Below, in pieces: positions 1 to 64,000 of a DNA stretch of 64,000 bases (the stretch's first letter is position 1; every line of letters starts with the position of its first letter). The translations under genes and the position numbers were made by a program. The DNA lies in assembly GCF_000685865.1 (NCBI RefSeq), contig NZ_JMKS01000003.1:62001-126000 (forward strand), in the 5' to 3' direction. Under the pieces are notes generated by a model. It was not told the DNA's origin and searched no databases. It saw nothing but the letters and a program-made list of their open reading frames with translations. The DNA comes from Exiguobacterium antarcticum DSM 14480. Lineage in GTDB: Bacteria > Bacillota > Bacilli > Exiguobacteriales > Exiguobacteriaceae.

Positions 1-17
1 TTACATTTAATCCTAAT

Positions 18-266
18 TTACTTTTGTGTTTTATCAAGTCTTTTTTCTTTCCAAGAATCCCACTCACCCCAAAGAATATAGGCTATTCCTATAATTAAAG
101 AAATGATAACAAGCATACCTGAGTTAGGCATATATTCTTGAGCCGAATCATTCATAGCCCCTCTAGAATTAAAAGCAATAGCAAATAAAGCAACGTTTAC
201 ATATCTAAATACATAAATAAATGCAGCAATACCTAAAAATGAAACCCCTGTTTTTCTTTTAGACAA
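18..266 (-). CDS. small two-TM membrane protein, unknown function
   Basis: This 82-residue protein has two hydrophobic stretches (about residues 9-32 and 51-67) and a charged, lysine-rich C-terminal tail, so it is probably a small integral membrane protein. I do not recognise a family. The start is a TTG at 266, preceded by a purine-rich ribosome site (GGAAGGGG) about 8 bases upstream. The DNA is AT-rich like the neighbouring secreted-protein gene and unlike the host genes further right, which suggests accessory cargo. It is divergent from the gene at 365. Confidence 0.55.
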   Translation of the reverse strand: MSKRKTGVSFLGIAAFIYVFRYVNVALFAIAFNSRGAMNDSAQEYMPNSGMLVIISLIIGIAYILWGEWDSWKEKRLDKTQK

Positions 267-364
267 ATTCCTACCCCTTCCAAAAAAAGTATTTAATTTA
301 CCATTAATGTGATAAGATGTATTGGTAACTATGTTAATAATACACTATAGAGGAGTTCGAAACA

Positions 365-1117
365 ATGAAATTAAATAAGTACCCGTTTGCCGTCCTTTCC
401 AGTTTAGTCATTCTCAGTCCTTTTTCTAATGGACTTTCAGTTTTTGCTGAAGATTCTGTAAATGTTATGTCAGCAAGTGAAGAAAGCGTTGATGAAACTA
501 CTGACGAGATTGATTTTTCTGAAGTAGATCTATCAGAAGTTTATACTGTAAACAACTCTACCGCTGATAATTCAGTAACAATTGAAACACCAGATTTTCC
601 ATTCGATAAACCATTCGAACTAAATGATTCTGGTAATGATTACTCTGCTCAAGGGTTTGGTTATTCTAGAACTTGGTCTGAAAAATCAGAGGATAAATAC
701 TGGGGAAAGCGCAAACGAGCAAGTAAACTTTTAGCTAACTGTGGTACAAGAGACGCCAATCAAGGCATTGGCTTCAGTAGAACAGAAACTTGGAGTGCAA
801 ACTTTAATTTAGGTTTGCCTGATATAAAGAAAGTAAAGACTACTATCGGCTTCACACTTACCAAATCTTCAACGATTTCGAGCACTGTGGGTATTAACGT
901 TGCTCCTGGCTCTATAGGATGGATAGATTTTAGACCACTAAAATATAAAACAACAGGAACATTTTACAACCGTATGGATGGTATGGTTATGTCTTCCCAA
1001 TATTTGAAATTATTATCTCCTAAGATGTTACGAGGAGAACTAGACGGAGTACATGTTTCTCAAGACAGAAAAATGTCTTCTGCTGAGAGAAATAAATTTT
1101 GCTCGAAAAAATATTAA
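365..1117 (+). CDS. secreted protein of unknown function
   Basis: The 250-residue product begins with a classical Sec signal peptide (about residues 1-28: lysines, hydrophobic core, then A-E-D). An acidic low-complexity linker (about 35-65) follows, then a C-terminal domain (about 90-250) rich in Ser/Thr, Gly and aromatics that looks beta-rich. It has two cysteines (near residues 123 and 246) and no anchor or LPXTG motif. The start has a good ribosome site (GAGGAG, 350-355). I cannot name the family; an exported toxin-like or adhesion protein is possible but unproven. The AT-rich codon use and the convergent orientation to the phage-like operon suggest a cargo gene. Confidence 0.75.
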   Translation: MKLNKYPFAVLSSLVILSPFSNGLSVFAEDSVNVMSASEESVDETTDEIDFSEVDLSEVYTVNNSTADNSVTIETPDFPFDKPFELNDSGNDYSAQGFGYSRTWSEKSEDKYWGKRKRASKLLANCGTRDANQGIGFSRTETWSANFNLGLPDIKKVKTTIGFTLTKSSTISSTVGINVAPGSIGWIDFRPLKYKTTGTFYNRMDGMVMSSQYLKLLSPKMLRGELDGVHVSQDRKMSSAERNKFCSKKY

Positions 1118-1130
1118 TAAAACTACTAAA

Positions 1131-1202
1131 CCGAATATATAAAAATACATACTTGAAGTTACTTTTACTTGTAACTACAAGTATGTATTTTTATATATTC
1201 GG
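1131..1202. terminator. 72-nt near-perfect hairpin, probable bidirectional terminator
   Basis: Arms of 32 nt (1131-1162 and 1171-1202) pair with a single A/A mismatch (1156/1177) around an 8-nt loop. The hairpin lies between the convergent stops of the secreted-protein gene and the phage-like gene at 1213. The stem contains A5 and T5 runs but lacks a classic external U-tract. It is much longer than the usual 8-14 bp terminator stems elsewhere in this window. Confidence 0.7.
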
Positions 1203-1212
1203 ATTGTTGCAA

Positions 1213-1926
1213 TTATGCGATGATCGTCAGTTTGTCCGCATCGATGGCACCCAATAGCTCTTCAATTAGATAATTTTTGATATTCTTGATAGCTTCATTC
1301 TTCCAAGCACCACCATCTGCTTCGAACAAGGCAACTCGTGGTCCGCTCTGCATCCGAAGGACGAACTTGCTTTCTGGTTGATCGACTTCAATGAATGTCC
1401 GATAAGGAGCAAGTGTGACCGGATTGATGACTTTGACGTCACCGACTGTTGCGACACCCGTCTTGACCGTGACCGCTTGCGAGATACCGTCATCCCCGAC
1501 CGTCCGGACATTGTCTTCCTTCATCGTGCCGACGATTTTCAAGATTAGTTGTTGATCCTCATTCGGGACGAAGACGGACTGGAGTTTGATGTTGATGTCT
1601 TCCGGATCGTAGTACGAATCGAAACGGAAAGACGGGATATACGCGTGAGCTTGGATGTAGTGGTTGCGATTCTGATCCCCGTTGAGTTTGCTCATGACCG
1701 TGACCGTCTCGGGGTCCTTCACATGAACGAGCAACGATTCATTTGTGTCGAACTCGCTCTTGATGTACTCGACGAGTGCCGTCAGCGTGTGTACTTTCAA
1801 GGCACTTGCGGTCGGTGCTGTAATCGCATGGAGGTCACGGTCTGAAACCGTGCGACCATGAACCTCTGTTGTTTGGAATTGACCGTGATCTTTGATCCAG
1901 TTGAACGCATCTTTGAGTAATGACAT
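1213..1926 (-). CDS. conserved phage protein, unknown function (last gene of early operon)
   Basis: A soluble 237-residue protein with no signal peptide or membrane segment. It is the most distal gene of the leftward phage-like operon, and its start at 1926 has a strong AAGGAGAT ribosome site. The sequence looks mixed alpha/beta with a C-terminal acidic helix. I do not recognise a named domain. Its place after the recombination/replication block suggests an accessory DNA-metabolism or host-takeover role, which is only inference from position. Confidence 0.7.
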   Translation of the reverse strand: MSLLKDAFNWIKDHGQFQTTEVHGRTVSDRDLHAITAPTASALKVHTLTALVEYIKSEFDTNESLLVHVKDPETVTVMSKLNGDQNRNHYIQAHAYIPSFRFDSYYDPEDINIKLQSVFVPNEDQQLILKIVGTMKEDNVRTVGDDGISQAVTVKTGVATVGDVKVINPVTLAPYRTFIEVDQPESKFVLRMQSGPRVALFEADGGAWKNEAIKNIKNYLIEELLGAIDADKLTIIA

Positions 1927-1967
1927 ATGAACATCTCCTTTGATTTTTGAGGTTGGATTACCGAGTT

Positions 1968-2393
1968 TTAGGCTTTTGCGGAACGGTTGCTGCGTAAATC
2001 GATGACGTTATCTTCGTTCGGTACCGCACTTTCTTCTTCAATTGGCATTCCGACGTCATTGACGATCTCGCCGCCATCAGAAATCATCATCTGTCCAGGA
2101 GAACCTGACTTCAATTCCTGACCGACCGCTTTTCCGTCTGAATCAACATCGATGATGATTTTTGAACCAATCGTCCGCGCTGGTGTCAGAACTGTTTTGA
2201 CACCGATATCGACCAGTGCCAGGTCGCGTTCTTCGTCTGCAGACAATGACATCGTAATCGTCACTTTACGTTTCTTCGTTGGGTCCGTATTTTTATCAGC
2301 GATATTAGCATAAACTTCGTTTAAAGCGATATTGACGCGTTCAGCAAATGCACCGTTCGCAAATTCGTTTAGATTGATTTTAGGTTGTGGCAT
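1968..2393 (-). CDS. small phage protein of the type often labelled 'replication terminator protein'
   Basis: This 141-residue protein has an N-terminal part of the pattern P-K-I-N-L-N-x-F-A-x-G-A-F-A-E-R-V-N, then a basic KKRKVTI segment and beta strands. Its acidic tail ends in D-L-R-S-N-R. I recall similar small proteins from Firmicute phages being annotated as 'replication terminator protein', a label without clear experimental support. The ribosome site GGAGGG sits 5 bases before the ATG. It lies between the ArpU/RinA-like gene and the last operon gene. Confidence 0.6.
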   Translation of the reverse strand: MPQPKINLNEFANGAFAERVNIALNEVYANIADKNTDPTKKRKVTITMSLSADEERDLALVDIGVKTVLTPARTIGSKIIIDVDSDGKAVGQELKSGSPGQMMISDGGEIVNDVGMPIEEESAVPNEDNVIDLRSNRSAKA

Positions 2394-2449
2394 GGGATTC
2401 CCTCCGATTGGTTGATTAGTTTTAGTTTTTTCATACGGTAGTCGAAATG

Positions 2450-2914
2450 TTACGGTCCCCCTTCCTTATGTTGTTCGTAGTCTTCCCAAACACCGAAGCG
2501 ATCGGCGACGATGCCGAGTAGTTTGTCCTTTGCCTCGTAATAAGTGTTCCGGTTGCCGTAGCGCATCATTTCGATGACGACGTTATCCGTGTACTTGAAT
2601 TTCGGTCGGTACCGGAGATTCCAGATCTCGTTCAGGTCCGGGTCGGTCTCGTCAAGTTCTTCACGAATTCGGAGCAAGAGACGTTGCTCGGCTTCTGCTT
2701 GCCGAAGTTGCTCAAGCAGCATGACTGCTTTCTCGACACTGCTCGACGGTCGACTATTCCGCTGCACCTCACTGGCTTGATAGCCGGCCGTGATTGAGGG
2801 AGATGAGCGTGCCTTTAACGATTCAATCCGTGCAGGTAACGTATACAGGCTTTTCAGTTTGTTCTCAACGAGAACGCGTTGTGCTTTCGTCAGCTTATGT
2901 GCGATATATTCCAT
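2450..2914 (-). CDS. ArpU/RinA-like phage transcriptional regulator (tentative)
   Basis: A 154-residue, mostly helical and highly charged protein. The middle has a Ser/Pro-rich stretch followed by a long helix and a C-terminal 'NLRYRPKFKYTD...YGNRNTYYEAKDKLLGIVADRFG' type region resembling a sigma-like helix-turn-helix. Late-gene activators of the ArpU/RinA group have this size, this pattern and this place at the end of the early operon, where they switch on packaging genes. If correct, its target promoter should lie near a terminase gene, none of which is visible here. The family call rests on pattern and context only. Confidence 0.5.
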   Translation of the reverse strand: MEYIAHKLTKAQRVLVENKLKSLYTLPARIESLKARSSPSITAGYQASEVQRNSRPSSSVEKAVMLLEQLRQAEAEQRLLLRIREELDETDPDLNEIWNLRYRPKFKYTDNVVIEMMRYGNRNTYYEAKDKLLGIVADRFGVWEDYEQHKEGGP

Positions 2915-2937
2915 GCAGTGCCGTCTTTCCTTTCGTT

Positions 2938-3096
2938 TTAGAATCGGAGCGGTCGCCAGCCGCTCTTGATCATTTTTTGCGTTTCATGTTGTGTGGCATC
3001 TGGGATGTACAGCACTATGTACTGTTTCTTTTCGTAACGCTCGAACAATTGCGGTTTCGTTCCGCTGTACTTTATTCGCTGATTCGGTCGGGCCAT
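2938..3096 (-). CDS. 52-residue basic phage protein
   Basis: A short reading frame starts at ATG 3096 and stops with TAA at 2938-2940. The product begins M-A-R-P-N-Q-R-I-K-Y-S-G-T-K-P and ends G-W-R-P-L-R-F; it is basic and contains a central 'QYIVLYIP' strand. A GAGGTG ribosome site lies 8 bases before the start. It overlaps the upstream gene's end by 25 bases, as expected in this tightly packed operon. No function can be assigned. Confidence 0.65.
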   Translation of the reverse strand: MARPNQRIKYSGTKPQLFERYEKKQYIVLYIPDATQHETQKMIKSGWRPLRF

Positions 3097-3308
3097 CGCC
3101 GTGACACCTCGTGTTCATCAAGTGAGCGACCTTCGAGCGTCCAATCCTTTCGTTCTCTCGACAGCATGACCGCGATGCTGATTGGTCGAAGTCCGTCCTC
3201 CACCTGGACCAAGCGACCCGCAATCAATGTATGACGACGGATCTGGTTCGAAATGAACAGGATTTCTTCACGGTGATCGTGCTTCTTGCGAAAAACGAGT
3301 GTTTTCAT
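3072..3308 (-). CDS. small phage protein, unknown
   Basis: A 78-residue, highly charged protein (many His, Arg and Glu). Its ATG at 3308 overlaps the preceding gene's TGA as ATGA, implying translational coupling. No membrane segment or zinc motif is present. It is kept as real because of the coupling and the continuous operon packing, though no family is recognised. Confidence 0.55.
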   Translation of the reverse strand: MKTLVFRKKHDHREEILFISNQIRRHTLIAGRLVQVEDGLRPISIAVMLSRERKDWTLEGRSLDEHEVSRRWPDRISE

Positions 3309-3535
3309 CAGTCATCGCTCCCTTCTACTACTGTCCAATCTGCTTGATATTCGGACGGTGATAATCGTTGAAAGGCTGCACGATGGAACGCTTCATCCGT
3401 ATGGTTCCGAACCATCTTCGTCATATATCCATTCGCATCAAGTTGCATCCGAATGATGCCGTGTTGAAGCTCAAACTCTGCAAAACGAATCGTGCCCGTT
3501 GCGATTCCTTTCATAGCATCGAAAATATTCATCAT
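3308..3535 (-). CDS. small phage protein, unknown
   Basis: A 75-residue protein with two adjacent Met start codons behind a GGAGACGGG ribosome site. It overlaps both neighbours by ATGA. The core 'FAEFELQHGIIRMQLDANGYMTKM' looks like two beta strands, followed by a helix and an acidic end. Nothing more specific can be assigned. Confidence 0.6.
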   Translation of the reverse strand: MMNIFDAMKGIATGTIRFAEFELQHGIIRMQLDANGYMTKMVRNHTDEAFHRAAFQRLSPSEYQADWTVVEGSDD

Positions 3536-3762
3536 CCCGTCTCCTTCCTTGGCTTCCGCTCTGGAAGCTCCATCAATGCGATATACCGCACATATTCATT
3601 TCGAGAAACGAACCTGACACGACCGGAGAATTCTTCTTTCGAGAACTGTTTGCTGCCTTTTACGAACTGATCACGCCGGACGAGCCGGGCGCCACGGTTC
3701 ACATGGTCCGCGATACGCCGGTCAAGTCCTGTCTCACTGATATCCGTCAATCTGAACTGCAT
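3532..3762 (-). CDS. small basic phage protein, unknown
   Basis: A 76-residue protein rich in Arg, with 'RIADHVNRGARLVRRDQF' suggesting a nucleic-acid-binding surface. The start at 3762 has an AGGGGG ribosome site. It follows the replication initiator gene by 12 bases and overlaps the next gene by 4. No domain is recognised. Confidence 0.6.
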   Translation of the reverse strand: MQFRLTDISETGLDRRIADHVNRGARLVRRDQFVKGSKQFSKEEFSGRVRFVSRNEYVRYIALMELPERKPRKETG

Positions 3763-3774
3763 CCATCATTCCCC

Positions 3775-4677
3775 CTAGTCCTGATGGAGCGAGCGAAGTA
3801 GTTCCTGGACTTCCGAGTCATCCGGAACATTACTTTCAAGCTCCTGCTTTTTCCGTTGTTCGAAGGCTTGCTGTTCCTCTTTCTCTTTTGCGACCCATGC
3901 CGGTTCTTCCATGTCCGGAACATTTCGACGATTACGACCAAATCCTTTCGTAGATCGAGACGTTGACCGCTTGGATTCATGCAGCTGGATGGCTTCGAGC
4001 GTGAACAGTTTCTTATCCGCGAGCTTCCGGATAATTGCTTTTGCGTACTTCCAGTTCCGCACATCATTGAGTACCGATTGTTCGAGCGCGTACTGAATCA
4101 ATTCATAGGAACTTTCAGCGAGCGTATGCTGAATATCATCAATGACGTAACCGGATGCCATGCCAATTTCTTTTTGAAAGAAGCTGACTAATTTTGAAAG
4201 ATCATCGTTATTATTGATTACGCGCTCTGATGATGATGAATTACTTAAAGGGTTATTCTTAATAGGGTTATTCTTAGGGTCAACGTCAGTGACTACCCCT
4301 AGTCTCTGTGGTTGACTACCCTGGTCAATGTCAGTGACCACCCCTAGTCGTTGTGAATTACCAGTAACGAAATTTTCTATGGTGTAAATATTGCTTGTTT
4401 GATTCCCATCATCGTTCTTTCTAGCGTTTTTTCGGACGAGTCCTTTACAAACAAGAGATTTCACGCAATTGATTGCTTTGTACCTTGAACATTGCGCTTC
4501 TTTTGCAATCGTCGCGTACGAAGGGAAGGCTCCAGTCCCGTTGACCGCATGACTTTTGAGAACGAAGTAGACCATCTTTTCGTAGATGTCCCCGAAGGTC
4601 GCATTATCGCGTACGACCTCGTGGGGAATCATGGTGAAGGGAATCGTGTTACTGTCGTGAATTCGATCTTGGCTCAT
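3775..4677 (-). CDS. phage replication initiation protein, winged-helix N-terminus plus DnaD-like C-terminus
   Basis: A 300-residue protein. Residues about 10-105 form a winged helix of the type found in phage and plasmid initiators ('IPHEVV', 'YATIAKEAQCSRYKAINCVKSLVCKGLV'). Residues about 160-235 form a DnaD-like helical domain ending near 'NWKYAKAI'. The two are joined by a low-complexity linker with a tandem 15-residue repeat beginning RLGVVTD, followed by Asn/Ser runs. Such proteins bind the phage origin and recruit the host helicase loader. No separate dnaC/dnaI-like loader lies beside it. The linker DNA holds iteron-like repeats (4278-4355), so the origin may be inside this gene. The ribosome site is GAGGTG, 8 bases before ATG. 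Confidence 0.85.
   Translation of the reverse strand: MSQDRIHDSNTIPFTMIPHEVVRDNATFGDIYEKMVYFVLKSHAVNGTGAFPSYATIAKEAQCSRYKAINCVKSLVCKGLVRKNARKNDDGNQTSNIYTIENFVTGNSQRLGVVTDIDQGSQPQRLGVVTDVDPKNNPIKNNPLSNSSSSERVINNNDDLSKLVSFFQKEIGMASGYVIDDIQHTLAESSYELIQYALEQSVLNDVRNWKYAKAIIRKLADKKLFTLEAIQLHESKRSTSRSTKGFGRNRRNVPDMEEPAWVAKEKEEQQAFEQRKKQELESNVPDDSEVQELLRSLHQD
4278..4355. repeat. two iteron-like 33-bp direct repeats, candidate phage origin
   Basis: Copies at 4278-4310 and 4323-4355 match at 29 of 33 positions with a 45-bp period. Each contains the core GTCAGTGAC and CCCCTAGTC. They lie inside the linker of the replication initiator gene, a common place for phage origins. The 45-bp period also equals 15 codons, so the repeat could instead reflect protein-level duplication. 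Confidence 0.55.
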
Positions 4678-4688
4678 ATTCCGTCACC

Positions 4689-5600
4689 TCACACGTCGAA
4701 TGGGAACTGCTGCCCATCGAATGGATCCTCTTCTTTGTTCAGTGTTTCGGGTTCTGTCTGTTCTGCCACCGTGTCGACATATTGATTTTCGATGAATCCC
4801 GTCTGCGCAACAGTCGATTCTTTGACCACACTGATTGAATTGTCGGCACTGATGAGCTCACCGATTTGGCGAACCTGTCCGTCCTCTCGCTCAATCGAAA
4901 GTGGTGCGGTCTTCAGTAATTTAATGATGACCGTCTTTTTCGCCATCTCGACGAAGTGATCTTTCCATGGTCCGAAGACGTTCCCACTTTTATCTTTCGA
5001 TTTCGTAAAACGATCACGGTGCTTCTCAACCTGGTTCCGTGTCATAACGACGAAGTCTGATCCGCCGTCCTTAAGGTGATACACAGCATAAAAGTGTGTG
5101 ACCTTACTCGGATCATCTTCACCACAAGGGACGTGGTGCAAGTCCTTGTTCAGACCGTAAGAATAGTGGAAATTGTCTCCTTCATAGACCTCATGTGTGT
5201 ACAGTTGCTTGAGCTCTCCGGAGCGGCGTGCAAGATCGATCGTCCCCTTAAACCCTAGTTGAAATTGGGCTTCCATTTGCTTCGTCTTACCATTCCAAAA
5301 TGGGAGGATGTAGGCATGACCGATTAGATTCGGCTCGACGCCGAGTGCAGCGCAATTGACAATGGCGCCGACGAGCGTCGCTGGATCACAATCGAACAAC
5401 TTTGGGTTACGTGTCGCTGCATTCAAACCGAGGCGCGCCAAACGCTCTGGCGTGACATGCTTTGGTACGAGAGATTGAATCGCCTTGAAGTTTGAGGCAA
5501 GCATGTTTTGAAGTCCTTGCTCAGGTGTCGTACCTTGTTGTGCCGGAGCTTGAGAAGCCCGGTTTGCGAGTTGATTTTTGATATCTGCTGTTTTGGCCAT
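4689..5600 (-). CDS. recT: RecT-family single-strand annealing protein
   Basis: A 303-residue RecT recombinase. It anneals complementary single strands during phage recombination, working with the exonuclease encoded immediately upstream. Characteristic segments are 'GAIVNCAALGVEPN' (about 78-91), 'AYILPFWN' and 'AQFQLGFKGTIDLARRSG', then 'FGPWKDHFVEMAKKTVIIKLLK' near residues 205-226. The length is typical and the C-terminus is acidic, which may contact host factors. A GGAGGG ribosome site precedes ATG 5600. Confidence 0.95.
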   Translation of the reverse strand: MAKTADIKNQLANRASQAPAQQGTTPEQGLQNMLASNFKAIQSLVPKHVTPERLARLGLNAATRNPKLFDCDPATLVGAIVNCAALGVEPNLIGHAYILPFWNGKTKQMEAQFQLGFKGTIDLARRSGELKQLYTHEVYEGDNFHYSYGLNKDLHHVPCGEDDPSKVTHFYAVYHLKDGGSDFVVMTRNQVEKHRDRFTKSKDKSGNVFGPWKDHFVEMAKKTVIIKLLKTAPLSIEREDGQVRQIGELISADNSISVVKESTVAQTGFIENQYVDTVAEQTEPETLNKEEDPFDGQQFPFDV

Positions 5601-5615
5601 GATGAATGCCCTCCC

Positions 5616-6560
5616 TTATTTCGTTTCTTTTATCGTAAAGCGGCGTGTCGGTTTTCCGATTTTGACGTACTTTTCATATAGATCCGGTTGGTCTTTCGCG
5701 AACGACTTTGTATCGAATGTTTCGCGAGGCTTCGTATTCTTCCACTGAACAAGATGGTTACGTGCGATACCAACTTCTGCCTCACCAATCATTCCTTTGA
5801 GACGATTTTCCGCATCGAGCACTGATTTTTTCACCTCTGCTTCACGCTCTTTGGCAAAGCGATATGCATCGATCAGATCATCCGCATCATCTGGCAATTC
5901 AATTTCTGAATCACTTTCTGCCATTGGGAATAACTGCTTCAGCAGGTCACTCGATGCGCCAGTACCGTCGTATGCAGGTGGAATACGCTTGAGGATGTGA
6001 TTATTCCAAAAATCTGAGGCGATATCCGTGATGTACTGAATCAGTTCATCGTCACGCTCGATCCGTTTATAGATGAAGTGATTGCCACCAATCAGTACAG
6101 CAATCCATGCAGCCTCGTATCCAGTGATATTCAAATAATGCATGACCTGAATCAGATAGGCTGCCGGAATCTCGTCGTCTTTCCACTCTTCTTTGAGATA
6201 AGCGGATGCCGTCTTACATTCGAGTAGTTCCTTCTTGCCAATCAGGACGCGATCAAGATTTCCGAGCAAGTATGGATGCTCTGGGTGATGAATCATGTGA
6301 TTCTTACGACGAACTTTGTGTCGGCTGCGTGCTTCGAATTCCTTCGCTACAACATCCTCCATCACGGTACCCCAGTAGGCAGCCTCACCTGCTGTATCCT
6401 CGATGTCTACCTCTCCTGTTTTTTCGAGATAAACGCTCATTGCTGACTTGTATTTGTTCAGACCGGCGATGGCTGCGATATCACTTCCGCCGAGCCCTTT
6501 TTTACGCCACTCGAGCCATTCATTCTTATCCATGTCCTTCGTGTTGACTAAAATGTTCAT
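5616..6560 (-). CDS. YqaJ-family viral recombinase (lambda-exonuclease fold)
   Basis: A 314-residue 5'-3' exonuclease of the YqaJ/lambda Exo group, the partner of the adjacent RecT. Visible signatures are 'WRKKGLGGSDIAAIAGLNKY' near residues 18-37, 'LLGNLDRVLI' with the metal-binding Asp, and 'KKELLECKTASAY' with the E-x-K pair. The ribosome site AGGAGG precedes ATG 6560. Together with RecT it forms a complete phage homologous-recombination module. Confidence 0.93.
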   Translation of the reverse strand: MNILVNTKDMDKNEWLEWRKKGLGGSDIAAIAGLNKYKSAMSVYLEKTGEVDIEDTAGEAAYWGTVMEDVVAKEFEARSRHKVRRKNHMIHHPEHPYLLGNLDRVLIGKKELLECKTASAYLKEEWKDDEIPAAYLIQVMHYLNITGYEAAWIAVLIGGNHFIYKRIERDDELIQYITDIASDFWNNHILKRIPPAYDGTGASSDLLKQLFPMAESDSEIELPDDADDLIDAYRFAKEREAEVKKSVLDAENRLKGMIGEAEVGIARNHLVQWKNTKPRETFDTKSFAKDQPDLYEKYVKIGKPTRRFTIKETK

Positions 6561-6572
6561 CTTCGTTCCTCC

Positions 6573-6782
6573 TTATAGAACGGCATTTCGATAGTCGGTG
6601 AGCTGTTCCTTAAGTTCTGGATCCAGCTCGAACGTATCGAAGTCCGATTCAGTGGTGATTTCATTTGACTCATAATCGTCAGCGCAATCGATACAGAGAT
6701 AGGCGTCCGCTTCGGGGATATATGGAAGCTCCGTGACGTCTTCTGTTTCGTATTTGCATCCATTACAGCGGTAGATAGTCAT
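6573..6782 (-). CDS. small zinc-ribbon-like phage protein
   Basis: A 69-residue protein with two Cys pairs (C-N-G-C near residues 6-9 and C-I-D-C near 31-34), spaced as in a zinc ribbon. An acidic helical C-terminus follows. The ATG overlaps the stop of the upstream gene (ATGA). It probably binds zinc and perhaps nucleic acid or a host protein; the specific role is unknown. Confidence 0.65.
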   Translation of the reverse strand: MTIYRCNGCKYETEDVTELPYIPEADAYLCIDCADDYESNEITTESDFDTFELDPELKEQLTDYRNAVL

Positions 6783-7027
6783 TTCGACTCCTCCTTCACC
6801 TTGGCTAAAGCAATTTTTAACGTCTCGATTTGGCTTTGAAGCACCTGGACGAATGAATAAGCCGGTGCGTATGTGCCGAGTACGAATCCTAAACGTGACA
6901 GCGTCTTTTCTAACTCTGCGATGGTGTGATCCACAGATTCGGTAGCGCGATCGACTTCGATGGCTGCTTTCTGCTTTTTAATGAACAGCAGGCGCCCGAT
7001 TCGTTGCGCTCGATTAATCGTGTTCAT
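6779..7027 (-). CDS. coiled-coil phage protein, unknown
   Basis: An 82-residue, mostly helical protein with heptad-like repeats. The start chosen is ATG 7027 because AGGAGGAAAACC lies directly before it; an upstream in-frame start at 7057 would add 10 residues but has no ribosome site. Similar small helical proteins accompany phage recombination genes, but no function is known. Confidence 0.65.
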   Translation of the reverse strand: MNTINRAQRIGRLLFIKKQKAAIEVDRATESVDHTIAELEKTLSRLGFVLGTYAPAYSFVQVLQSQIETLKIALAKVKEESK

Positions 7028-7079
7028 GGTTTTCCTCCTGTCCGGAGCGTGATACACTTAAGTTCCTAGGCAAAAGTGG

Positions 7080-7232
7080 TCATCGCTCTCTTGAGTGGTG
7101 GCTTTTTTTCTTGTCCGCCTGTTCTTGCTCCAACTTCCGCTCTTCACGTCCTTCGATGATGAAGACGGGAACGACAGCAATCAGTGACACGACCCAGACG
7201 GTCGCCATCATGACGAATGCTTCCGCTGACAT
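7080..7232 (-). CDS. 50-residue single-TM phage protein
   Basis: A short frame from ATG 7232 to TGA 7080-7082. It encodes a hydrophobic N-terminal helix (about residues 5-26) followed by a highly charged Glu/Lys/Arg tail. The ribosome site AAGGAGGTGAGTAC is among the strongest in the operon. The arrangement N-out, charged tail inside is plausible for a phage membrane effector. The function is unknown. Confidence 0.65.
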   Translation of the reverse strand: MSAEAFVMMATVWVVSLIAVVPVFIIEGREERKLEQEQADKKKSHHSRER

Positions 7233-7252
7233 GTACTCACCTCCTTTCCAGG

Positions 7253-7336
7253 TCAACCTCGTTCATCCCACCACCAGCCGCCGAATGCTATGGCGAAAGC
7301 AATCAATGCGAAACCGTAGATGACATATGCGTTCAT
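7253..7336 (-). CDS. 27-residue hydrophobic peptide
   Basis: A tiny frame from ATG 7336 to TGA 7253-7255, with a hydrophobic helix ending in G-G-W-W-W-D-E-R-G. The start overlaps the stop of the upstream gene as ATGA, so translation is probably coupled. It could be a membrane microprotein. Short length makes chance a real alternative; the coupling and the aromatic membrane-edge belt favour coding. Confidence 0.45.
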   Translation of the reverse strand: MNAYVIYGFALIAFAIAFGGWWWDERG

Positions 7337-7632
7337 TTCAGCTTGATTGGAGGATCCATTCGGACTAGATGCATATCGAACGTGTCTTCCATAAGATGCA
7401 GAACGTGTTTTTTGTTGATGGCGTCAATCACGATAATCGGATCATTTTTGACCATCTGTTTGAAGTGGACCAAGGCATCCGGCTCCGATTCTTCCACCAT
7501 CTCTCGCGTCACATCAGCGAGGATGCTTGACACGACGTCCTCAACGTTGATCAAGGGTTGAAGCGTTGGGTTTTCGTGAAACCGATCTACCAGAGCATTG
7601 GCTAAGACATCAAGATTTTTATAAAGTGGCAT
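7333..7632 (-). CDS. phage protein, unknown
   Basis: A 99-residue, mostly acidic helical protein with no clear motif. The start at 7632 has GAAGGAGTG as ribosome site and overlaps the excisionase-like gene by 14 bases. It is retained as real from the packing and the ribosome site. Confidence 0.6.
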   Translation of the reverse strand: MPLYKNLDVLANALVDRFHENPTLQPLINVEDVVSSILADVTREMVEESEPDALVHFKQMVKNDPIIVIDAINKKHVLHLMEDTFDMHLVRMDPPIKLK

Positions 7633-7912
7633 GTTGTTTCACTCCTTCGATTGTTTGATTCCAGTCGTTGCTTTCAACTCGTTTGTCGAGCCATTCATAT
7701 AAATGCTCGCGGCGGACAATGATTTTCCCATCGACACGTGTAATCGGTAATCCGTTCTCGCGGATCTGTTTGTCAATCGTGCTACGGCTGCACCGTAGCT
7801 CCTCACATACTTCCGGTACCGTGAGATACTCACGCTTCCGTGCAATCGTTGCGAGTGATTCTGCAATTCCGTCTGCAATCATGCGTTTGAATTCCTGCTC
7901 ATTGAACAACAT
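7619..7912 (-). CDS. excisionase-like / MerR-type helix-turn-helix protein
   Basis: A 97-residue protein with a DNA-binding domain at about residues 29-78. The pattern 'YLTVPEVCEELRCSRSTIDK' followed by a wing 'GKIIVRREHLYEWLDKR' is typical of HTH_17/excisionase proteins. In a prophage with an integrase, such a protein could direct excision or act as an early regulator. Ribosome site GAGGAGG precedes ATG 7912. Confidence 0.75.
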   Translation of the reverse strand: MLFNEQEFKRMIADGIAESLATIARKREYLTVPEVCEELRCSRSTIDKQIRENGLPITRVDGKIIVRREHLYEWLDKRVESNDWNQTIEGVKQHATL

Positions 7913-7930
7913 GGTTTACCTCCTCACGAT

Positions 7931-8602
7931 TTAGACGAGCGCTGGACGCCAATGTGTGACGTATGAGAGTGCTTCGTCGAATTGGTTCTGTCGGATATCA
8001 CGATAAGATGCGACTGCGAAAGCACGTTTGATGTCGCTCCCGAAACGTCCGTACAGTTTCGCTTTCGAATCATATAAATCAGATGGCCGTTCACTTAGTT
8101 CTTTCCATAGATCCTCAGCACGACGTTTCTTTGCTCGTTCGATTGCTAGCTGTTGCCCATAATCGAGGGTCATCCGTAAATCAATCTTTTCCGTGAGTGT
8201 CGTGATGGCTGCTTCCGTCTCACCTTGTTTCTCAAGCAGTTGGGCTGTTGCGGTGAACAATTCAGCGAACGGGATGCCCTTGGGTACTTCATAGGATCCG
8301 GTGTTGCGGATTGATGGGAGTACTTCTTCCATGACCCAATTTTCGAATGCTTGTGCTGCCGGCAACTTCGAGTTGGTGACAAGACGGTAGACATCCGGTT
8401 CGCGGATAACGATCATGTCCTGTGTACCACCATTTGTAAGGACGGGATGTTTCGTCCCACCCTTGCAGTGACGACTGACTGCCTTATGCGGTTCTTTGTA
8501 TCCAAGCGCTTTCGCAACATCTGAAGCAACGAATAACGGTGCAGTGTTGTTGCCGATCATTCGAATTTCGCTGCCTTTAAAAACTTTTGTAAGTTGATTC
8601 AT
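7931..8602 (-). CDS. phage antirepressor, BRO-N plus ORF6C domains
   Basis: A 223-residue protein. The N-terminal half (about 8-105) is a BRO-N domain ('APLFVASDVAKALGYKEPHKA', 'NWVMEEVLPSIRNTGSY'). The C-terminal half (about 135-220) matches ORF6C ('KAKLYGRFGSDIKRAFAVASY'). Such proteins counteract lysogeny repressors during induction. It is the second gene of the leftward operon, directly after the Cro-like gene. The ribosome site is AGGAGGAAGAATT before ATG 8602. Confidence 0.9.
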   Translation of the reverse strand: MNQLTKVFKGSEIRMIGNNTAPLFVASDVAKALGYKEPHKAVSRHCKGGTKHPVLTNGGTQDMIVIREPDVYRLVTNSKLPAAQAFENWVMEEVLPSIRNTGSYEVPKGIPFAELFTATAQLLEKQGETEAAITTLTEKIDLRMTLDYGQQLAIERAKKRRAEDLWKELSERPSDLYDSKAKLYGRFGSDIKRAFAVASYRDIRQNQFDEALSYVTHWRPALV

Positions 8603-8650
8603 AATTCTTCCTCCTAATTTCGGGTATAAAAAAGAATAAAGAAAAAAATA

Positions 8651-8887
8651 TTATTCGTTAGTTGCTTTTACGCAACCTTTATTCAAAAAAATTTGTTGCT
8701 CAACATCCTTTTCCATTCCCAAAAGACTAATTACTCTAAAAATTTCTGTAGCTGTAAATTCTGTTTTACCTGACTCTTTTCTATAGTAAGTCGAGGTATT
8801 GACTTCTAATTCTTTCGCTACTTCTCTACGAGTAAGTTTGCTTTTCTTTCTTCTAAACTCAATAAGAGCAAGAAAGGCATCGTTCAT
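8651..8887 (-). CDS. Cro-like helix-turn-helix regulator
   Basis: A 78-residue XRE-type protein whose helix-turn-helix covers about residues 14-40 ('LTRREVAKELEVNTSTYYRKESGK'). The start is ATG 8887 with GGAGGGATAGT just before; an in-frame extension up to 8989 would run through the promoter/operator region and is rejected. It is the first gene of the leftward operon and divergent from the CI-like repressor, the classic genetic-switch layout. An operator-like GTTGC-N6-GCAAC sits within its last codons (8661-8676). Confidence 0.85.
   Translation of the reverse strand: MNDAFLALIEFRRKKSKLTRREVAKELEVNTSTYYRKESGKTEFTATEIFRVISLLGMEKDVEQQIFLNKGCVKATNE
8661..8676. promoter_or_regulatory. operator-like palindrome inside the cro-like gene
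   Basis: GTTGCTTTTACGCAAC has the same GTTGC-N6-GCAAC form as the switch-region operators 250-330 bp away. It encodes the C-terminal residues of the Cro-like protein, so it might support repression loops. Confidence 0.5.
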
Positions 8888-8903
8888 ACTATCCCTCCTT
8901 TCT

Positions 8904-9003
8904 GTTGCGTATTTGCTACCCTTAAACCAAATATACACCCTTAGTTGCTTAAACGCAACGGTTATTTTTAAAAACTTTCTTCTTTTCATTGCATATATGC
9001 AAC
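8904..9003. promoter_or_regulatory. lysogeny switch operators (three GTTGC-N6-GCAAC-type sites)
   Basis: Three sites lie between the divergent repressor genes: GTTGCGTATTTGCTAC (8904-8919), GTTGCTTAAACGCAAC (8944-8959) and ATTGCATATATGCAAC (8988-9003), spaced 40-44 bp apart. The middle one overlaps the -35 box of the leftward promoter. They are the likely binding sites of the CI- and Cro-like proteins. Confidence 0.7.
8930..8958 (-). promoter_or_regulatory. leftward early promoter (sigma-A type)
   Basis: On the minus strand, TTGCGT (8953-8958) and TATATT (8930-8935) are separated by 17 bp. The promoter drives the Cro-like gene and the early operon. Its -35 lies within the operator at 8944-8959, so repressor binding would occlude it. 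Confidence 0.7.
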
Positions 9004-9075
9004 GAGTGTTGCCATGTCGGTTATACTACTTGTAAAGTCGTATTATTTAATTTACTAAATGGTGGTGATGTATAA

Positions 9076-9474
9076 ATGAAAAATTCTTCGACAACATTTA
9101 CAGATAGATTTGAAGAAGAGATGAAGAGAAGCGGCCTATCCAAAGCTACGATTGCCGATAAAATTGGAGTTAGTAAATCTACGATCACAAGATATGCAGA
9201 TGGGTCAATGGGACCTAATGCATCCTCGATAGCTAAACTTTCCTTGCTATTTGGTTGTAGCGCAGACTATTTACTAGGTTTGACGTCAAAGCGTAATTCT
9301 TCCGCTGATCCTATCATGAAAGAATCAGATGTTCATTACGAAGCGGATGAAAGTATCAGAAAACTTCTAAAGCTGACCGATGAAGAGCTGGAAAGTCTTT
9401 CTCGAAAACAGATCGAAGAAATTTATGCGTTTATCGAATTTCAAGTTGAAAGAAGCAAAAAGGCGGCTGAATGA
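9076..9474 (+). CDS. CI-like XRE family repressor
   Basis: A 132-residue protein with an N-terminal helix-turn-helix (about 17-66: 'LSKATIADKIGVSKSTITRY', then 'SIAKLSLLFGCSADYLLGLT'). A charged helical C-terminus probably dimerises. It lacks the LexA-type peptidase domain, so induction is more likely through the antirepressor at 7931 than by self-cleavage. The ribosome site GGTGGTGA precedes ATG 9076. It is divergent from the Cro-like gene across the operator cluster. Confidence 0.85.
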   Translation: MKNSSTTFTDRFEEEMKRSGLSKATIADKIGVSKSTITRYADGSMGPNASSIAKLSLLFGCSADYLLGLTSKRNSSADPIMKESDVHYEADESIRKLLKLTDEELESLSRKQIEEIYAFIEFQVERSKKAAE

Positions 9475-9490
9475 TCTCAGTCGCCTTTTT
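9457..9490. terminator. bidirectional terminator shared by convergent gene ends
   Basis: AAAAAGGCGGCTGA pairs with TCAGTCGCCTTTTT with one mismatch. The hairpin spans the 3' ends of both the CI-like gene and the convergent small gene, giving T-runs in both directions. Confidence 0.75.
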
Positions 9491-9650
9491 GATACTCAAT
9501 TTTTATTGTCTCCCATTTATTTCGATCGAATACTTCATCCAGCGTGAAGGTCATTCGAATAGTTAGTCCATCTTTCCTTACAGTCACTTGTCGCTCTTTT
9601 AATAACATTGATTCTTTGGATTTTAAACTGAGCGTTGACTTCACATACAA
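9477..9650 (-). CDS. 57-residue protein, unknown
   Basis: A small basic protein predicted as beta strands plus a short helix. The start chosen is a TTG at 9650 because GGAGGGG lies 6 bases upstream; an in-frame TTG at 9665 has no ribosome site. It is convergent with the CI-like gene and has no recognised family. It may be a small lysogeny-region protein or a chance frame. Confidence 0.4.
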   Translation of the reverse strand: MYVKSTLSLKSKESMLLKERQVTVRKDGLTIRMTFTLDEVFDRNKWETIKIEYQKGD

Positions 9651-9984
9651 AATGAACCCCTCCAAATGCGAACTAACGTTCTATATGATGTTTTTTTAGT
9701 ATGCCTTATGCAAACCTTATTTTCAAGTATCATCCTGTTCTTTACAATCCCAACGATTCGACAATTTATGACATTCTCTATTTATTTACAAAACTGTTTT
9801 TCAAAATAGTGAAACGTGACTGATACAGATATTTGTCGAACACTTTTTTATTTACTTAGATTAGAATTGTCGAAACCTGTCGGACGGTTGTTGCCAAACC
9901 TTCCCTTTTTCTTAAAAGGAAAGACTTTTACACATCTTAAAATTGGTAAAATGAAGGGAAATGAACATTAAGGGAGGAAAAATT
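9651..9984. other. gene-free AT-rich stretch before the Excalibur-domain gene
   Basis: No plausible coding frame is seen. The stretch contains three copies of the 8-mer TTGTCGAA or its complement (9757-9764, 9833-9840, 9867-9874), with a near match CTGTCGGA at 9878. A ribosome site (GGGAGGAAAAATT) leads into ATG 9985, with a possible -10 TAAAAT near 9947. Confidence 0.4.
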
Positions 9985-10884
9985 ATGTCTACGAGTCGTC
10001 CGTTCCCACTAAATGAACTTGATCGACTTCATCCAAATGGATTCGTAACGTTAGGTAAAGCAAAATCTACTACATACAGTGAACCCTTCTACGTTGTTGC
10101 CACTGAAAAAGAAGGGCTTTATTTTTACGTTCGTCATCAACAATCCGTTGAACTTTTAGTTTACTATCATTGGAATCAGATTCCCGATGAGTTATTTAAA
10201 AGTGATCGTAAAAATGATCGTACCTACCGGCATAAAAAAAACGTTGTCCTGACTATCTTTGTTGGCGATGAAGAAGGAAAAGAAGTCGCAAAATTGATTG
10301 AACAACGAAAGAAGATCTCATTACTTGCTCGTCCGTGGTATAGAAAGATTCTTGGCTATCGAAGTGGCACCGGCTGGAAAATGCTTATTGCCTCCCTCGT
10401 CTACTTCTCATTATTAACTGGACTGGTCAATGGTGATGATGAAAAGGATAAAGCTGAGCCCGTAAAAACGGAACAAATCAATACATTAAAGGCTGAAGAT
10501 CAGTCCGATGATACTAAAGATGACGACACAGACGATGACGACAAGGCTAAAAAAGAAGCTGCTGAAAAAGCAAAAGCCGAAAAAGAACGTGAACGCAAAG
10601 CGGAATTAGCTGCACAGAAGAAAGCAGAGGAAGAAGAGGCTGCCAAAAAAGCAGAAGAGAAAAAAGCCGCTGAACTTGCTGCACAAAAAGAGGCGGAGAA
10701 GAAAGCGGAAGAAGAACGTATTGCACAAGAGGAAGAAGCCGCTGCTGCCGAAGCTGTCGAGACAGATTTTGCGAACTGTACAGATCTCAGAACCGTTTAT
10801 CCCGATGGTGTTCCGAGTACTCACCCCGCTTATCAAGATAAGATGGATCGGGACAACGATGCTTTTGCGTGCGAACAGAACTAA
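9985..10884 (+). CDS. membrane-anchored protein with C-terminal Excalibur calcium-binding domain
   Basis: A 299-residue protein. Residues 1-120 are a cytoplasmic-looking basic domain of unknown type. A membrane helix spans about 131-149. Residues 151-255 are an Ala/Glu/Lys-rich coiled coil, and the last ~38 residues form an Excalibur domain (Cys265, 'DLRTVYP', 'HPAYQDKMDRDNDAFACE') with EF-hand-like acidic residues and a Cys pair. Excalibur domains are usually extracytoplasmic. The start at 9985 is chosen for its GGGAGGAAAAATT site; ATG 9961 has none. The role in the element is unknown; it could act at the cell surface, for example in excluding other phages, but that is speculation. Confidence 0.75.
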   Translation: MSTSRPFPLNELDRLHPNGFVTLGKAKSTTYSEPFYVVATEKEGLYFYVRHQQSVELLVYYHWNQIPDELFKSDRKNDRTYRHKKNVVLTIFVGDEEGKEVAKLIEQRKKISLLARPWYRKILGYRSGTGWKMLIASLVYFSLLTGLVNGDDEKDKAEPVKTEQINTLKAEDQSDDTKDDDTDDDDKAKKEAAEKAKAEKERERKAELAAQKKAEEEEAAKKAEEKKAAELAAQKEAEKKAEEERIAQEEEAAAAEAVETDFANCTDLRTVYPDGVPSTHPAYQDKMDRDNDAFACEQN

Positions 10885-11068
10885 ATTGTTGCGGACAACA
10901 TAAACTTTATGCTGACCGGTACACGGTTGAGATTCCGACGAAATAACTAAACTTATCAATATAGTTTTTATTTACGTAGATAAAAACTTGAATTTTGTTG
11001 CAAAAGAACTTTCAATTAACTCATATTTAAAATAGATTTGGTTTTACTTTATTACGTTAAGACTGGAG

Positions 11069-11776
11069 ATGATTTTAATTAACGATAATATTTCGTTGGT
11101 TCCTATGCCTTTATCGGGTGTAGAAGAGATTATTAGGTTAATCATCTCTCTTCAAGATGATTTTAATGAACTCTATTTTACTAACCCACAGGCTAGCACT
11201 TACAACTTGAATAAAAAGCGGATTGATCAGATTTTTTGTCCCATCGAATCACGTGTGATTCATGACGATCTAAACGAATATTGCTACAAATACAGACAGT
11301 CATTAACACACTTTCACCTGTCTCACGTTTTATCAAATCCTTCTTTTCATGGGAATTTTGAAGGGTTTAGCATAACTCAACGATTAAAAAGTCGCGTTAA
11401 GTATTCTGTGTCTTTAGCCGATAAGATTAGAAAGTATGCTCTAAACGATCATCATAAGGGTAAAATCGCTATTAATAAATGTCTTAACGATCTTTTAGGA
11501 TTCAGAATGTTTCTTTCAAATAGAGCAAGTTCCCATGATCAGTTGATCGAATTATGCTCTCAAAATCCACGTACTAAATGTGTAGATTCATCAAAAGGAG
11601 ATTATAAAGCCACACATATTTATATCAAAGGTACTCAAAATTTTCACTTCCCTTGGGAATTACAAATTTGGGATCCAATACATGCTTCAAGTAATGATCT
11701 TTCTCATGCGCAGTATAAACAAGGTTATCTACTTGATTTAGCAACCAATCAAAGGTTTGACAGTGACTGGAATTAA
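11069..11776 (+). CDS. RelA/SpoT-fold small synthetase, probable toxSAS toxin
   Basis: A 235-residue protein with a RelA/SpoT nucleotidyltransferase domain from about residue 100 to 205 and no HD hydrolase domain. Visible landmarks are the basic motif R105-L-K-S-R109-V-K, the metal-ligand motif 'NDLLGFRM' (Asp141, Arg146), the G-loop 'GDYKATHIYIK' (Tyr179, His183) and 'WELQIWD' (Glu197). Single-domain synthetases of this size, paired with a Panacea protein as here, include toxSAS toxins that make toxic alarmones or pyrophosphorylate tRNA 3' ends. The ~100-residue N-terminal helical region is unassigned. The annotated ATG sits only one base after GGAG, so the true start is uncertain. A plain alarmone synthetase is the alternative. 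Confidence 0.72.
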   Translation: MILINDNISLVPMPLSGVEEIIRLIISLQDDFNELYFTNPQASTYNLNKKRIDQIFCPIESRVIHDDLNEYCYKYRQSLTHFHLSHVLSNPSFHGNFEGFSITQRLKSRVKYSVSLADKIRKYALNDHHKGKIAINKCLNDLLGFRMFLSNRASSHDQLIELCSQNPRTKCVDSSKGDYKATHIYIKGTQNFHFPWELQIWDPIHASSNDLSHAQYKQGYLLDLATNQRFDSDWN

Positions 11777-11777
11777 G

Positions 11778-11792
11778 GTATACCAAGTATAC
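11778..11792. promoter_or_regulatory. GTATAC-CAA-GTATAC inverted repeat between toxin and antitoxin genes
   Basis: Two GTATAC hexamers three bases apart lie directly after the toxin stop codon, in the 63-bp gap before the Panacea gene. They could be an operator for autoregulation or separate control of the antitoxin. The assignment rests on symmetry alone. Confidence 0.35.
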
Positions 11793-11839
11793 ATACACCT
11801 ATAAACATGATATCTTTATCAAGTCAGAGGAGGGATTTT

Positions 11840-12553
11840 ATGTTTCAATTTATCATTTTGTTATACACTTCTTTCAAGGATGGGAAGCGTTATGCTTTTA
11901 GGCCGACATCAACAAACTACTCAGAACAAGTAAGTTCATTACATTCCAAAATCGAGTCAGAATTTGACGATATTGGATTAAGCACTCATTTCGGTCAAAC
12001 TATGACCAGTAAGTGGGAAGAAGTAGCACAAATGGATTCTTATTTTAAAGATGTTGAGTTAATTGAATGCGAGCAAGAATTTTTAGAAGTAATCCGTGCT
12101 TCAGAAGAAATTACACCCCTTGATATTGCGCAGCTCATCGCGATGAAAGTCCGTTGTACACCATTAAAACTTCAAAAATTACTTTATATTGCATACTGCA
12201 AATTCCTAAAAGAAACCGATTCTCCTTTATTCGGTGAAGAATTTCAAGCGTGGGACTACGGTCCAGTGATTCCTTCAGTTTATCATCAATTTAAATCACT
12301 CAGATCAGAACAAATAATTATCGATGTACCTACTGCAAACGAAAAAAGGTATTTATCCACTTCCATCGGACGCAAAATATTAAAAGTAGTTGATGAAACT
12401 ATCGAACAGTACGGTGATTATTCTGCTAACAATCTAGTAACTTTTACACATGAGCCAGGACGTGCATGGGTTTCTGTATTTATACCACTAAAGTCAAACG
12501 TTATGAGTGTAGAGTGTATAAAAGAATCGTTAGATTTTAATTTAAATGTATAA
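11840..12553 (+). CDS. Panacea (PanA/SocA, DUF4065) domain protein, probable antitoxin
   Basis: A 237-residue protein. The C-terminal ~140 residues match the Panacea/SocA domain ('KLQKLLYIAYCKFL', 'LFGEEFQAWDYGPVIPSVYHQFKSL', 'LVTFTHEPGRAW'). The N-terminal ~90 residues are a separate, unrecognised domain. Panacea proteins serve as antitoxins to many unrelated toxins, including toxSAS enzymes, by direct binding. The start is set at ATG 11840 because GAGGAGGG lies just upstream; ATG 11807 lacks a ribosome site. It follows the RelA-like gene by 63 bases and is closed by a terminator. Confidence 0.8.
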   Translation: MFQFIILLYTSFKDGKRYAFRPTSTNYSEQVSSLHSKIESEFDDIGLSTHFGQTMTSKWEEVAQMDSYFKDVELIECEQEFLEVIRASEEITPLDIAQLIAMKVRCTPLKLQKLLYIAYCKFLKETDSPLFGEEFQAWDYGPVIPSVYHQFKSLRSEQIIIDVPTANEKRYLSTSIGRKILKVVDETIEQYGDYSANNLVTFTHEPGRAWVSVFIPLKSNVMSVECIKESLDFNLNV

Positions 12554-12562
12554 GTAGGTTCT

Positions 12563-12609
12563 ATCTTTGTTCTTTTGCTATCATTAGTTAAGAGAACAAA
12601 GATTTTTTT
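12563..12609 (+). terminator. intrinsic terminator after the Panacea gene
   Basis: ATCTTTGTTCT pairs with AGAACAAAGAT (12593-12603), followed by a run of T. It closes the toxin-antitoxin unit and separates it from the integrase gene. Confidence 0.75.
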
Positions 12610-12649
12610 CTGGTTAAATTTGCTTTTTTCAAAGGAGGCTTCTTAAACA

Positions 12650-13771
12650 ATGGCGAACATAAAAAAGAACCCCACTACCGGTAAATGGGAAGCCAGGATC
12701 AGTCTTGGATTCGATGAACGAGGCAAAAGGATCCAGAAGTATAAACGAGCGGATACGAAACGGGAACTGGAGTATTGGATGGCCAACTTACTCAAGGAAC
12801 GTGAGGACGGGTCCATCAAACGGCAAAAGTCTCAGATGACAGTAACAGATCTGATTGCGGTCTATTACGAACGTCGTGCTCCGCAACTTGCAAAAGCGAC
12901 ACTCTACAACCGCCGAAAGGTGTCATCCCTGTTAGAAATCGAACTGGGGAAGATGAAACTTGAGAACGTCCGGACGCATCATCTATCCGATGTCTTGACG
13001 AAATATGCCGAGCTACGGGAATGGAATGCGAATAGCTATAATACGATGATGCAACAAGTCCGCGCCTTCTTCCGTTATGCAGTCGAGATGGAGTATCTTC
13101 GGGAAGATCCAAGTAACGGACTCGCTCAGGACCGCCGGCGCGCCGTCAAGAACCACACGGTCTGGTCGAAACAAGAATGTGAACTGTTCATCCAGACGCA
13201 TGAGAAAGAACTGCGTGCCCTCCCCATCATCTTGATCCTGCATACCGGGATGCGCATCGGTGAAGTCATCACCTTGCGTTGGTCTGACATCGATTTTGAG
13301 CAACAGACGATCCTCGTCAAGCGCTCCATTGCGGACCATAACCGCTCAGCCTTCGAAAATGAGAAAGCCCCTAAAAACGGCCGTTCTCGCCTCATCGTGT
13401 TGAACGAGACCGCCATCGATTACCTCAAGAGCATGAAACGGCTACAATCCGCTCATCAGCTAAGCCATGGGTACCGGAATGACAGTGACTACGTCTGCTT
13501 GAATACGATGGGAAGACCGTTAGGAACCAGCATCACGCATCGGGCATTCAATTGGCTGTCGGAGCTCGCCGGCGTACCACGGATTCGGATTCACGATCTA
13601 CGTCATACGCACGCCACCCTATTGCTCGAACAAGGCGTGCATCCGAAAGTCGTCCAGGAAAGATTAGGTCATGCAAGTTATGCGATAACCATGGATTTAT
13701 ATAGCCATGTCAGTGTAAAGTTGCATAAAGAGGCTACTGATGTCCTCGTTTTCAATAAAAGTGTGCAATAA
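12650..13771 (+). CDS. int: tyrosine recombinase, phage integrase family
   Basis: A 373-residue integrase. It has an N-terminal arm-type DNA-binding domain (residues 1-50, 'GKWEARISLGFDERGKR'), a SAM-like core-binding domain (about 60-160) and a catalytic domain. The catalytic set is visible as 'HTGMRIGEV' (Arg), 'HDLRHTHA' (His-x-x-Arg) and 'LGHASYAITMDLYSHV' (His, Tyr nucleophile). The length is full and the start has an AAGGAGG site. It should integrate and excise the element; the core att site is probably just downstream, between here and nth, but I could not define it. Confidence 0.95.
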   Translation: MANIKKNPTTGKWEARISLGFDERGKRIQKYKRADTKRELEYWMANLLKEREDGSIKRQKSQMTVTDLIAVYYERRAPQLAKATLYNRRKVSSLLEIELGKMKLENVRTHHLSDVLTKYAELREWNANSYNTMMQQVRAFFRYAVEMEYLREDPSNGLAQDRRRAVKNHTVWSKQECELFIQTHEKELRALPIILILHTGMRIGEVITLRWSDIDFEQQTILVKRSIADHNRSAFENEKAPKNGRSRLIVLNETAIDYLKSMKRLQSAHQLSHGYRNDSDYVCLNTMGRPLGTSITHRAFNWLSELAGVPRIRIHDLRHTHATLLLEQGVHPKVVQERLGHASYAITMDLYSHVSVKLHKEATDVLVFNKSVQ

Positions 13772-13794
13772 ATGTGCAATTGGAGGAGATTCTG

Positions 13795-14709
13795 TTGAAC
13801 AAAAGAGAACTAAAAAACGTGAAAAACGTTGATGTCAAAGGATTTCCTAAGACCACAAATCCAACAGCAAAAAAGTACGTCATGTTCGTCGACGAAACCG
13901 GTACACCCAAAGGAAATACACAATTTAACTTGACCGGAGTCTTAATGGAATACAAATATGCCATCGACTCAGATGAAACCGGCGAACCAAGTCCGTTACG
14001 AAAACGCTTGATGCAATTCAAATCAGCGGTTTTCGAAGATCCACATATTCCACTCCACCTGAAAGAAATCTTAAAAGCTGAGCACCCGTATGGGAAAGAA
14101 GACGGGATCACAATCGATATGTTACGTCACTTTTGGGTCGCTTTACCAGATTTTCTCGTTGACATCGACTGTACGATCGTCAGTGTCGAAGTCGATAAAC
14201 AAAAACTGCAGGAATTCTATTCTACACCAAAAGATCCATATGTCGTGGCGTTTGCCCACTTGATGAAATCGTTTTATGCGTTTCTTGAGGAAACAGAGGC
14301 GACGAGTGCACGGGTTGTCCTGGAAAGTCGGGATGATTATCAAAACTTGTTGATTCAAAAAGCCTTTTTCGATATCTTCAATTCAGGAACGGTCCACCTC
14401 GATGTCGAGAAAAGCCGTCAAAAAATCAAAGGGTTCATTTTTGCTGAAAAAGACAGTGATCTCTACCAATCCGGTCTTGAGATTGCCGATCTTGTCTGCC
14501 TCCCCCTCTCCCGTGTCCGTCGTGGGGTGATCGAGGTGAAGCCGCGGTTTGTCCATTACGGGGACGAAAACCGAATTTTTAAGGCCATTAAAAACAAAAT
14601 TTACATTCGCCGGGATAGCCCCGATCAAGATTTTCGAAACTGGGGCTTCAAAAAGGTTCCGATTACTAAAAAACGTCGTGAATGGTCTGACACGCCATGG
14701 AACGGTTAA
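13795..14709 (+). CDS. DUF3800 family protein (RNase H-like fold)
   Basis: A 304-residue DUF3800 protein with the N-terminal 'FVDETGTP' motif, 'VLESRDD' in the middle and 'SGLEIADLVCLPLSR' near the end, which give the acidic residues expected of this RNase H-like group. Such genes are common cargo of phages and genomic islands, and several lie in defence contexts; the biochemical role is not settled. The start is a TTG at 13795, chosen because GGAGGAG is 6 bases upstream; the frame opens at a GTG (13774) overlapping the integrase end. It is probably co-transcribed with the integrase gene. Confidence 0.85.
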   Translation: MNKRELKNVKNVDVKGFPKTTNPTAKKYVMFVDETGTPKGNTQFNLTGVLMEYKYAIDSDETGEPSPLRKRLMQFKSAVFEDPHIPLHLKEILKAEHPYGKEDGITIDMLRHFWVALPDFLVDIDCTIVSVEVDKQKLQEFYSTPKDPYVVAFAHLMKSFYAFLEETEATSARVVLESRDDYQNLLIQKAFFDIFNSGTVHLDVEKSRQKIKGFIFAEKDSDLYQSGLEIADLVCLPLSRVRRGVIEVKPRFVHYGDENRIFKAIKNKIYIRRDSPDQDFRNWGFKKVPITKKRREWSDTPWNG

Positions 14710-14755
14710 GGCCATCAGAAAAGAAGCTGACTCAATAGTTCGTTTTTATACAAAA

Positions 14756-14786
14756 AGAAGCAGTGGACACCGCGTCCACTGCTTCT
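14756..14786. repeat. left copy of 31-bp hairpin target duplication
   Basis: A 13-bp perfect stem with loop ACCGC, identical and in direct orientation to 16448-16478. The left flank is an A-run (14752-14755) and the right flank is the IS end CAGA. It is the duplicated insertion target, originally an intrinsic terminator. Confidence 0.85.
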
Positions 14787-14837
14787 CAGACTGAAGACAA
14801 AGTAGTGGTTTTTCTCTTAATCGGGAAGAACCGCTTT

Positions 14838-14947
14838 TTTTGTTCGCTTCGAATCGTTTTCCTGGGACAAGCATCGCGCCGCATCACTTCGCTGCTGGGT
14901 CGCTCCTGCTTGTTTTTCCCTAGGAAGCGATTTCGAGCGAACAAACG
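14838..14947. repeat. large imperfect inverted repeat in the IS leader
   Basis: The segment from TTTTGTTCGCTTCGAATCG (from 14838) pairs imperfectly with the region CGATTTCGAGCGAACAAACG ending at 14947. This gives a long stem upstream of the transposase. It could block transcripts entering from outside from being translated, as in other insertion sequences. Confidence 0.55.
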
Positions 14948-15009
14948 CTTTTTCTTTCACGCTTCCGGGTATACAACTAGCATAGATATTCGAAAGAGGA
15001 GGAATTCTT

Positions 15010-16581
15010 ATGATGGGAAAAAGAGGCCAACATCATCGTTCTGAGAACATCACCATCACATTGGAACAATTGGTCCCGCAGGACCATCTCGTTCGAAAAG
15101 TAGATCAGGTCATGGACTTTGAATTCATCTATCCTTTAGTAGAGAAACTGTATTGTGAAAATAACGGAAGACCCAGTATCGATCCTGTTTTATTGATTAA
15201 GATGGCGCTTCTCCAATACTTGTTTGGTATTCCATCGATGCGTCGGACCATCAAGGAGATTGAGACGAACGTCGCATATCGGTGGTTTCTCGGAATCGGA
15301 CTGGATGAGAAAGTGCCTCATTTCTCTACTTTCGGAAAAAATTACGTCCGGCGGTTTCAGGACACGGATGTGTTCGAAACCATCTTTTATCGTATCCTCT
15401 CACAAAGTGTCGAAGCTGGGTTCGTGGACCCTTCGGTCCTATTCATGGATTCCACACACATCAAGGCGAACGCAAATAAACGGAAGTTCAAGAAGAAAAA
15501 GATTGTCCGTCGCGCTATCCAACAGTATAAAGAAGAACTCGACCTGGAAGTCAACGAGGATCGGGTACTGCATGGAAAAAAGCCCTTCGCCCCCAAGGAG
15601 AGCCGTCTTGAAACACGCGAAATCAAGGAAAGTACAACAGATCCCGAGAGTGGTTACTACGTGAAGGGGGAACGTGAACGACTATTCGCTTATTCTTGTC
15701 ATACAGCTTGTGATCGAAACGGATTCGTACTTGGATTGATCCTCACACCTGGAAATGTACATGATAGTAAAATGCTTGAACCTCTTCTTGAATCCGTCAC
15801 TCATCATTTCAATCAGCCCTTCGCCGTCGTAGCCGATTCTGCTTACAAGACAGTCCAGCTCGCACATCATCTCCTTCAACGAAACATCTTACCGGTTTTT
15901 CCTTATACACGCCCCAGAGGGGTGAAGGGAATGTTCAAAACGAAAGACTTCTATTACGACGAATACTATGACTGTTATTTGTGTCCCGACAATCAAGTTC
16001 TTCGTTATCGGACGACCAATCGAGAGGGGCATCGGGAATACGTCTCTGACCCAACGATCTGTGCGTCGTGCTCTTTTCTTTCACAGTGCACGAAGAGCCA
16101 AGAGAATAAAAAAATGATCCTACGCCATATCTGGCAGGAAGCAATGGATGAGGTGGAGCATTTGCGGCATACTTCTGTGAACCGGGCATTGTATCGAAAA
16201 CGACAGGAGACCATCGAACGTGTCTTCGCAGATGCAAAAGAAAAGCATGGCATGCGTTGGGCCCGATATCGTGGTCTGAAAAAAACAACGCTACAAGCGA
16301 TGCTTACTTTTAGTGCCCTGAACCTCAAAAAATTGGCGAACTGGTCATGGGATTCCGGTGGGAATCCTTGTTTTCAACATCACTTTTTACGACTACATAA
16401 GACAAACCCTCATTTCAACGTTGAAATGAGGGTTTGTCTACGATCTGAGAAGCAGTGGACACCGCGTCCACTGCTTCTTTTGATTCACTCGCTGTCGATT
16501 GGATTTGTTAATCCTTTTGTCCGTTTTTTTCCTTCCCGACACATGTCGAGTAACGGGCATTCGAGACAGTTGGGACGTTGA
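15010..16581 (+). CDS. IS1182-family DDE transposase, frame open past the IS end
   Basis: A DDE transposase of the IS1182 family. N-terminal features are 'LVPQDHLVRKVDQVMDF' and 'GRPSIDPVLLIKM'. Candidate catalytic residues are Asp147 ('LFMDSTHIKANANK'), Asp276 ('VVADSAYKT') and Glu403 ('ETIERVFADAKEKHGMR'), with a Cys cluster near residues 322-360. The ribosome site AGAGGAGGAATTCTT precedes ATG 15010. The frame has no stop within the element: codons 1-479 belong to the IS and the last ~44 residues come from the flanking hairpin and antisense nth DNA, with TGA at 16579-16581. All catalytic regions are intact, so activity is plausible. Confidence 0.88.
   Translation: MMGKRGQHHRSENITITLEQLVPQDHLVRKVDQVMDFEFIYPLVEKLYCENNGRPSIDPVLLIKMALLQYLFGIPSMRRTIKEIETNVAYRWFLGIGLDEKVPHFSTFGKNYVRRFQDTDVFETIFYRILSQSVEAGFVDPSVLFMDSTHIKANANKRKFKKKKIVRRAIQQYKEELDLEVNEDRVLHGKKPFAPKESRLETREIKESTTDPESGYYVKGERERLFAYSCHTACDRNGFVLGLILTPGNVHDSKMLEPLLESVTHHFNQPFAVVADSAYKTVQLAHHLLQRNILPVFPYTRPRGVKGMFKTKDFYYDEYYDCYLCPDNQVLRYRTTNREGHREYVSDPTICASCSFLSQCTKSQENKKMILRHIWQEAMDEVEHLRHTSVNRALYRKRQETIERVFADAKEKHGMRWARYRGLKKTTLQAMLTFSALNLKKLANWSWDSGGNPCFQHHFLRLHKTNPHFNVEMRVCLRSEKQWTPRPLLLLIHSLSIGFVNPFVRFFPSRHMSSNGHSRQLGR
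16400..16439. repeat. perfect 40-bp palindrome near the IS right end
   Basis: Two 20-nt arms (16400-16419 and 16420-16439) pair without any mismatch or loop. The palindrome overlaps the right inverted repeat (AGACAAA) and lies within the transposase frame. It may act in transposase binding or as a terminator-like structure for transcripts crossing the end. Confidence 0.8.
16448..16478. repeat. right copy of 31-bp hairpin target duplication, former nth terminator
   Basis: Identical to 14756-14786, followed by TTTG on the right and lying 6 bases from the nth stop. Read leftward from nth, the hairpin is now followed by the IS end instead of the original T-run. Confidence 0.85.
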
Positions 16582-17153
16582 GCTTTACAGTGATACCGTC
16601 CAAAAAAGATGAACTGGTGGTGTAATTTCGACCACCGTTCCCGTTTAAACCGTCTCATTAACGTCACTTCTACTTGCGTGACATTATCTTTCCAGCGACA
16701 AATTCCAAGACGTTTCGATACCCGCTCGACGTGTGTATCAACGGCAAATGCGGGTACGTCAAACGCAACAGACAGAACGACATTCGCTGTTTTTCGTCCG
16801 ACGCCCGGTAAGGCTTCTAACCCCGCACGATCAGTCGGCACTTCCCCATCATGTAACGTTACGAGTCGTTCCGCTAGCGCCTTGATGTTTTTTGCTTTAT
16901 TGCGGTACAAACCAAGGCGTTTGATTTTCTCCTCGATTTGTTCGACGGGTGCCGCCGCCAATCGTTCCGGTGTTGGATATGCGGCAAATAAATCGGGCGT
17001 CACCTTATTGACTAACACGTCGGTTGCTTGAGCACTCAGTGCGACGGCAACCACCAGTTCGAACGGATTTTGATGAATCAATTCACAAAAAGCGTCCGGA
17101 AACATCTCTTCGAGCGTTCGCTCGATCCGGTCCATTTCAGCATTTCGTAACAT
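16485..17153 (-). CDS. nth: endonuclease III
   Basis: A 222-residue DNA glycosylase/AP lyase that removes oxidised pyrimidines in base excision repair. The helix-hairpin-helix 'LEALPGVGRKTANVVL' carries the catalytic Lys and 'FAVDTHVERVSKRL' the catalytic Asp. The iron-sulfur loop has the exact C-x6-C-x2-C-x5-C pattern near the C-terminus. Start at 17153 with GAGGAGG 9 bases upstream. It follows dnaD by 5 bases, as in B. subtilis. Its terminator was split by the IS. Confidence 0.97.
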   Translation of the reverse strand: MLRNAEMDRIERTLEEMFPDAFCELIHQNPFELVVAVALSAQATDVLVNKVTPDLFAAYPTPERLAAAPVEQIEEKIKRLGLYRNKAKNIKALAERLVTLHDGEVPTDRAGLEALPGVGRKTANVVLSVAFDVPAFAVDTHVERVSKRLGICRWKDNVTQVEVTLMRRFKRERWSKLHHQFIFFGRYHCKAQRPNCLECPLLDMCREGKKRTKGLTNPIDSE

Positions 17154-17158
17154 TGACG

Positions 17159-17737
17159 TCAGCCTCCTCTCGTCGCCAGATCTTCAAGCGTCTTGATCCC
17201 TTCTCGTTCCCACGTCCGTAATATTTGGTTGATGTACGTCATCTTCCGGACGTTATGATAGACGGCTTCACGCAAGGCCGCTAAGACGAGTTCTTCCGCA
17301 ATGTTCTCAATCGTCAGCCACTGGATGATCTGTTCCATCTGGAAGGGTGACATCATGCCAAGTTCCCGCTCAAAATGTTGGAAGACGGACGGATTGATTG
17401 TCTCGAAATTCGGCGCTTCTTGTTCGGGTGGAGCCATTAGTTTTTCATAGAGTGGAACTAACGAATACCGTTCCGCCCCACTAACGTTCTCCATCGCCAG
17501 TAGCCCTTTTTGTAGTAGACCTAGTGTCGTCTCGATTGTCTCTGTTTCCGATAATCCCAGTCGATTACTCAGTTCTTCCGGTGAAGGCATCTCCATCCCT
17601 TCTGCGCGACAAGCAAACAGTTGTCCAATCAACGTAAACTCGACAAAACTGATGCCAAGACGTTTTGCTTCCGTAAACAATCGTTTGGGGAGCACAACCG
17701 TTCCTTCCTCAAAAAGTTGAATTAAATTATGATCCAT
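17159..17737 (-). CDS. dnaD: DnaD replication initiation/primosome protein
   Basis: A 192-residue DnaD with an N-terminal winged helix ('LPKRLFTEAKRLGISFVEF', about 15-100) and a C-terminal DNA-binding domain ('EQIIQWLTIENIAEELVLAALREAVYHN', ending 'YINQILRTWEREGIKT'). It helps open the origin and load helicase during initiation and restart. Start at ATG 17737 is supported by GAGGAAGTGTC. It lies between asnS and nth, as in B. subtilis. Confidence 0.94.
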   Translation of the reverse strand: MDHNLIQLFEEGTVVLPKRLFTEAKRLGISFVEFTLIGQLFACRAEGMEMPSPEELSNRLGLSETETIETTLGLLQKGLLAMENVSGAERYSLVPLYEKLMAPPEQEAPNFETINPSVFQHFERELGMMSPFQMEQIIQWLTIENIAEELVLAALREAVYHNVRKMTYINQILRTWEREGIKTLEDLATRGG

Positions 17738-17768
17738 GACACTTCCTCGATTCTGTAAGATAAGCAAG

Positions 17769-17799
17769 AAATCGACCCGTCCGAGGGATGGGTCGATTT
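17769..17799 (-). terminator. hairpin between asnS and dnaD
   Basis: AAATCGACCC pairs with GGGTCGATTT. The T-run is short and interrupted on the leftward strand, so this may be a partial terminator or attenuator that lowers dnaD-nth expression relative to asnS. Confidence 0.5.
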
Positions 17800-17808
17800 C
17801 GGTCGATA

Positions 17809-19107
17809 TTACGGATACAATCGGTTCAACAAACGTGGGAACGGAATCGTCTCACGGACGTGTTCAACACCTGTGATCCAGGCGACTGTTCGCTCGAGTC
17901 CAAGACCAAAACCACTGTGCGGGACTGATCCATATTGACGGGTTTCCAGATACCACTTGTAGGCACCAGTTTCATCTAGATCATGTTCTTTCATGCCGGC
18001 ACGTAACTTTTCATAATCTTCTTCCCGCTGTGAACCACCAACGATCTCCCCGTACCCTTCCGGAGCAATCAAATCATCGCATAGAACAAAACCAGGATTT
18101 TCTGGATCTTCCTTCATGTAGAATGGTTTGATGTCTTTTGGCCAATGTGTGATGAAGACGGGACGCGCAAACGTATTGGCAATCGCCGTCTCGTGTGGCG
18201 CTCCAAAATCGTCTCCGAATTCGATATCATCGAATCCCTGTTCCTTCAACATCTCGATTGCTTCTGTATATGTGACGCGTGGGAATGGTGCTTGAATGCT
18301 CTCGAGCACCGTCAAATCGCGACCTAATAAATCGAGTTCGGCACGGCAGTTGTTCAGTGCCGATTGTACAAGATGCGTCACGTAGTTTTCTTGCACTTCT
18401 AAGTTCATCTCGTGATCATAAAACGCCATCTCCGGCTCCATCATCCAAAACTCGATCAAGTGACGGCGTGTTTTCGATTTTTCAGCCCGGAATGTCGGAC
18501 CAAACGAAAAGACTTTTCCAAGTGCCATCGCTGCCGCTTCCATATAAAGTTGTCCGGATTGCGACAAGTAAGCATCTTCATCAAAATATTTCGTATGGAA
18601 CAATTCTGTCGTCCCTTCTGGGGCACTGCCCGTCAGGATTGGCGGATCGACCTTGATGAACCCTTCTTGGTTAAAGAATTCGTAAGTGGCGCGAATTAAT
18701 TCGTTTCGAACGACCATAACGGCATGTTGACGTTTTGAGCGTAACCACAGATGGCGGTTATCCATCAGGAAGTCGGTTCCATGGGCTTTTGGAGTGATTG
18801 GATAATCCACGGCTTCATGAATCACATCAATCGCTGTGATTTCCATTTCGTGACCAATCGCGGTCCGTCCCCCATCCGATTTGATGACGCCCGTCACCCA
18901 CATCGATGATTCTTGTGTTAAGCCTTTTGCCGTCTTAAATAATTCTTCACCAACAGTTTCTTTGACGACGACACCTTGCATGAAGCCTGAACCATCACGT
19001 AATTGAAGAAACGCAATTTTTCCACTTGATCGTTTATTGGCCAACCAACATCCGATCGTGATTTCTTCGCCTACGTGTTTTTCTACATCACGAATCATTG
19101 CTTTCAA
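17809..19107 (-). CDS. asnS: asparaginyl-tRNA synthetase
   Basis: A 432-residue class II aminoacyl-tRNA synthetase that charges tRNA-Asn. It has an OB-fold anticodon-binding domain (about 1-100, '[21 protein letters not shown]') and the class II motifs '[14 protein letters not shown]', '[21 protein letters not shown]' and '[15 protein letters not shown]'. The start is a TTG at 19107 with GAGG upstream; the N-terminus then aligns with the usual length. No T-box leader is visible. Confidence 0.96.
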
Positions 19108-19127
19108 AAGTCAACATCCTCTCTCTA

Positions 19128-20309
19128 TTAAACGGCTGTATGCGCCGTGATAAATCCTTCGATTCGGTCCAGTGCCTCAAGGACACGTTTTGGATCCGTT
19201 GCGTACGATAAACGGACGTACTCCGGTGCGCCAAAGCCAGATCCTGGAATCAAGGCGACTTTTGCTTCTGATAAGACGGCCGTACACCAGTCATCGACGT
19301 TTGAGAACCCACACATCTCTGCTGCCCGTAACGCATGAGGGAACAGATAAAAGGCGCCTTCCGGTTTCAGGCACGTGAAGCCTGGAATCTGAATCAACCG
19401 GTCATAAATTTGTTCCAAACGTTCTTCAAATACGACCCGCATCGCTTCAACCGGTGCATCGCCTTCTGCATAAGCGGCGACAGATGCTGCTTGCGCAATC
19501 GATGTCGGGTTAGACGTCGAATGGCTCGCAAGGTTCGTCATCGCAGCGATGATTTCTTTTGGCCCGATTGCATAACCAATCCGCCATCCTGTCATCGCGT
19601 GGGATTTTGAGACGCCATTGATGATGACAGTCCGTTCTCGCATATCTGGTAACGTCGCGATCGATAAATGCGTGACACCATTGTATAACAACTTTTCATA
19701 AATCTCGTCACTGATGACCAAAAGATTATGACGAATCGCTACATCCGCTACCATCTCGAGCTCTTCCTTCGTATAGACCATTCCCGTCGGATTCGACGGC
19801 GAGTTCAAGACAAGCGCCTTCGTTTTCGGAGTGATATGTTGTTCGAGTAAGTCACGTGTCACCTTGAATCGTGATTGTTCCGTCGTTTCTAAGATGACGG
19901 GAACGCCGTCACTTAACTTGATTTGTTCCGGATAGCTGACCCAATATGGAGCAGGAACGATGACTTCATCGCCCGGATCTAAAATCGCTTGAAACAATGT
20001 CGACAAGGCATGTTTTGCACCTGAAGCGACCATGACTTCCGACCGTTCATACGAAAGCCATAAATCGCGACGCGTTTTTTCGATGATGGCATCTTTTAAG
20101 GCCACTGTCCCACCGGATGGCGTGTATTTCGTATCGCCTGCTTCTGCCGCCGCAAATGCAGCCTGGATAATAAATTCTGGAGTGTTGAAGTCCGGCTCGC
20201 CCGCACCGAGTCCGATGATATCTTGTCCTTCTTCACGTAATGCTTTTGCTTTTGCGGTAATCGCTAATGTCGTTGACGGTGCCAACTGTTGTACACGTTT
20301 AGATAACAT
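19128..20309 (-). CDS. aspB: aspartate aminotransferase
   Basis: A 393-residue class I pyridoxal-phosphate aminotransferase that interconverts aspartate and oxaloacetate with glutamate/2-oxoglutarate. Key segments are 'VLNSPSNPTGMVY', 'SDEIYEKLLY' and the PLP-lysine motif 'NGVSKSHAMTGWRIGY'. Start is ATG 20309, following AAGGAG. It sits between ypmB and asnS, so aspartate/asparagine functions are transcribed together. Confidence 0.95.
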   Translation of the reverse strand: MLSKRVQQLAPSTTLAITAKAKALREEGQDIIGLGAGEPDFNTPEFIIQAAFAAAEAGDTKYTPSGGTVALKDAIIEKTRRDLWLSYERSEVMVASGAKHALSTLFQAILDPGDEVIVPAPYWVSYPEQIKLSDGVPVILETTEQSRFKVTRDLLEQHITPKTKALVLNSPSNPTGMVYTKEELEMVADVAIRHNLLVISDEIYEKLLYNGVTHLSIATLPDMRERTVIINGVSKSHAMTGWRIGYAIGPKEIIAAMTNLASHSTSNPTSIAQAASVAAYAEGDAPVEAMRVVFEERLEQIYDRLIQIPGFTCLKPEGAFYLFPHALRAAEMCGFSNVDDWCTAVLSEAKVALIPGSGFGAPEYVRLSYATDPKRVLEALDRIEGFITAHTAV

Positions 20310-20326
20310 CTTGCACACTCCTTTTT

Positions 20327-20794
20327 TTAATTGATCCGTAGACGTTTGATGAACGTTCCTTCTTGATAGGTGTAATACGAATAATCATAGCCGGTTTTGG
20401 TTTTGGAGACGATCTCAATCAACGCCCGATCCTCAAAACCATATTTGGCGGAAACGATTTCAGCAGGACTACCGGCTTGTCGAATGACTTCGGCAATCTC
20501 CATCCCGTCGGAGACCCGTCTCGTCTCGATGCGACCCGTCTTTGGCACAAACGTCCGGACCGCTTCTCCATCTTGTTGAATCGTAAACACACTATACTGG
20601 GTTTTGCCATTAAAGACATGATCAAACCGAATCTGTTCCGGTGCCAATTCTTTTTTCAGGCGTGCTTCTGCCTGAAGCACTACTTTTTCTTCGCGCCCTT
20701 TAGCTTCCGCCACGGTGAATTGATAAATTCCCGTACCGATGAGCGTAATCAGAAGGATGAAGCAGACAAGACCGATGACGACCTTCCACTTCAT
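20327..20794 (-). CDS. ypmB: YpmB, membrane-anchored PepSY-like protein
   Basis: A 155-residue protein with one N-terminal membrane helix (about 5-25) and an extracytoplasmic part with PepSY-like repeats. It matches B. subtilis YpmB in size and place between ypmA and aspB. The function is unknown. Its ATG overlaps the ypmA TGA as ATGA. Confidence 0.85.
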   Translation of the reverse strand: MKWKVVIGLVCFILLITLIGTGIYQFTVAEAKGREEKVVLQAEARLKKELAPEQIRFDHVFNGKTQYSVFTIQQDGEAVRTFVPKTGRIETRRVSDGMEIAEVIRQAGSPAEIVSAKYGFEDRALIEIVSKTKTGYDYSYYTYQEGTFIKRLRIN

Positions 20795-20961
20795 GTGCGG
20801 TAGATGGTAAAGACCATCTTCTCCTTATCTTTTTCGTCTAATGCCAGACCAAACATCAAATCCTCTGTTTTCAACGTGCGATTCAATAAGTCTACAATCT
20901 TGTACGTATCGTCATGCCGATTGACCTTGACGGTTGCGAGCGTCTCGATTTTCGAATCCAT
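20791..20961 (-). CDS. ypmA: YpmA, small conserved protein
   Basis: A 56-residue protein running from ATG 20961 to TGA 20791-20793. It begins M-D-S-K-I-E-T-L and ends M-V-F-T-I-Y-R-T, as expected for the YpmA family. A GGGAGGATATAAG ribosome site precedes it. It is the first gene of the ypmA-ypmB-aspB-asnS-dnaD-nth run. The function is unknown. Confidence 0.85.
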   Translation of the reverse strand: MDSKIETLATVKVNRHDDTYKIVDLLNRTLKTEDLMFGLALDEKDKEKMVFTIYRT

Positions 20962-20990
20962 CTTATATCCTCCCTCATTTTTCTACATCT

Positions 20991-21018
20991 ATTATAATGC
21001 GATAATGCTTATTTTAAC
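20991..21018 (-). promoter_or_regulatory. promoter upstream of ypmA
   Basis: On the minus strand a perfect -10 TATAAT (20991-20996) lies 16 bp from a -35-like GTTAAA (21013-21018). It is placed to start the ypmA-to-nth transcript just after dinG. Confidence 0.5.
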
Positions 21019-21022
21019 AGAC

Positions 21023-23836
21023 TCAATCGATATCATTTAAGAACAATTCCAGTTCTGCCGTCAGTTCGTCAAGTGGCTTTGCCAGAACCGGCACTTGCGG
21101 TAGACTCGAAACAAACCGTTTTCCGTAACGTGTCGTCTCAATTCGCCGGTCAAAGACAAAGACGACGCCACGGTCATTTGTCGTCCGGATCAATCGACCA
21201 AATCCTTGTTTAAAACGAATGATCGCTTGCGGTAAACTGTATTCGAAGAACGAGGATTTCCCTTGCTGTTCAATCTGTTCCGAGCGGGCTTGGACAATCG
21301 GTTGATCCGGTGGCGCAAAAGGCAAGCGGACGATCACAAGACAACTTAAATCGTCCCCTGGTACATCGACCCCTTCCCAAAAGCTTGCCGTCCCGAACAG
21401 GATACAGGCGTCAAGTTGTTTAAACTGTTTCATCAGACGTTGACGTGAACCTTGGGTAATCCCTTGAGAAAGTAACGTAAAGCGTTCAGGTAATGCCACC
21501 TTCGTTGCATCATGCGTTTGTCGCAACATCTCGTTTGAGGTGAACAAGACAAGCATCCGTCCTTCTGTCACTTCCGCAATCCGAATGATCGCATCCGCGA
21601 TGACTTCGGAATAGGTCGCTTGTGGTACATCTTGTAATAACGGCAAATCCGTCGGGACCATCAATCGGACTTTTTCCGCATATCCAAACGGCGAGGGGAC
21701 GATGAACCGTCGTGTCTCAAGTTCTGATAATCCCAGGCGCTGTTCGATGAATTGAAATTTGTTCGACACGGTTAAGGTTGCAGAAGTCAACACACACGTC
21801 CGTTTCGAAAAGACATCCCGATGCAGGCGTCCAGAAATATCAATGGGTTGCGTATAAATCCGTGTCAGCTTCCGATTTTTAGCAGTCGTTTCAATCCAGG
21901 ATACGGTCTCATCGTGTGGAGCAAGCATCGTTTCGAAAATGGCTTGTTCGGCCTCTTCGAGTTGACCGATGACCGTCTTCAAATCTGCGACGACCGACCG
22001 TTCCCGATAACTCATATGTTCACGTTGATCATGGAACAATTTATGAATCGCCCGAATCGCCTGACGTAACCGTCTTAAGACCAGTTCGACCCGTTTTGCA
22101 CTTTCTTGGACGGCACGCATCGAGTGATCGAGTCGTTTAAAGCGGACCGTGACCCGTCCTTCCCGTCGTTCTTTACGTGAGGCAAGCTCTAGTCCGTAGG
22201 CCTGGATGATCGTCAACAGACCATCTGCCTCTTCGAGTAGTTCCGTTAATGTCTCATCAATCGTTTCACTATGTGCCTCAACCAATTCCGTCAAATCAAA
22301 TTGATCGGACAGACTAATCAATTTTGTTAATAATTTTTTATCCGATGAAAAACCAAGCTGTCTGAAAATCCGATCAAACGAATGCCCATCAAATACTAAA
22401 CCAAAATGATGACTGGCTACTTCTTCGATTTGATGCGCCTCATCTAAAATCAACGGACAGCCTTTCGGCAAGACACCTGCTTCATATTGAATGTCACTAA
22501 ACAACAGCGCATGGTTCGTGACGATGATTGTTGCCTGTTTTGCTCGACGAACCGCATGATGAAAGAAATCACGGCTATACCAAGGGTCAAATCGTCCTAG
22601 TTGTGATTGGCTATCGGACTGAATCAATTGTTTGATCGCAATATTGCCTTGGGCTGCCCCGCCCGGTAAGCTGACTTCCTCTAAATCCCCCGTATCTGTC
22701 TGCGTCAACCAGACAAGCAAAATCGCTTTTGCGAGCGTAAAATTATACGGCTCTTCCGTCTCACTGAGGAAAAATTCGAATTTTCGTAAATCCATGTAAT
22801 TATTCCGACCCTTCAGCAGGGTGATGTCGACGGGTTCGTTGAACAGCTGGCGCAAGAGTGGTAAATCACGTGCAAACAGTTGTTCCTGCAATTGAATCGT
22901 ATGCGTGCTGACGATGATCGGGGTCTCATGTTCAATCGCATAATGCGCGGCAGGTACAAGATATCCGAGCGACTTCCCTGTCCCTGTCCCCGCCTCGACC
23001 AACAAAGGTGTTTCTTGATCAAGCGATTGATAGACATGACGCATCATCTCGAGTTGGCCCATTCGTGGTTCGTATCCTGGGAACAATTGAGGAAAGACCG
23101 TTTCATTCAGGCGATCAACAAACGGACTAAACGGTTCAAGGTCCGTCCGTATCGTCAGTTCTTCCGAGTCGACCCGCTTTTTCAGGGCAATCTTTCGGAA
23201 ACTGTCGAACCGTTCATCCGGCTCGAGACCCACCAGTCGAATCGCCTGATCGATCTCTTCCTCAATCGCACTAAACAATTTCCCGGCTAAGCGACGTAAA
23301 TGGCGTAATGTATCAAGCGGTAAATTCCGCAACTCACTAAGTAGATAGAGTAACAGCTCTGCCGTCGCTTCCGCGTCACTGCCTGCTCGATGTGCTTCGT
23401 GATGCGTCAAGTGTAAGGCGTCGGTCAGATGTGATAACGAATGACTTTCTGCTGTCGGCAATAAAATCCGCGCCAATTCGACGGTATCAATGACAGGCCC
23501 TGTATACGGTAAATAACCTTCTTCTTCTAACGCTTCATTTAAGAACGTCAGATCAAACTGGACGTTGTGTGCTACGAATACACCACCGTCTAACAATTGC
23601 AAAACACGTGGTGCAATCTGATCAAACGTTTCCGCATCGGCAACATCCTTGTCCGTAATTCCCGTCAGCTGCGAAATAAACGGCGGAATCGGTTTTTGCG
23701 GACGGACAAATGCCGATAGACGTTCCGTCATCTGACCGTCTTCGATCACTGCCATACCGATTTCAATCATTTCATCGCCGGATTTAATCGAATGTCCGGT
23801 CGTTTCTAGGTCCACTACAACAAACTTTTTTTCCAC
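21023..23836 (-). CDS. dinG: DinG-family ATP-dependent helicase with N-terminal exonuclease domain
   Basis: A 937-residue fusion typical of Bacillales. An N-terminal DnaQ-like 3'-5' exonuclease domain (about 1-165, 'VVVDLETTGHS', 'VAHNVQFDLTFLN', 'HHEAHRAGSDAEAT') is followed by an XPD-like helicase: Walker A 'VEAGTGTGKSLGYLVP', DEAH box 'LILDEAHQIEE', then motifs 'FWEGVDVPGDDLS' and 'QGFGRLIRTTNDRG'. It lacks the Cys cluster of iron-sulfur DinG proteins, so the Bacillus-type protein acts mainly as an exonuclease. Start is a GTG at 23836 behind GGTGGAG. Confidence 0.93.
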   Translation of the reverse strand: MEKKFVVVDLETTGHSIKSGDEMIEIGMAVIEDGQMTERLSAFVRPQKPIPPFISQLTGITDKDVADAETFDQIAPRVLQLLDGGVFVAHNVQFDLTFLNEALEEEGYLPYTGPVIDTVELARILLPTAESHSLSHLTDALHLTHHEAHRAGSDAEATAELLLYLLSELRNLPLDTLRHLRRLAGKLFSAIEEEIDQAIRLVGLEPDERFDSFRKIALKKRVDSEELTIRTDLEPFSPFVDRLNETVFPQLFPGYEPRMGQLEMMRHVYQSLDQETPLLVEAGTGTGKSLGYLVPAAHYAIEHETPIIVSTHTIQLQEQLFARDLPLLRQLFNEPVDITLLKGRNNYMDLRKFEFFLSETEEPYNFTLAKAILLVWLTQTDTGDLEEVSLPGGAAQGNIAIKQLIQSDSQSQLGRFDPWYSRDFFHHAVRRAKQATIIVTNHALLFSDIQYEAGVLPKGCPLILDEAHQIEEVASHHFGLVFDGHSFDRIFRQLGFSSDKKLLTKLISLSDQFDLTELVEAHSETIDETLTELLEEADGLLTIIQAYGLELASRKERREGRVTVRFKRLDHSMRAVQESAKRVELVLRRLRQAIRAIHKLFHDQREHMSYRERSVVADLKTVIGQLEEAEQAIFETMLAPHDETVSWIETTAKNRKLTRIYTQPIDISGRLHRDVFSKRTCVLTSATLTVSNKFQFIEQRLGLSELETRRFIVPSPFGYAEKVRLMVPTDLPLLQDVPQATYSEVIADAIIRIAEVTEGRMLVLFTSNEMLRQTHDATKVALPERFTLLSQGITQGSRQRLMKQFKQLDACILFGTASFWEGVDVPGDDLSCLVIVRLPFAPPDQPIVQARSEQIEQQGKSSFFEYSLPQAIIRFKQGFGRLIRTTNDRGVVFVFDRRIETTRYGKRFVSSLPQVPVLAKPLDELTAELELFLNDID

Positions 23837-23899
23837 GGCTTCTCTCCACCTTTAACCATCCACATGTTCACCACATGGCATCTCAAGTTCCATCTTAAC

Positions 23900-23930
23900 A
23901 AAAAAAGACCCGGCATGTATCCCGGGTCTC
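23900..23930 (-). terminator. intrinsic terminator of the panBCD operon
   Basis: On the minus strand a GACCCGGG/CCGGGTC stem is followed by seven T residues, just after the panD stop. Confidence 0.85.
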
Positions 23931-23936
23931 TCAAAT

Positions 23937-24320
23937 TCATAAGATCGTATGTGCGATTTCTTGTGACAACATTTGTTTAATGCTGTTCTCTTGATCGAGT
24001 ACCGCTACTTTAGGAACATGCTCAGCGATTTCTTCGTTCGTGAGTTGTGCATACGCCATGATGATGACCTCATCACCAATTTGGAAATGACGTGCCGCTG
24101 CTCCGTTTAAACAGATGACCCCTGAACCACGTGCCCCTTTGATGGCATACGTCTCAATCCGGGCACCGTTCTGATTATTCGTCACTTGAACTTTCTCGTT
24201 TTCAAGAATTCCGACAGCATCCAGTAAGTCCTCATCAATCGTAATCGACCCGACATAATGGAGGTTGGCCTCCGTGACGCGGGCTTTGTGTAATTTTGCG
24301 TGCATGAATGTTCGTAACAT
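23937..24320 (-). CDS. panD: aspartate 1-decarboxylase
   Basis: A 127-residue pyruvoyl enzyme that makes beta-alanine from aspartate for pantothenate. The Gly-Ser self-cleavage site is visible in '[13 protein letters not shown]' (Ser25 becomes the pyruvoyl group), followed by '[19 protein letters not shown]'. The start at 24320 gives the normal family length and correct spacing from AGGAGC. It lies two bases after panC, last in the panB-panC-panD operon. Confidence 0.96.
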
Positions 24321-24322
24321 GG

Positions 24323-25153
24323 TCATGCTCCTCTCGTATATAATAAGTTATCGATCAAGCGGGCTGATTCGAATTGAACCGCAACCGCTAATAAAATCGT
24401 TTCTGTCGTTGCATCGATCGGTCCAAGTGTCGGATAAGCGACGGCTTCGACATAATCGATCGTCGTTCCTTCAAATTGCAAAAGTGTACGTGTTTTTTCG
24501 AGAACCGTGTCAAGCGGCTGCCCTTGATCGAGCGCCTGTTTTGCTTCGACTAATGCTTGTTGAATCCCCGGTGCCTGTTCCCGTTCTCGATCAGACAGAT
24601 AGACATTCCGCGACGATTTCGCCAGCCCATCTGCTTCTCGAATGATTGGACACCGTTTGATTTCGACCGGGACAAAATAATCCGCGACATATCCTTCAAT
24701 CAAAGCGAGTTGTTGCGCATCTTTTAATCCGAAATAGGCACGCGTCGGCTGGACGATATTAAACAATTTACTGACGACGGTCAGGACACCATCAAAATGT
24801 CCCGGACGTGAAGCGCCACATAAGACGTCATCCCCAGAACGAACGGTCACTCGGGCCATATCGAGCGGATACATCACCTCGTTTGTCGGATAAAACAGAT
24901 AGTCCACTCCGGCAGATTGCGCCAGTTGCTGATCACGTATTTCGTCACGCGGGTACCGGTCCAAATCTTCATTCGGTCCGAATTGTGTCGGATTCACAAA
25001 AATACTTAAGACTACGATGTCATTTTCTGCACGGGCCTGCTCGAGTAACGAGGCATGCCCTTCATGCAGGAATCCCATCGTCGGAACAAATCCGATTGAT
25101 TGTTGTCCGCTTAATTCTTCCCGCAATTGTTCGACGCTCCGCATGATCTTCAT
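24323..25153 (-). CDS. panC: pantothenate synthetase
   Basis: A 276-residue ATP-dependent ligase that joins pantoate and beta-alanine. Signatures are '[20 protein letters not shown]' (HIGH-like), '[17 protein letters not shown]' and '[21 protein letters not shown]', '[10 protein letters not shown]' and '[11 protein letters not shown]'. ATG 25153 overlaps the panB stop (ATGA) with GGAGG 9 bases upstream. Confidence 0.96.
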
Positions 25154-25989
25154 TCTGTTGTTCCTCCGTATAAGGCACCAATCAATTCTTCATCCATCAT
25201 GAACGAGTGCGCGAGTTCTGGAAACGTACCATTTTTTACTTCTTTGACATAATTAGCGATTGCTTCTGTCCCCGACGTATTCCAGTCGGCATACGCCTTG
25301 ACGAATTTCGGAAGACGTCCAACTCCGTAAGTCAGAATATCATGATAGACCAGCACTTGTCCGGCAACATCCGAACCAGCCCCAATCCCGATCACCGGAA
25401 TCGTCAACAACTCTTGGACCCGTTTGGCTAACGGATGAGGGACACATTCTAACACAAGCATCTTCGCTCCGGCTTGCTCGGCCGCTAAGCTGTCGGCAAT
25501 CAACTGTTCAGCTGCCTCAAGTGATTTCCCCTGGACCTTAAATCCTTCTAAAACCCCAACAGATTGTGGCGTCAGTCCTAAATGGGCGACACAAGGCATA
25601 CCGGCATCTGTCAAACGACGAATCGTCGTTAAGATGTCGCCTGCTCCTTCAAGCTTCAAAGCGTCCGCGTTACTTTCCTGGAAGATACGCGCCGCTGCGT
25701 CAAGCGTCCGGTCGAACGAACCGTGGTAACTGGCAAACGGCATATCAACGACCATAAACGTGTTGGGAGCTCCTCGACGTACAGCACGGGCATGATGGAC
25801 CATGTCATCAACAGTCACGGCAATCGTTGAATCATATCCAAGAATCACATTCCCCAATGAATCGCCGACTAACAATAAATCAACTTGCCCGGCTTCTGCT
25901 AGTTTCGCCGAAGGATAATCATAAGCTGTCAGCATGACGAGCTTCTCTCCGGTTTGTTGTTTTTTTAATAAAGGTGTCATCGTATGCAT
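25150..25989 (-). CDS. panB: 3-methyl-2-oxobutanoate hydroxymethyltransferase
   Basis: A 279-residue enzyme that makes ketopantoate from ketoisovalerate and methylene-tetrahydrofolate, the first step to pantothenate. Visible signatures are '[16 protein letters not shown]', '[17 protein letters not shown]', 'LEGAG' and '[20 protein letters not shown]'. AAGGAGAG precedes ATG 25989. It heads the pan operon behind a long structured leader. Confidence 0.97.
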
Positions 25990-26182
25990 GTGTGTTCTCT
26001 CCTTCGTAGTTTAGAGAGGACAAAAGGAAACGCCTTTCCTTCCTAAATAAATCATTAGGAAAGAAGGCGTGGATAAGTGCAATATCGTCCTTCTGTCCCT
26101 GTCCGAGTAGGATCAAGGCAGTAAAATAAAACCTATCAATCAAAGCCTTTAACCGGTATGACTCCAAATGGCTATCATCCTT
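25990..26182 (-). promoter_or_regulatory. structured 5' leader of panB, candidate pan RNA motif
   Basis: About 190 nt of leader contain nested pairing on the minus strand. An outer helix joins GGACAGAAGGA with TCCTTTTGTCC. An inner hairpin joins ACGCCTTCTTTCCTAA with TTAGGAAGGAAAGGCGT. A conserved 'pan' RNA is known upstream of pantothenate operons in Firmicutes; I place this leader there tentatively because covariance was not tested. Confidence 0.5.
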
Positions 26183-26188
26183 GCACTT

Positions 26189-26218
26189 AGTATACATGAT
26201 TCAAAAAGCAGACTGCAA
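26189..26218 (-). promoter_or_regulatory. panB promoter
   Basis: On the minus strand, TTGCAG (26213-26218) and TATACT (26189-26194) are 18 bp apart, about 200 bases before the panB start codon. Confidence 0.7.
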
Positions 26219-26228
26219 ACGTCCGAAC

Positions 26229-27200
26229 TTACATTTCTGTCCAGTAAATCAATTCAGCGGAATGAAACGTTTTGATTCCTTCTTCCGTTTCGATTTGAAG
26301 TGTCCCATCAGACTGGATGCCGCGCAGATAACCTGTTACCGTCATTTGCCGCGTACGTAGTGTCACCAATTCGTTTAGTCGATCAGCATACGTTTCCCAT
26401 TCTGACACAAATGACGCAAAGCCATCGACTAACCAGCGCTGATACATCTGTTCAAATTCATTTAAAAACAACGCGACGATTTTTGCGCGGGAAAATGATT
26501 TTCCCGTCGCGAGTTTTAATGACGTCGCCCGGTTCGTCAACACGTCCGGAAAGTTTTCGTGCCGGACGTTTATCCCAATCCCAATGATCACGGAATTGAT
26601 CCGATCGGCTTCTGTCTGCATTTCCGTTAGGATTCCAGCCACTTTTCGATCGGCAATCAATAAATCGTTTGGCCATTTGATCGTGACCGGTACCTCAAGC
26701 GTCCGTAATACTTTTGACAAGGCGATTCCCGCAAGCAACGTCAACTGACCCGCTTGATGCAGCGGTGCCTCCGGACGCAAAATCAGACTCATCGCAATAC
26801 CGGCTCCTCGCGTCTCATGCCAGACCCGCCCGAGTTGACCACGGCCACTCGTTTGAAAATCACAGACGATGAGCGTTCCTTCGGTTGCTTCTTGTTGCGC
26901 TTGTTCATGAGCGATCCGCTGTGTCGTTTCCGTCTCTTCTAAATGAACAATCTGTTGTCCTAACTGTTTTGTTTGGAGATGCTGTTCAATGGCGAGTGCT
27001 GTCAGCCGGTCTCCTTGATCAATGAGATGATAGCCTGTTTTTTTGTTTGATTCGATTTGATAGCCCGCTTCTTTTAATGATACAATTTGTTTCCAAATAG
27101 CGGTACGTGAAATATTCAGCTGATCAGCCAACTCCTGACCGGATATCCAGTCGGTCTGCATCAAGGTTTGGAGGATCCGGTCCCGTGTTGTTTTTTCCAA
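26229..27200 (-). CDS. birA: bifunctional biotin-protein ligase / biotin operon repressor
   Basis: A 323-residue BirA. An N-terminal winged helix (about 1-65, 'LADQLNISRTAIWKQIVSL') allows transcriptional repression, and a ligase domain carries 'FQTSGRGQLGRVWHE' and 'IKWPNDLLIADRKVAGIL'. The small C-terminal SH3-like domain is also present. It attaches biotin to carboxylase carrier proteins. The start is a TTG at 27200, inside the cca end (40-base overlap), with AAGGGAAG upstream. Confidence 0.94.
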   Translation of the reverse strand: MEKTTRDRILQTLMQTDWISGQELADQLNISRTAIWKQIVSLKEAGYQIESNKKTGYHLIDQGDRLTALAIEQHLQTKQLGQQIVHLEETETTQRIAHEQAQQEATEGTLIVCDFQTSGRGQLGRVWHETRGAGIAMSLILRPEAPLHQAGQLTLLAGIALSKVLRTLEVPVTIKWPNDLLIADRKVAGILTEMQTEADRINSVIIGIGINVRHENFPDVLTNRATSLKLATGKSFSRAKIVALFLNEFEQMYQRWLVDGFASFVSEWETYADRLNELVTLRTRQMTVTGYLRGIQSDGTLQIETEEGIKTFHSAELIYWTEM

Positions 27201-28306
27201 GTCATCACTTCCCTTAATAAACTGTCACGTTGATTCTCAAGATGACGGTAGACCACTTGTTTTTCCAAGTGATGAAGCGCCTCTTTAATCTCTTTTTTGT
27301 GTAAGCCGAGTGCGATCATGTCACGTCCATTGACGGTCAAGTCTTTTAACTGGCGAATCGGTAACGTGGTCCGTTCGTCATGATGACGACCCGTCATTTC
27401 ATTTAAGTGCAACAATTCTTCATCTGATAAACGATAACGTTGCCAGTCCGATAACGTTTCCTCGTTAACGAGCACCGCTAATGTCTTCGCACGCGTTTCT
27501 TGTTTCTTCGAGCGTTTCCAGGCCCGCAACGCTTCCGGACGTAGACCTGCCACCAATACGAGTGTCCAGACGTCCTCTGTCGACACACCGTTGAAGGGAA
27601 GTCTGATCAACTGTTCGATGATCGACCGGTCGAGGTGAGGGAGATACGCATAGACTCCTGTCCGAAGCATCGCTTCTAACGCTGCCGTCCGACCTGGTCC
27701 TAACAATAATTTTTCAACCTCATTTGCAATCCGCTCAACCGCAACCGCCTGAAGATGTTCTTGTTTGTCTTTGATCGCTTGTTCCGTCTGAGGATCAAGT
27801 GAAAACTCCAACTGACTCATGAATCGAAATGCTCGAATCATGCGGAGCGCATCTTCATCGAACCGGTCTTCTGCTCGTCCGACCGTACGAACGATTTTTG
27901 CTGCCAAGTCATCTTGACCCCCGAACAAGTCCACAAGCCCTGTCGGCTTGAGTGCCATCGCATTGATTGTAAAATCGCGTCGAGTCAAATCTTCCTCTAA
28001 GCTGACCCCGAGTGTCACTTCGTCCGGTCGACGACGGTCACTGTACGTACTTTCTGAACGAAATGTCGTCACTTCGAACGGGTCATGGTCTAGGACAACC
28101 GTGACGGTCCCATGATCGAGACCTGTCGGAATGACGACAGGAAACAAGGGGATCACTTCGTGAGGGAACAAGGATGTCGCCAAATCATAGTCACCCGGTT
28201 GCCGTTTCAGTAACATATCACGGACGGCTCCACCGACGATATACGCTTCCCCGCCCGCCTGTTCAATCGTCTGAATGATTTGATTCGCCCGCTCAAGCAT
28301 TTTCAT
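27161..28306 (-). CDS. cca: CCA-adding tRNA nucleotidyltransferase
   Basis: A 381-residue class II enzyme that adds or repairs the tRNA 3' CCA. The head shows 'YIVGGAVRDMLLKRQPGDYDLATS' in two blocks: GGAVRD and the DYD metal site. 'RRDFTINAMAL' and 'RFDEDALRMIRAFRF' follow. I place the start at ATG 28306, overlapping the bshA end by 14 bases; an in-frame extension to 28468 has no homologous character. Its ribosome site is weak, implying coupling to bshA. Confidence 0.94.
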   Translation of the reverse strand: MKMLERANQIIQTIEQAGGEAYIVGGAVRDMLLKRQPGDYDLATSLFPHEVIPLFPVVIPTGLDHGTVTVVLDHDPFEVTTFRSESTYSDRRRPDEVTLGVSLEEDLTRRDFTINAMALKPTGLVDLFGGQDDLAAKIVRTVGRAEDRFDEDALRMIRAFRFMSQLEFSLDPQTEQAIKDKQEHLQAVAVERIANEVEKLLLGPGRTAALEAMLRTGVYAYLPHLDRSIIEQLIRLPFNGVSTEDVWTLVLVAGLRPEALRAWKRSKKQETRAKTLAVLVNEETLSDWQRYRLSDEELLHLNEMTGRHHDERTTLPIRQLKDLTVNGRDMIALGLHKKEIKEALHHLEKQVVYRHLENQRDSLLREVMTWKKQHGTGSSKP

Positions 28307-29441
28307 ATCGTGCACACACCCGTTCATAAAGAAGTTCATATGCCCGAACGACTTGATTGGAGTCAAACCGTCGCCGCGTATCCCGAATCCCTTCCTCTGC
28401 CAACTCTTCTCGTAGTGACGGGTCGTCTGCCAAACGACCAATCCGGTCGGCTGCCGCTTTGACATCATAGGTCGGAACGATAAATCCGGTTTTCCCGTCT
28501 TGAATCACTTCCGGTAATCCACCGGCACTCGAGACGACGCTTGGAACCCCCACCGCCATCGCCTCCAGAACAACAAGACCAAATGCTTCCTTTTCCGATA
28601 ATAATAAATGGATGTCACTGATCGCTAATAATTGAGCGACATGTTCTTGTTTCCCAGCAAAAATAATCTTGTCGTAGATCCCCAGTTCTTTCGCTCGTCG
28701 TCTTGTCTGCCCCATCTCTGGACCGTCACCAACAAGCAGCAGGCGCATCGCCCGACCATTTGACGCAATCGCAAAAGCGGCTAACGTGTCATCAATCCGC
28801 TTGACCGGACGGAAGTTCGAAATATGAATGACGACGGTCTCATCCGGCTCAATCCCGTAATGACGTTTCAAACGATCATCTCGCATCGGATAATAAACAC
28901 TTTCATCAATCGAGTTCGGAATCACATCGATCGAATACTGCCCGTTTAACGTCATATTCGTCTCCAGGGCAAGACTTTCCGAGACGGCTGTGACGGCATC
29001 CGAACTTTCAATCCCGTAACGGATGGCAGGCTGCATCTCTAAGTCTTGACCGATGACCGTGATGTCCGTACCGTGTAAGGTCGTTACGACACCCACCCCT
29101 TTTTTCTTCGCCATGTTTCGGCCCAGTTCGGCACACACCGCATGGGGGACTGCGTAATGGGCATGGATGATGTCGAGATCAAACAGGTCGATCACTTCCG
29201 CCACTTTCGAAGCCAATGTAATATCGTACGGTGGATACTTAAAGACCGAATATTGATTCACTTCGACGAGATGGACAGTGATGTTCGGTCGATACTCCGT
29301 CAGGCGGAAGGGAATGCTTGATGTAATGAAATGAACATCATGTCCCCGATCCGCTAATTTCATACCGAGTTCCGTCGCAACGACGCCACTGCCGCCGACT
29401 GATGGGTAACAAAGAATCCCAATCGCTTTTTTCATATTCAC
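28293..29441 (-). CDS. bshA: N-acetyl-alpha-D-glucosaminyl L-malate synthase (bacillithiol synthesis)
   Basis: A 382-residue GT4 glycosyltransferase that starts bacillithiol synthesis from UDP-GlcNAc and malate. Signatures are 'CYPSVGGSGVVATELG', 'TTLHGTDITVIGQD' and 'SEKEAFGLVVLEAMAVGVPSV', the last being the EX7E donor-sugar site. The start is GTG 29441 with GGAGAG 7 bases upstream; ATG 29435 is possible. bshB1, beside bshA in B. subtilis, is absent here. Confidence 0.94.
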   Translation of the reverse strand: MNMKKAIGILCYPSVGGSGVVATELGMKLADRGHDVHFITSSIPFRLTEYRPNITVHLVEVNQYSVFKYPPYDITLASKVAEVIDLFDLDIIHAHYAVPHAVCAELGRNMAKKKGVGVVTTLHGTDITVIGQDLEMQPAIRYGIESSDAVTAVSESLALETNMTLNGQYSIDVIPNSIDESVYYPMRDDRLKRHYGIEPDETVVIHISNFRPVKRIDDTLAAFAIASNGRAMRLLLVGDGPEMGQTRRRAKELGIYDKIIFAGKQEHVAQLLAISDIHLLLSEKEAFGLVVLEAMAVGVPSVVSSAGGLPEVIQDGKTGFIVPTYDVKAAADRIGRLADDPSLREELAEEGIRDTRRRFDSNQVVRAYELLYERVCARYENA

Positions 29442-29607
29442 TCACTCACTCTCCACTGATAATGTCCTCTATCCTGCTCATTGTAATCAAATTAGCGACT
29501 AAAAACTACATCGACCACTTTTCGAACGATTTTCGTGAGAAAGACTAGTCTTTTTTGAATTCTGCCGTTACCCTAGAGAAAGAGTCATGTCAGAGAGGAG
29601 CAAACAG

Positions 29608-30495
29608 ATGGCACCCCCATTCCAGTTTCCGATTCGAATTCAAAATATCATTTGGATTTTAATCGGATCATTTATTTTTGCCTTTGGTATTTATCATTTT
29701 AACGTTCAAAACGAGTTAGCTGAAGGAGGCTTTACCGGAATCACCTTGATTTTAAAAGGGTTGTTCGGATTTTCTCCTTCCATCACCAATCTGGTCTTGA
29801 ACATTCCGCTTTTCTTCGTCAGCTATAAGCTGCTTGGTCGGACGACGTTCATCTACACGTTGATCGGCACGTTCAGCTTTTCGATTTGGTATGGCTTGAT
29901 CGCGAAGTATTCACCGCTTGAGATTTTATTGAAGGATGACATGGTACTTGCTGCCTTATTTGCCGGCGTTTTCATCGGTGTTGGTCTCGGTATCATCTTC
30001 AACAACGGTGGCACGACCGGTGGCGTCGATATCATCGCCCGCCTGACGAAACGCTATTTTGGTTGGTCGATCGGAAGAACGTTTATGGTCTTCGACTTTT
30101 TTGTCATCATTGCCTCTTTAACGTATCTCGACTACAAACAGGCGATGTACACGTTACTCGCCGTTTACGTTGGGGCGCGTGTCATCGATTGGATGCAAGA
30201 AGGTACGTATGCCGGAAAAGCGGCGATGATCATCAGCGATCAACGAACGGAGATTGCGGACGGGATTCACGCAACGATGAACCGGGGAACGACCCGCCTG
30301 GTCGCAAAAGGTGGTTACTCGGGACGAGACTTGGAAGTGCTCTACGTCGTCGTTGCCCGTAATGAAATCACGCGACTGAAAACACTCGTCAAGTCCGTCG
30401 ATCAACACGCCTTCATCACCTTACATGACGTTTATGAGGTCACGGGAGAAGGATTTACGTTTGACGAAAACCGAATCCCAATCAAAGAAACGTGA
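29608..30495 (+). CDS. YitT family membrane protein (DUF161/DUF2179)
   Basis: A 295-residue protein with five or six membrane helices in the first ~200 residues ('NIIWILIGSFIFAFGIYHFNV', 'GVGLGIIFNNGGTTGG') and a C-terminal cytoplasmic DUF2179 domain ('AAMIISDQRTEIADGIH', 'LYVVVARNEITRLKTLV'). It corresponds to B. subtilis YpjC, which lies in the same neighbourhood; the function is unknown. Start at ATG 29608 is supported by GAGAGGAG. It is one of the few rightward host genes here. Confidence 0.88.
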   Translation: MAPPFQFPIRIQNIIWILIGSFIFAFGIYHFNVQNELAEGGFTGITLILKGLFGFSPSITNLVLNIPLFFVSYKLLGRTTFIYTLIGTFSFSIWYGLIAKYSPLEILLKDDMVLAALFAGVFIGVGLGIIFNNGGTTGGVDIIARLTKRYFGWSIGRTFMVFDFFVIIASLTYLDYKQAMYTLLAVYVGARVIDWMQEGTYAGKAAMIISDQRTEIADGIHATMNRGTTRLVAKGGYSGRDLEVLYVVVARNEITRLKTLVKSVDQHAFITLHDVYEVTGEGFTFDENRIPIKET

Positions 30496-30514
30496 CACGT
30501 TGTTGTGTCCACAA

Positions 30515-30553
30515 CAAAAAAACGAGGAATCCAAAAGGACTCCTCGTTTTTTT
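30515..30553. terminator. bidirectional terminator
   Basis: AAAAAAACGAGGA pairs with TCCTCGTTTTTTT between the convergent ends of the YitT-family gene and yugP. Confidence 0.9.
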
Positions 30554-30557
30554 CTAT

Positions 30558-31238
30558 TTAGTCATCACTAGACGGTGCAAAGACGAGCAATGCGAGTCGG
30601 ACGAATTCAGCTACGGCAACGAGTGTCGCTGCAACATAAGTCCAAGCAGCTGCGTTCAATACGCGACGTGAACCCCGTTCTTCTTCCGCATCAATGATCC
30701 CGTGTTCCGTCAACTGGGCCATCGCCCGGTTCGAGGCATCAAACTCGACGGGTAACGTCACGAGTTGGAAGATGACCGCTCCAAGCATCAAGATGACACC
30801 AAGAATCGCAAAACCGGTGATACCGGCAAACAAACCAATCAGCAATAACGGAAACGATAGGTTCGACGTGATCGAAGCGACTGGTGCAATCCGGTGACGG
30901 ACACGCATCATCCCATAATCCGTTGCATCTTGAATGACGTGACCGATTTCGTGTGCGGCAATCGAAACAGCTGATACCGTTGAACCGTAATAGACATCTT
31001 CCGAAAGACGAACGACTTTATTCGTCGGATCGTAGTGATCGGACATCGTTCCGCCAATCGGCTCAAGGCGGACATTTGTAATTCCATTTTGTTTCATGAT
31101 GAAATCAGCGACTTGCGCCCCTGTCACCCCACTATGAATCGGCACTTGTTGATATTTTTTATACGTTTTTCTGACACGCATCTGAGCCCAGATCGGCACG
31201 ATGATGATGATGGCCAAATAAATCAGATAGTTCGCCAT
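30558..31238 (-). CDS. yugP: YugP-like neutral zinc metallopeptidase
   Basis: A 226-residue membrane protease. It has an N-terminal membrane helix, the zinc site 'AAHEIGHVIQDATDYG' (HEIGH) near residue 95, and further helices at about 125-165 and the C-terminus. The target is unknown; the family is thought to act in membrane protein turnover. AAGGAG precedes ATG 31238. Confidence 0.88.
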   Translation of the reverse strand: MANYLIYLAIIIIVPIWAQMRVRKTYKKYQQVPIHSGVTGAQVADFIMKQNGITNVRLEPIGGTMSDHYDPTNKVVRLSEDVYYGSTVSAVSIAAHEIGHVIQDATDYGMMRVRHRIAPVASITSNLSFPLLLIGLFAGITGFAILGVILMLGAVIFQLVTLPVEFDASNRAMAQLTEHGIIDAEEERGSRRVLNAAAWTYVAATLVAVAEFVRLALLVFAPSSDD

Positions 31239-31283
31239 GTGGCATCTGCTCCTTCATAAAAAGATTATATCCTTATTTTATGT

Positions 31284-31883
31284 TCAAGCGAACTTATTGT
31301 CAATCGAATCGCGTACGACAAACCAATATCCCATCAAAAGACATAATCCAGTCAGCCAAAACGATCCGTACCCAATCCACTGGATGTGCTCAGCAAGTGC
31401 CGGATAACGTGGCCATTGTCCTAGTACATAATCGACGACATCGTTATGAAGGACCCAAATGGCGACTAACACAAGTTCTCTTGTCCGAAACGTCATCACG
31501 GGGGCATATAAAATAGCTTGGAACGCCATCGCCCCATGTGAAACCATCAACATCAAGGCCATCGCCGTTAAGTAGGAATCACCCGTTCCCAGTTCGCGTA
31601 ACATCAAGGCGTTCATGATGACCGCCCAGACACCATATTTGATGAGCGTCACAAAAGCGAGGGCTTCAAATAACCGCGAACGTCGATTGAAAATCCAAAG
31701 GAAAACGATGATTGTAAAAAAGAATGATGCTGTCGGGCTGTCGGGAATAAACGGATAGTAATACCATTTCGACTGCGCCAGTTGCGGTTGATACCAATAA
31801 TAACCATACAGGGTACCCGCGAGATTGATTAACGCGAGTGGCCACAAAACAGCTTTATGCGTCAAAATGTGTAAAAAGGGCAT
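31284..31883 (-). CDS. ypjA: YpjA, DUF1405 integral membrane protein
   Basis: A 199-residue protein with five or six membrane helices and conserved aromatic loops ('LYGYYWYQPQL', 'WVLHNDVVDYVLG'). It corresponds in size and place to B. subtilis YpjA, next to qcrABC. The function is unknown. GAGGTGAAGTCAG precedes ATG 31883. Confidence 0.87.
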   Translation of the reverse strand: MPFLHILTHKAVLWPLALINLAGTLYGYYWYQPQLAQSKWYYYPFIPDSPTASFFFTIIVFLWIFNRRSRLFEALAFVTLIKYGVWAVIMNALMLRELGTGDSYLTAMALMLMVSHGAMAFQAILYAPVMTFRTRELVLVAIWVLHNDVVDYVLGQWPRYPALAEHIQWIGYGSFWLTGLCLLMGYWFVVRDSIDNKFA

Positions 31884-31904
31884 CTGACTTCACCTCATGA
31901 TAGA

Positions 31905-31932
31905 CAAAAACCGGAGGAAAATTCCCCCGGTT
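31905..31932 (-). terminator. terminator after qcrC
   Basis: On the minus strand an ACCGGGGGA/TCCTCCGGT stem is followed by T5, between qcrC and ypjA. Confidence 0.75.
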
Positions 31933-31938
31933 GTCATC

Positions 31939-32730
31939 TTATTTATTGTTTTCTCCGCCTTCACCGTATGAAGCGATGAATTTGGCGAGTTCTTTACGGT
32001 CTGCATCTGAACCTTTGTACTGTCCAGCAGGCATCGATCCGACCCCTTTGTCTGCAATCTCATAAATTTCTTCTTCTGTCTTTTTCGTACCGACGAGGGC
32101 CGGAGCTGCTGCTCCACCTTCAAGGTTTTTCCCGTGACAGTTGACACATGATTGGTTCGAGTAAATCTCAAACCCTTTTGCTGCTGTATCGATTTCAGGC
32201 CCTTCGTTCATCGTCAACTCACCTTGTTTATGGATTGTATCCCAGTGCGTTGTTTGAACAGATTCCCAAGTCAAGAAAATGATTGAGACAATTCCGAGTA
32301 ACATCATGCTGACTGCAACCGGACGTTTCGCTGGGCGACGCTCAATGCCTTGATCTAACCATGGTGCTACGAGTAATGCCGTAAAGGCAAGACCCGGAAG
32401 GATGACAGTCCCCATCAAGATGTATGGACCGGCAGCAAATTGATATTTCAAGAGCTGATAGAGGAATAGGAAGTACCAGTCCGGAAGTGGAATGTACGAC
32501 GTATTCGTCGGGTCAGCAATGTTTTGAAGTGGTGCCGCTTCAACGATTGTCAATGTCATGAAGCCAATCAAGAAGACCGCTCCAACCATCCATTCGCGAA
32601 GTAAGAAGTTTGGCCAGAACGCTTCCGTCCGACCTGGATACTCTGAATAATCTTTTGACTTATTCGGCATCCGGTTGTTGATCGACACCCGTGAATCGGT
32701 GACGAATTTCATTCCTTTACCACGATGCAT
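31939..32730 (-). CDS. qcrC: menaquinol:cytochrome c reductase cytochrome b/c subunit
   Basis: A 263-residue fusion of a subunit IV-like cytochrome b C-terminal half and a cytochrome c domain. Three membrane helices precede 'SNQSCVNCHGKNLEGG', where CVNCH binds heme c near residue 198. It is the third subunit of the Bacillales bc complex that oxidises menaquinol. N-terminus 'MHRGKGMKFVTDSR' is family-typical. Confidence 0.96.
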   Translation of the reverse strand: MHRGKGMKFVTDSRVSINNRMPNKSKDYSEYPGRTEAFWPNFLLREWMVGAVFLIGFMTLTIVEAAPLQNIADPTNTSYIPLPDWYFLFLYQLLKYQFAAGPYILMGTVILPGLAFTALLVAPWLDQGIERRPAKRPVAVSMMLLGIVSIIFLTWESVQTTHWDTIHKQGELTMNEGPEIDTAAKGFEIYSNQSCVNCHGKNLEGGAAAPALVGTKKTEEEIYEIADKGVGSMPAGQYKGSDADRKELAKFIASYGEGGENNK

Positions 32731-32770
32731 CGTGTTCTCCCCCTTTTAGTTGTCTAAAGTAATTGTCGGT

Positions 32771-33442
32771 TTAAAGTGGTCCAGAGATCCCTTGTTTGCG
32801 GATCATCATGAAGTGGGCCCCGAGCAAGACGAACAATGCTGCAGGAAGGAAGAAGACGTGAATCGCAAAGAATCGAGCAATTGTACTCGCTCCGACGATT
32901 TCTCCACCCGCAAGGAGTGTTTTCGCGATACCACCGATGACTGGAATACTCTCAGCAATCTGAATGGTAACTTTCGTCGCGAATAAGGCTTTCATGTCCC
33001 ATGGCAACAGATATCCTGTCAGACCAAGCGCTAAGACAACGAAGAACAACAGAACGCCGACGACCCAGTTCAATTCACGTGGTTTTTTGTAAGAACCTGT
33101 GAAGAAGACGCGTAATGTATGTAAGAACAACATTACGATAACAACGGATGCGCCCCAGTGGTGCATACCACGAACGATTTGACCGTGGGCGACTTCATTT
33201 TGAAGATAATAAACAGACGCGTGTGCGTTGATGATATCTGGTACATAATACATCGTCAAAAACATTCCCGAAAGAATCTGAATGACAATCGTAAAGAATG
33301 TCAGCCCGCCAAAACAATAAACGAATGCTGAAAAGTTATGCGCCGGGTTAACGTGTTCTGGTACTTCATGATCGGCGATATCTCGCCACAGCGGAGTAAT
33401 ATCTACCCGCTCATCGATCCAATCATAGATTTTTTGCATCAT
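32771..33442 (-). CDS. qcrB: menaquinol:cytochrome c reductase cytochrome b subunit
   Basis: A 223-residue cytochrome b6-type protein with four membrane helices. The heme ligand histidines are in 'VRGMHHWGASVVIVMLFLHTLRV' (split: HHWGAS and LHTLRV) and 'ARFFAIHVFFLPAALF'. It forms the membrane core of the bc complex with qcrA and qcrC. GAGGTG precedes two adjacent ATGs. Confidence 0.97.
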   Translation of the reverse strand: MMQKIYDWIDERVDITPLWRDIADHEVPEHVNPAHNFSAFVYCFGGLTFFTIVIQILSGMFLTMYYVPDIINAHASVYYLQNEVAHGQIVRGMHHWGASVVIVMLFLHTLRVFFTGSYKKPRELNWVVGVLLFFVVLALGLTGYLLPWDMKALFATKVTIQIAESIPVIGGIAKTLLAGGEIVGASTIARFFAIHVFFLPAALFVLLGAHFMMIRKQGISGPL

Positions 33443-33445
33443 CGC

Positions 33446-33952
33446 TTACGCACCTCTTTCGACTGGTTTACCTAGATAGAGGAAACCATCTTTCTCTTGC
33501 ATTTCATATCCGTCAAGCGGTTTCGTCGGAGGCGTTCCTGGAACGTTAACGCCATCTTTCGTATACCGACCGAAGTGACATGGGCAATAGAATTGTTCTG
33601 GGTGCGTTGGATCAGATCCAAAACTTACTTGACAACCCAAGTGTTTACAAATCGGTGATAATGCTAAAATCTCACCTTTATCGTTTTTAAACACCCAAGC
33701 AGACAACGTTTCTTCAAACTCATACCACGCATCCTGTGTTTGTTTCTTAAAGTCGACCCGTTTTGGTTCTGTCGTGATGTCCGACAACTTCATTACTTTT
33801 ACTTTATCGCCTGCTCCTGATTTTTTCAGGACTGGATCAACTGCGAAGTTGACCATCGGCATGACCATCGTCGCCGCCATAAAGCCGCCGACTCCCGTCA
33901 ATGTATACGTCAAGAACTGACGACGTGTTACGTTAGACCCGTTTTGAGCCAT
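33446..33952 (-). CDS. qcrA: menaquinol:cytochrome c reductase Rieske iron-sulfur subunit
   Basis: A 168-residue Rieske protein. An N-terminal twin-arginine-like signal anchor ('TRRQFLTYTLTGVGG') is followed by the cluster motifs 'CKHLGC' and 'CPCHFG'. The start is ATG 33952 behind GAGGGGGGATCGAG; the frame extends 17 codons further without support. First gene of qcrABC, with a good promoter 70 bases upstream. Confidence 0.97.
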   Translation of the reverse strand: MAQNGSNVTRRQFLTYTLTGVGGFMAATMVMPMVNFAVDPVLKKSGAGDKVKVMKLSDITTEPKRVDFKKQTQDAWYEFEETLSAWVFKNDKGEILALSPICKHLGCQVSFGSDPTHPEQFYCPCHFGRYTKDGVNVPGTPPTKPLDGYEMQEKDGFLYLGKPVERGA

Positions 33953-34022
33953 CTCGATCCCCCCTCGTGATGTACACTGTGCCCCAAGACCACGGTACTT
34001 CACACAAATTTCTCACATGGTA

Positions 34023-34051
34023 ATAGTATCTTAATAAAATCATTGCGTCAA
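34023..34051 (-). promoter_or_regulatory. qcrABC promoter
   Basis: On the minus strand TTGACG (34046-34051) and TACTAT (34023-34028) have a 17-bp spacer, 70 bases before the qcrA start codon. Confidence 0.75.
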
Positions 34052-34056
34052 CCGCT

Positions 34057-34497
34057 TCATAGCGCGGTCCAACGGTTTCCTAGCTGCTCGAGGACTTGCC
34101 TGACAAAATTCCCGACCATCTGACCTTGTTGATCGCGACTCATCGTCTCAAGCGATAAACGCGGGACATAAATCATGTCCTCGACCGATGTCTCTTTCCA
34201 CCGTAAATCGGCGGTAATGAACGTCACAAATCGAAATTGTTCAGAAGACGCTGCTTGCTCCCAACTGCTGAGCTGTTCAATGGATGGATCACCGATATAG
34301 GTCATCGGTGGTACGAGCATCGCCCGACCGGACAATTGTCGTTCAACTTCCGTCGCCACCGTCATCGTCATATCTGCACATTCTGCAAAAGCATGCATCG
34401 CTTCGTCAAATCCGACAGGTATCAATGGGACAATCAACGTATCGATATACGCTTGTTCGTTTCTCGTCCTTTGAACATCGGATGGTTTGAAACGCAA
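34057..34497 (-). CDS. ypiF: YpiF family protein (DUF2487)
   Basis: A 146-residue cytoplasmic protein matching YpiF in size and in its place between qcrA and ypiB. It has 'AYIDTLIVPLIPVGF' near the N-terminus. I select a TTG start at 34497, with AAAGGGGG 7 bases upstream, rather than the GTG at 34521. Function unknown. Confidence 0.8.
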   Translation of the reverse strand: MRFKPSDVQRTRNEQAYIDTLIVPLIPVGFDEAMHAFAECADMTMTVATEVERQLSGRAMLVPPMTYIGDPSIEQLSSWEQAASSEQFRFVTFITADLRWKETSVEDMIYVPRLSLETMSRDQQGQMVGNFVRQVLEQLGNRWTAL

Positions 34498-34639
34498 GTC
34501 ATTTCCCCCTTTCCTGTTCACTTACAATTCGTCACATTTAATGTATCATATCCGCTTTTGTTACTGCTTCCTTAATGTGAACGTTTTATGAAATTACCTA
34601 CGATTTTTCTTCATATTTTGCCCTTACTTTCACTTTCCG

Positions 34640-34674
34640 AAAAAAAGCCCCCTCCTGTTGAACAGGAGGGGCAC
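34640..34674 (-). terminator. terminator after ypiB
   Basis: On the minus strand GCCCCTCCTGTT pairs with AACAGGAGGGGGC (one offset base), followed by seven T residues. Confidence 0.85.
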
Positions 34675-34699
34675 TGCCATCATGGTTCCACTTTTAGAC

Positions 34700-35227
34700 T
34701 TACAACTGGCTACGAATCACTCGCAACTCGTCCGAAAGAGATTGGAAACGATTTTTATCCCGCGCATCCAGTGCTTCATCAATCAGTCGGACAAGACGTT
34801 CTTCCTCTTGGCGATTGACGGTCGCAGCAATAAAATTCATCGCCGCGTCTGCCAATTTGGGTTCAACGGCCACTTCTGGTCGAAATGGATTTTCTTCTAA
34901 CAACGAAAGATACTCATCATCCATCATCATGCCTTGAAAGTTCAATTCGATATAAAGCGGTTCATTCGTTAACCGGATATCATGATACGCTTTTTCGGGG
35001 TCCGTTGTTTTGACTTCCCCTTTTTTAAACAGAAAAGGGTCCGCGTCAAATCCATATGTCGTAATGATCATCGCCTTCGGGGCAAACATGGCATTTTGAA
35101 CAAAATGAACTTGATCAAGCTTCTCTTCATTACGAAGCCAATAATCAATGATCCATTTTGATTCCCGACGTTTCAACGTATAATAGGTCAAGATGCGGCG
35201 CAAGAAACGCTGCTTTCTCTCTGTCAT
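34700..35227 (-). CDS. ypiB: YpiB (UPF0302) family protein
   Basis: A 175-residue protein with the family pattern 'RRILTYYTLKRRESKWIIDYWL' at its N-terminus (in two parts) and 'HDIRLTNEPLYIELNFQ' in the middle. Start at ATG 35227 gives the family length; the frame's 17-codon extension is not conserved. It lies between ypiA and ypiF as in B. subtilis. Function unknown. Confidence 0.87.
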   Translation of the reverse strand: MTERKQRFLRRILTYYTLKRRESKWIIDYWLRNEEKLDQVHFVQNAMFAPKAMIITTYGFDADPFLFKKGEVKTTDPEKAYHDIRLTNEPLYIELNFQGMMMDDEYLSLLEENPFRPEVAVEPKLADAAMNFIAATVNRQEEERLVRLIDEALDARDKNRFQSLSDELRVIRSQL

Positions 35228-35255
35228 CTTAATCCTACTCCCTTCTCCAGTGAAG

Positions 35256-36518
35256 TCATCCATCCATTCGTTCGACATAGTCGACTAAGTCTGCGTCTTC
35301 CGGCGTTAGACTTGCCGCACGTCGTAATAAGGAGTTCCCCTCTTCACGACGGCCTTCCTCGACTAATGCATAACCATACTCCTTTAAGAATAAAGCATCA
35401 TCCGCAAAAGCAGACTCGACTTGTGCATATTTTTCCATCGCTCGTGTATACTCTTCTAACGCATACAAGGAACGGGCACGGTACCATGTCAGGATCGGGG
35501 CTGTGACATGTTCTTCGATCGCCGAGATCGTCTCGAGCGTCGCCTCGTGATCTTCATCTTCAGCAAGCAGGGCAAGTAGCCGTTCTGCTGCCACAAGCGA
35601 CTCTGGATTGAGGGCAAGTGCTTCACGTAAGGCTTTGACACTCCCTTCCCGGTCACCGAGTTTCAGTAGGAATAGTGCTTCCATCGTCCGTAATTCATCA
35701 TTGTAGTCATCCCGTTCGATGCCTTGTTTGATGACATTCAAGGCTTCTTTCGTCAAACCAAGTTCCGACTGGCTTTCTGCATAAGGGACATACGCAGATG
35801 TATAATCCGGATCTTGGGCAATCAGCTGTTGGAACGTTTCGACTGCTTTTTGATGTTGACCGACTCGGTGGGCCGTCATCGCAAGACCAAATAACGTATG
35901 CAAGTCCGAGCGCTCCGCGACGGCCCGTTCATATAACGGGATCGCTTCTTCAAATTCACCAATCATCGCCAGTGACTCCGCATATAATGCATCTAATGGT
36001 AATTCTTCACGTAGGACGGGATCTGCCGCAATCTCAGCAAATAAGGGCACGGCCTGATCAAACGCACCGAGTGTCATATACAATTCGGCTAAACCATAGG
36101 CAAGCAATGGTTCGTCCGGCGCAAGCGTCCGGGCTTCCTTAAGTTTAGCAAGTGCCACTTCGTCTAACCCTTGCGACTGGTACAAATCAGCTAACAAGAC
36201 CAATGTCCGTGGTCCGTTTTCGATGTCGCTCGTATCCACTTGCTCAAGGACCGTGATGGCCTCTTCCTCACGGTCGAGATCGATGTAACATTCAGCGAGC
36301 AGTAACGCAACCCCTGCATTTCCCGAATAATCGACATAGAGTGGTGCTAATAAATCAACTGCACGATCTGATAGACCAAGCTCGATATAGAGATCGGCTA
36401 CTGCCAAACGGTCTTCATCCGTACCCGTTTTTTCAAGTTGTTCGAGCGCCGCTAACGCTTCTGACGTGTGACCATGTTCAAGGCTTTCGACTATCTGTTT
36501 TAATAGGTCTTCGTTCAA
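35256..36518 (-). CDS. ypiA: YpiA, tetratricopeptide-repeat protein
   Basis: A 420-residue acidic protein built almost wholly of TPR helices, about ten to twelve repeats (for example 'ALLLAECYIDLDREEEAITVLEQ'-type units). It is a probable protein-interaction scaffold; no enzymatic motif is seen. The start is a TTG at 36518 with GAGGTG 6-7 bases upstream; a GTG at 36527 has no site. It sits between aroA and ypiB, matching B. subtilis YpiA. Confidence 0.85.
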   Translation of the reverse strand: MNEDLLKQIVESLEHGHTSEALAALEQLEKTGTDEDRLAVADLYIELGLSDRAVDLLAPLYVDYSGNAGVALLLAECYIDLDREEEAITVLEQVDTSDIENGPRTLVLLADLYQSQGLDEVALAKLKEARTLAPDEPLLAYGLAELYMTLGAFDQAVPLFAEIAADPVLREELPLDALYAESLAMIGEFEEAIPLYERAVAERSDLHTLFGLAMTAHRVGQHQKAVETFQQLIAQDPDYTSAYVPYAESQSELGLTKEALNVIKQGIERDDYNDELRTMEALFLLKLGDREGSVKALREALALNPESLVAAERLLALLAEDEDHEATLETISAIEEHVTAPILTWYRARSLYALEEYTRAMEKYAQVESAFADDALFLKEYGYALVEEGRREEGNSLLRRAASLTPEDADLVDYVERMDG

Positions 36519-36561
36519 GGCAAACACCTCACTTTCTTCTATTTCACTGTTCCTGTCGAAC

Positions 36562-37815
36562 TTATCGGTTCGCCTGCTGTAGTGTCTTTAAATCATCATA
36601 GAACGTTGGGTAACTGACTTCAACTACTTCATTTCCGAGCACTTGAATTTCCGGTTGTAACGTCGAGGCAATCGTCAACATCATCGCCAACCGGTGGTCA
36701 CCGGCGCTGTCGACCGTCGCACCGATCAGAGGCGTCGGTCCATCAATGATCATCCCGTCTGCCGTCGCTTCGATTCGGGCCCCGATTTTTTTTAAGGCCG
36801 ACACGACCGTCTCGATCCGATCCGTTTCCTTGACTCGTAATTCCGCCGCATCCCGGATGATCGTTTTTCCATCCGCTTGTGTCGCGAGTAAGGCGAGCAA
36901 CGGAATTTCGTCGATCAATGACGGAATCTGTTCCCCTTCAATTGAAATGGCTTGTAGCGATGTTGTCGTCAGTGTCACGTCTGCCGTCTCTTCTCCCGTC
37001 GACTCTTGACGATTCGTGATTTCAACACTTGCCCCCATTTGACGTAAGACTTGTAAAAAACCGATTCGGGTCGGATTCATTAACACGTGTTCAGTCGTGA
37101 TGGCACTGTCTTGTCCAAGGACTGCCGCTGTCCACCAGAACGCTGCCGATGATGGGTCGCCTGGAATGTCAATCGTCGTTGCCTGCAGACGAATCGGTCC
37201 CTGCAAGCGAATCCGTCGTCCTCGTTCCTGCTCTTGAATCGTCACCTCAGCACCAAACTTCGGCAACATCCGCTCCGTATGATCACGCGAGAGAACCGGT
37301 TCAATGACCGTCGTCTCGCCCGTCGCAAACAAACCGGCGAGCAGCACCGCACTTTTCACTTGTGCACTAGCGACCGGTAAAGTGTACGTCGTCCCAACAA
37401 GGCGACGTCCCTCTATCGTTAACGGGGCGTACGTTCCGTCAATCTTTGCTCCAAGTGTCGTGAGCGGGACGGTGACGCGGTCCATCGGTCGTTTTTGCAG
37501 GGAGTCATCCCCCGTCAAGATATAACTTTCCTGTCCACCAGCTAAGATGCCGCTTAATAACCGTATCGTCGTTCCTGAATTTCCGCAATCAATCGCCGCG
37601 GCATGTAAATGGTCCGTTCCAGTGATGTGAATTCCATCACTCGTCCGCTCGACCTGAGCACCTAGCGCCTCGACCGCAGCAAGTGATGCTAGGCAATCGG
37701 CGCCAAGCAGTGCATTGGAAATCACTGTCGTGCCGTCCGCAATTCCTCCCATCAAAAAAGCGCGATGGGTCATCGATTTATCTCCGGGTACTCGTACTGT
37801 TCCTCTTAATCCCAC
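36562..37815 (-). CDS. aroA: 3-phosphoshikimate 1-carboxyvinyltransferase (EPSP synthase)
   Basis: A 417-residue EPSP synthase, the sixth shikimate-pathway enzyme. Motifs are '[15 protein letters not shown]', '[18 protein letters not shown]', '[12 protein letters not shown]', '[12 protein letters not shown]' and 'DHRLAMML'. In the Gly-rich loop the residue usually Gly96 in class I enzymes appears as Ser-Gly-Thr-Thr context, as in Gram-positive enzymes. The start is a GTG at 37815, overlapping the aroB end, with GAGGTG inside aroB. Confidence 0.95.
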
Positions 37816-38861
37816 TGTAAACACCTCACCGTTTGATCATATGCCTTACGTAGACGGTCTTCATCAACCTCTTCTAATTTGAATTCACCTTGTCGTTGTA
37901 CTACAAAACGGATCGACGCATTGTTTTTTTTATCCCGTCTCATCAAATCCAAGTAGACCTGAAAGGCCTGGCGTTCTGGCAATGTCACGCCTAATCGTTT
38001 AATCAAGCTAACAACCCGCTTCGCTTGGTCCAGATTTCCTTCTACAAAAGAAACGAACACCAAACCGATCCCGACGGCTTCCCCATGTGATAAACCAGGA
38101 CTCACGTACTCGACGGCGTGACCAAACGTATGTCCATAATTCAAAAAAGCCCGGACACCACTTTCCCATTCGTCCTGTTCGACGATCCGTTGTTTAACCG
38201 CAATCCCCGCTGCAATCGAGTCAGCTAACGGCAATTGTTTTACACCTGCCAAATCAAGTTCCAATAAATCGTGAGCAAACGTCGGCCGTGCGAGTAGACC
38301 GTGTTTTAGCAATTCAAAAAAACCGCTTCTCCATTCGCGGTCAGATAAGGTACGTAAAAAAGTTATATCATATAAGACGGCAGATGGTTGATAAAACGCT
38401 CCTACTAGGTTCTTACCCCAACGTAAGTTTAATCCAACCTTTCCGCCGACACTTGAATCGTGGGCAAGCAACGTCGTCGGGATTTGGATGAACGGTACCC
38501 CTCGCAAAAACGTCGCGGCGACAAAACCGGCTAAATCACCAATCATCCCTCCTCCGACAGCAAGCACCACCGTTTTCCGCGTCGCGCCTTTCTCAATGCC
38601 GTCTTCTAATACCCTTTGATAGACGGCGAGTGACTTACTCGCTTCTCCTGGTTCTACTCGACTGATCAGCTGCTTCTTGTTGAAACAGTGATCGAGTTGT
38701 GCACATACCGTCGCTAAATGGAGCGCAGCGACCGTCTGATCAGTAATGATCCAAAACTGGTCCGCTTGTTGTGCTTCCGGTACTTCTACAAGCCGTTTCA
38801 CTGCGTCCGGTTCAATGTAGACGGTATAGGGACGACTCGCCTGAATCTGGAGTTGCGTCAA
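37806..38861 (-). CDS. aroB: 3-dehydroquinate synthase
   Basis: A 351-residue NAD- and zinc-dependent enzyme, second in the shikimate pathway. Signatures are '[20 protein letters not shown]', '[19 protein letters not shown]', '[14 protein letters not shown]' and '[10 protein letters not shown]', the last two with zinc-ligand histidines. The start is a TTG at 38861, overlapping the aroC stop as TTGA, behind GGAGGTG. Confidence 0.95.
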
Positions 38862-40021
38862 AAGAGACGCACCTCCTCCTTGTACGCAGCAACACTATCT
38901 TTCAGACGATCGAGCGTCGAACTCCCGAACATCTCTAGAATCGACGCCGCCACTTCAAAGGCGACGACCGCCTCGATGACGACGGAAGCGGCTGGAACCG
39001 CACAGGCATCGCTTCGTTCAATCTGTGCGACGAACGGTTCTTTTGTTTCAATGTCGACGGACTGTAACGGACGATACAAGGTCGGAATCGGTTTCATCGC
39101 CACTTGAACGCGGATCGGCATTCCGGTCGACATGCCCCCTTCGATCCCACCGAGGTGATTCGTTTTACGGTAGTAACCGGTCTCATCATGTAAGATTTCG
39201 TCTTGTACCGTACTGCCTTTCCGGCGCGCAAGATCAAATCCATCTCCAAAGCCAACTGCCTTCATCGCGTTGACACTGATGACCGCACGCGCAATCCGGC
39301 TATCTAACTTCGTCTCATTTTGTGTAAAGGAACCAATCCCGGGAACAAGCCCCGTCACGACGGCTTCGATTTCCCCCCCCAGTGTATCCCCATCTTGTTT
39401 CGCTTGATCGATGGCCCGCATCATTTTTTCTGACGCCACTTCATCTGCACAACGCACAAGAGAGGTTTCGATCGTCTCGCGGTGTTCCATCGGATTCACA
39501 CGAGCGGCATCTACACCACCGATTGAGCGGACATGTGAGAAGATATCCACACCGAGTTGCGCGAGCAATTGTTTCGCGATCGCACCCACGGCAACGCGGG
39601 CCGCCGTCTCTCGAGCAGACGACCGTTCCAGGACGTCACGCAAGTCCCGGTGACCATACTTCAACCCCCCAACTAAATCGGCATGCCCCGGTCGTGGACG
39701 GGTCAGTGTACGAGGGCGTTCTAGTTCTTCTTCCAACGGTTCAGCCTGCATGACTTGCGTCCAGTGCGTATGATCCTTGTTTTCGATGAACAGGCTGATC
39801 GGTGCGCCTGTCGTATAGCCATGACGAATTCCACCGCGGACATCGACCGCATCTTGTTCGATCTGCATCCGTCGTCCGCGCCCGTATCCACCTTGGCGCC
39901 GTTTCATCTCTTGTTGTATTTGTTCGAAATCGATTGTTAAACCAGAAGGGACACCTTCGATGATGACGGATAAGCCTTTACCATGTGATTCTCCTGCAGT
40001 CATATAACGCATATGTTCCAT
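38858..40021 (-). CDS. aroC: chorismate synthase
   Basis: A 387-residue FMN-dependent enzyme forming chorismate. Signatures are '[17 protein letters not shown]', '[15 protein letters not shown]', '[21 protein letters not shown]', '[19 protein letters not shown]' and '[13 protein letters not shown]'. First gene of an aroC-aroB-aroA run. Here, unlike in B. subtilis, no aroH, trp, hisC or tyrA genes separate aroB and aroA. Confidence 0.96.
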
Positions 40022-40033
40022 CCCTTCGTCCTG

Positions 40034-40807
40034 TTAAATTTTTTCGTAGAAAAAGCTTTGTTTCATTTTAAGACCAAATCGTTCCGGTTGAAAGATTTGT
40101 TCTGTTCCACCAACAAACAAAATCCCGCCCGGCTTCAACGCTTGGACAAAGGAGCGGTATACATGGGCTTTCGCTTCTTCCGTAAAATAAATCAAGACAT
40201 TCCGGCAAATGATCAAATCAAAGCCACTATCATAACGATCACCTAACAAGTTATGTTTACTAAAACGCACGAGTCGTTTGATCTCAGGAACAACTTCGAA
40301 TTGTTGTTCTTGTTCGATGAAGTAGCGTTTTTTTCTGGCTTCTTCGACTTCGTTTAAAGCAGATGCCCCGTACCGTCCTTGTTTCGCTTTTTCCAGTACA
40401 AGATCGTCCAAGTCCGTCGCCTGGATCGTAAACTGCGCCGGATCCATCTTTTCATTTAAAATCATCGCGAGCGAATACGGTTCTTCACCTGTCGAGCAGG
40501 CGGCACTCCACGTTCGAATCCGACCGTGTGCGCGTGCTTGCAGGACAGGTAAGATATCTTGCTCTAACTGTTGCCAACGAATCGGATTCCGGAAAAACTC
40601 ACTGACGTTGATGGTCATCCGATCCAAAAACTCTTCGTACAAGTTCGTATCTTTCTCCATCGCTTGCATGTAAGAAGCAAATGTACTATGTCCTTTTTTA
40701 TCGCGTAATGCTGTTAATCGTCGTTTCATCTGTGCTTCTTTATATTGTCCTAAATCAATTCCCGATTTTTTTAAGAAACGTTGGATAAAAAGCTCATAGT
40801 CCTGCAT
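40034..40807 (-). CDS. cheR: chemotaxis protein methyltransferase CheR
   Basis: A 257-residue enzyme that methylates glutamates of chemoreceptors using S-adenosylmethionine. It has an N-terminal helical CheR domain (about 1-75) and a methyltransferase domain with 'TWSAACSTGEEPYSLAMIL' and 'FDLIICRNVLIYF'. Start at ATG 40807 behind GAGGTGG gives the usual length. It implies a chemotaxis system elsewhere. Confidence 0.95.
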   Translation of the reverse strand: MQDYELFIQRFLKKSGIDLGQYKEAQMKRRLTALRDKKGHSTFASYMQAMEKDTNLYEEFLDRMTINVSEFFRNPIRWQQLEQDILPVLQARAHGRIRTWSAACSTGEEPYSLAMILNEKMDPAQFTIQATDLDDLVLEKAKQGRYGASALNEVEEARKKRYFIEQEQQFEVVPEIKRLVRFSKHNLLGDRYDSGFDLIICRNVLIYFTEEAKAHVYRSFVQALKPGGILFVGGTEQIFQPERFGLKMKQSFFYEKI

Positions 40808-40903
40808 AATCCACCTCACAAATCCTCTCTCTGTTTAGGGCGACTTCACAGTAGACCCCAATCTTATTTTCTATTTTAGCATAAAGCCATTTCCTTTCCA
40901 AAA

Positions 40904-40937
40904 AACAAAAAAAACGATTGAGCAACTGCTCAATCGT
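40904..40937 (-). terminator. terminator after ndk
   Basis: CGATTGAGCA pairs with TGCTCAATCG (40915-40936), followed on the minus strand by eight T residues. Confidence 0.85.
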
Positions 40938-40947
40938 CTTGCCGGTA

Positions 40948-41364
40948 TCATACGTTTAAAGGTTGTCCTTGAAACCAGAGGCTCAGTTCGCGCTCCGCAC
41001 TTTCGACGCTATCTGAACCATGAATGACGTTTTCACTCATCGTGTTTGCAAAATCACCCCGAATGGTTCCAGGTAACGCTTCCGTTGGTTTCGTTTTGCC
41101 AATCATCATCCGTGAAACCGTCACAACATCCGTTCCTTCGACACGAAGGGCGACGACTGGACCAGATGTCAAGAAAGTGACCAACTCTCCGAAAAATGGT
41201 TTTTCTGCATGTTCCGCATAATGCGCTTGTGCTAATTCTTCTGTCGCCTGCATCATTTTCATCTCACGAATCACAAATCCCTTTCGTTCGATCCGAGCGA
41301 TGATTTCCCCGATTAATCCCCGTTCGACGCCATCTGGTTTTACCATTAAAAACGTTTGCTCCAT
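40948..41364 (-). CDS. ndk: nucleoside diphosphate kinase
   Basis: A 138-residue Ndk that transfers phosphate between nucleoside di- and triphosphates. It shows '[15 protein letters not shown]', '[17 protein letters not shown]' and the active-site histidine in 'ENVIHGSDS'. It is about 10 residues shorter at the C-terminus than many orthologues. A promoter and a CcpA-like site lie just upstream. Confidence 0.96.
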
Positions 41365-41391
41365 TACTAGTTCCCCCTATGAAATACGAAT

Positions 41392-41407
41392 AAAAAAGCG
41401 CTTACAT
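41392..41407 (-). promoter_or_regulatory. cre-like site upstream of ndk
   Basis: ATGTAAGCGCTTTTTT on the minus strand matches the catabolite-responsive-element consensus except near its 3' end. It lies between the promoter and the ndk start, a roadblock-type position. Confidence 0.45.
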
Positions 41408-41411
41408 AATG

Positions 41412-41440
41412 AGTTTACTGTGTAATTGAAGTGGCGGCAA
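41412..41440 (-). promoter_or_regulatory. ndk promoter
   Basis: On the minus strand TTGCCG (41435-41440) and TAAACT (41412-41417) are 17 bp apart. Confidence 0.6.
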
Positions 41441-41457
41441 GAAATTTTTTACAATTT

Positions 41458-42420
41458 TCAGCCTTTTCGTTTCCCGACATAACGGGCAACCTCTTCTAGC
41501 GACCGTTTGGCTGAAGATTTCGGAAGGTGATTCAACCGTTGAATCGCGCGTCGGATATACAAGTCAACGGTTTGTTGCGTCCGTTCCAGCGCATCTGAAT
41601 GTTGCAGCCGCTCCAGTAATGGAGCAACTTCTTGATGGGTTGGCATCGAACGAATTTTTTGTAGTTCTTGAAAAAACGCCGGATCTTCTGATGCATAAAA
41701 AACAGGTAACGTTTTGTGACCGTGCCGTAAATCTTCTGCAACCGGCTTTCCTAGTTCGGTCCGCTTGGCTGTAAAATCCAGTAAGTCATCTGCAATTTGA
41801 AAAGCTAGACCGATGTCTCGCCCGAATTGCCGCAACGCCTTTGTATCTTCCGCAGAACAGTTGGCTACAATCGCCCCAAGATGACAGCTTGCTTCAATCA
41901 GAATCGCCGTTTTCCGCTCAATTCGTTTGATGTATCGTTTGATGGATTGTTCCCAATCATACTGATCATAAATCTGTTCGATTTCGCCTTCACAGATTTC
42001 ACGCATCGCATGGACCATTACTTGAACGAGTTCCGGTTTCCCGACTTCTCCAATCAATTTGACAGCCTCACCAAACAAAAAGTTTCCAGAATAAAGGGCT
42101 ACTTCTTCATCAAAGTGTTGCATGACGGTTGGTTTGCCGCGTCTAAGTTCTGCATCATCGATCACATCATCATGCACGAGCGATGCCATATGAATCAACT
42201 CTAGGCTTGCTGCGACTCGAACGAGTTCATCTCGATCCGCCTGCCCGAACTTCGAAGCCAATAAGACGAATGCTGGTCGAATCCGTTTCCCACCGGCTTG
42301 AAGTAATTGCTGGCCTGCCGCATCGATCGTCGGATCATCCGACGCAATATGACTGACTAAAAATTGATCGACTAGATTCACTTCTTTTGTTACATCTCGG
42401 TAAATTGAGTGCAGTGACAT
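41458..42420 (-). CDS. hepT: heptaprenyl diphosphate synthase component II
   Basis: A 320-residue trans-prenyltransferase, the catalytic subunit that extends the menaquinone side chain. The two Asp-rich motifs are 'HDDVIDDAELRRGKPT' and 'QIADDLLDFTAK'. Start at ATG 42420 follows the menG stop by one base; an in-frame extension to 42504 lies in menG. Partner is hepS at 43152. Confidence 0.95.
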   Translation of the reverse strand: MSLHSIYRDVTKEVNLVDQFLVSHIASDDPTIDAAGQQLLQAGGKRIRPAFVLLASKFGQADRDELVRVAASLELIHMASLVHDDVIDDAELRRGKPTVMQHFDEEVALYSGNFLFGEAVKLIGEVGKPELVQVMVHAMREICEGEIEQIYDQYDWEQSIKRYIKRIERKTAILIEASCHLGAIVANCSAEDTKALRQFGRDIGLAFQIADDLLDFTAKRTELGKPVAEDLRHGHKTLPVFYASEDPAFFQELQKIRSMPTHQEVAPLLERLQHSDALERTQQTVDLYIRRAIQRLNHLPKSSAKRSLEEVARYVGKRKG

Positions 42421-42421
42421 G

Positions 42422-43129
42422 TCACCACTTCTTTCCGAGGTGCATCGCAGCCGCCCCACCTGCAAATGCTTTGACTTCAACCTGCATAAAACCGGCCTGT
42501 TCAAACAGCTGTTTTAATTCGACACGGTCTAAGAAAACTTCCGTCGACTCTTGAAGCCAGTTGTATTGATCGTAAGACTTCGCAAACAGACGACCGACTT
42601 GCGGCATGATTTTACCGAAATAAAGCGAATAGGCTTCTTTGAACAACGGTGCCGTCGGCTGACTTGTCTCCAAGCAAACAACGGTTCCACCTGGTTTTAA
42701 CACCCGGTGCATTTCTTGAATGACTTGAAGATAATCAGGCACGTTCCGTAAACCAAACCCGATTGTCACGTAATCAAAGGAATGATCTCCAAAAGGAAGC
42801 TCCATCGCATTCCCATGTAACAATTCGACGTTTTTCATGCCTAACGCTTCTACTTTTTCGACGCCTACCTTTAACATATTCTCGGAGAAATCAAGTCCTT
42901 TGATGACACCAGTCGGTCCTGCTGCTTTAGCGAGTTGGATTGTCCAATCGGCAGTTCCGCAACATAGATCAAGACACTTCGCACCTGGGAACACATTCAT
43001 CCGGCGCATCGTCTCTTTTCTCCATACTTTATGCAGGCGAAAACTGATGATCGAGTTCATTTGATCATAATTCGTTGAAATCGACTGAAATACTTCGTAT
43101 ACTTTTTTCTCTTTTTCTTGTGTCTGCAC
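42422..43129 (-). CDS. menG: demethylmenaquinone methyltransferase
   Basis: A 235-residue UbiE/MenG-type methyltransferase, the last step of menaquinone synthesis. It shows '[17 protein letters not shown]', the SAM site '[16 protein letters not shown]', '[19 protein letters not shown]' and '[17 protein letters not shown]'. I choose GTG 43129 with AAAGG 9 bases upstream over GTG 43138. Located between the two heptaprenyl synthase genes, as in B. subtilis. Confidence 0.94.
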
Positions 43130-43151
43130 GCAGTTCACCCTTTCAAAGATA

Positions 43152-43730
43152 TTACGCTACTGCCATCTGTTCTAAATGTGATAATAGTAGTTGTTGAGCC
43201 CTTGGTTTTAATGCTAATGCCCGCTGGCGAATCAATCGTTGGCCGTGTTCCGTTAACCAGTCTCTCCCGCTGATCGTCGCCAAACCTTGAACAAGTCCAA
43301 ATTCTGCCGTCAACCAAAGCAAGACATATTCTTCGGTCGAGGCATAGTTTTCCTCATGAAGGGCACATTTCGCTTCATTGACACGCTGGACCGTCCGTCC
43401 GAGTGAAACCAGTGCAGTTTGAGGAAGGGATGCTAACTCCTCAAAAAAGTAACTCGAGAACAGATCACCTGCTAGGACAAGCAATTGTCGTTCTTTGGAG
43501 CCTCTTTTCGTTTCCCCTACACGTTCATGTAACAACAAGGCGACTTGCGCATGGTGGACGCCTTTGACAAGCGCTTGCCAGGCCAACGTCTCATTCTGGG
43601 CTACATCGATCAACCAACTGATCTGTTCACGATTGATGGAAGGGAAATCCACATGTTGAGCCAGTTGTGTTGTTTGTTTCGTAGTGAGTGCAGTGATCAT
43701 TTCTTCCACGAGCAGCTCTTGATGATTCAT
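43152..43730 (-). CDS. hepS: heptaprenyl diphosphate synthase component I
   Basis: A 192-residue helical protein, the non-catalytic regulatory subunit of heptaprenyl diphosphate synthase. Family features are '[22 protein letters not shown]' in two parts and '[18 protein letters not shown]'. Sequence is poorly conserved in this family, so the call leans on the hepS-menG-hepT order. It is shorter than the ~250-residue B. subtilis protein. Confidence 0.82.
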
Positions 43731-43826
43731 GCTTTTACCCCCCGATCTCCAGTGCCATCTCGTTGATGGATGTTCTTCTTTTTTAATATACCATAATCAA
43801 TGCGTTTTCTCGTCTCTCAATGTCCA

Positions 43827-43862
43827 CAAAAAAAGCCGTCCGAGGAATTCCCCGAACGACTA
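43827..43862 (-). terminator. terminator after hbs
   Basis: On the minus strand GTCGTTCGGGG pairs with CCTCGGACGGC through G-U pairs, followed by seven T residues. Confidence 0.8.
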
Positions 43863-43872
43863 TGTAACCGAA

Positions 43873-44145
43873 TTACTTCACCGCATCTTTCAATGCTTTA
43901 CCTGGTTTGAAAGCAGGTACTTTGCTTGCTGGAATTTCGATATCTTCTTTTGTACGTGGGTTGCGACCTTTACGAGCTGCGCGTTCACGGACTTCGAAGT
44001 TACCAAAGCCAATCAATTGGACTTTTTCTCCAGACTGAAGTGTCTCAGTAATCGATTCGAATGTTGATTCGACAACTTTCGTCACGTCTTTTTTAGTTAG
44101 ACCTGATTTTTCGACGACTGCTTGAATGAGTTCAGTTTTGTTCAT
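43873..44145 (-). CDS. hbs: DNA-binding protein HU
   Basis: A 90-residue histone-like protein that bends and compacts DNA. It shows '[20 protein letters not shown]' and '[16 protein letters not shown]', with the DNA-intercalating Pro in RNP. Start ATG 44145 sits behind GGGAGGGGG. It is monocistronic: promoter at 44182-44210 and terminator after. In B. subtilis spoIVA lies next to hbs; it is absent here. Confidence 0.97.
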
Positions 44146-44181
44146 TACGTTCACCCCCTCCCAATCACTTCTTCGAGGCTA

Positions 44182-44210
44182 ATCATACCTTATAAACGTT
44201 GATATTACAA
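44182..44210 (-). promoter_or_regulatory. hbs promoter
   Basis: On the minus strand TTGTAA (44205-44210) and TATGAT (44182-44187) have a 17-bp spacer. Confidence 0.7.
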
Positions 44211-44230
44211 CATTTTCATAAGAATCCCCA

Positions 44231-44965
44231 TCAATTTTCTGATTCTTCGATCGATTCTTCAGAAAACACAGGTTCGCCTTTTTCGTTAATGGTATAACTT
44301 TGAGAGTATGCAGGAACAAAAGGTTGCTCATCATAAAGTAAATGACGAATATCTTGACCTACTTTCGGCTTTTTCTTCGCAGTTTCAACCGCTTTTTCTA
44401 ATTCAGGCAAATAGTTGATGAACAGTTGGCCTTGCCCATCGACGTAAATCGATAGTTGCTCATCAGAATACGGGCTTGGTATTTTGGGTTCTTCTTTGAT
44501 GAACAATTTTTTATAATCAAGTGTAAACTGATTTTTTCCAATTGATCCTTTAAATGGATATTTTTCGTTTTTCTTACGGTACGTGTCAATCCGGACCTGC
44601 AGTTTTTGAAGTTCTTCAGCTACAAGCAAATCCATGAGTTTGACAGTCGGTTTTGTATCGACATCCACTAATAAATAAATGAACGTTCCGCCTCCTTCAA
44701 AACTGTTTGGTGGCGGATCACTCATATAGCGAGGAATGAGTCGACCGAGTTCGATCTGATATCGTTCCATCAAAGGGGTATTTGCCTCTCGTGTTTTGAT
44801 CGGCAACACACCTGTATCTTTTTGGTACGCTTCCACCACTTCTTGGACCGTCCGGATTTGTTCCGGATACGGGACACGATTGGACGGTTTTTGGCTATCT
44901 GGAAATAAACAACCAGACAGTAACATCACCGGGATGAGCATCAAGACAATCGCTATTTTTTTCAT
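44231..44965 (-). CDS. yphF: YphF-like lipoprotein
   Basis: A 244-residue lipoprotein. The signal peptide ends with the lipobox 'VMLLSGC' (Cys18), so it is anchored on the outer face of the membrane. The remainder is hydrophilic with an acidic Glu/Ser tail. Length and place beside yphE and gpsA match B. subtilis YphF; function unknown. Start ATG 44965 overlaps the yphE stop (ATGA); a longer frame to 45136 lies inside yphE. Confidence 0.85.
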   Translation of the reverse strand: MKKIAIVLMLIPVMLLSGCLFPDSQKPSNRVPYPEQIRTVQEVVEAYQKDTGVLPIKTREANTPLMERYQIELGRLIPRYMSDPPPNSFEGGGTFIYLLVDVDTKPTVKLMDLLVAEELQKLQVRIDTYRKKNEKYPFKGSIGKNQFTLDYKKLFIKEEPKIPSPYSDEQLSIYVDGQGQLFINYLPELEKAVETAKKKPKVGQDIRHLLYDEQPFVPAYSQSYTINEKGEPVFSEESIEESEN

Positions 44966-45168
44966 GCGCTTGGTCCTGCCATAACGATAAAGACCATGAT
45001 GATTGATGCGATGATAAAACATAGGACCGCGACCGTCGACATCAGAAACTGCCAAAAACCAGTCAACTTCGTCCGGCTGATCGTGACCAGTAAGACACTG
45101 ATCGCAAATAGACCGATACCGGCAAATGAAATCCACATTTTTAATAAACCTGGACTCAAGGTTTCCAC
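44962..45168 (-). CDS. yphE: YphE-like small membrane protein (DUF2768)
   Basis: A 68-residue protein with two membrane helices (about 8-30 and 40-64). It corresponds to YphE between gpsA and yphF. The start is GTG 45168 or TTG 45159; the single GGAG upstream does not decide cleanly. Function unknown. Confidence 0.8.
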   Translation of the reverse strand: METLSPGLLKMWISFAGIGLFAISVLLVTISRTKLTGFWQFLMSTVAVLCFIIASIIMVFIVMAGPSA

Positions 45169-45177
45169 CCCACTCCG

Positions 45178-46206
45178 TTAATCTTTCATCGTAAACAGAT
45201 GTTCAATCTCATTTTTTTGTGGACGACGCATCAATTTCTGTACTTCTTCTGCCGGAGTATGTCCGTCAAACAAGACATGATAAAGTGCTGTCGTAATCGG
45301 TAGCTCACACTGTTTCGTTTCTGCTAAGTCATAGGCTGCCTGTGTCGCACGGACACCTTCAACGACCATCCCCATGTTTTCAAGGACGGTTTCGAGTTTT
45401 TCCCCACGACCAATCGCATTTCCCGCCCGCCAGTTTCGACTATGGACAGAGGTACACGTGACAATCAAGTCACCCATTCCAGTCAGACCGGTGAACGTCA
45501 TCGGATTGGCACCAAATAATGTGCCCAGTCGGGCGATTTCCACCATACCACGTGTAATCAACGCGGCTTTCGCATTATCACCGTATCCAAGACCATCTGC
45601 CATTCCTGCCGCTAAGGCAATGATGTTTTTAAAGGCACCACCGAGTTCTGCTCCGATGATATCCGCATTCAAATACACACGGAAATTTTCATTCATGAAC
45701 AATTCCTGTACACGTCCGGCTTCTTCCATGTCCGTCGAAGCAACAGTGACAGTCGTCGGTTTTCGTAATGCCACTTCCTCCGCATGCGAAGGACCGGTCA
45801 ACACACAGATTGCCGAACGTTTTGATGGATCAATTTCTTGTTCCATCAACTCAGACAACCGTAAATGGGTTTTCGGTTCAATTCCTTTTGAGGCATGGAT
45901 CAGTACGACGGGATCCGTCAATAAGGCGTTTAACTGACGTGATACAGAACGGATCGCAGAAGACGGTGTCACAACTAAAATATGCGAGACACCTGTCACT
46001 GCTTCTTTTAAAACCGTTGTTGCCCGAAGTGATTGTGGCAATGTCACACCCGGTAAGAACTGCGTATTTTCATGATTTTGATTAATGGCATCAACATTTT
46101 TTTGATCCCGGCCATACAGGACGACCTCATGACCGTTATCTGCTAAAACGAGCGAAAGAGCAGTTCCCCAACTCCCGGCTCCAATGACTGCGATTTTTTT
46201 CATCAT
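45178..46206 (-). CDS. gpsA: NAD(P)-dependent glycerol-3-phosphate dehydrogenase
   Basis: A 342-residue enzyme that makes sn-glycerol-3-phosphate for phospholipid synthesis. It has the Rossmann motif 'IAVIGAGSWGTALSLVLADNG', seen in two blocks, 'ASKGIEP', 'LGGAFKNIIALAAGMADGLG' in parts and 'RNWRAGNAIGRG'. AAGGTG precedes two adjacent ATGs. It lies 14 bases after der and probably shares its transcript. Confidence 0.96.
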   Translation of the reverse strand: MMKKIAVIGAGSWGTALSLVLADNGHEVVLYGRDQKNVDAINQNHENTQFLPGVTLPQSLRATTVLKEAVTGVSHILVVTPSSAIRSVSRQLNALLTDPVVLIHASKGIEPKTHLRLSELMEQEIDPSKRSAICVLTGPSHAEEVALRKPTTVTVASTDMEEAGRVQELFMNENFRVYLNADIIGAELGGAFKNIIALAAGMADGLGYGDNAKAALITRGMVEIARLGTLFGANPMTFTGLTGMGDLIVTCTSVHSRNWRAGNAIGRGEKLETVLENMGMVVEGVRATQAAYDLAETKQCELPITTALYHVLFDGHTPAEEVQKLMRRPQKNEIEHLFTMKD

Positions 46207-46220
46207 GATTCACCTTGTCC

Positions 46221-47531
46221 TTATTGTTTTTGACGTGCCAGAATCCGAATCGGTGTTCCTGTAAAATCAAAGGCTTCGCGAATTCGGTTATCTAGATACC
46301 GTTTATACGAGAAGTGTAACAATTCAGGATCATTGACGAACAAGACGAACGTCGGCGGACGTGAAGCTACTTGCGTCACATAGTTGATGCGAAGACGAAC
46401 CCCTTTATCGGTTGGTGCTGGGTTCATCGCGACAGCATCGACGATGACATCGTTTAAGACGCTTGTCTGAATGCGCTGCGCATGACTTTTGGCTGCTTGT
46501 TTGATGACGGGAAGTAATGTTTGCAAGCGACGTTTTGTTTTCGCTGAAACAAAAACGATTGGTGCATAATCAAGGAAACGAAACTCTTCGCGAATTTCCT
46601 CTTCCATTTTTTTCATCGTCTTGTCATCTTTTTCGACGGCATCCCATTTATTAACGACGATCACGATGGCACGACCCGCTTCATGGGCATAACCGGCAAC
46701 TTTCTTATCTTGCTCGATGATTCCTTCTTCACCATCTAAGACGACACAAACGACGTCTGCCCGTTCGATGGCTTTTTGCGCACGCATCACGCTGAATCGT
46801 TCTGTTGATTCATAGACTTTTCCGCGTTTACGCATACCTGCCGTATCAATGATGACGTATTCTTGCTCATCACGTGAGAACGGTGTATCAATCGCATCAC
46901 GTGTCGTACCTGCGACACTTGAGACGATGACGCGCTCTTCACCGAGGATGGAATTCGTCATACTCGATTTCCCGACGTTCGGGCGTCCGACCAACGCGAA
47001 CTTGATCGTATTTTCATCGTATTCGATTTCTTCTTTATCCGGTGCAAGCTCAAGTACACGATCGAGCATATCGCCGAGTCCTAGACCATGTGTCCCGGAA
47101 ATCGGATATAAATCGCCGAATCCTAATGAGTAGAACTCATACATTAAATCACGCATCTCAAAGTTATCGACTTTGTTGACCGCGATGACGACTGGTTTAT
47201 TCGAACGGAATAACATGTTAGCGACTTCTTCATCAGCTGATGTAATCCCTTCGCGTCCATTCACCATAAAAATAATCACATCTGCTTCATCAATGGCGAG
47301 CTCCGCCTGATGACGCATCATTTGAAGTAGGGGCTCATCCCCGACTTCGATTCCACCTGTATCAATCAAATGAAAATGACGATTCAGCCATTCTCCAGTT
47401 CCGTATATACGGTCGCGGGTAACGCCTGGCTTGTCTTCTACGATCGAAACCCGATCTCCAATCACCCGGTTAAAAATCGTCGACTTTCCGATATTTGGGC
47501 GACCTACGATCGCCACTACTGGAATTGCCAT
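46221..47531 (-). CDS. der: ribosome biogenesis GTPase Der (EngA)
   Basis: A 436-residue protein with two tandem GTPase domains and a C-terminal KH-like domain. P-loops are '[14 protein letters not shown]' (residue ~9) and '[16 protein letters not shown]' (~183), with matching NKVD and NKWD motifs. It is needed for 50S subunit assembly. Order der-gpsA is as in B. subtilis. Confidence 0.97.
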
Positions 47532-47616
47532 CCCAACACCTTCTTTCTCTTCTCTCGCTTCATAGCCGTTCTATTGTATCAAATCAAGCGGTTTTATACC
47601 ATATCAATCCGTAACA

Positions 47617-47647
47617 TAAAAAAAGTGGACACAATTTGTGTCCACTT
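47617..47647 (-). terminator. terminator after ypfD
   Basis: A perfect AGTGGACACA/TGTGTCCACT stem (47624-47646) is followed on the minus strand by seven T residues, before der. Confidence 0.88.
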
Positions 47648-47655
47648 CCATTCAC

Positions 47656-48789
47656 TTATTCTTTTGAATCCGACTCTTTGTCCGACAGATCCGCTACCGA
47701 AAATCCTTCATTTTGATCCGTGTACTGCGAATAATCATCCTCTTCCGATTCTTCTTGCTCCAAAACACGTGTCGAAAGAGAAATCTTATGTTCTGCTAAG
47801 TGCACTTCGAGAACCTTCGCCTCAATTTCTTGACCTTCTTCGAGTACTTCTGACGGCGAGCCGATATGCCGATTCGCGATTTGAGAAATGTGCAATAACC
47901 CTTCAACTTGTGGTGCTAATTCGACAAAAGCTCCGAATTGTACGATTCGCCGGACGCGTCCTTTGACGATATCACCGGCTTCGATCTTCCCTTCCATTTG
48001 TTTCCACGGACCGGGTTGTGTTTCCTTGATCGATAACTTGACTTTTTCTGTATCTCGATCGACACCTAATACTTTCACGTCGATCTTTTGCCCTTCTGTC
48101 ACGATGTCAGACGGACGTTCGACCCGATGATGCGCCATTTCCGAAATATGAACCAGTCCATCGACACCGCCGATGTCAACGAAAGCACCAAAATCAGTTA
48201 AACGCTGGACTGTTCCCTCTAAGATTTGACCCACTTCAAGCTGTTCGAGTGTTTCTTTTTTCTTCGCATTCAGTTCACCTTCAACTACGGCTTTATGCGA
48301 AAGGATCACACGGTTTTTTTCTTGGTCCAACTCGACGACTTTCACCTCAATCGAACGACCGATATAATCAGAGAAATCTTCGACGTAATGCCGTTCAACC
48401 AGTGATGCAGGAATGAATCCACGAACGCCGATATCGACGACGAGTCCACCTTTGACGATGTCTTTGACGACAACTTCAAAGATTTCACCCGATTCGTACT
48501 TCGCTTCGACTTTCCCCCATGCCTGTAAGGCATCGACTTCACGTTTTGAGACTACGACTTCCTCATCTGTAATTTTCTTCACTTTTACTTGTAGTTCATC
48601 ACCGACTTTTAAAACCCCTCGAATGTCATCCAAATGGAGACTCGAAACTTCGCTAATCGGCAGGATTGCTTCTGTCTTATATCCGATATCAATGAGTGCT
48701 TGCTTGTCTTCAATCTTCACGACCATTCCGGTTACTACCTGGTCCCGATGAATTTCAAAATCAGGCATATCTTTCATTTCTTCGACCAT
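47656..48789 (-). CDS. ypfD: S1-domain RNA-binding protein (30S ribosomal protein S1 homologue)
   Basis: A 377-residue protein with four S1 domains, starting at about residues 17, 102, 187 and 272 ('[20 protein letters not shown]', '[18 protein letters not shown]', '[20 protein letters not shown]', '[20 protein letters not shown]'). The tail is acidic. It is the short Firmicute form of S1, and its role in translation is less strict than in E. coli. Confidence 0.94.
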
Positions 48790-48820
48790 TCCAACACAAC
48801 CTCCTCACGATGAGTACAAG

Positions 48821-48840
48821 AAACGTATTAATATACGTTT
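48821..48840. repeat. 20-bp palindrome in the ypfD leader
   Basis: AAACGTAT and ATACGTTT flank TAAT, about 32 bases upstream of the ypfD start codon. It could be an operator or a small RNA hairpin. Confidence 0.4.
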
Positions 48841-48884
48841 ATCCTTCTTCTAACTTCTTACAATTCTGACTATTTGTCAAGGCA

Positions 48885-49484
48885 TTACGCATGATTGAAG
48901 TAGACGGTTTTGATTTCGTCCAAAATCCGCTCCGAAATCGCCTTCGCCGCGCCACGCTGATCTCTTAAATCCGAAATATCGACAGGTTTTCCGACAACAA
49001 CTCGCATCTGCCGAAACAGGCGATAATCTCCGATGATCGCAATCGGTAAAATCTGTGCCGGTGAACGTAAAGCAAAAAAGCCAACACCTGGTTGTGCAGA
49101 TGTAAATTCACCAGGCGCAGAACGTGTTCCTTCCGGGAAGATTCCGACCGTCTCATCCGTATTCAACAATTCAATCGTCCGTTTTAACGCTTGTCGGTCG
49201 CCTTGTCCACGTCCGACTGGATACGTCCCGGCGGAAATCATGATTTGTTTAAGGACGGGCACACGAAATAACTCCTCTTTCGCCATGTAACGAACCGACC
49301 GACTTGTCGGAATCGCACTGACTAAAAAAACCGGGTCCCAGTTCGAACTGTGATTGGCACAGACAAGTAACGATCCTTCTGTCGGAATGTTTTCTTTTCC
49401 CGTAACCTTTAAACGAAAAACAGTTTTGGCGATGATCAAGACGATAAACCGTGCTAAACGATAAACAAACTCGTTCCGTTTCAT
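48885..49484 (-). CDS. plsC: 1-acyl-sn-glycerol-3-phosphate acyltransferase
   Basis: A 199-residue membrane-bound enzyme that makes phosphatidic acid. It has an N-terminal membrane helix, the catalytic 'ANHSSNWDPVF' (H-x4-D) near residue 38 and 'GIFPEGTRSAPGEF' near 114. Its ATG overlaps the cmk stop (ATGA), giving the cmk-plsC-ypfD order of B. subtilis. Confidence 0.94.
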   Translation of the reverse strand: MKRNEFVYRLARFIVLIIAKTVFRLKVTGKENIPTEGSLLVCANHSSNWDPVFLVSAIPTSRSVRYMAKEELFRVPVLKQIMISAGTYPVGRGQGDRQALKRTIELLNTDETVGIFPEGTRSAPGEFTSAQPGVGFFALRSPAQILPIAIIGDYRLFRQMRVVVGKPVDISDLRDQRGAAKAISERILDEIKTVYFNHA

Positions 49485-50152
49485 TTGAGGACACCTTCTG
49501 CGAGTTCCGTCAGGCGCGCTACGACTTGATCGATGTTCAATTCTGTCGTATCAAGATAAATCGCGTCATCCGCTTGCTTAAGGGGAGAAACCGTTCGTTC
49601 ACTATCCCGTTTATCGCGTAAGGCGATTTCCGCCTGAAGCGAACTCAAATCGCTGTCGATTCCGCGAGACATGTTTTCTCGATGTCGTCGACTCGCCCGT
49701 TCTTCAACCGATGCTGTCAAAAAGACTTTTAATTCTGCATCCGGCAAGACAACTGTTCCGATGTCACGACCGTCCATGACGATACCACCATGTTCTGCGA
49801 GTTTACGTTGCGCAATGACGAGTGCAGAACGCACTTCTGCTTGACGCGCAACGAACGACACATTATTCGTCACTTCATTTGTTCGAATCGCTTCTGTGAC
49901 TTCACGGTCGCCGATGAATACACGTTGTCCCTGATCGCCAGGCGTCAGACGGATATCAAGTGATTGCATCAATTCCCCAAGCACCTGTCCATCTTCTAAA
50001 TTAAGACCTTGTTCTAATGCAGCGAGCGTGACTGCACGATACATCGCCCCTGTATCGATATAGACATAATCAAGATGTGCCGCCAATTGTTTTGCGATCG
50101 TGCTTTTCCCGGCACCCGCAGGTCCGTCTAAGGCAATTTGAATGTTATTCAT
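49481..50152 (-). CDS. cmk: cytidylate kinase
   Basis: A 223-residue CMP/dCMP kinase with P-loop 'ALDGPAGAGKSTIAKQLA', 'YIDTGAMYRAVTLAAL' and 'VMDGRDIGTVVLPDAELKVFL' split across motifs, plus the LID 'RASRRHRENM'. I choose ATG 50152 for family length; the open frame extends 44 codons upstream to 50284 without homologous character. Its ribosome site (AAGGA) is 12 bases away, rather far. Confidence 0.93.
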   Translation of the reverse strand: MNNIQIALDGPAGAGKSTIAKQLAAHLDYVYIDTGAMYRAVTLAALEQGLNLEDGQVLGELMQSLDIRLTPGDQGQRVFIGDREVTEAIRTNEVTNNVSFVARQAEVRSALVIAQRKLAEHGGIVMDGRDIGTVVLPDAELKVFLTASVEERASRRHRENMSRGIDSDLSSLQAEIALRDKRDSERTVSPLKQADDAIYLDTTELNIDQVVARLTELAEGVLK

Positions 50153-50229
50153 GAATGATTTCGTTCCTTCCGTGTTCACCATCTCATATGGTGTATAGTA
50201 TCGACCGTTATCATAGCAAAAATTTGTAC

Positions 50230-50886
50230 TCACGTGAATGGATTCGTTCCCCGTCGAGAATTTTTCATCTGGGTTTGATAACAATGCCGTAAGACAAGTT
50301 CACGACTCCGATCATTAATCCGTGTGAATTGAAACGCGAGTTCATAACGCGTTTCTCTCGGGTCGACTCGCACTAACTCGGCTAAGACATCCACCGTATG
50401 CGTCGTTCCATCACCCGTCGGCAATAAAAATGTTAGTTCCAGTTCCTCTTTAACCTTAATCGGAATCTGACTCGCGAGTACTAAGATTCCCCCTGCTGAT
50501 AAATCGAGTGTCACAGAAGTGAACGGTTCAAAGTTGTTTTTATGTGGATGTACGGCTACATCCAGCAATTGTGGTACGCGGACGAACTGCCGCCGCTGAA
50601 CACGTTGAACCAATTCTTCTTTTGGACGCCTCAACGCATACCGTTGACCACGTAAAGGATCATTTTGACGTTCGACGACTTCCGTCTCAAATCCATAGAG
50701 CTTTCCTTTTTCTTTAAAAAAGTAAAAGCCAACTTGTTCGTGATCTGATAGAATGAACGTTTTTAACGTCGCCACTTCACTTGGTGCTTCGATCCAGATC
50801 AGTCGATTTGTCACTGCCGTCACTTTCGTCCGCCCTTGACGATCTTCTTGATTCGTTAACATTACTAAGTCCCCAGTTTGTATCAT
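50230..50886 (-). CDS. ypfA: PilZ-domain c-di-GMP receptor (YpfA/MotI/DgrA-like)
   Basis: A 218-residue protein with an N-terminal YcgR-type beta domain (about 1-90) and a PilZ domain. The c-di-GMP motifs are R99-x3-R103 ('RRQFVR') and D128-L-S-A-G-G133. In B. subtilis the orthologue binds the flagellar motor when c-di-GMP is high and slows swimming. It fits with cheR in the same window. AT-rich 80-base gap to cmk. Confidence 0.9.
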   Translation of the reverse strand: MIQTGDLVMLTNQEDRQGRTKVTAVTNRLIWIEAPSEVATLKTFILSDHEQVGFYFFKEKGKLYGFETEVVERQNDPLRGQRYALRRPKEELVQRVQRRQFVRVPQLLDVAVHPHKNNFEPFTSVTLDLSAGGILVLASQIPIKVKEELELTFLLPTGDGTTHTVDVLAELVRVDPRETRYELAFQFTRINDRSRELVLRHCYQTQMKNSRRGTNPFT

Positions 50887-50911
50887 GTCACTCTCTCCCA
50901 GTCCGTTCTAT

Positions 50912-51571
50912 TCAATTACTTTTTCTGTTATAACGTTGATTCAAACGGTTAGCACTTCGAATTTGATACAGGCCGACAATCCACAAGATGATCATAAACA
51001 AAATCGGCACGAACGAAATACCACCATTTTCCAATATTAACAAATTAAAGATCGTGTGCGCAATTATCGGGACGATGATCGATAAACTCAACCAGCGATA
51101 TGGATGCGTTGAAAATTTAGCCTTCCCCATAAAAAAACCCATGATGACAGCAAATAAAGCGTGTCCTGAGACCGGCAATAACGCACGGAAAATCATATGT
51201 TCCACCGTTCCATTGACCATCAAATATAAAATATTTTCGAGTGTCGCAAATCCTAACGAACAGGCTACCGCATAAATAATCCCATCATAATAATCATTAA
51301 AGCGTTGATGGATATAAACCGTATAAAAAACAACAAACCATTTCGCGAACTCTTCAGTCACGGCCGAACGAATCAATTGGATAGACTCCGGTCCTCCGAA
51401 TTCACTTTGAATGATGTAATCGACGAACATTAAAGGAAATACAAGCAGTATCCCGAAAATAAAACTACGTAGGATGTAACCAACGGGTTCTGATTCATGT
51501 TCATGTCGTAAGTAAAAGTATGTCAATAACGCAATTCCTGGGGCAATTCCTGAGAAAACGATTGGCAACAC
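50912..51571 (-). CDS. prsW: PrsW family intramembrane protease
   Basis: A 219-residue protein with about seven or eight membrane helices and the conserved Glu-Glu pair in 'AVTEEFAKWFVVFYTVY' and histidines in 'VSGHALFAVIMGFFMG'. In B. subtilis PrsW cleaves the anti-sigma-W factor RsiW. Start is a GTG at 51571 behind GGGGAGGAG. Divergent from ansA. Confidence 0.9.
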   Translation of the reverse strand: MLPIVFSGIAPGIALLTYFYLRHEHESEPVGYILRSFIFGILLVFPLMFVDYIIQSEFGGPESIQLIRSAVTEEFAKWFVVFYTVYIHQRFNDYYDGIIYAVACSLGFATLENILYLMVNGTVEHMIFRALLPVSGHALFAVIMGFFMGKAKFSTHPYRWLSLSIIVPIIAHTIFNLLILENGGISFVPILFMIILWIVGLYQIRSANRLNQRYNRKSN

Positions 51572-51635
51572 GTCTCCTCCCCCCTTCCTATTCTTTTAGA
51601 ATAAAGGTTTCTGCAGAAAAAGAAAACCGCACCCG

Positions 51636-51663
51636 TTGTATCTCTTCAAAAAAAGGATACAAT
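51636..51663 (+). promoter_or_regulatory. ansA promoter
   Basis: TTGTAT (51636-51641) and TACAAT (51658-51663) have a 16-bp spacer, 60 bases before the ansA start. Confidence 0.65.
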
Positions 51664-51723
51664 GTTAATGAAAAAGACAGGAAAGAAGGTGAACGTTGTC
51701 TGTTACTCAACGACAACACGTAT

Positions 51724-52689
51724 ATGAAAAAACTACTTTTGATTCATACCGGAGGAACCATTGCGATGGCTCAAAATCACTCCGGCCATGTTTTACCAAA
51801 CGATATTAATCCACTTGATGCCTCATTACCACGTGCGACGGATATCGCCGACATCACGACACGCCACTTTGCCAATCTACCGTCTCCGCACATCACACCG
51901 GATATCATGTTACGACTTGCTCACTTCATCAAGGAAGAACTCCAGTCCGGGTATGACGGTGTCGTCATTACACACGGAACGGATACCTTGGAGGAAACGG
52001 CGTATTTTCTTCAGCTGACGATCGGTGCACCGATTCCGATTGTTCTGACCGGAGCGATGCGGTCGTCGAACGAAGTCGGCTCAGATGGTGAATTCAACTT
52101 GATTACGGCTTTGCGCGTTGCTGTCAGTGATGCCGCCAAGGGCAAAGGTGTACTCGTTGTCTTCAACGGAGAAATCCACTCTGCTTTCAACGTCACGAAA
52201 ACCCATACGTCTTCTGTCGACACCTTTAAATCCGTCCACTTCGGAAACTTAGGCATGGTCACAAAAGACCACGTGTACTTATTTAATACACCACTTCTAA
52301 AACCAACGCATATGGTCAGAGAATTAAGCAAACGAGTCGCTGTCTTAAAGGTATATGCGGGAATGGAGCCTGATTTACTGCTCGCTGTTGGTGAACTCGG
52401 GTACGATGGTCTTGTCTTAGAAGTACTGGGTCAAGGAAATGTCCCACCTGGGTTAGTCGAAGCGATTCGGACACTGACCGAACAAATGCCAATTGTCATT
52501 GTCAGCCGCTGCTTTAATGGAATCGTCCAAGATGTCTATGGTTATGTAGGGGGCGGACAACAACTTAAAGAACTTGGATTAATTTTCTCAAACGGACTAA
52601 ACTCACAAAAAGCACGCCTCAAGTTAATGATCGAGTTAGAAATCGAAGCCACCCATCAAGATCTCGAACACTCTTTTCAAGTAGAATAA
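51724..52689 (+). CDS. ansA: type I L-asparaginase
   Basis: A 321-residue asparaginase that hydrolyses asparagine to aspartate and ammonia in the cytoplasm. Catalytic motifs are 'LIHTGGTIAMAQ' (Thr) and 'VITHGTDTLEETAYF' (Thr-Asp), plus 'LTGAMRSSNEVGSDG'. I take ATG 51724 from homology although its ribosome site is weak; the frame is open to 51520 but that part overlaps prsW. Promoter at 51636. Confidence 0.93.
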   Translation: MKKLLLIHTGGTIAMAQNHSGHVLPNDINPLDASLPRATDIADITTRHFANLPSPHITPDIMLRLAHFIKEELQSGYDGVVITHGTDTLEETAYFLQLTIGAPIPIVLTGAMRSSNEVGSDGEFNLITALRVAVSDAAKGKGVLVVFNGEIHSAFNVTKTHTSSVDTFKSVHFGNLGMVTKDHVYLFNTPLLKPTHMVRELSKRVAVLKVYAGMEPDLLLAVGELGYDGLVLEVLGQGNVPPGLVEAIRTLTEQMPIVIVSRCFNGIVQDVYGYVGGGQQLKELGLIFSNGLNSQKARLKLMIELEIEATHQDLEHSFQVE

Positions 52690-52714
52690 ATCTCGTTCGT
52701 TATCCTATCCACAT

Positions 52715-52757
52715 GAAAAAGGAGCAACATCCGGATCGACTGGATGTTGCTCCTTTT
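52715..52757. terminator. bidirectional terminator between ansA and ypdA
   Basis: AAAAAGGAGCAACATCC pairs with GGATGTTGCTCCTTTTT, serving the convergent ansA and ypdA genes. Confidence 0.92.
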
Positions 52758-52763
52758 TTGTAG

Positions 52764-53753
52764 TTACGGACGTGCCGTCATGCGTTCAAGGCGACCGACT
52801 AAATTCGTCGCGATCAGCTCTCCGTGGAACCGACCATTTTCGATAAAGATTTTGTTGGCATCGTATCCTGCTGCAACGACTCCCGCAATATAGATACCTG
52901 TAACATTCGACTCCATCGTCTCTTCGTCATAGGTCGGAATCCCGGTCTCCGGATCAAGGGCGACCCCTGCATCGGCAAACAATCCGATATCTGGTGTATA
53001 GCCTGTCATCGCAAATACGAAATCTGCGGGTACAGCTACAGATTTTCCATCGACCGAATAAACGACATCTGTCGGTGTAATCTCTTTGATCGTCGCATCA
53101 AAAATCATCTTTACTTTTTCTGCCCGCACGAGTGATTCGAAGTTCGGAAGCACCCATGGCTTAATCGAAGGACTATAATTCGCGCCTCGATAAAGCATCG
53201 TCACACGGGCACCGGCTTTTTCTAGCTCGATCGCTGCATCGACGCTGGAATTTTTCCCACCGATCACAACGACGTCCTGTCCATAAAATGGATGTCCTTC
53301 TTTGAAGTAATGGAAGACGTGTGGCAAGTCTTCCCCTGGGACATCCATCTTATTCGGTAGCCCATAGTAGCCGGTCGCAAGAACAACTGCGTGTGCCGTT
53401 CGCGCCATCGTTTGTTCGCCACGTAACGAAATCACTTCGAAGCCCTCTTCGATTCGGTGAATCTGTTGAACCGTCTCAAATGGTCGAATGGTAATCCCTT
53501 TACGCCGGACGACTTCACGGTAATAGACGAGCGCATCTTGACGTCTTGGCTTTAATTCTTTATTGATAAAAGGAACTCCACCGATTTCTAGTTTTTCACT
53601 ACTCGAAAAAAAGGTTTGATGGGTCGGGTATTGATAGATGGCCTCTACGATGTTTCCTTTTTCGATCACTTCAACGGATAGGCCACGATCTTGCATTTCG
53701 ATCGCAGCCGATAACCCACAAGGGCCTGCACCGATAATGATACAATCCAACAT
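52764..53753 (-). CDS. ypdA: YpdA family NADPH-dependent bacillithiol disulfide reductase
   Basis: A 329-residue FAD/NAD(P) oxidoreductase. The FAD-binding start 'IIIGAGPCGLSAAIEM' carries Cys12, equivalent to the active-site Cys reported for S. aureus YpdA; a second nucleotide-binding motif is 'VVVIGGKNSSVDAAIELEK'. It is expected to reduce oxidised bacillithiol, whose synthesis gene bshA is also in this window. Confidence 0.92.
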   Translation of the reverse strand: MLDCIIIGAGPCGLSAAIEMQDRGLSVEVIEKGNIVEAIYQYPTHQTFFSSSEKLEIGGVPFINKELKPRRQDALVYYREVVRRKGITIRPFETVQQIHRIEEGFEVISLRGEQTMARTAHAVVLATGYYGLPNKMDVPGEDLPHVFHYFKEGHPFYGQDVVVIGGKNSSVDAAIELEKAGARVTMLYRGANYSPSIKPWVLPNFESLVRAEKVKMIFDATIKEITPTDVVYSVDGKSVAVPADFVFAMTGYTPDIGLFADAGVALDPETGIPTYDEETMESNVTGIYIAGVVAAGYDANKIFIENGRFHGELIATNLVGRLERMTARP

Positions 53754-53827
53754 ATTTCTTTCGCCTCTTCCACTTGCTTTTTTACCATCTTAGCAAATCT
53801 TTCTAGTCGAAGAAAGAAATAACCCAT

Positions 53828-53858
53828 AAAAAAAGCCCACTCCTAAACGAAGTGAGCT
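53828..53858 (-). terminator. terminator after gudB
   Basis: On the minus strand AGCTCACTTC pairs with GGAGTGGGCT through G-U pairs, followed by seven T residues. Confidence 0.75.
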
Positions 53859-53867
53859 GCGATGAAG

Positions 53868-55133
53868 TTAGACCCAACCACGGAAACGTGACGCTTCCGC
53901 CATTTTGCGAACACCTACCATATAAGCAGCTAGTCGCATATCTACATTGCGGGTCTGAGCGGTTTGATAGACTTGATTAAAGGAATTCACGAGTACTTTT
54001 TCTAACTTTTCATGGACTTCTTCCTCGGTCCAATAGTACCCTTGATTATTTTGTACCCATTCGAAGTATGAAACGGTCACGCCACCACTCGATGCGAGCA
54101 CGTCTGGGACAATCAAGATGTCCCGTTCCGCTAGAATCTTTGTCGCTTCATTGGTCGTAGGTCCGTTCGCCGCTTCAACGACGATACTTGCTTTGATGTC
54201 ATGGGCATTGTCTTCTGTAATTTGATTTTCGATGGCAGCCGGGACAAGAATATCACATTCGAGTTCTAACAATTCTTTATTCGAAATCGTATTCTTAAAG
54301 AGCGTCGTAACCGTCCCAAATGAGTCACGGCGATCGAGTAGATATGGAATGTCTAAACCATTCGGATCATGTAACGCTCCATACGCATCACTGATGCCAA
54401 TGACTTTTGCACCTAGATCATGCATGAACTTTGATAAGAAGCTACCCGCGTTCCCGAATCCTTGCACGACGACGCGTGCCCCTTCTAGCGTGATTCCTTT
54501 TTTCGCTGCTGCTTCTCGGATCATGATTGCGACACCTTTTGCTGTCGCTGTCTCTCGACCATGTGAACCCCCAAGGACAAGTGGTTTCCCTGTGATGAAG
54601 CCTGGCGAATTGAATTCATCAATGCGGCTATATTCATCCATCATCCAAGCCATGATTTGTGAGTTCGTAAAGACATCTGGTGCCGGAATATCTTTTGTTG
54701 GACCAACGATTTGACTGATTGCCCGGACGTATCCACGACTCAATCGTTCAATCTCACGGAAACTCATCTCACGTGGATCACAAATGATACCACCCTTACC
54801 ACCACCATACGGTAAATCGACGATTCCTGCTTTTAAACTCATCCAGACAGACAATGCTTTGACTTCGACTTCTGTTACGTTTGGATGAAAACGGATTCCA
54901 CCCTTTGTTGGACCGACGGCATCATTGTGTTGCGCCCGGTAACCCGTAAAGATTTTAGTCGATCCGTCATCCATCCGAACCGGAATCCGAACCGTCAACA
55001 TCCGAAGTGGTTCTTTTAATAGTTCGTACATCTCGTCTGGATAACCAAGTTTTTCAAGTGCTTCCTTGACGATTTCCTGTGTTGCCTCGAGTACATTCTT
55101 GCGATGATTTGCGTGTTGTTGGTCAGTGATCAT
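53868..55133 (-). CDS. gudB: NAD-dependent glutamate dehydrogenase
   Basis: A 421-residue GudB/RocG-type enzyme that deaminates glutamate to 2-oxoglutarate. The active-site segments '[18 protein letters not shown]', '[18 protein letters not shown]' (catalytic Lys) and '[19 protein letters not shown]' are intact, with no in-frame duplication like that of the cryptic B. subtilis gudB. Start ATG 55133 sits behind GGGGAGG. A cre site lies 100 bases upstream. Confidence 0.95.
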
Positions 55134-55188
55134 TCCAACGTTCCTCCCCATAAGTGGCATCCCCTATGCCGTTTCCTTGTTCGGATAA

Positions 55189-55217
55189 AGTATACCTTTT
55201 TCCGAGCCGTAATGAAA
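55189..55217 (-). promoter_or_regulatory. gudB promoter
   Basis: On the minus strand TTTCAT (55212-55217) and TATACT (55189-55194) have a 17-bp spacer. Confidence 0.55.
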
Positions 55218-55233
55218 GGGGTTCTCACTATAT

Positions 55234-55249
55234 TTGTAAGCGCTTTCTA
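55234..55249. promoter_or_regulatory. cre (CcpA) site upstream of gudB
   Basis: TTGTAAGCGCTTTCTA matches the cre consensus WTGNAARCGNWWWCAW at all but one defined position. It lies just upstream of the predicted gudB -35. Confidence 0.65.
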
Positions 55250-55267
55250 TCATCTACTTCATTTCTA

Positions 55268-56212
55268 TTATTTTTTGTTCTCAGTCCCGCTCTGGTGCCG
55301 AGAAATTGCCAGTTCAATAAACGTCTCCACGAGTTCTGGATAGTCGATCCCAACAGCACGTGCACCGTCTGGGAATAAACTTGTTGCCGTCATGCCGGGC
55401 AACGTATTCGTTTCTAAAATCACAGGTTGTCCTGATTCCGGCACAAGGAAGTCCGTCCGCGAATAGCCTGCACAACCGAGTACTTGATGCGCAAGAACCG
55501 CCCAGTCTTGTAACGTCTGCGTCGTCGCTTCGTCAAATTGTGCCGGACAAATATGTTCCGATCCACCGATTGCATATTTCGATTCATAATCATAAAATTC
55601 ATTTTTCGGAATGATTTCGATGACCGGCAAGGCTTTTTCTTCCCCCTTAGTACCGAGCACAGGGACGGTCACTTCACGACCCTTGATGAATTGTTCAATC
55701 AAAACTGCTTCATCCGCCGTAAATGCAAGGTCAATTCCTTGACGAAGCATCTGTTCATCCATGGCGATCGTCAAGCCATTTGAGGATCCTTCTTGTGCTG
55801 GTTTGACGACACATGGGAACTGACCGTTCCACGAAGCGATTTTCTGCTCAATATCGTCACCACGCTCAATCAATACATCACGTGCGATCCGGATGCCCGC
55901 TTTTTCGAAATGAACTTTCGAACGTGCTTTGTCCATCGCTAGTGCTGAAGCCAACACACCAGATCCTGTATACGGAATTCCCGCCATCTCAAGTAACGCT
56001 TGAACACGACCGTCCTCACCAAACTTACCATGAAGTGCGATGACAGCCACTTCTACTCTTAGATTCAAGATGTCTTCCGCACGCTCTGGGTGAAAATCGA
56101 CGGCTATGACATCGTGCCCTTTGCTTTCTAGTGCCTCAATTACGGACTTCCCGCTATTTAATGAAACTTCACGTTCACCAGAGATTCCGCCAAACAATAC
56201 TGCCACTTTCAT
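55268..56212 (-). CDS. ddl: D-alanine--D-alanine ligase
   Basis: A 314-residue ATP-grasp enzyme that makes D-Ala-D-Ala for peptidoglycan. Signatures are 'VLFGGISGEREVSLNSG', 'ALHGKFGEDGRVQALLE', 'VKPAQEGSSNGL' and 'FLVPESGQPVILETNTLPGMT'. Start ATG 56212 is 8 bases after GGAG. Placement between gudB and the mecA-like gene differs from B. subtilis. Confidence 0.95.
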   Translation of the reverse strand: MKVAVLFGGISGEREVSLNSGKSVIEALESKGHDVIAVDFHPERAEDILNLRVEVAVIALHGKFGEDGRVQALLEMAGIPYTGSGVLASALAMDKARSKVHFEKAGIRIARDVLIERGDDIEQKIASWNGQFPCVVKPAQEGSSNGLTIAMDEQMLRQGIDLAFTADEAVLIEQFIKGREVTVPVLGTKGEEKALPVIEIIPKNEFYDYESKYAIGGSEHICPAQFDEATTQTLQDWAVLAHQVLGCAGYSRTDFLVPESGQPVILETNTLPGMTATSLFPDGARAVGIDYPELVETFIELAISRHQSGTENKK

Positions 56213-56307
56213 TATGTTCACTCCTTCATCTTACGTTCAATGCTTATCATACCACCACTTTTTATTCGAAAAAACACAAAATGGTCGCAATGGTCGTCCA
56301 GGCACAT

Positions 56308-56348
56308 AAAAAGTCACTTCCCGAATCCATTCGGTGAAGTGACTTTTT
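56308..56348 (-). terminator. terminator after the mecA-like gene
   Basis: AAAAAGTCACTTC pairs with GAAGTGACTTTTT around a CCGAATCCATTCGGT inner hairpin; functional in either direction. Confidence 0.88.
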
Positions 56349-56391
56349 ATATACACAATGACGGTATCACGATTAAAATCAGTGCCAGACG

Positions 56392-56982
56392 TCAAGGTGT
56401 AAATGTTGTTGTTATAGTCGTGATTGCGTCTTCTGACATAATCACCTTCCCGTATTCTGCCATGATAAGGGGACTTTTCGGACTTGGTGTTCCATATTCT
56501 GATAAAATCGTCGTCATGGTTTGCTCGACCTTTTGTTTCATTTGTTCCTGGAAGTACAGATAATAACGTCCTTCAAAGAAATAGAGTGCTCCACCCGTTT
56601 CTGTTTGCTTGATATGACGAACCAGACCATGGCTAGCCTGGATGACGTCTTCGAACTTGTCAAGTTGATACAAGACATGATGGACGATATCAACCGTCAT
56701 CCGAATCTCCACTTGATCAAATTCTTCAAATGTTTCTTCCGGCATGACGCCATCGCGCCGGACATCCACCAACATTCCATCGTTTGGGAAAAACGTCACA
56801 AAAAAGTCAAGCGTCCCGACAGCATGAAAGCCGTAATTAGACTCTGCTTCTTCTAATAAGTTTCGTAGTAAGGCCTGCCCTTTTCCGACAGCTAACGTTT
56901 CTGGTCGCACGTCATGCACCGCTAATTCTTGTTTTGACACGAAGACCCGCAAATGCCCTTGTTTAAATTGTTCAAACCTCAT
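56392..56982 (-). CDS. ypbH: MecA-like adaptor protein (YpbH type)
   Basis: A 196-residue protein of the MecA family, adaptors that deliver substrates to ClpC. It has an N-terminal substrate-binding part, an acidic middle and a C-terminal domain ('GALYFFEGRYYLYFQE'). Its location near gudB and recQ points to the YpbH paralogue rather than MecA itself. Confidence 0.85.
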   Translation of the reverse strand: MRFEQFKQGHLRVFVSKQELAVHDVRPETLAVGKGQALLRNLLEEAESNYGFHAVGTLDFFVTFFPNDGMLVDVRRDGVMPEETFEEFDQVEIRMTVDIVHHVLYQLDKFEDVIQASHGLVRHIKQTETGGALYFFEGRYYLYFQEQMKQKVEQTMTTILSEYGTPSPKSPLIMAEYGKVIMSEDAITTITTTFTP

Positions 56983-57041
56983 CTTAGACTCCTCCAGTCA
57001 CTCGGCAGAGTACAGAAGCTCTCCGTTCGATATGTCACACA

Positions 57042-57926
57042 CTATACACCAGTTGTCGGGGTGAGTCGACTTAACCAACTTTTCCAGGCACTATCATCCG
57101 ATCCAAGTAACAGATCCCCGTATTTTTCTGGATGTTGGTCGACAGCGTAGCCACCTAAACCAATCTCCGTTTGCGGGACGTTGATTTGAATTTCAGCGAT
57201 TGCTTCATCCAAATCGTCTAAATGGTCCGAAACCGTACAGGATAGGACAACTGCCCGAGGTGTCAATTGTTTGGTCACTGTCACGAGATCCGGCACCGGA
57301 ATTCCTGCGCCAAGAAAAATGACATCAAATCCGGACTGCCGTAAAAAGAGTGTAAAAAAGAGCAAGCCGAGTTCGTGTTCCTCCTCCGGTGCGCATACAC
57401 ATAAGATTCGCGGCAAAAAAGGATTGATCGGCATTTGAAGGGATAAGGTAGAGAGACGAGCCCGTAAGAAAGCTGTCGCAAAATGTTCATGAGCAATCGT
57501 AATCGTCCCTTGTTCCCACTTCGTCCCGATTTCATGTAACAAAGGACCCACGATGTCTTGAATCACTTTATCAAAGCTAAACATGGAAAAGGCTTTGTTC
57601 ATGATATCATGGGCATGCCGTTCTTCGAAATTCGTCAGCGCCTCGAACAGTTGATCACGTAGTTCGATTCCGTAATCCATTGGGACTTCCGTTCGGTTTA
57701 CTGGCATTTCATATAATTGAATGGCTTTTGAAACGGACAGCCCCTCTTTTTGTTTATCGACGATCCAGCGCAACTTGGCGACATCATTATCACTATAAAT
57801 ACGATGACCCGATTCACTCCGATCTGGATCTAGAACTTGATACCGCCGTTCCCAAGCACGAATGGTCGTCGGATTGAGTCCCACCAATGCAGCAACTGCT
57901 TTGATATTGTATTTCCCACGATCCAT
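57042..57926 (-). CDS. MerR-family regulator with cobalamin-binding domain (CarH/LitR-like)
   Basis: A 294-residue protein. It has a MerR DNA-binding domain (residues 1-75, 'NPTTIRAWERRYQVLDPDR'), a four-helix bundle (85-160) and a B12-binding Rossmann domain (170-290). In the bundle W137-x9-E147-H148 matches the motif that caps adenosylcobalamin in CarH. In the Rossmann domain E182-x-H184-x-x-G187, S229-x-T231 and G258-G259 match the canonical cobalamin motif, His184 being the lower cobalt ligand. CarH-type proteins repress carotenoid genes in the dark and release DNA in light. The residue after the Trp is Glu138, not the His used by T. thermophilus CarH after illumination. Confidence 0.85.
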   Translation of the reverse strand: MDRGKYNIKAVAALVGLNPTTIRAWERRYQVLDPDRSESGHRIYSDNDVAKLRWIVDKQKEGLSVSKAIQLYEMPVNRTEVPMDYGIELRDQLFEALTNFEERHAHDIMNKAFSMFSFDKVIQDIVGPLLHEIGTKWEQGTITIAHEHFATAFLRARLSTLSLQMPINPFLPRILCVCAPEEEHELGLLFFTLFLRQSGFDVIFLGAGIPVPDLVTVTKQLTPRAVVLSCTVSDHLDDLDEAIAEIQINVPQTEIGLGGYAVDQHPEKYGDLLLGSDDSAWKSWLSRLTPTTGV

Positions 57927-57997
57927 GCACCGTGCCTCCTTTCTTCTTCCTTTTAGTATACCCGTAAAGGAAAAAAAACTCCGTTCACAATGTGCAC

Positions 57998-58192
57998 TTA
58001 CATCATGAAACCGATGGAGACAAAGGCGATGATGATCGTAATCATCAGAACCGTCAGTGTGATTGCAAGTCGATTTTTAGCAAATGGTTGTTTGAAGCGT
58101 TCGTTACGAACATGCTCGATTCTTGATGAACGGGGAGGGAAGGTCGTCCGTTGTTCTTCTTGCCGATTTTTTCGTTGATCGTGTTTACTCAA
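57998..58192 (-). CDS. small basic single-TM protein, unknown
   Basis: A 64-residue protein with a highly charged N-terminal half (Arg/Lys/Glu) and one C-terminal membrane helix (about 43-64). I choose a TTG start at 58192, 6 bases after AAAGGTG; ATG 58198 is too close to that site. It lies between recQ and the MerR-type gene. No family recognised. Confidence 0.65.
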   Translation of the reverse strand: MSKHDQRKNRQEEQRTTFPPRSSRIEHVRNERFKQPFAKNRLAITLTVLMITIIIAFVSIGFMM

Positions 58193-58231
58193 TTTCATCA
58201 CCTTTTCTAAAAAATAAGGAATACTGTTAGT

Positions 58232-59665
58232 TTACACTGAATGGTGGGATGAAAAAAAGACTTCTTCTAATCGGCGTCTCCAGTTCAGTTGGTCTTGCTC
58301 GACATGACTGATGGGTCCGACTAGCGTAAGCGTACCGCAGTTGTCACAACACCGGTCCTGAATAATGGGGTCTTCACCAAAATGGTTTAAGATGAAGCTT
58401 CGGCGACACAACGTATTTTGAATATAATTTATCATTTGCATAAGTTCACGTAAACGTATTTTTTTTCGGTTTTCTTGCCAGTCGATGATCTCGGCACGCG
58501 TTTTCCCGTCCATCAGTTGCGTTTTTAGCAAACGATACGCCGGATCATCCGCATTTAAACCAAAACGTCGTTCGATTATTTCAAATGACTCATTCTGGAC
58601 ACGTCCCCGTGCCACTTGATCAATCCATAAAGACGGTGCATACTGTTTTTCTACTAAAAACTGTTGCAGACGCTGGTCACCCGGTGCGTACAACAAGATG
58701 GCTGTCGATGGTTGACCATCTCGACCAGCTCGTCCGATTTCTTGCATGTAAGCTTCAATCGTCGCCGGCATCGTATAATGAATGACCGTCCGGACATTCG
58801 CTTTATTGACCCCCATTCCGAAGGCACTTGTACAAACGAGGCAGTCAATTTCATCATGTAGAAATTGTTGTTGAATCAATTGGCGATCTTCCGCTTCAAG
58901 ACCCGCATGGTAATAAACAGCATTCGTAACGAGTTTTGCGATGCGTTCTGCCTCTTTACGTGTCGTCGTATAGATGACGCAAGGTCGCTCGACCATTTTT
59001 AACTGTTCTTCTAATACAAGATCTTTATCCGCTTGTTCAGTCTGTTTGACAATCAGCTGAATTTCCGGACGATTGACCGAATGACGGATTCGTGTCGGCT
59101 GACGCAACGCCAGTCCTTCTATGATGTCTTGTTCCACTTGATGTGTGGCCGTTGCCGTCAAGGCCAAACACGGCGGATTCCCCAGTTGCTGCCGGACATG
59201 GCCTAATTTCGCATAGTCCGTCCTGAACTCATGTCCCCACTGCGAGATACAATGTGCTTCATCGACGACGAATAGATTGATCTTAACTTCAGCCAAACGC
59301 CGTTTGATTTGTGGAACCACTAACTGTTCAGGTGACAAGTATAAATAACGTAACCGGTCGAGATGGTGCAGGATGTGTTCTTTTTGTTCCCGAGTCTCAA
59401 GCGACGTCAACTTGGCGACAGCTCGTTCGCCACGACTTTTGATTTGCATGACTTGATCCTCAATCAATGAAAGAAGGGGCGACAAAATCAATGTCAAACC
59501 ATCCGGCTGCAGATACGACGGTAACTGATAACACACTGATTTCCCCCCGCCAGTCGGCAAAATCGCAACCGTATCCTGGCCCGCAAGAACGGCCTCAATG
59601 ATGGGTTGTTGACCAGCACGAAAATGATCGTATCGAAAAACCTTTTTTAATATTTTTTCCATCAT
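58232..59665 (-). CDS. recS: RecQ-family ATP-dependent DNA helicase (RecS-like)
   Basis: A 477-residue helicase with 'FRAGQQPIIEAVLAGQDT', Walker A 'LPTGGGKSVCYQLP', DEAH box 'FVVDEAHCISQWGHEFR', then 'FGMGVNKANVRTVIHYTMPA' and 'QEIGRAGRDGQPS' (in blocks). A Cys cluster follows near the C-terminus (C-R-R, C-C-D-N-C-G). It lacks an HRDC domain, so it is the short RecS/RecQ type. ATG overlaps the ypbB stop. Confidence 0.94.
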   Translation of the reverse strand: MMEKILKKVFRYDHFRAGQQPIIEAVLAGQDTVAILPTGGGKSVCYQLPSYLQPDGLTLILSPLLSLIEDQVMQIKSRGERAVAKLTSLETREQKEHILHHLDRLRYLYLSPEQLVVPQIKRRLAEVKINLFVVDEAHCISQWGHEFRTDYAKLGHVRQQLGNPPCLALTATATHQVEQDIIEGLALRQPTRIRHSVNRPEIQLIVKQTEQADKDLVLEEQLKMVERPCVIYTTTRKEAERIAKLVTNAVYYHAGLEAEDRQLIQQQFLHDEIDCLVCTSAFGMGVNKANVRTVIHYTMPATIEAYMQEIGRAGRDGQPSTAILLYAPGDQRLQQFLVEKQYAPSLWIDQVARGRVQNESFEIIERRFGLNADDPAYRLLKTQLMDGKTRAEIIDWQENRKKIRLRELMQMINYIQNTLCRRSFILNHFGEDPIIQDRCCDNCGTLTLVGPISHVEQDQLNWRRRLEEVFFSSHHSV

Positions 59666-60675
59666 CGATTGACCACCTTCCTTGCTAATGCGACGCGGAT
59701 TTGAAAATAATCGATTTCCTGTGTCAATTCTTGTTTGATGCGCTTCAAAGAGAATGTTTCCAAACGATCGGATACTATCACTACTTCTTCGTATGCCTCA
59801 ACGGATAAAAACTGATCGATCGGGAAAATCGGAGCATACATCGCCATTTCCACTAAATGATCTTCCATCGTACTTTTTTTCAACCGACGTCGTTCCGCAA
59901 TTTCTTGAACCGTATACCCTTGTTTAAGCATTTCCCACGTTTTTTTTGCTGACTGGGTCATCCTTGACTGATCGATATCCGCACCTAAGGATAAAATCAG
60001 ACCGGCCTCTGGTAATACACGTAAACATTTTCGCCACGCCATCACGAATTCCAATTGGAGTGAAAGCAGATCCGTCCCTAACCGTTCACTGAGTTGAGGA
60101 AACGATAATCCTGTTTTTTGTCCGGACAGGCGATAACTGATGAGGGTCGCTTCCCGTTCCGTCAGCTGACTGAAGGCTACTTCTAGCTCCTGATGAATTC
60201 CCCTCATCCAGATCGCTCGTTTTGGTAATTGCTTCACTTGTTTTCGAACCCATTCCTTTACGCCACTATCCTGTTGGACGGGGACAAAAAAAGTCTGTTG
60301 CTCCAGGCAAATGATTGTTTGGATCAACAAACTGACTCGTTTCCATAATAAAATCGGATATCCGCGCAGTTCCCCCCCCAACTCGTCTAATAAAAACGGG
60401 TTGCTGACTTGACGTTTCCCAGATTCAGTTACGATTAACAACTGTTCCTGCCTAATCCAGCCAGCCTGTTCCAGTTCTCGTAATACTTGTTCAAACCGTT
60501 CTTTTTTTAGAGGGAGCATTCCAAAAACGGACTCTAATCCATAAAAATGAGCATCCTGTAAAGAAGTCGCTGATCGTTTTCCTTGAAAAACATGAAATAG
60601 ACTCCGATCCGTCCGTTCGTTTCGTAACCGAATGATTGCTTCCATCACAACTTGTCGTAACACCGTCTGCTCCAT
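59662..60675 (-). CDS. ypbB: YpbB, helix-turn-helix protein
   Basis: A 337-residue protein with a C-terminal HTH_40-type domain ('EMLKQGYTVQEIAERRRLKKSTMEDHL' region, about 250-285). It always sits just upstream of recQ/recS in Bacillales, with a four-base overlap here, suggesting a shared role in DNA transactions; the mechanism is unknown. Confidence 0.85.
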   Translation of the reverse strand: MEQTVLRQVVMEAIIRLRNERTDRSLFHVFQGKRSATSLQDAHFYGLESVFGMLPLKKERFEQVLRELEQAGWIRQEQLLIVTESGKRQVSNPFLLDELGGELRGYPILLWKRVSLLIQTIICLEQQTFFVPVQQDSGVKEWVRKQVKQLPKRAIWMRGIHQELEVAFSQLTEREATLISYRLSGQKTGLSFPQLSERLGTDLLSLQLEFVMAWRKCLRVLPEAGLILSLGADIDQSRMTQSAKKTWEMLKQGYTVQEIAERRRLKKSTMEDHLVEMAMYAPIFPIDQFLSVEAYEEVVIVSDRLETFSLKRIKQELTQEIDYFQIRVALARKVVNR

Positions 60676-60870
60676 ATGAAGCCTCCCTTCTTAGAGTCAG
60701 TAACAGCTCTTCCGACCTTGTTTCTACTTGATCGAAATACATTTCGTGCATTCACTTTTATTTTACAGTTCTACTTACAAATTCGCCATTTTGAATAAAA
60801 ATGAACAAGAACTAATCCTACAATTTCCTTTCACCAAATCAGTTCTCCACATACTTCTACCTCTTCTTCA

Positions 60871-60899
60871 TTGAAAAGCGTGCATGAGTCCGATACAAT
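60871..60899 (+). promoter_or_regulatory. fer promoter
   Basis: TTGAAA (60871-60876) and TACAAT (60894-60899) have an ideal 17-bp spacer, 60 bases before the ferredoxin start codon. Confidence 0.8.
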
Positions 60900-60957
60900 A
60901 ACTTATAGATGAGAACAGTAGTTGGTTTCCAATGTTTTCGAATAGAGAGGAGAATGA

Positions 60958-61209
<252 letters not shown>

Positions 61210-61221
61210 ACGTCTACTCTG

Positions 61222-61254
61222 ACGATACGACCTGTACAGGTTGTATCGTTTTTT
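61222..61254 (+). terminator. terminator after fer
   Basis: ACGATACGACCTG pairs with CAGGTTGTATCGT, followed by six T residues. Confidence 0.88.
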
Positions 61255-61267
61255 CGTTTAAATGAAA

Positions 61268-61308
61268 AAGATCATCAAGCCACAAAAAAACTGTGGCTTG
61301 ATGATCTT
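61268..61308 (-). terminator. terminator of the nup operon
   Basis: A 17-bp perfect stem (61268-61284 with 61292-61308) with an A-rich loop lies just after the nupQ stop; on the minus strand it is followed by TTTCATTT. Confidence 0.8.
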
Positions 61309-61320
61309 GTAAAACTAACT

Positions 61321-62280
61321 TTAACGTTTCCCTTTGATGTAGGGTACACCGACAGCTTTTGGTGCATCGGCTCGTCCAACAACACCAGCAAGTGCGAGAA
61401 TCGTCAGCAAGTATGGTGCAATCAACAAATAGACTTGTGGAATTTGATCGAGTAGTGGTAACTGTTGTCCGATAATCGAAATCGCCTGCGCGAAACCGAA
61501 GAATAGGGCAGCTCCCATCGCTCCGAGTGGATTCCATTTCCCAAAGATCATCGCGGCAATCGCTAAGAATCCTTGTCCAAGAATCGTCGTCACACTAAAG
61601 TTCAATGAAATGGACGTCGCATAAACTGCACCGGCGAGTCCACCGAATCCACCGGAAATCATGACACCGATGAAACGCATTTTCGTGACATTGATTCCCA
61701 TCGTATCCGCCGCCATCGGGTGCTCCCCGACTGAACGAAGACGAAGGCCAAACGGTGTCTTAAAGATGACATACCAAGCGACGAACGCTAACGCGATCGC
61801 AATATACGATGTGTAATAAACGTTTGCAAAAAACATTTTAAGGACTGGAATATCCGATAAGAATGGCACGTTTTCTTTCGAAATCCGGTTTGGAATCGAA
61901 TCCGTTTGTCCTTTACCATAAAAGGCACGGACAAGGAAAATCGCCAGACCGACCGCTAACATGTTGATCGCTACTCCAAGAACCGTCTGATCGGCACGGA
62001 AAAGAATCGCTGGAATCGCAAGGAACAAGGAGAAGACTGCTCCGATGACGATCGCAATTAACATCGCAAGCCAAGGACTTGCTGCACCTAATCCCATTTT
62101 TGACAACGTCAAAGCGGAAACGATTCCTGAGAACGCACCCATGACCATCAATCCTTCAAGGGCAATGTTGACGACACCTGAACGTTCACTGAAGATTCCA
62201 CCAAGTGCTGCAATAATTAATGGAGCCGAATAGGCAAGCGCAATTGGTACGACAATATAAAGTACTTCTAGAAAGCCCAT
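61321..62280 (-). CDS. nupQ: nucleoside ABC transporter permease NupQ
   Basis: A 319-residue BMP-family permease with eight to ten membrane helices ('IFSERSGVVNIALEGLMVMGA' motif region, 'LRSVGEHPMAADTMGI', 'GLAGAVYAT'). With NupP, NupO and a surface-binding lipoprotein it imports nucleosides. Its ATG overlaps the nupP end by one base. Confidence 0.93.
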   Translation of the reverse strand: MGFLEVLYIVVPIALAYSAPLIIAALGGIFSERSGVVNIALEGLMVMGAFSGIVSALTLSKMGLGAASPWLAMLIAIVIGAVFSLFLAIPAILFRADQTVLGVAINMLAVGLAIFLVRAFYGKGQTDSIPNRISKENVPFLSDIPVLKMFFANVYYTSYIAIALAFVAWYVIFKTPFGLRLRSVGEHPMAADTMGINVTKMRFIGVMISGGFGGLAGAVYATSISLNFSVTTILGQGFLAIAAMIFGKWNPLGAMGAALFFGFAQAISIIGQQLPLLDQIPQVYLLIAPYLLTILALAGVVGRADAPKAVGVPYIKGKR

Positions 62281-63353
62281 TATTTATCGGCTCCTTTCAC
62301 TTTTTTGTCTTCTGTTTTTTTGACCGTAAACTTCTCAATTAAGAGACGGATGGCATAACCAGAAGCGACAAAGATGATGATAAACGCAATGATGATTTTA
62401 ATTAACTCAGGTGGTATGCCAATCTGTTGCATTGAAAGACCACCGATATTCAGACCAGCAAACAGTAAGGCGGCAAGAACGACACCGATTGGATTGTTCG
62501 CACCCAGTAAGGCAACCGCAATCCCGTCAAATCCTACGCCCGTGAACGAGGCATTCAACGTCATGTTCTGGAACGTCCCTAATCCTTCCATCGCACCAGC
62601 AAGACCTGCGAACACACCTGAGATGACGAATGAGAGGACGATGTTCTTGTTGACACCCATACCGGCATACTCTGCTGCACTCTTGTTAAATCCAACAGCA
62701 CGTAATTCGTAGCCGAGTGTCGTTTTCCAAAGGATGAACCAGAAGACGAGCGCTGCTAGTACGGCAATGAAAATCCCATTATGAAGACGTGAGAAGTCCG
62801 TCAGTTCTTGTAAGAAAGGTGACGCCAAAGAAGCCGTCTCTTTCACTGACTCTGTCCGCTCGTTTTCAATTCCGATGACATGACGTAAGATATCATTGGT
62901 TACATAAAGGGCGATATAGTTCATCATGATCGACGTAATGACTTCGTGAACATGAAAACGTGCTTTTAAAATACCCGGAATCGAGGCCCAAAGTGCCCCG
63001 GCGAGTCCTGCTCCGATTAGAGCGAGCGGCAGATGAATCGCGGTCGGGAGATCAAACTCGATCCCGATCCAAACCGCAACCATCCAACCGACCAAAACTT
63101 GTCCTTCAACCCCGATGTTAAATAAACCTGTCCGGAAGGCAAACGCAACGGCAAGTCCGGCAAAGATCAACGGAGCAGCAGCACGCAAGGTTTCACCGAT
63201 GCTATATGGTTCACCAAAAATACCGTAAAATAATTGATCAAATCCGTCAATCGGATTGTACCCACCAGCCAGCATGACGATCGCACCTACGACCATCCCT
63301 AAAATGATGGAAAGAATCGGAATCAAGATTCCGTAAAAACGTTCGAGTTTCAT
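62280..63353 (-). CDS. nupP: nucleoside ABC transporter permease NupP
   Basis: A 357-residue permease with about ten membrane helices and the family signatures 'FRTGLFNIGVEGQVLVG', 'ELRAVGFNKSAAEYAGM' and 'GLAGAMEGLGTFQ'. Forms the second half of the transport channel with NupQ. Its start overlaps the nupO stop. Confidence 0.94.
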   Translation of the reverse strand: MKLERFYGILIPILSIILGMVVGAIVMLAGGYNPIDGFDQLFYGIFGEPYSIGETLRAAAPLIFAGLAVAFAFRTGLFNIGVEGQVLVGWMVAVWIGIEFDLPTAIHLPLALIGAGLAGALWASIPGILKARFHVHEVITSIMMNYIALYVTNDILRHVIGIENERTESVKETASLASPFLQELTDFSRLHNGIFIAVLAALVFWFILWKTTLGYELRAVGFNKSAAEYAGMGVNKNIVLSFVISGVFAGLAGAMEGLGTFQNMTLNASFTGVGFDGIAVALLGANNPIGVVLAALLFAGLNIGGLSMQQIGIPPELIKIIIAFIIIFVASGYAIRLLIEKFTVKKTEDKKVKGADK

Positions 63354-64000
63354 GAACGACCGACCTCCTCTTTCTTACCGCCAGCCATCAAGAATCCTAG
63401 TTCGATCTCGTTTGTCTCTTTTGGATCGAGGAAGGCAACCGTTCGACCTTCATAAAGAACCGCAATTCGATCTGAAACTTGAAGAATTTCTTCTAGTTCA
63501 AACGAAATCAACAGAACAGCCCGGCCTTTTTCCCGTTCAAGAACCAATTGTTCATGAATGAATTCAATCGCTCCGACATCTAGTCCACGCGTTGGCTGTG
63601 CTGCAATCAGTAAGTCAGGTGAACGGTCAACCTCTCGGGCAATGATCGCTTTTTGCTGATTTCCACCCGATAAGGCACGAGCAAATGTTTCCGGACTTGG
63701 AGTTCGGACGTCGAACTTCTCGATTAAGGTTTTTGCTTTTTCCATGACCTGACCGTAGTTCATGATACCTGCTTTCGAATACGGTTGTTTGTAGTACGTT
63801 TGTAACACCATGTTATGCCCGATTGAATAATCCAACACAAGACCATGTTTATGTCGATCCTGTGGAATGTGTCCCACACCGGATTCTGTTACTTTTCGTG
63901 GTTTCAAGTTTTTGATTGACTTGTTATTGAGGAAAATTTCACCGCTATCTGCTTTACGAAGTCCTGTAATAGCTTCAATCAGCTCTGTTTGTCCATTTCC
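63350..64000 (-). CDS. nupO: nucleoside ABC transporter ATP-binding protein NupO, partial (runs off the right edge)
   Basis: The last ~216 residues of a two-cassette ABC ATPase, cut by the window end. The Walker A end 'GNGQTELIEAITGLRKADSG' begins at the edge; the signature 'LSGGNQQKAIIARE', Walker B 'DLLIAAQPTRGLDVGA' and 'LLISFELEEILQVSDR' follow. Codons continue in frame to 64000, so the internal TTG near 63907 is not a start. By gene order it energises NupP-NupQ. Confidence 0.92.
   Translation of the reverse strand, partial: GNGQTELIEAITGLRKADSGEIFLNNKSIKNLKPRKVTESGVGHIPQDRHKHGLVLDYSIGHNMVLQTYYKQPYSKAGIMNYGQVMEKAKTLIEKFDVRTPSPETFARALSGGNQQKAIIAREVDRSPDLLIAAQPTRGLDVGAIEFIHEQLVLEREKGRAVLLISFELEEILQVSDRIAVLYEGRTVAFLDPKETNEIELGFLMAGGKKEEVGRS

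Follow-up and report, generated by a model that had tools for sequence, protein, structure and literature searches.

A CarH-like, predicted B12-binding MerR regulator in the recQ-mecA-gudB region of Exiguobacterium antarcticum, with glutamate at the position of the second histidine ligand

Introduction

CarH homologues are defined by the motif Wx9EH together with ExHx2Gx41SxV/Tx22-27GG (PMC8156234). CarH/LitR of Thermus thermophilus (3whp, 5c8d-f) is about 33% identical to the Exiguobacterium antarcticum protein considered here and shares with it the domain order, Wx9EH and the lower histidine; the Thermus counterpart of Trp137 stacks on the adenosyl group (PMC10442372). Bacillus megaterium CarH/LitR, likewise a Bacilli protein and compared here by description, forms adenosylcobalamin (AdoCbl) tetramers in the dark and dimers in the light, and its operator consists of four 11-bp direct repeats (PMC8156234); the title of a paper cited in that source ties it to carotenoid production.

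CtMerR of Chloracidobacterium thermophilum (8jbs/8jbt) resembles the E. antarcticum protein in its pocket residues and has no second-ligand His (PMC11796333); its DNA-binding domain is reported to be only 25% identical to Thermus CarH. In CarA of Myxococcus xanthus (PMC8156234) and class II LitR, as in our protein, the DNA-binding domain is of MerR type and the C-terminal part resembles CarH. CarA has no Wx9EH and functions independently of B12 (PMC8156234), whereas Wx9EH is intact in E. antarcticum.

The E. antarcticum gene is not new to annotation. Eab7_1666 of this species, whose number is two away from that of recQ, already appears in PMC6016940 as a B12-binding protein of MerR type; CarH is mentioned there, and an interaction with phytoene synthase is predicted. 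Judging by this description and these neighbours, Eab7_1666 is presumably the orthologue of the gene analysed here.

Results

The cobalamin pocket and the predicted fold

The window is a stretch of 64,000 nucleotides from E. antarcticum DSM 14480, and coordinates refer to it unless another locus is named. The carH-like ORF occupies exactly 57042..57926 on the minus strand, begins with ATG, has an AGGAGG a short way upstream, and encodes 294 residues. Its product is predicted to consist of a MerR winged-helix DNA-binding domain (residues 6-71, 57714..57911; Pfam MerR_1, E 5.5e-15), a four-helix B12-binding cap (residues 89-161, 57444..57662; B12-binding_2, PF02607, E 3.5e-16) and a Rossmann B12-binding domain (residues 173-269, 57120..57410; B12-binding, PF02310, E 4.8e-13), all on the minus strand and each above its Pfam cut-off.

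Of the features that mark CarH/LitR membership, an N-terminal MerR domain, a C-terminal B12-binding domain, Wx9EH and the ExHx2G pattern are present. Wx9EH is exact, with Trp137 at 57516..57518 and Glu147-His148 at 57483..57488; ExHx2G-x41-SxT-x26-GG is equally exact, begins at E182 and includes His184 (57375..57377), the predicted lower axial cobalt ligand (all on the minus strand). The original prediction had named a likely AdoCbl-dependent, light-sensing MerR regulator with the CarH cobalamin-binding pattern; a CarH/LitR-type AdoCbl pocket and a MerR domain are borne out by motifs, Pfam, structure matches and phylogeny. The agreement of motifs and predicted domains is far beyond chance.

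Two signatures are matched in part. One deviation that the original prediction did not mention is Glu181, which stands where the published GxxH signature has Gly and gives ExxH184, in contrast to GxxH in Thermus CarH; thus, of the four elements of the SignatureFinder light signature (PMC11796333), GxxW, EH and GxxxP are present and GxxH is missed. Residue 181 is Glu in 18 and Asp in one of the 19 Exiguobacterium rows; at this position the sister genus has Gly in 12 of 14 rows, Glu in one and Asp in one. The NCBIfam CarH equivalog NF052513 matches with 170.1 bits (E 5.7e-50), below its 400-bit cut-off. The pocket residues W/E/H/H are complete in all 19 genus and all 14 sister-genus rows.

Among solved structures, Thermus CarH is the best sequence match (E about 1e-35), and W137, E147, H148 and H184 line up with its W/E/H/H. 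An AlphaFold2 model was built from 39 sequences (mean pLDDT 88.8, pTM 0.68). When this predicted model was searched with Foldseek (109 matches with E <= 0.001), full-length Thermus CarH chains made up the first 12 matches, with 5c8e/5c8d on top (E down to 6e-19), and CtMerR came next. Whole-chain TM scores are just 0.54-0.64 of the query, at rmsd 7-13 A, because the domains are probably placed differently; the B12 domain alone superimposes on 3whp with TM 0.84 of the target at 2.6 A. By these matches, the predicted model has the CarH fold.

Glutamate after the conserved tryptophan

The residue after Trp137 is Glu138 (57513..57515, minus strand), which aligns with Thermus His132, so that the His after Trp typical of the Thermus bis-His state is lacking. 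CtMerR differs in its turn, having Arg here (PMC11796333). The original prediction had noted the Glu and suggested that it might alter the photochemistry. The residue itself is confirmed by alignment, and the photoproduct is likely not bis-His; the suggestion loses its distinctiveness once other Bacilli are considered. Among 75 Bacilli rows, 63 retain W, E, H and the lower His, and the residue after Trp in these is Glu in 62, Gly in one and His in none; these rows were hand-picked with many near relatives rather than drawn at random, and 33 of the 63 belong to Exiguobacterium or its sister genus. The five crt-linked Bacilli CarHs with an intact pocket carry Glu as well, while His follows Trp in both Nitrospirota rows and in Thermus. 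Glu is therefore a feature of Bacilli CarHs rather than a peculiarity of the E. antarcticum protein, and a photoproduct that is likely not bis-His would apply to Bacilli CarHs generally.

Published work shows that light responses occur without this His. Photoresponsive proteins with other residues there are CtMerR (Arg), SasPcob (Gln) and AbDPcob (Tyr), and light turns the tetramer of the Arg-bearing CtMerR B12 domain into monomers (PMC11796333). For the Thermus H132A variant, PMC10442372 reports that tetramers mostly persist under light and places the light-state peak at 352 nm, as for an aquo/hydroxo state, and not at the 359 nm of a bis-His state; an earlier report cited there found that H132A does disassemble.

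Orthologues, gene order and phylogeny

Each of 19 Exiguobacterium genomes has one full-length copy of carH, and by these sequence comparisons the gene is an ordinary Exiguobacterium CarH orthologue; the nearest named relative, from Exiguobacterium sp. KRL4, is 99% identical. At E <= 1e-20, CarH-like matches occur in 96 of 299 class genomes, spanning 31 of 118 genera.

The order recQ, small ORF, carH, mecA-like gene, ddl, gudB, ypdA is common to the Exiguobacterium loci compared, which are the window's own and two others, and four sister-genus loci agree in the order of recQ, carH, the mecA-like gene, ddl, gudB and ypdA. In all, 49 loci were examined. Eight further Bacilli loci, whose regulators are 41-46% identical to the E. 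antarcticum protein, share much of this neighbourhood, with the mecA-like gene adjoining carH in five of them. The Thermus CarH genes compared lie on plasmids; the E. antarcticum gene, by contrast, is on a 1.9-Mb contig, in its recQ-mecA-gudB region. Genes of crtN and crtM type lie beside the regulator in seven of the 49 loci, and at L070 a single weak match to the crt desaturase query adjoins it.

The original prediction had proposed a phylogeny with CarH/LitR proteins. In a 60-row tree the E. antarcticum protein falls in a group of 28 (support 96/96), which joins the proteins of the recQ loci with both Exiguobacterium groups, a single long-branch row and three pocket-less proteins. A second group, of 19 (97/95), holds five crt-linked proteins; the two other crt-linked proteins, which have lost the His of Wx9EH, are placed elsewhere. 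Since long branches were flagged, that of Thermus CarH included, the deep joins of this tree are uncertain. The tree and the gene orders place E. antarcticum CarH in a Bacilli recQ-mecA-gudB lineage, apart from most crt-linked CarHs. The latter are similar in having an intact pocket and Glu after Trp, and differ in their adjoining crtN/crtM genes, their upstream repeats (see below) and their separate clade.

Some relatives have lost pocket residues. The three pocket-less proteins (L087:5998-6852, L088:6001-6864, L089:6001-6876) lack W, EH and the lower His and keep the MerR domain; mecA-like and ddl genes lie about 1 to 5 kb off, and their genomes do have PF02310 proteins. They group with the recQ-locus lineage by a weak join (89/35) and apparently represent a B12-independent offshoot, as far as their sequences tell. 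The two crt-linked proteins outside both groups (L082:6001-6774, L097:5944-6693) are MerR-B12 proteins beside crtN/crtM-type genes with Wx9ET and Wx9ES, respectively; with the His of Wx9EH replaced, they are crt-linked and fall outside the AdoCbl signature.

Supply and other uses of adenosylcobalamin

The E. antarcticum genome has a cobalamin adenosyltransferase (PF01923), and so does every one of the 27 Exiguobacterium-family genomes in the class draw. Across the class it occurs in 96 of 96 genomes with a CarH-like match, which include proteins whose pocket is not intact, versus 145 of 203 without. Counted by genus, the figures are 31 of 31 versus 71 of 87 (hypergeometric p 0.005, relatedness ignored). 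Since PF01923 is common without CarH and the test ignores relatedness, this association gives weak support.

The E. antarcticum genome has no PF02310 match besides CarH and its NrdJ search stayed below the cut-off, so few other AdoCbl users are seen. In the class draw, one PF02310 match per genome was found in eight of 13 Exiguobacterium and in all 14 sister-genus genomes, and two in the other five Exiguobacterium genomes. A search of the E. antarcticum genome for a cobalamin riboswitch found none.

Carotenoid genes and candidate operators

That no carotenoid gene lies beside carH, as the original prediction stated, agrees with our survey: no crt gene was recognised by eye among window ORFs of at least 80 aa between 50 and 64 kb and of at least 150 aa elsewhere. 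A C30-type carotenoid cluster lies on contig C5, carH being on C3. We take this cluster to consist of crtN, a crtN-like gene and crtM, followed by convergent genes, the names being assigned by similarity. PF00494 matches occur in 38 of 38 Exiguobacterium-family genomes, and E. antarcticum has a second, weaker one (91 bits).

At the five crt-linked loci with an intact pocket (L074, L077, L079, L084, L086), three tandem 11-bp TTGTATAA-like repeats stand upstream of carH and before crtN. At most two of 100 shuffles were as good in nine of these ten regions, the exception being the region before crtN of L079 (17 of 100). These arrays agree with the 11-bp repeats described for CarH (PMC8156234) and are consistent with being candidate CarH operators. 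Upstream of carH at the eight recQ loci outside Exiguobacterium, a plain tandem test was low in three only (L062, L065, L159). A TTGTATAA consensus pair, partly circular as evidence, stands there in six (L061, L062, L064-L066, L159), and none was found at L060 and L063.

A positional weight matrix (PWM) of the Bacilli half-site was applied, as two and three copies, to 11 crtN and six carH upstream regions of Exiguobacterium and the sister genus; since its training set consisted of the crt-linked and recQ-locus sites, the scores of those sites are circular. In 34 tests, each with 100 mononucleotide shuffles, p ranged between 0.04 and 1.00. Three tests reached 0.05 or lower, uncorrected and not far from the number expected in 34 tests: E. 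antarcticum crtN with three copies (0.05) and, in the sister genus, crtN of L154 with two (0.04) and carH of L157 with three (0.05). The search for an operator near crt genes that the original prediction had called for thus gave no convincing tandem operator in E. antarcticum, whether upstream of carH, which differs in this from the Thermus promoter (p 0.83 and 0.69 for two and three copies), or upstream of crtN (0.21 and 0.06, the three-copy value with 400 shuffles). Nor did most other carH and crtN regions of the family that were tried yield a convincing TTGTATAA-like copy with this matrix. An exception is the CACAA-type tandem array upstream of carH in part of the sister genus; at L157 none of 60 shuffles scored as high.

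Across 19 genomes of the genus, a TTGTATAA-like pattern gave 182 matches versus 167 for the reversed control, which is no enrichment; genome G000 alone gave 14 versus 3. With operators at carH and crtN unconvincing and the genus pattern unenriched, the CarH-crt link lacks sequence support. By analogy, a CarH-crt link in Exiguobacterium is plausible.

Two further candidates were set aside. The Thermus consensus nAnnTnnACAn, scanned also around the adenosyltransferase and the second PF00494 match, gave one four-repeat site matching 15 of 20 positions, in the crt cluster (L103:9072-9115); it was dropped because it lies where convergent genes meet, not at a promoter, and, by rough estimate, is not rarer than chance in 16 kb. 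An ACAGTT pair with 11-bp spacing upstream of Exiguobacterium crtN is weak and absent in the sister genus, and is not claimed. Between the convergent crt genes lie about 380 bp (L103:8730-9110) with no convincing gene, and Rfam gave no match on the crt cluster.

Outside both regions, three tandem 11-bp repeats, TTGTATCA/TTGTATCA/TTGTATTA, occur at L188:4369-4398 (G000:C3:61369-61398). They sit where an ORF of a prophage-like region ends, some 600 bp to the left of the window. Within the window, positions 1213-14709 hold genes that by eye are prophage-like (RecT-like, YqaJ-like, antirepressor-like, tyrosine integrase), and positions 365-1117 encode a 250-aa protein with a signal-peptide-like start.

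The regions flanking carH

Alignment of upstream sequences from the genus suggests a putative carH -10 hexamer, TATACT, at 57955..57960 (minus strand); it reads TATACT in 18 of 19 genus sequences and TATAAT in one. No -35 element was recognised for the carH promoter, and the promoter scan did not return the putative -10. A GCACA element, conserved in two genera, lies 30 nt before it (57991..57995, minus strand): GCACA-N30-TATA[CA]T is found upstream of carH in 18 of the 19 genus sequences and in all 14 from the sister genus (32 of 33). Just upstream, in the same direction, is a small ORF of 66 aa (57998..58198, minus strand) with a C-terminal stretch that by eye is hydrophobic.

Downstream of carH by 59 bp and in the same direction lies the mecA-like gene (56392..56982, minus strand), assigned to the MecA family by Pfam (E 3.1e-22) and synteny. 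No terminator-like site was found in the gap. Promoter-like matches in this region number 4, about equal to the shuffle mean of 3.3, and one weak match, scoring 9 of 12 with its first hexamer starting at 57069, lies at the end of carH. From this arrangement it is possible that the two genes are co-transcribed. In the stretch before the mecA-like gene the PWM gave p 0.018 with two copies, a match that overlaps the end of carH, and 0.36 with three. The word GAACGGAG is common to the carH and mecA upstream regions.

Discussion

The architecture, motifs and orthology of E. antarcticum CarH, its predicted fold and the chromophore-making gene in the genome are, in our opinion, best read together: carH probably encodes an AdoCbl-binding DNA-binding repressor of the CarH family that is released by light. 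We infer AdoCbl binding, tetramer formation, light response and repression from described relatives. The four-helix cap (W137, E147, H148) and the Rossmann domain would enclose AdoCbl, H184 serving as the lower ligand of cobalt, and the protein so loaded would form tetramers on tandem 11-bp DNA repeats in the dark. UV, blue or green light would break the Co-C bond, free the adenosyl group and take the tetramer apart, which would relieve repression. Since residue 138 is Glu, water or hydroxide rather than a second His would be expected on cobalt in the light state, as in CtMerR. Several results speak against this reading: the equivalog score below its cut-off, the missed GxxH, Glu in place of the His whose loss in Thermus H132A left tetramers mostly intact in light according to one paper (PMC10442372), the want of a convincing tandem operator at Exiguobacterium carH or crtN, and the negative riboswitch search.

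Glu138 is also the starting point for a different reading, in which AdoCbl is photolysed and the protein stays oligomeric on DNA, so that the switch is slow or depends on an extra signal such as oxygen. Thermus H132A, with its mostly persistent tetramers (PMC10442372), would be the precedent; however, the earlier study cited in that paper saw disassembly, the CtMerR B12 domain monomerises with Arg at this position (PMC11796333), and the five crt-linked Bacilli CarHs share the Glu. We regard this outcome as unlikely. Somewhat less probable still is that the protein mainly senses the supply of coenzyme B12, its cleavage by light being a by-product without a physiological role. It is true that CarH is the sole PF02310 match of the genome, that it is unlinked to crt genes and that crtN has no convincing CarH-type operator. 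Nevertheless, the few B12 enzymes seen in the PF02310 and NrdJ searches would leave such a sensor little to regulate, the adenosyl-capping Wx9EH residues are retained in 19 of 19 genus rows, and E. antarcticum does have a carotenoid cluster. A light-independent MerR regulator, kept for some function of the recQ/mecA locus while its pocket decays, is very improbable: the related proteins L087-L089 have indeed lost all four ligands, on a weak tree join, but all 33 Exiguobacterium-family rows keep these ligands, which gives no hint that the pocket is decaying in that family.

The probable light-released repressor thus described is an otherwise ordinary orthologue, and its gene was annotated before as that of a B12-binding MerR protein (PMC6016940). 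Worth retaining are the Glu found throughout Bacilli, the separate recQ-locus lineage, some relatives of which lack the pocket, and the small number of further PF02310 proteins. A more speculative proposal, to which we give a low probability, is that an old Bacilli CarH lineage, unlinked to crt genes and settled at recQ-carH-mecA-gudB, controls a MecA-type ClpC adaptor and is co-transcribed with it. If this were true, light would tune regulated proteolysis through the adaptor, and a photoreceptor would be almost the sole reason for AdoCbl synthesis in Exiguobacterium.

For the family, none of the 63 sampled Bacilli rows with an intact pocket has His after Trp, and sequence rules out a bis-His photoproduct at its usual site in them. 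How the switch works without such ligation is therefore best tested with a Bacilli protein, and Exiguobacterium, where CarH is nearly the sole PF02310 protein, would offer a clean setting for testing B12-based light signalling.
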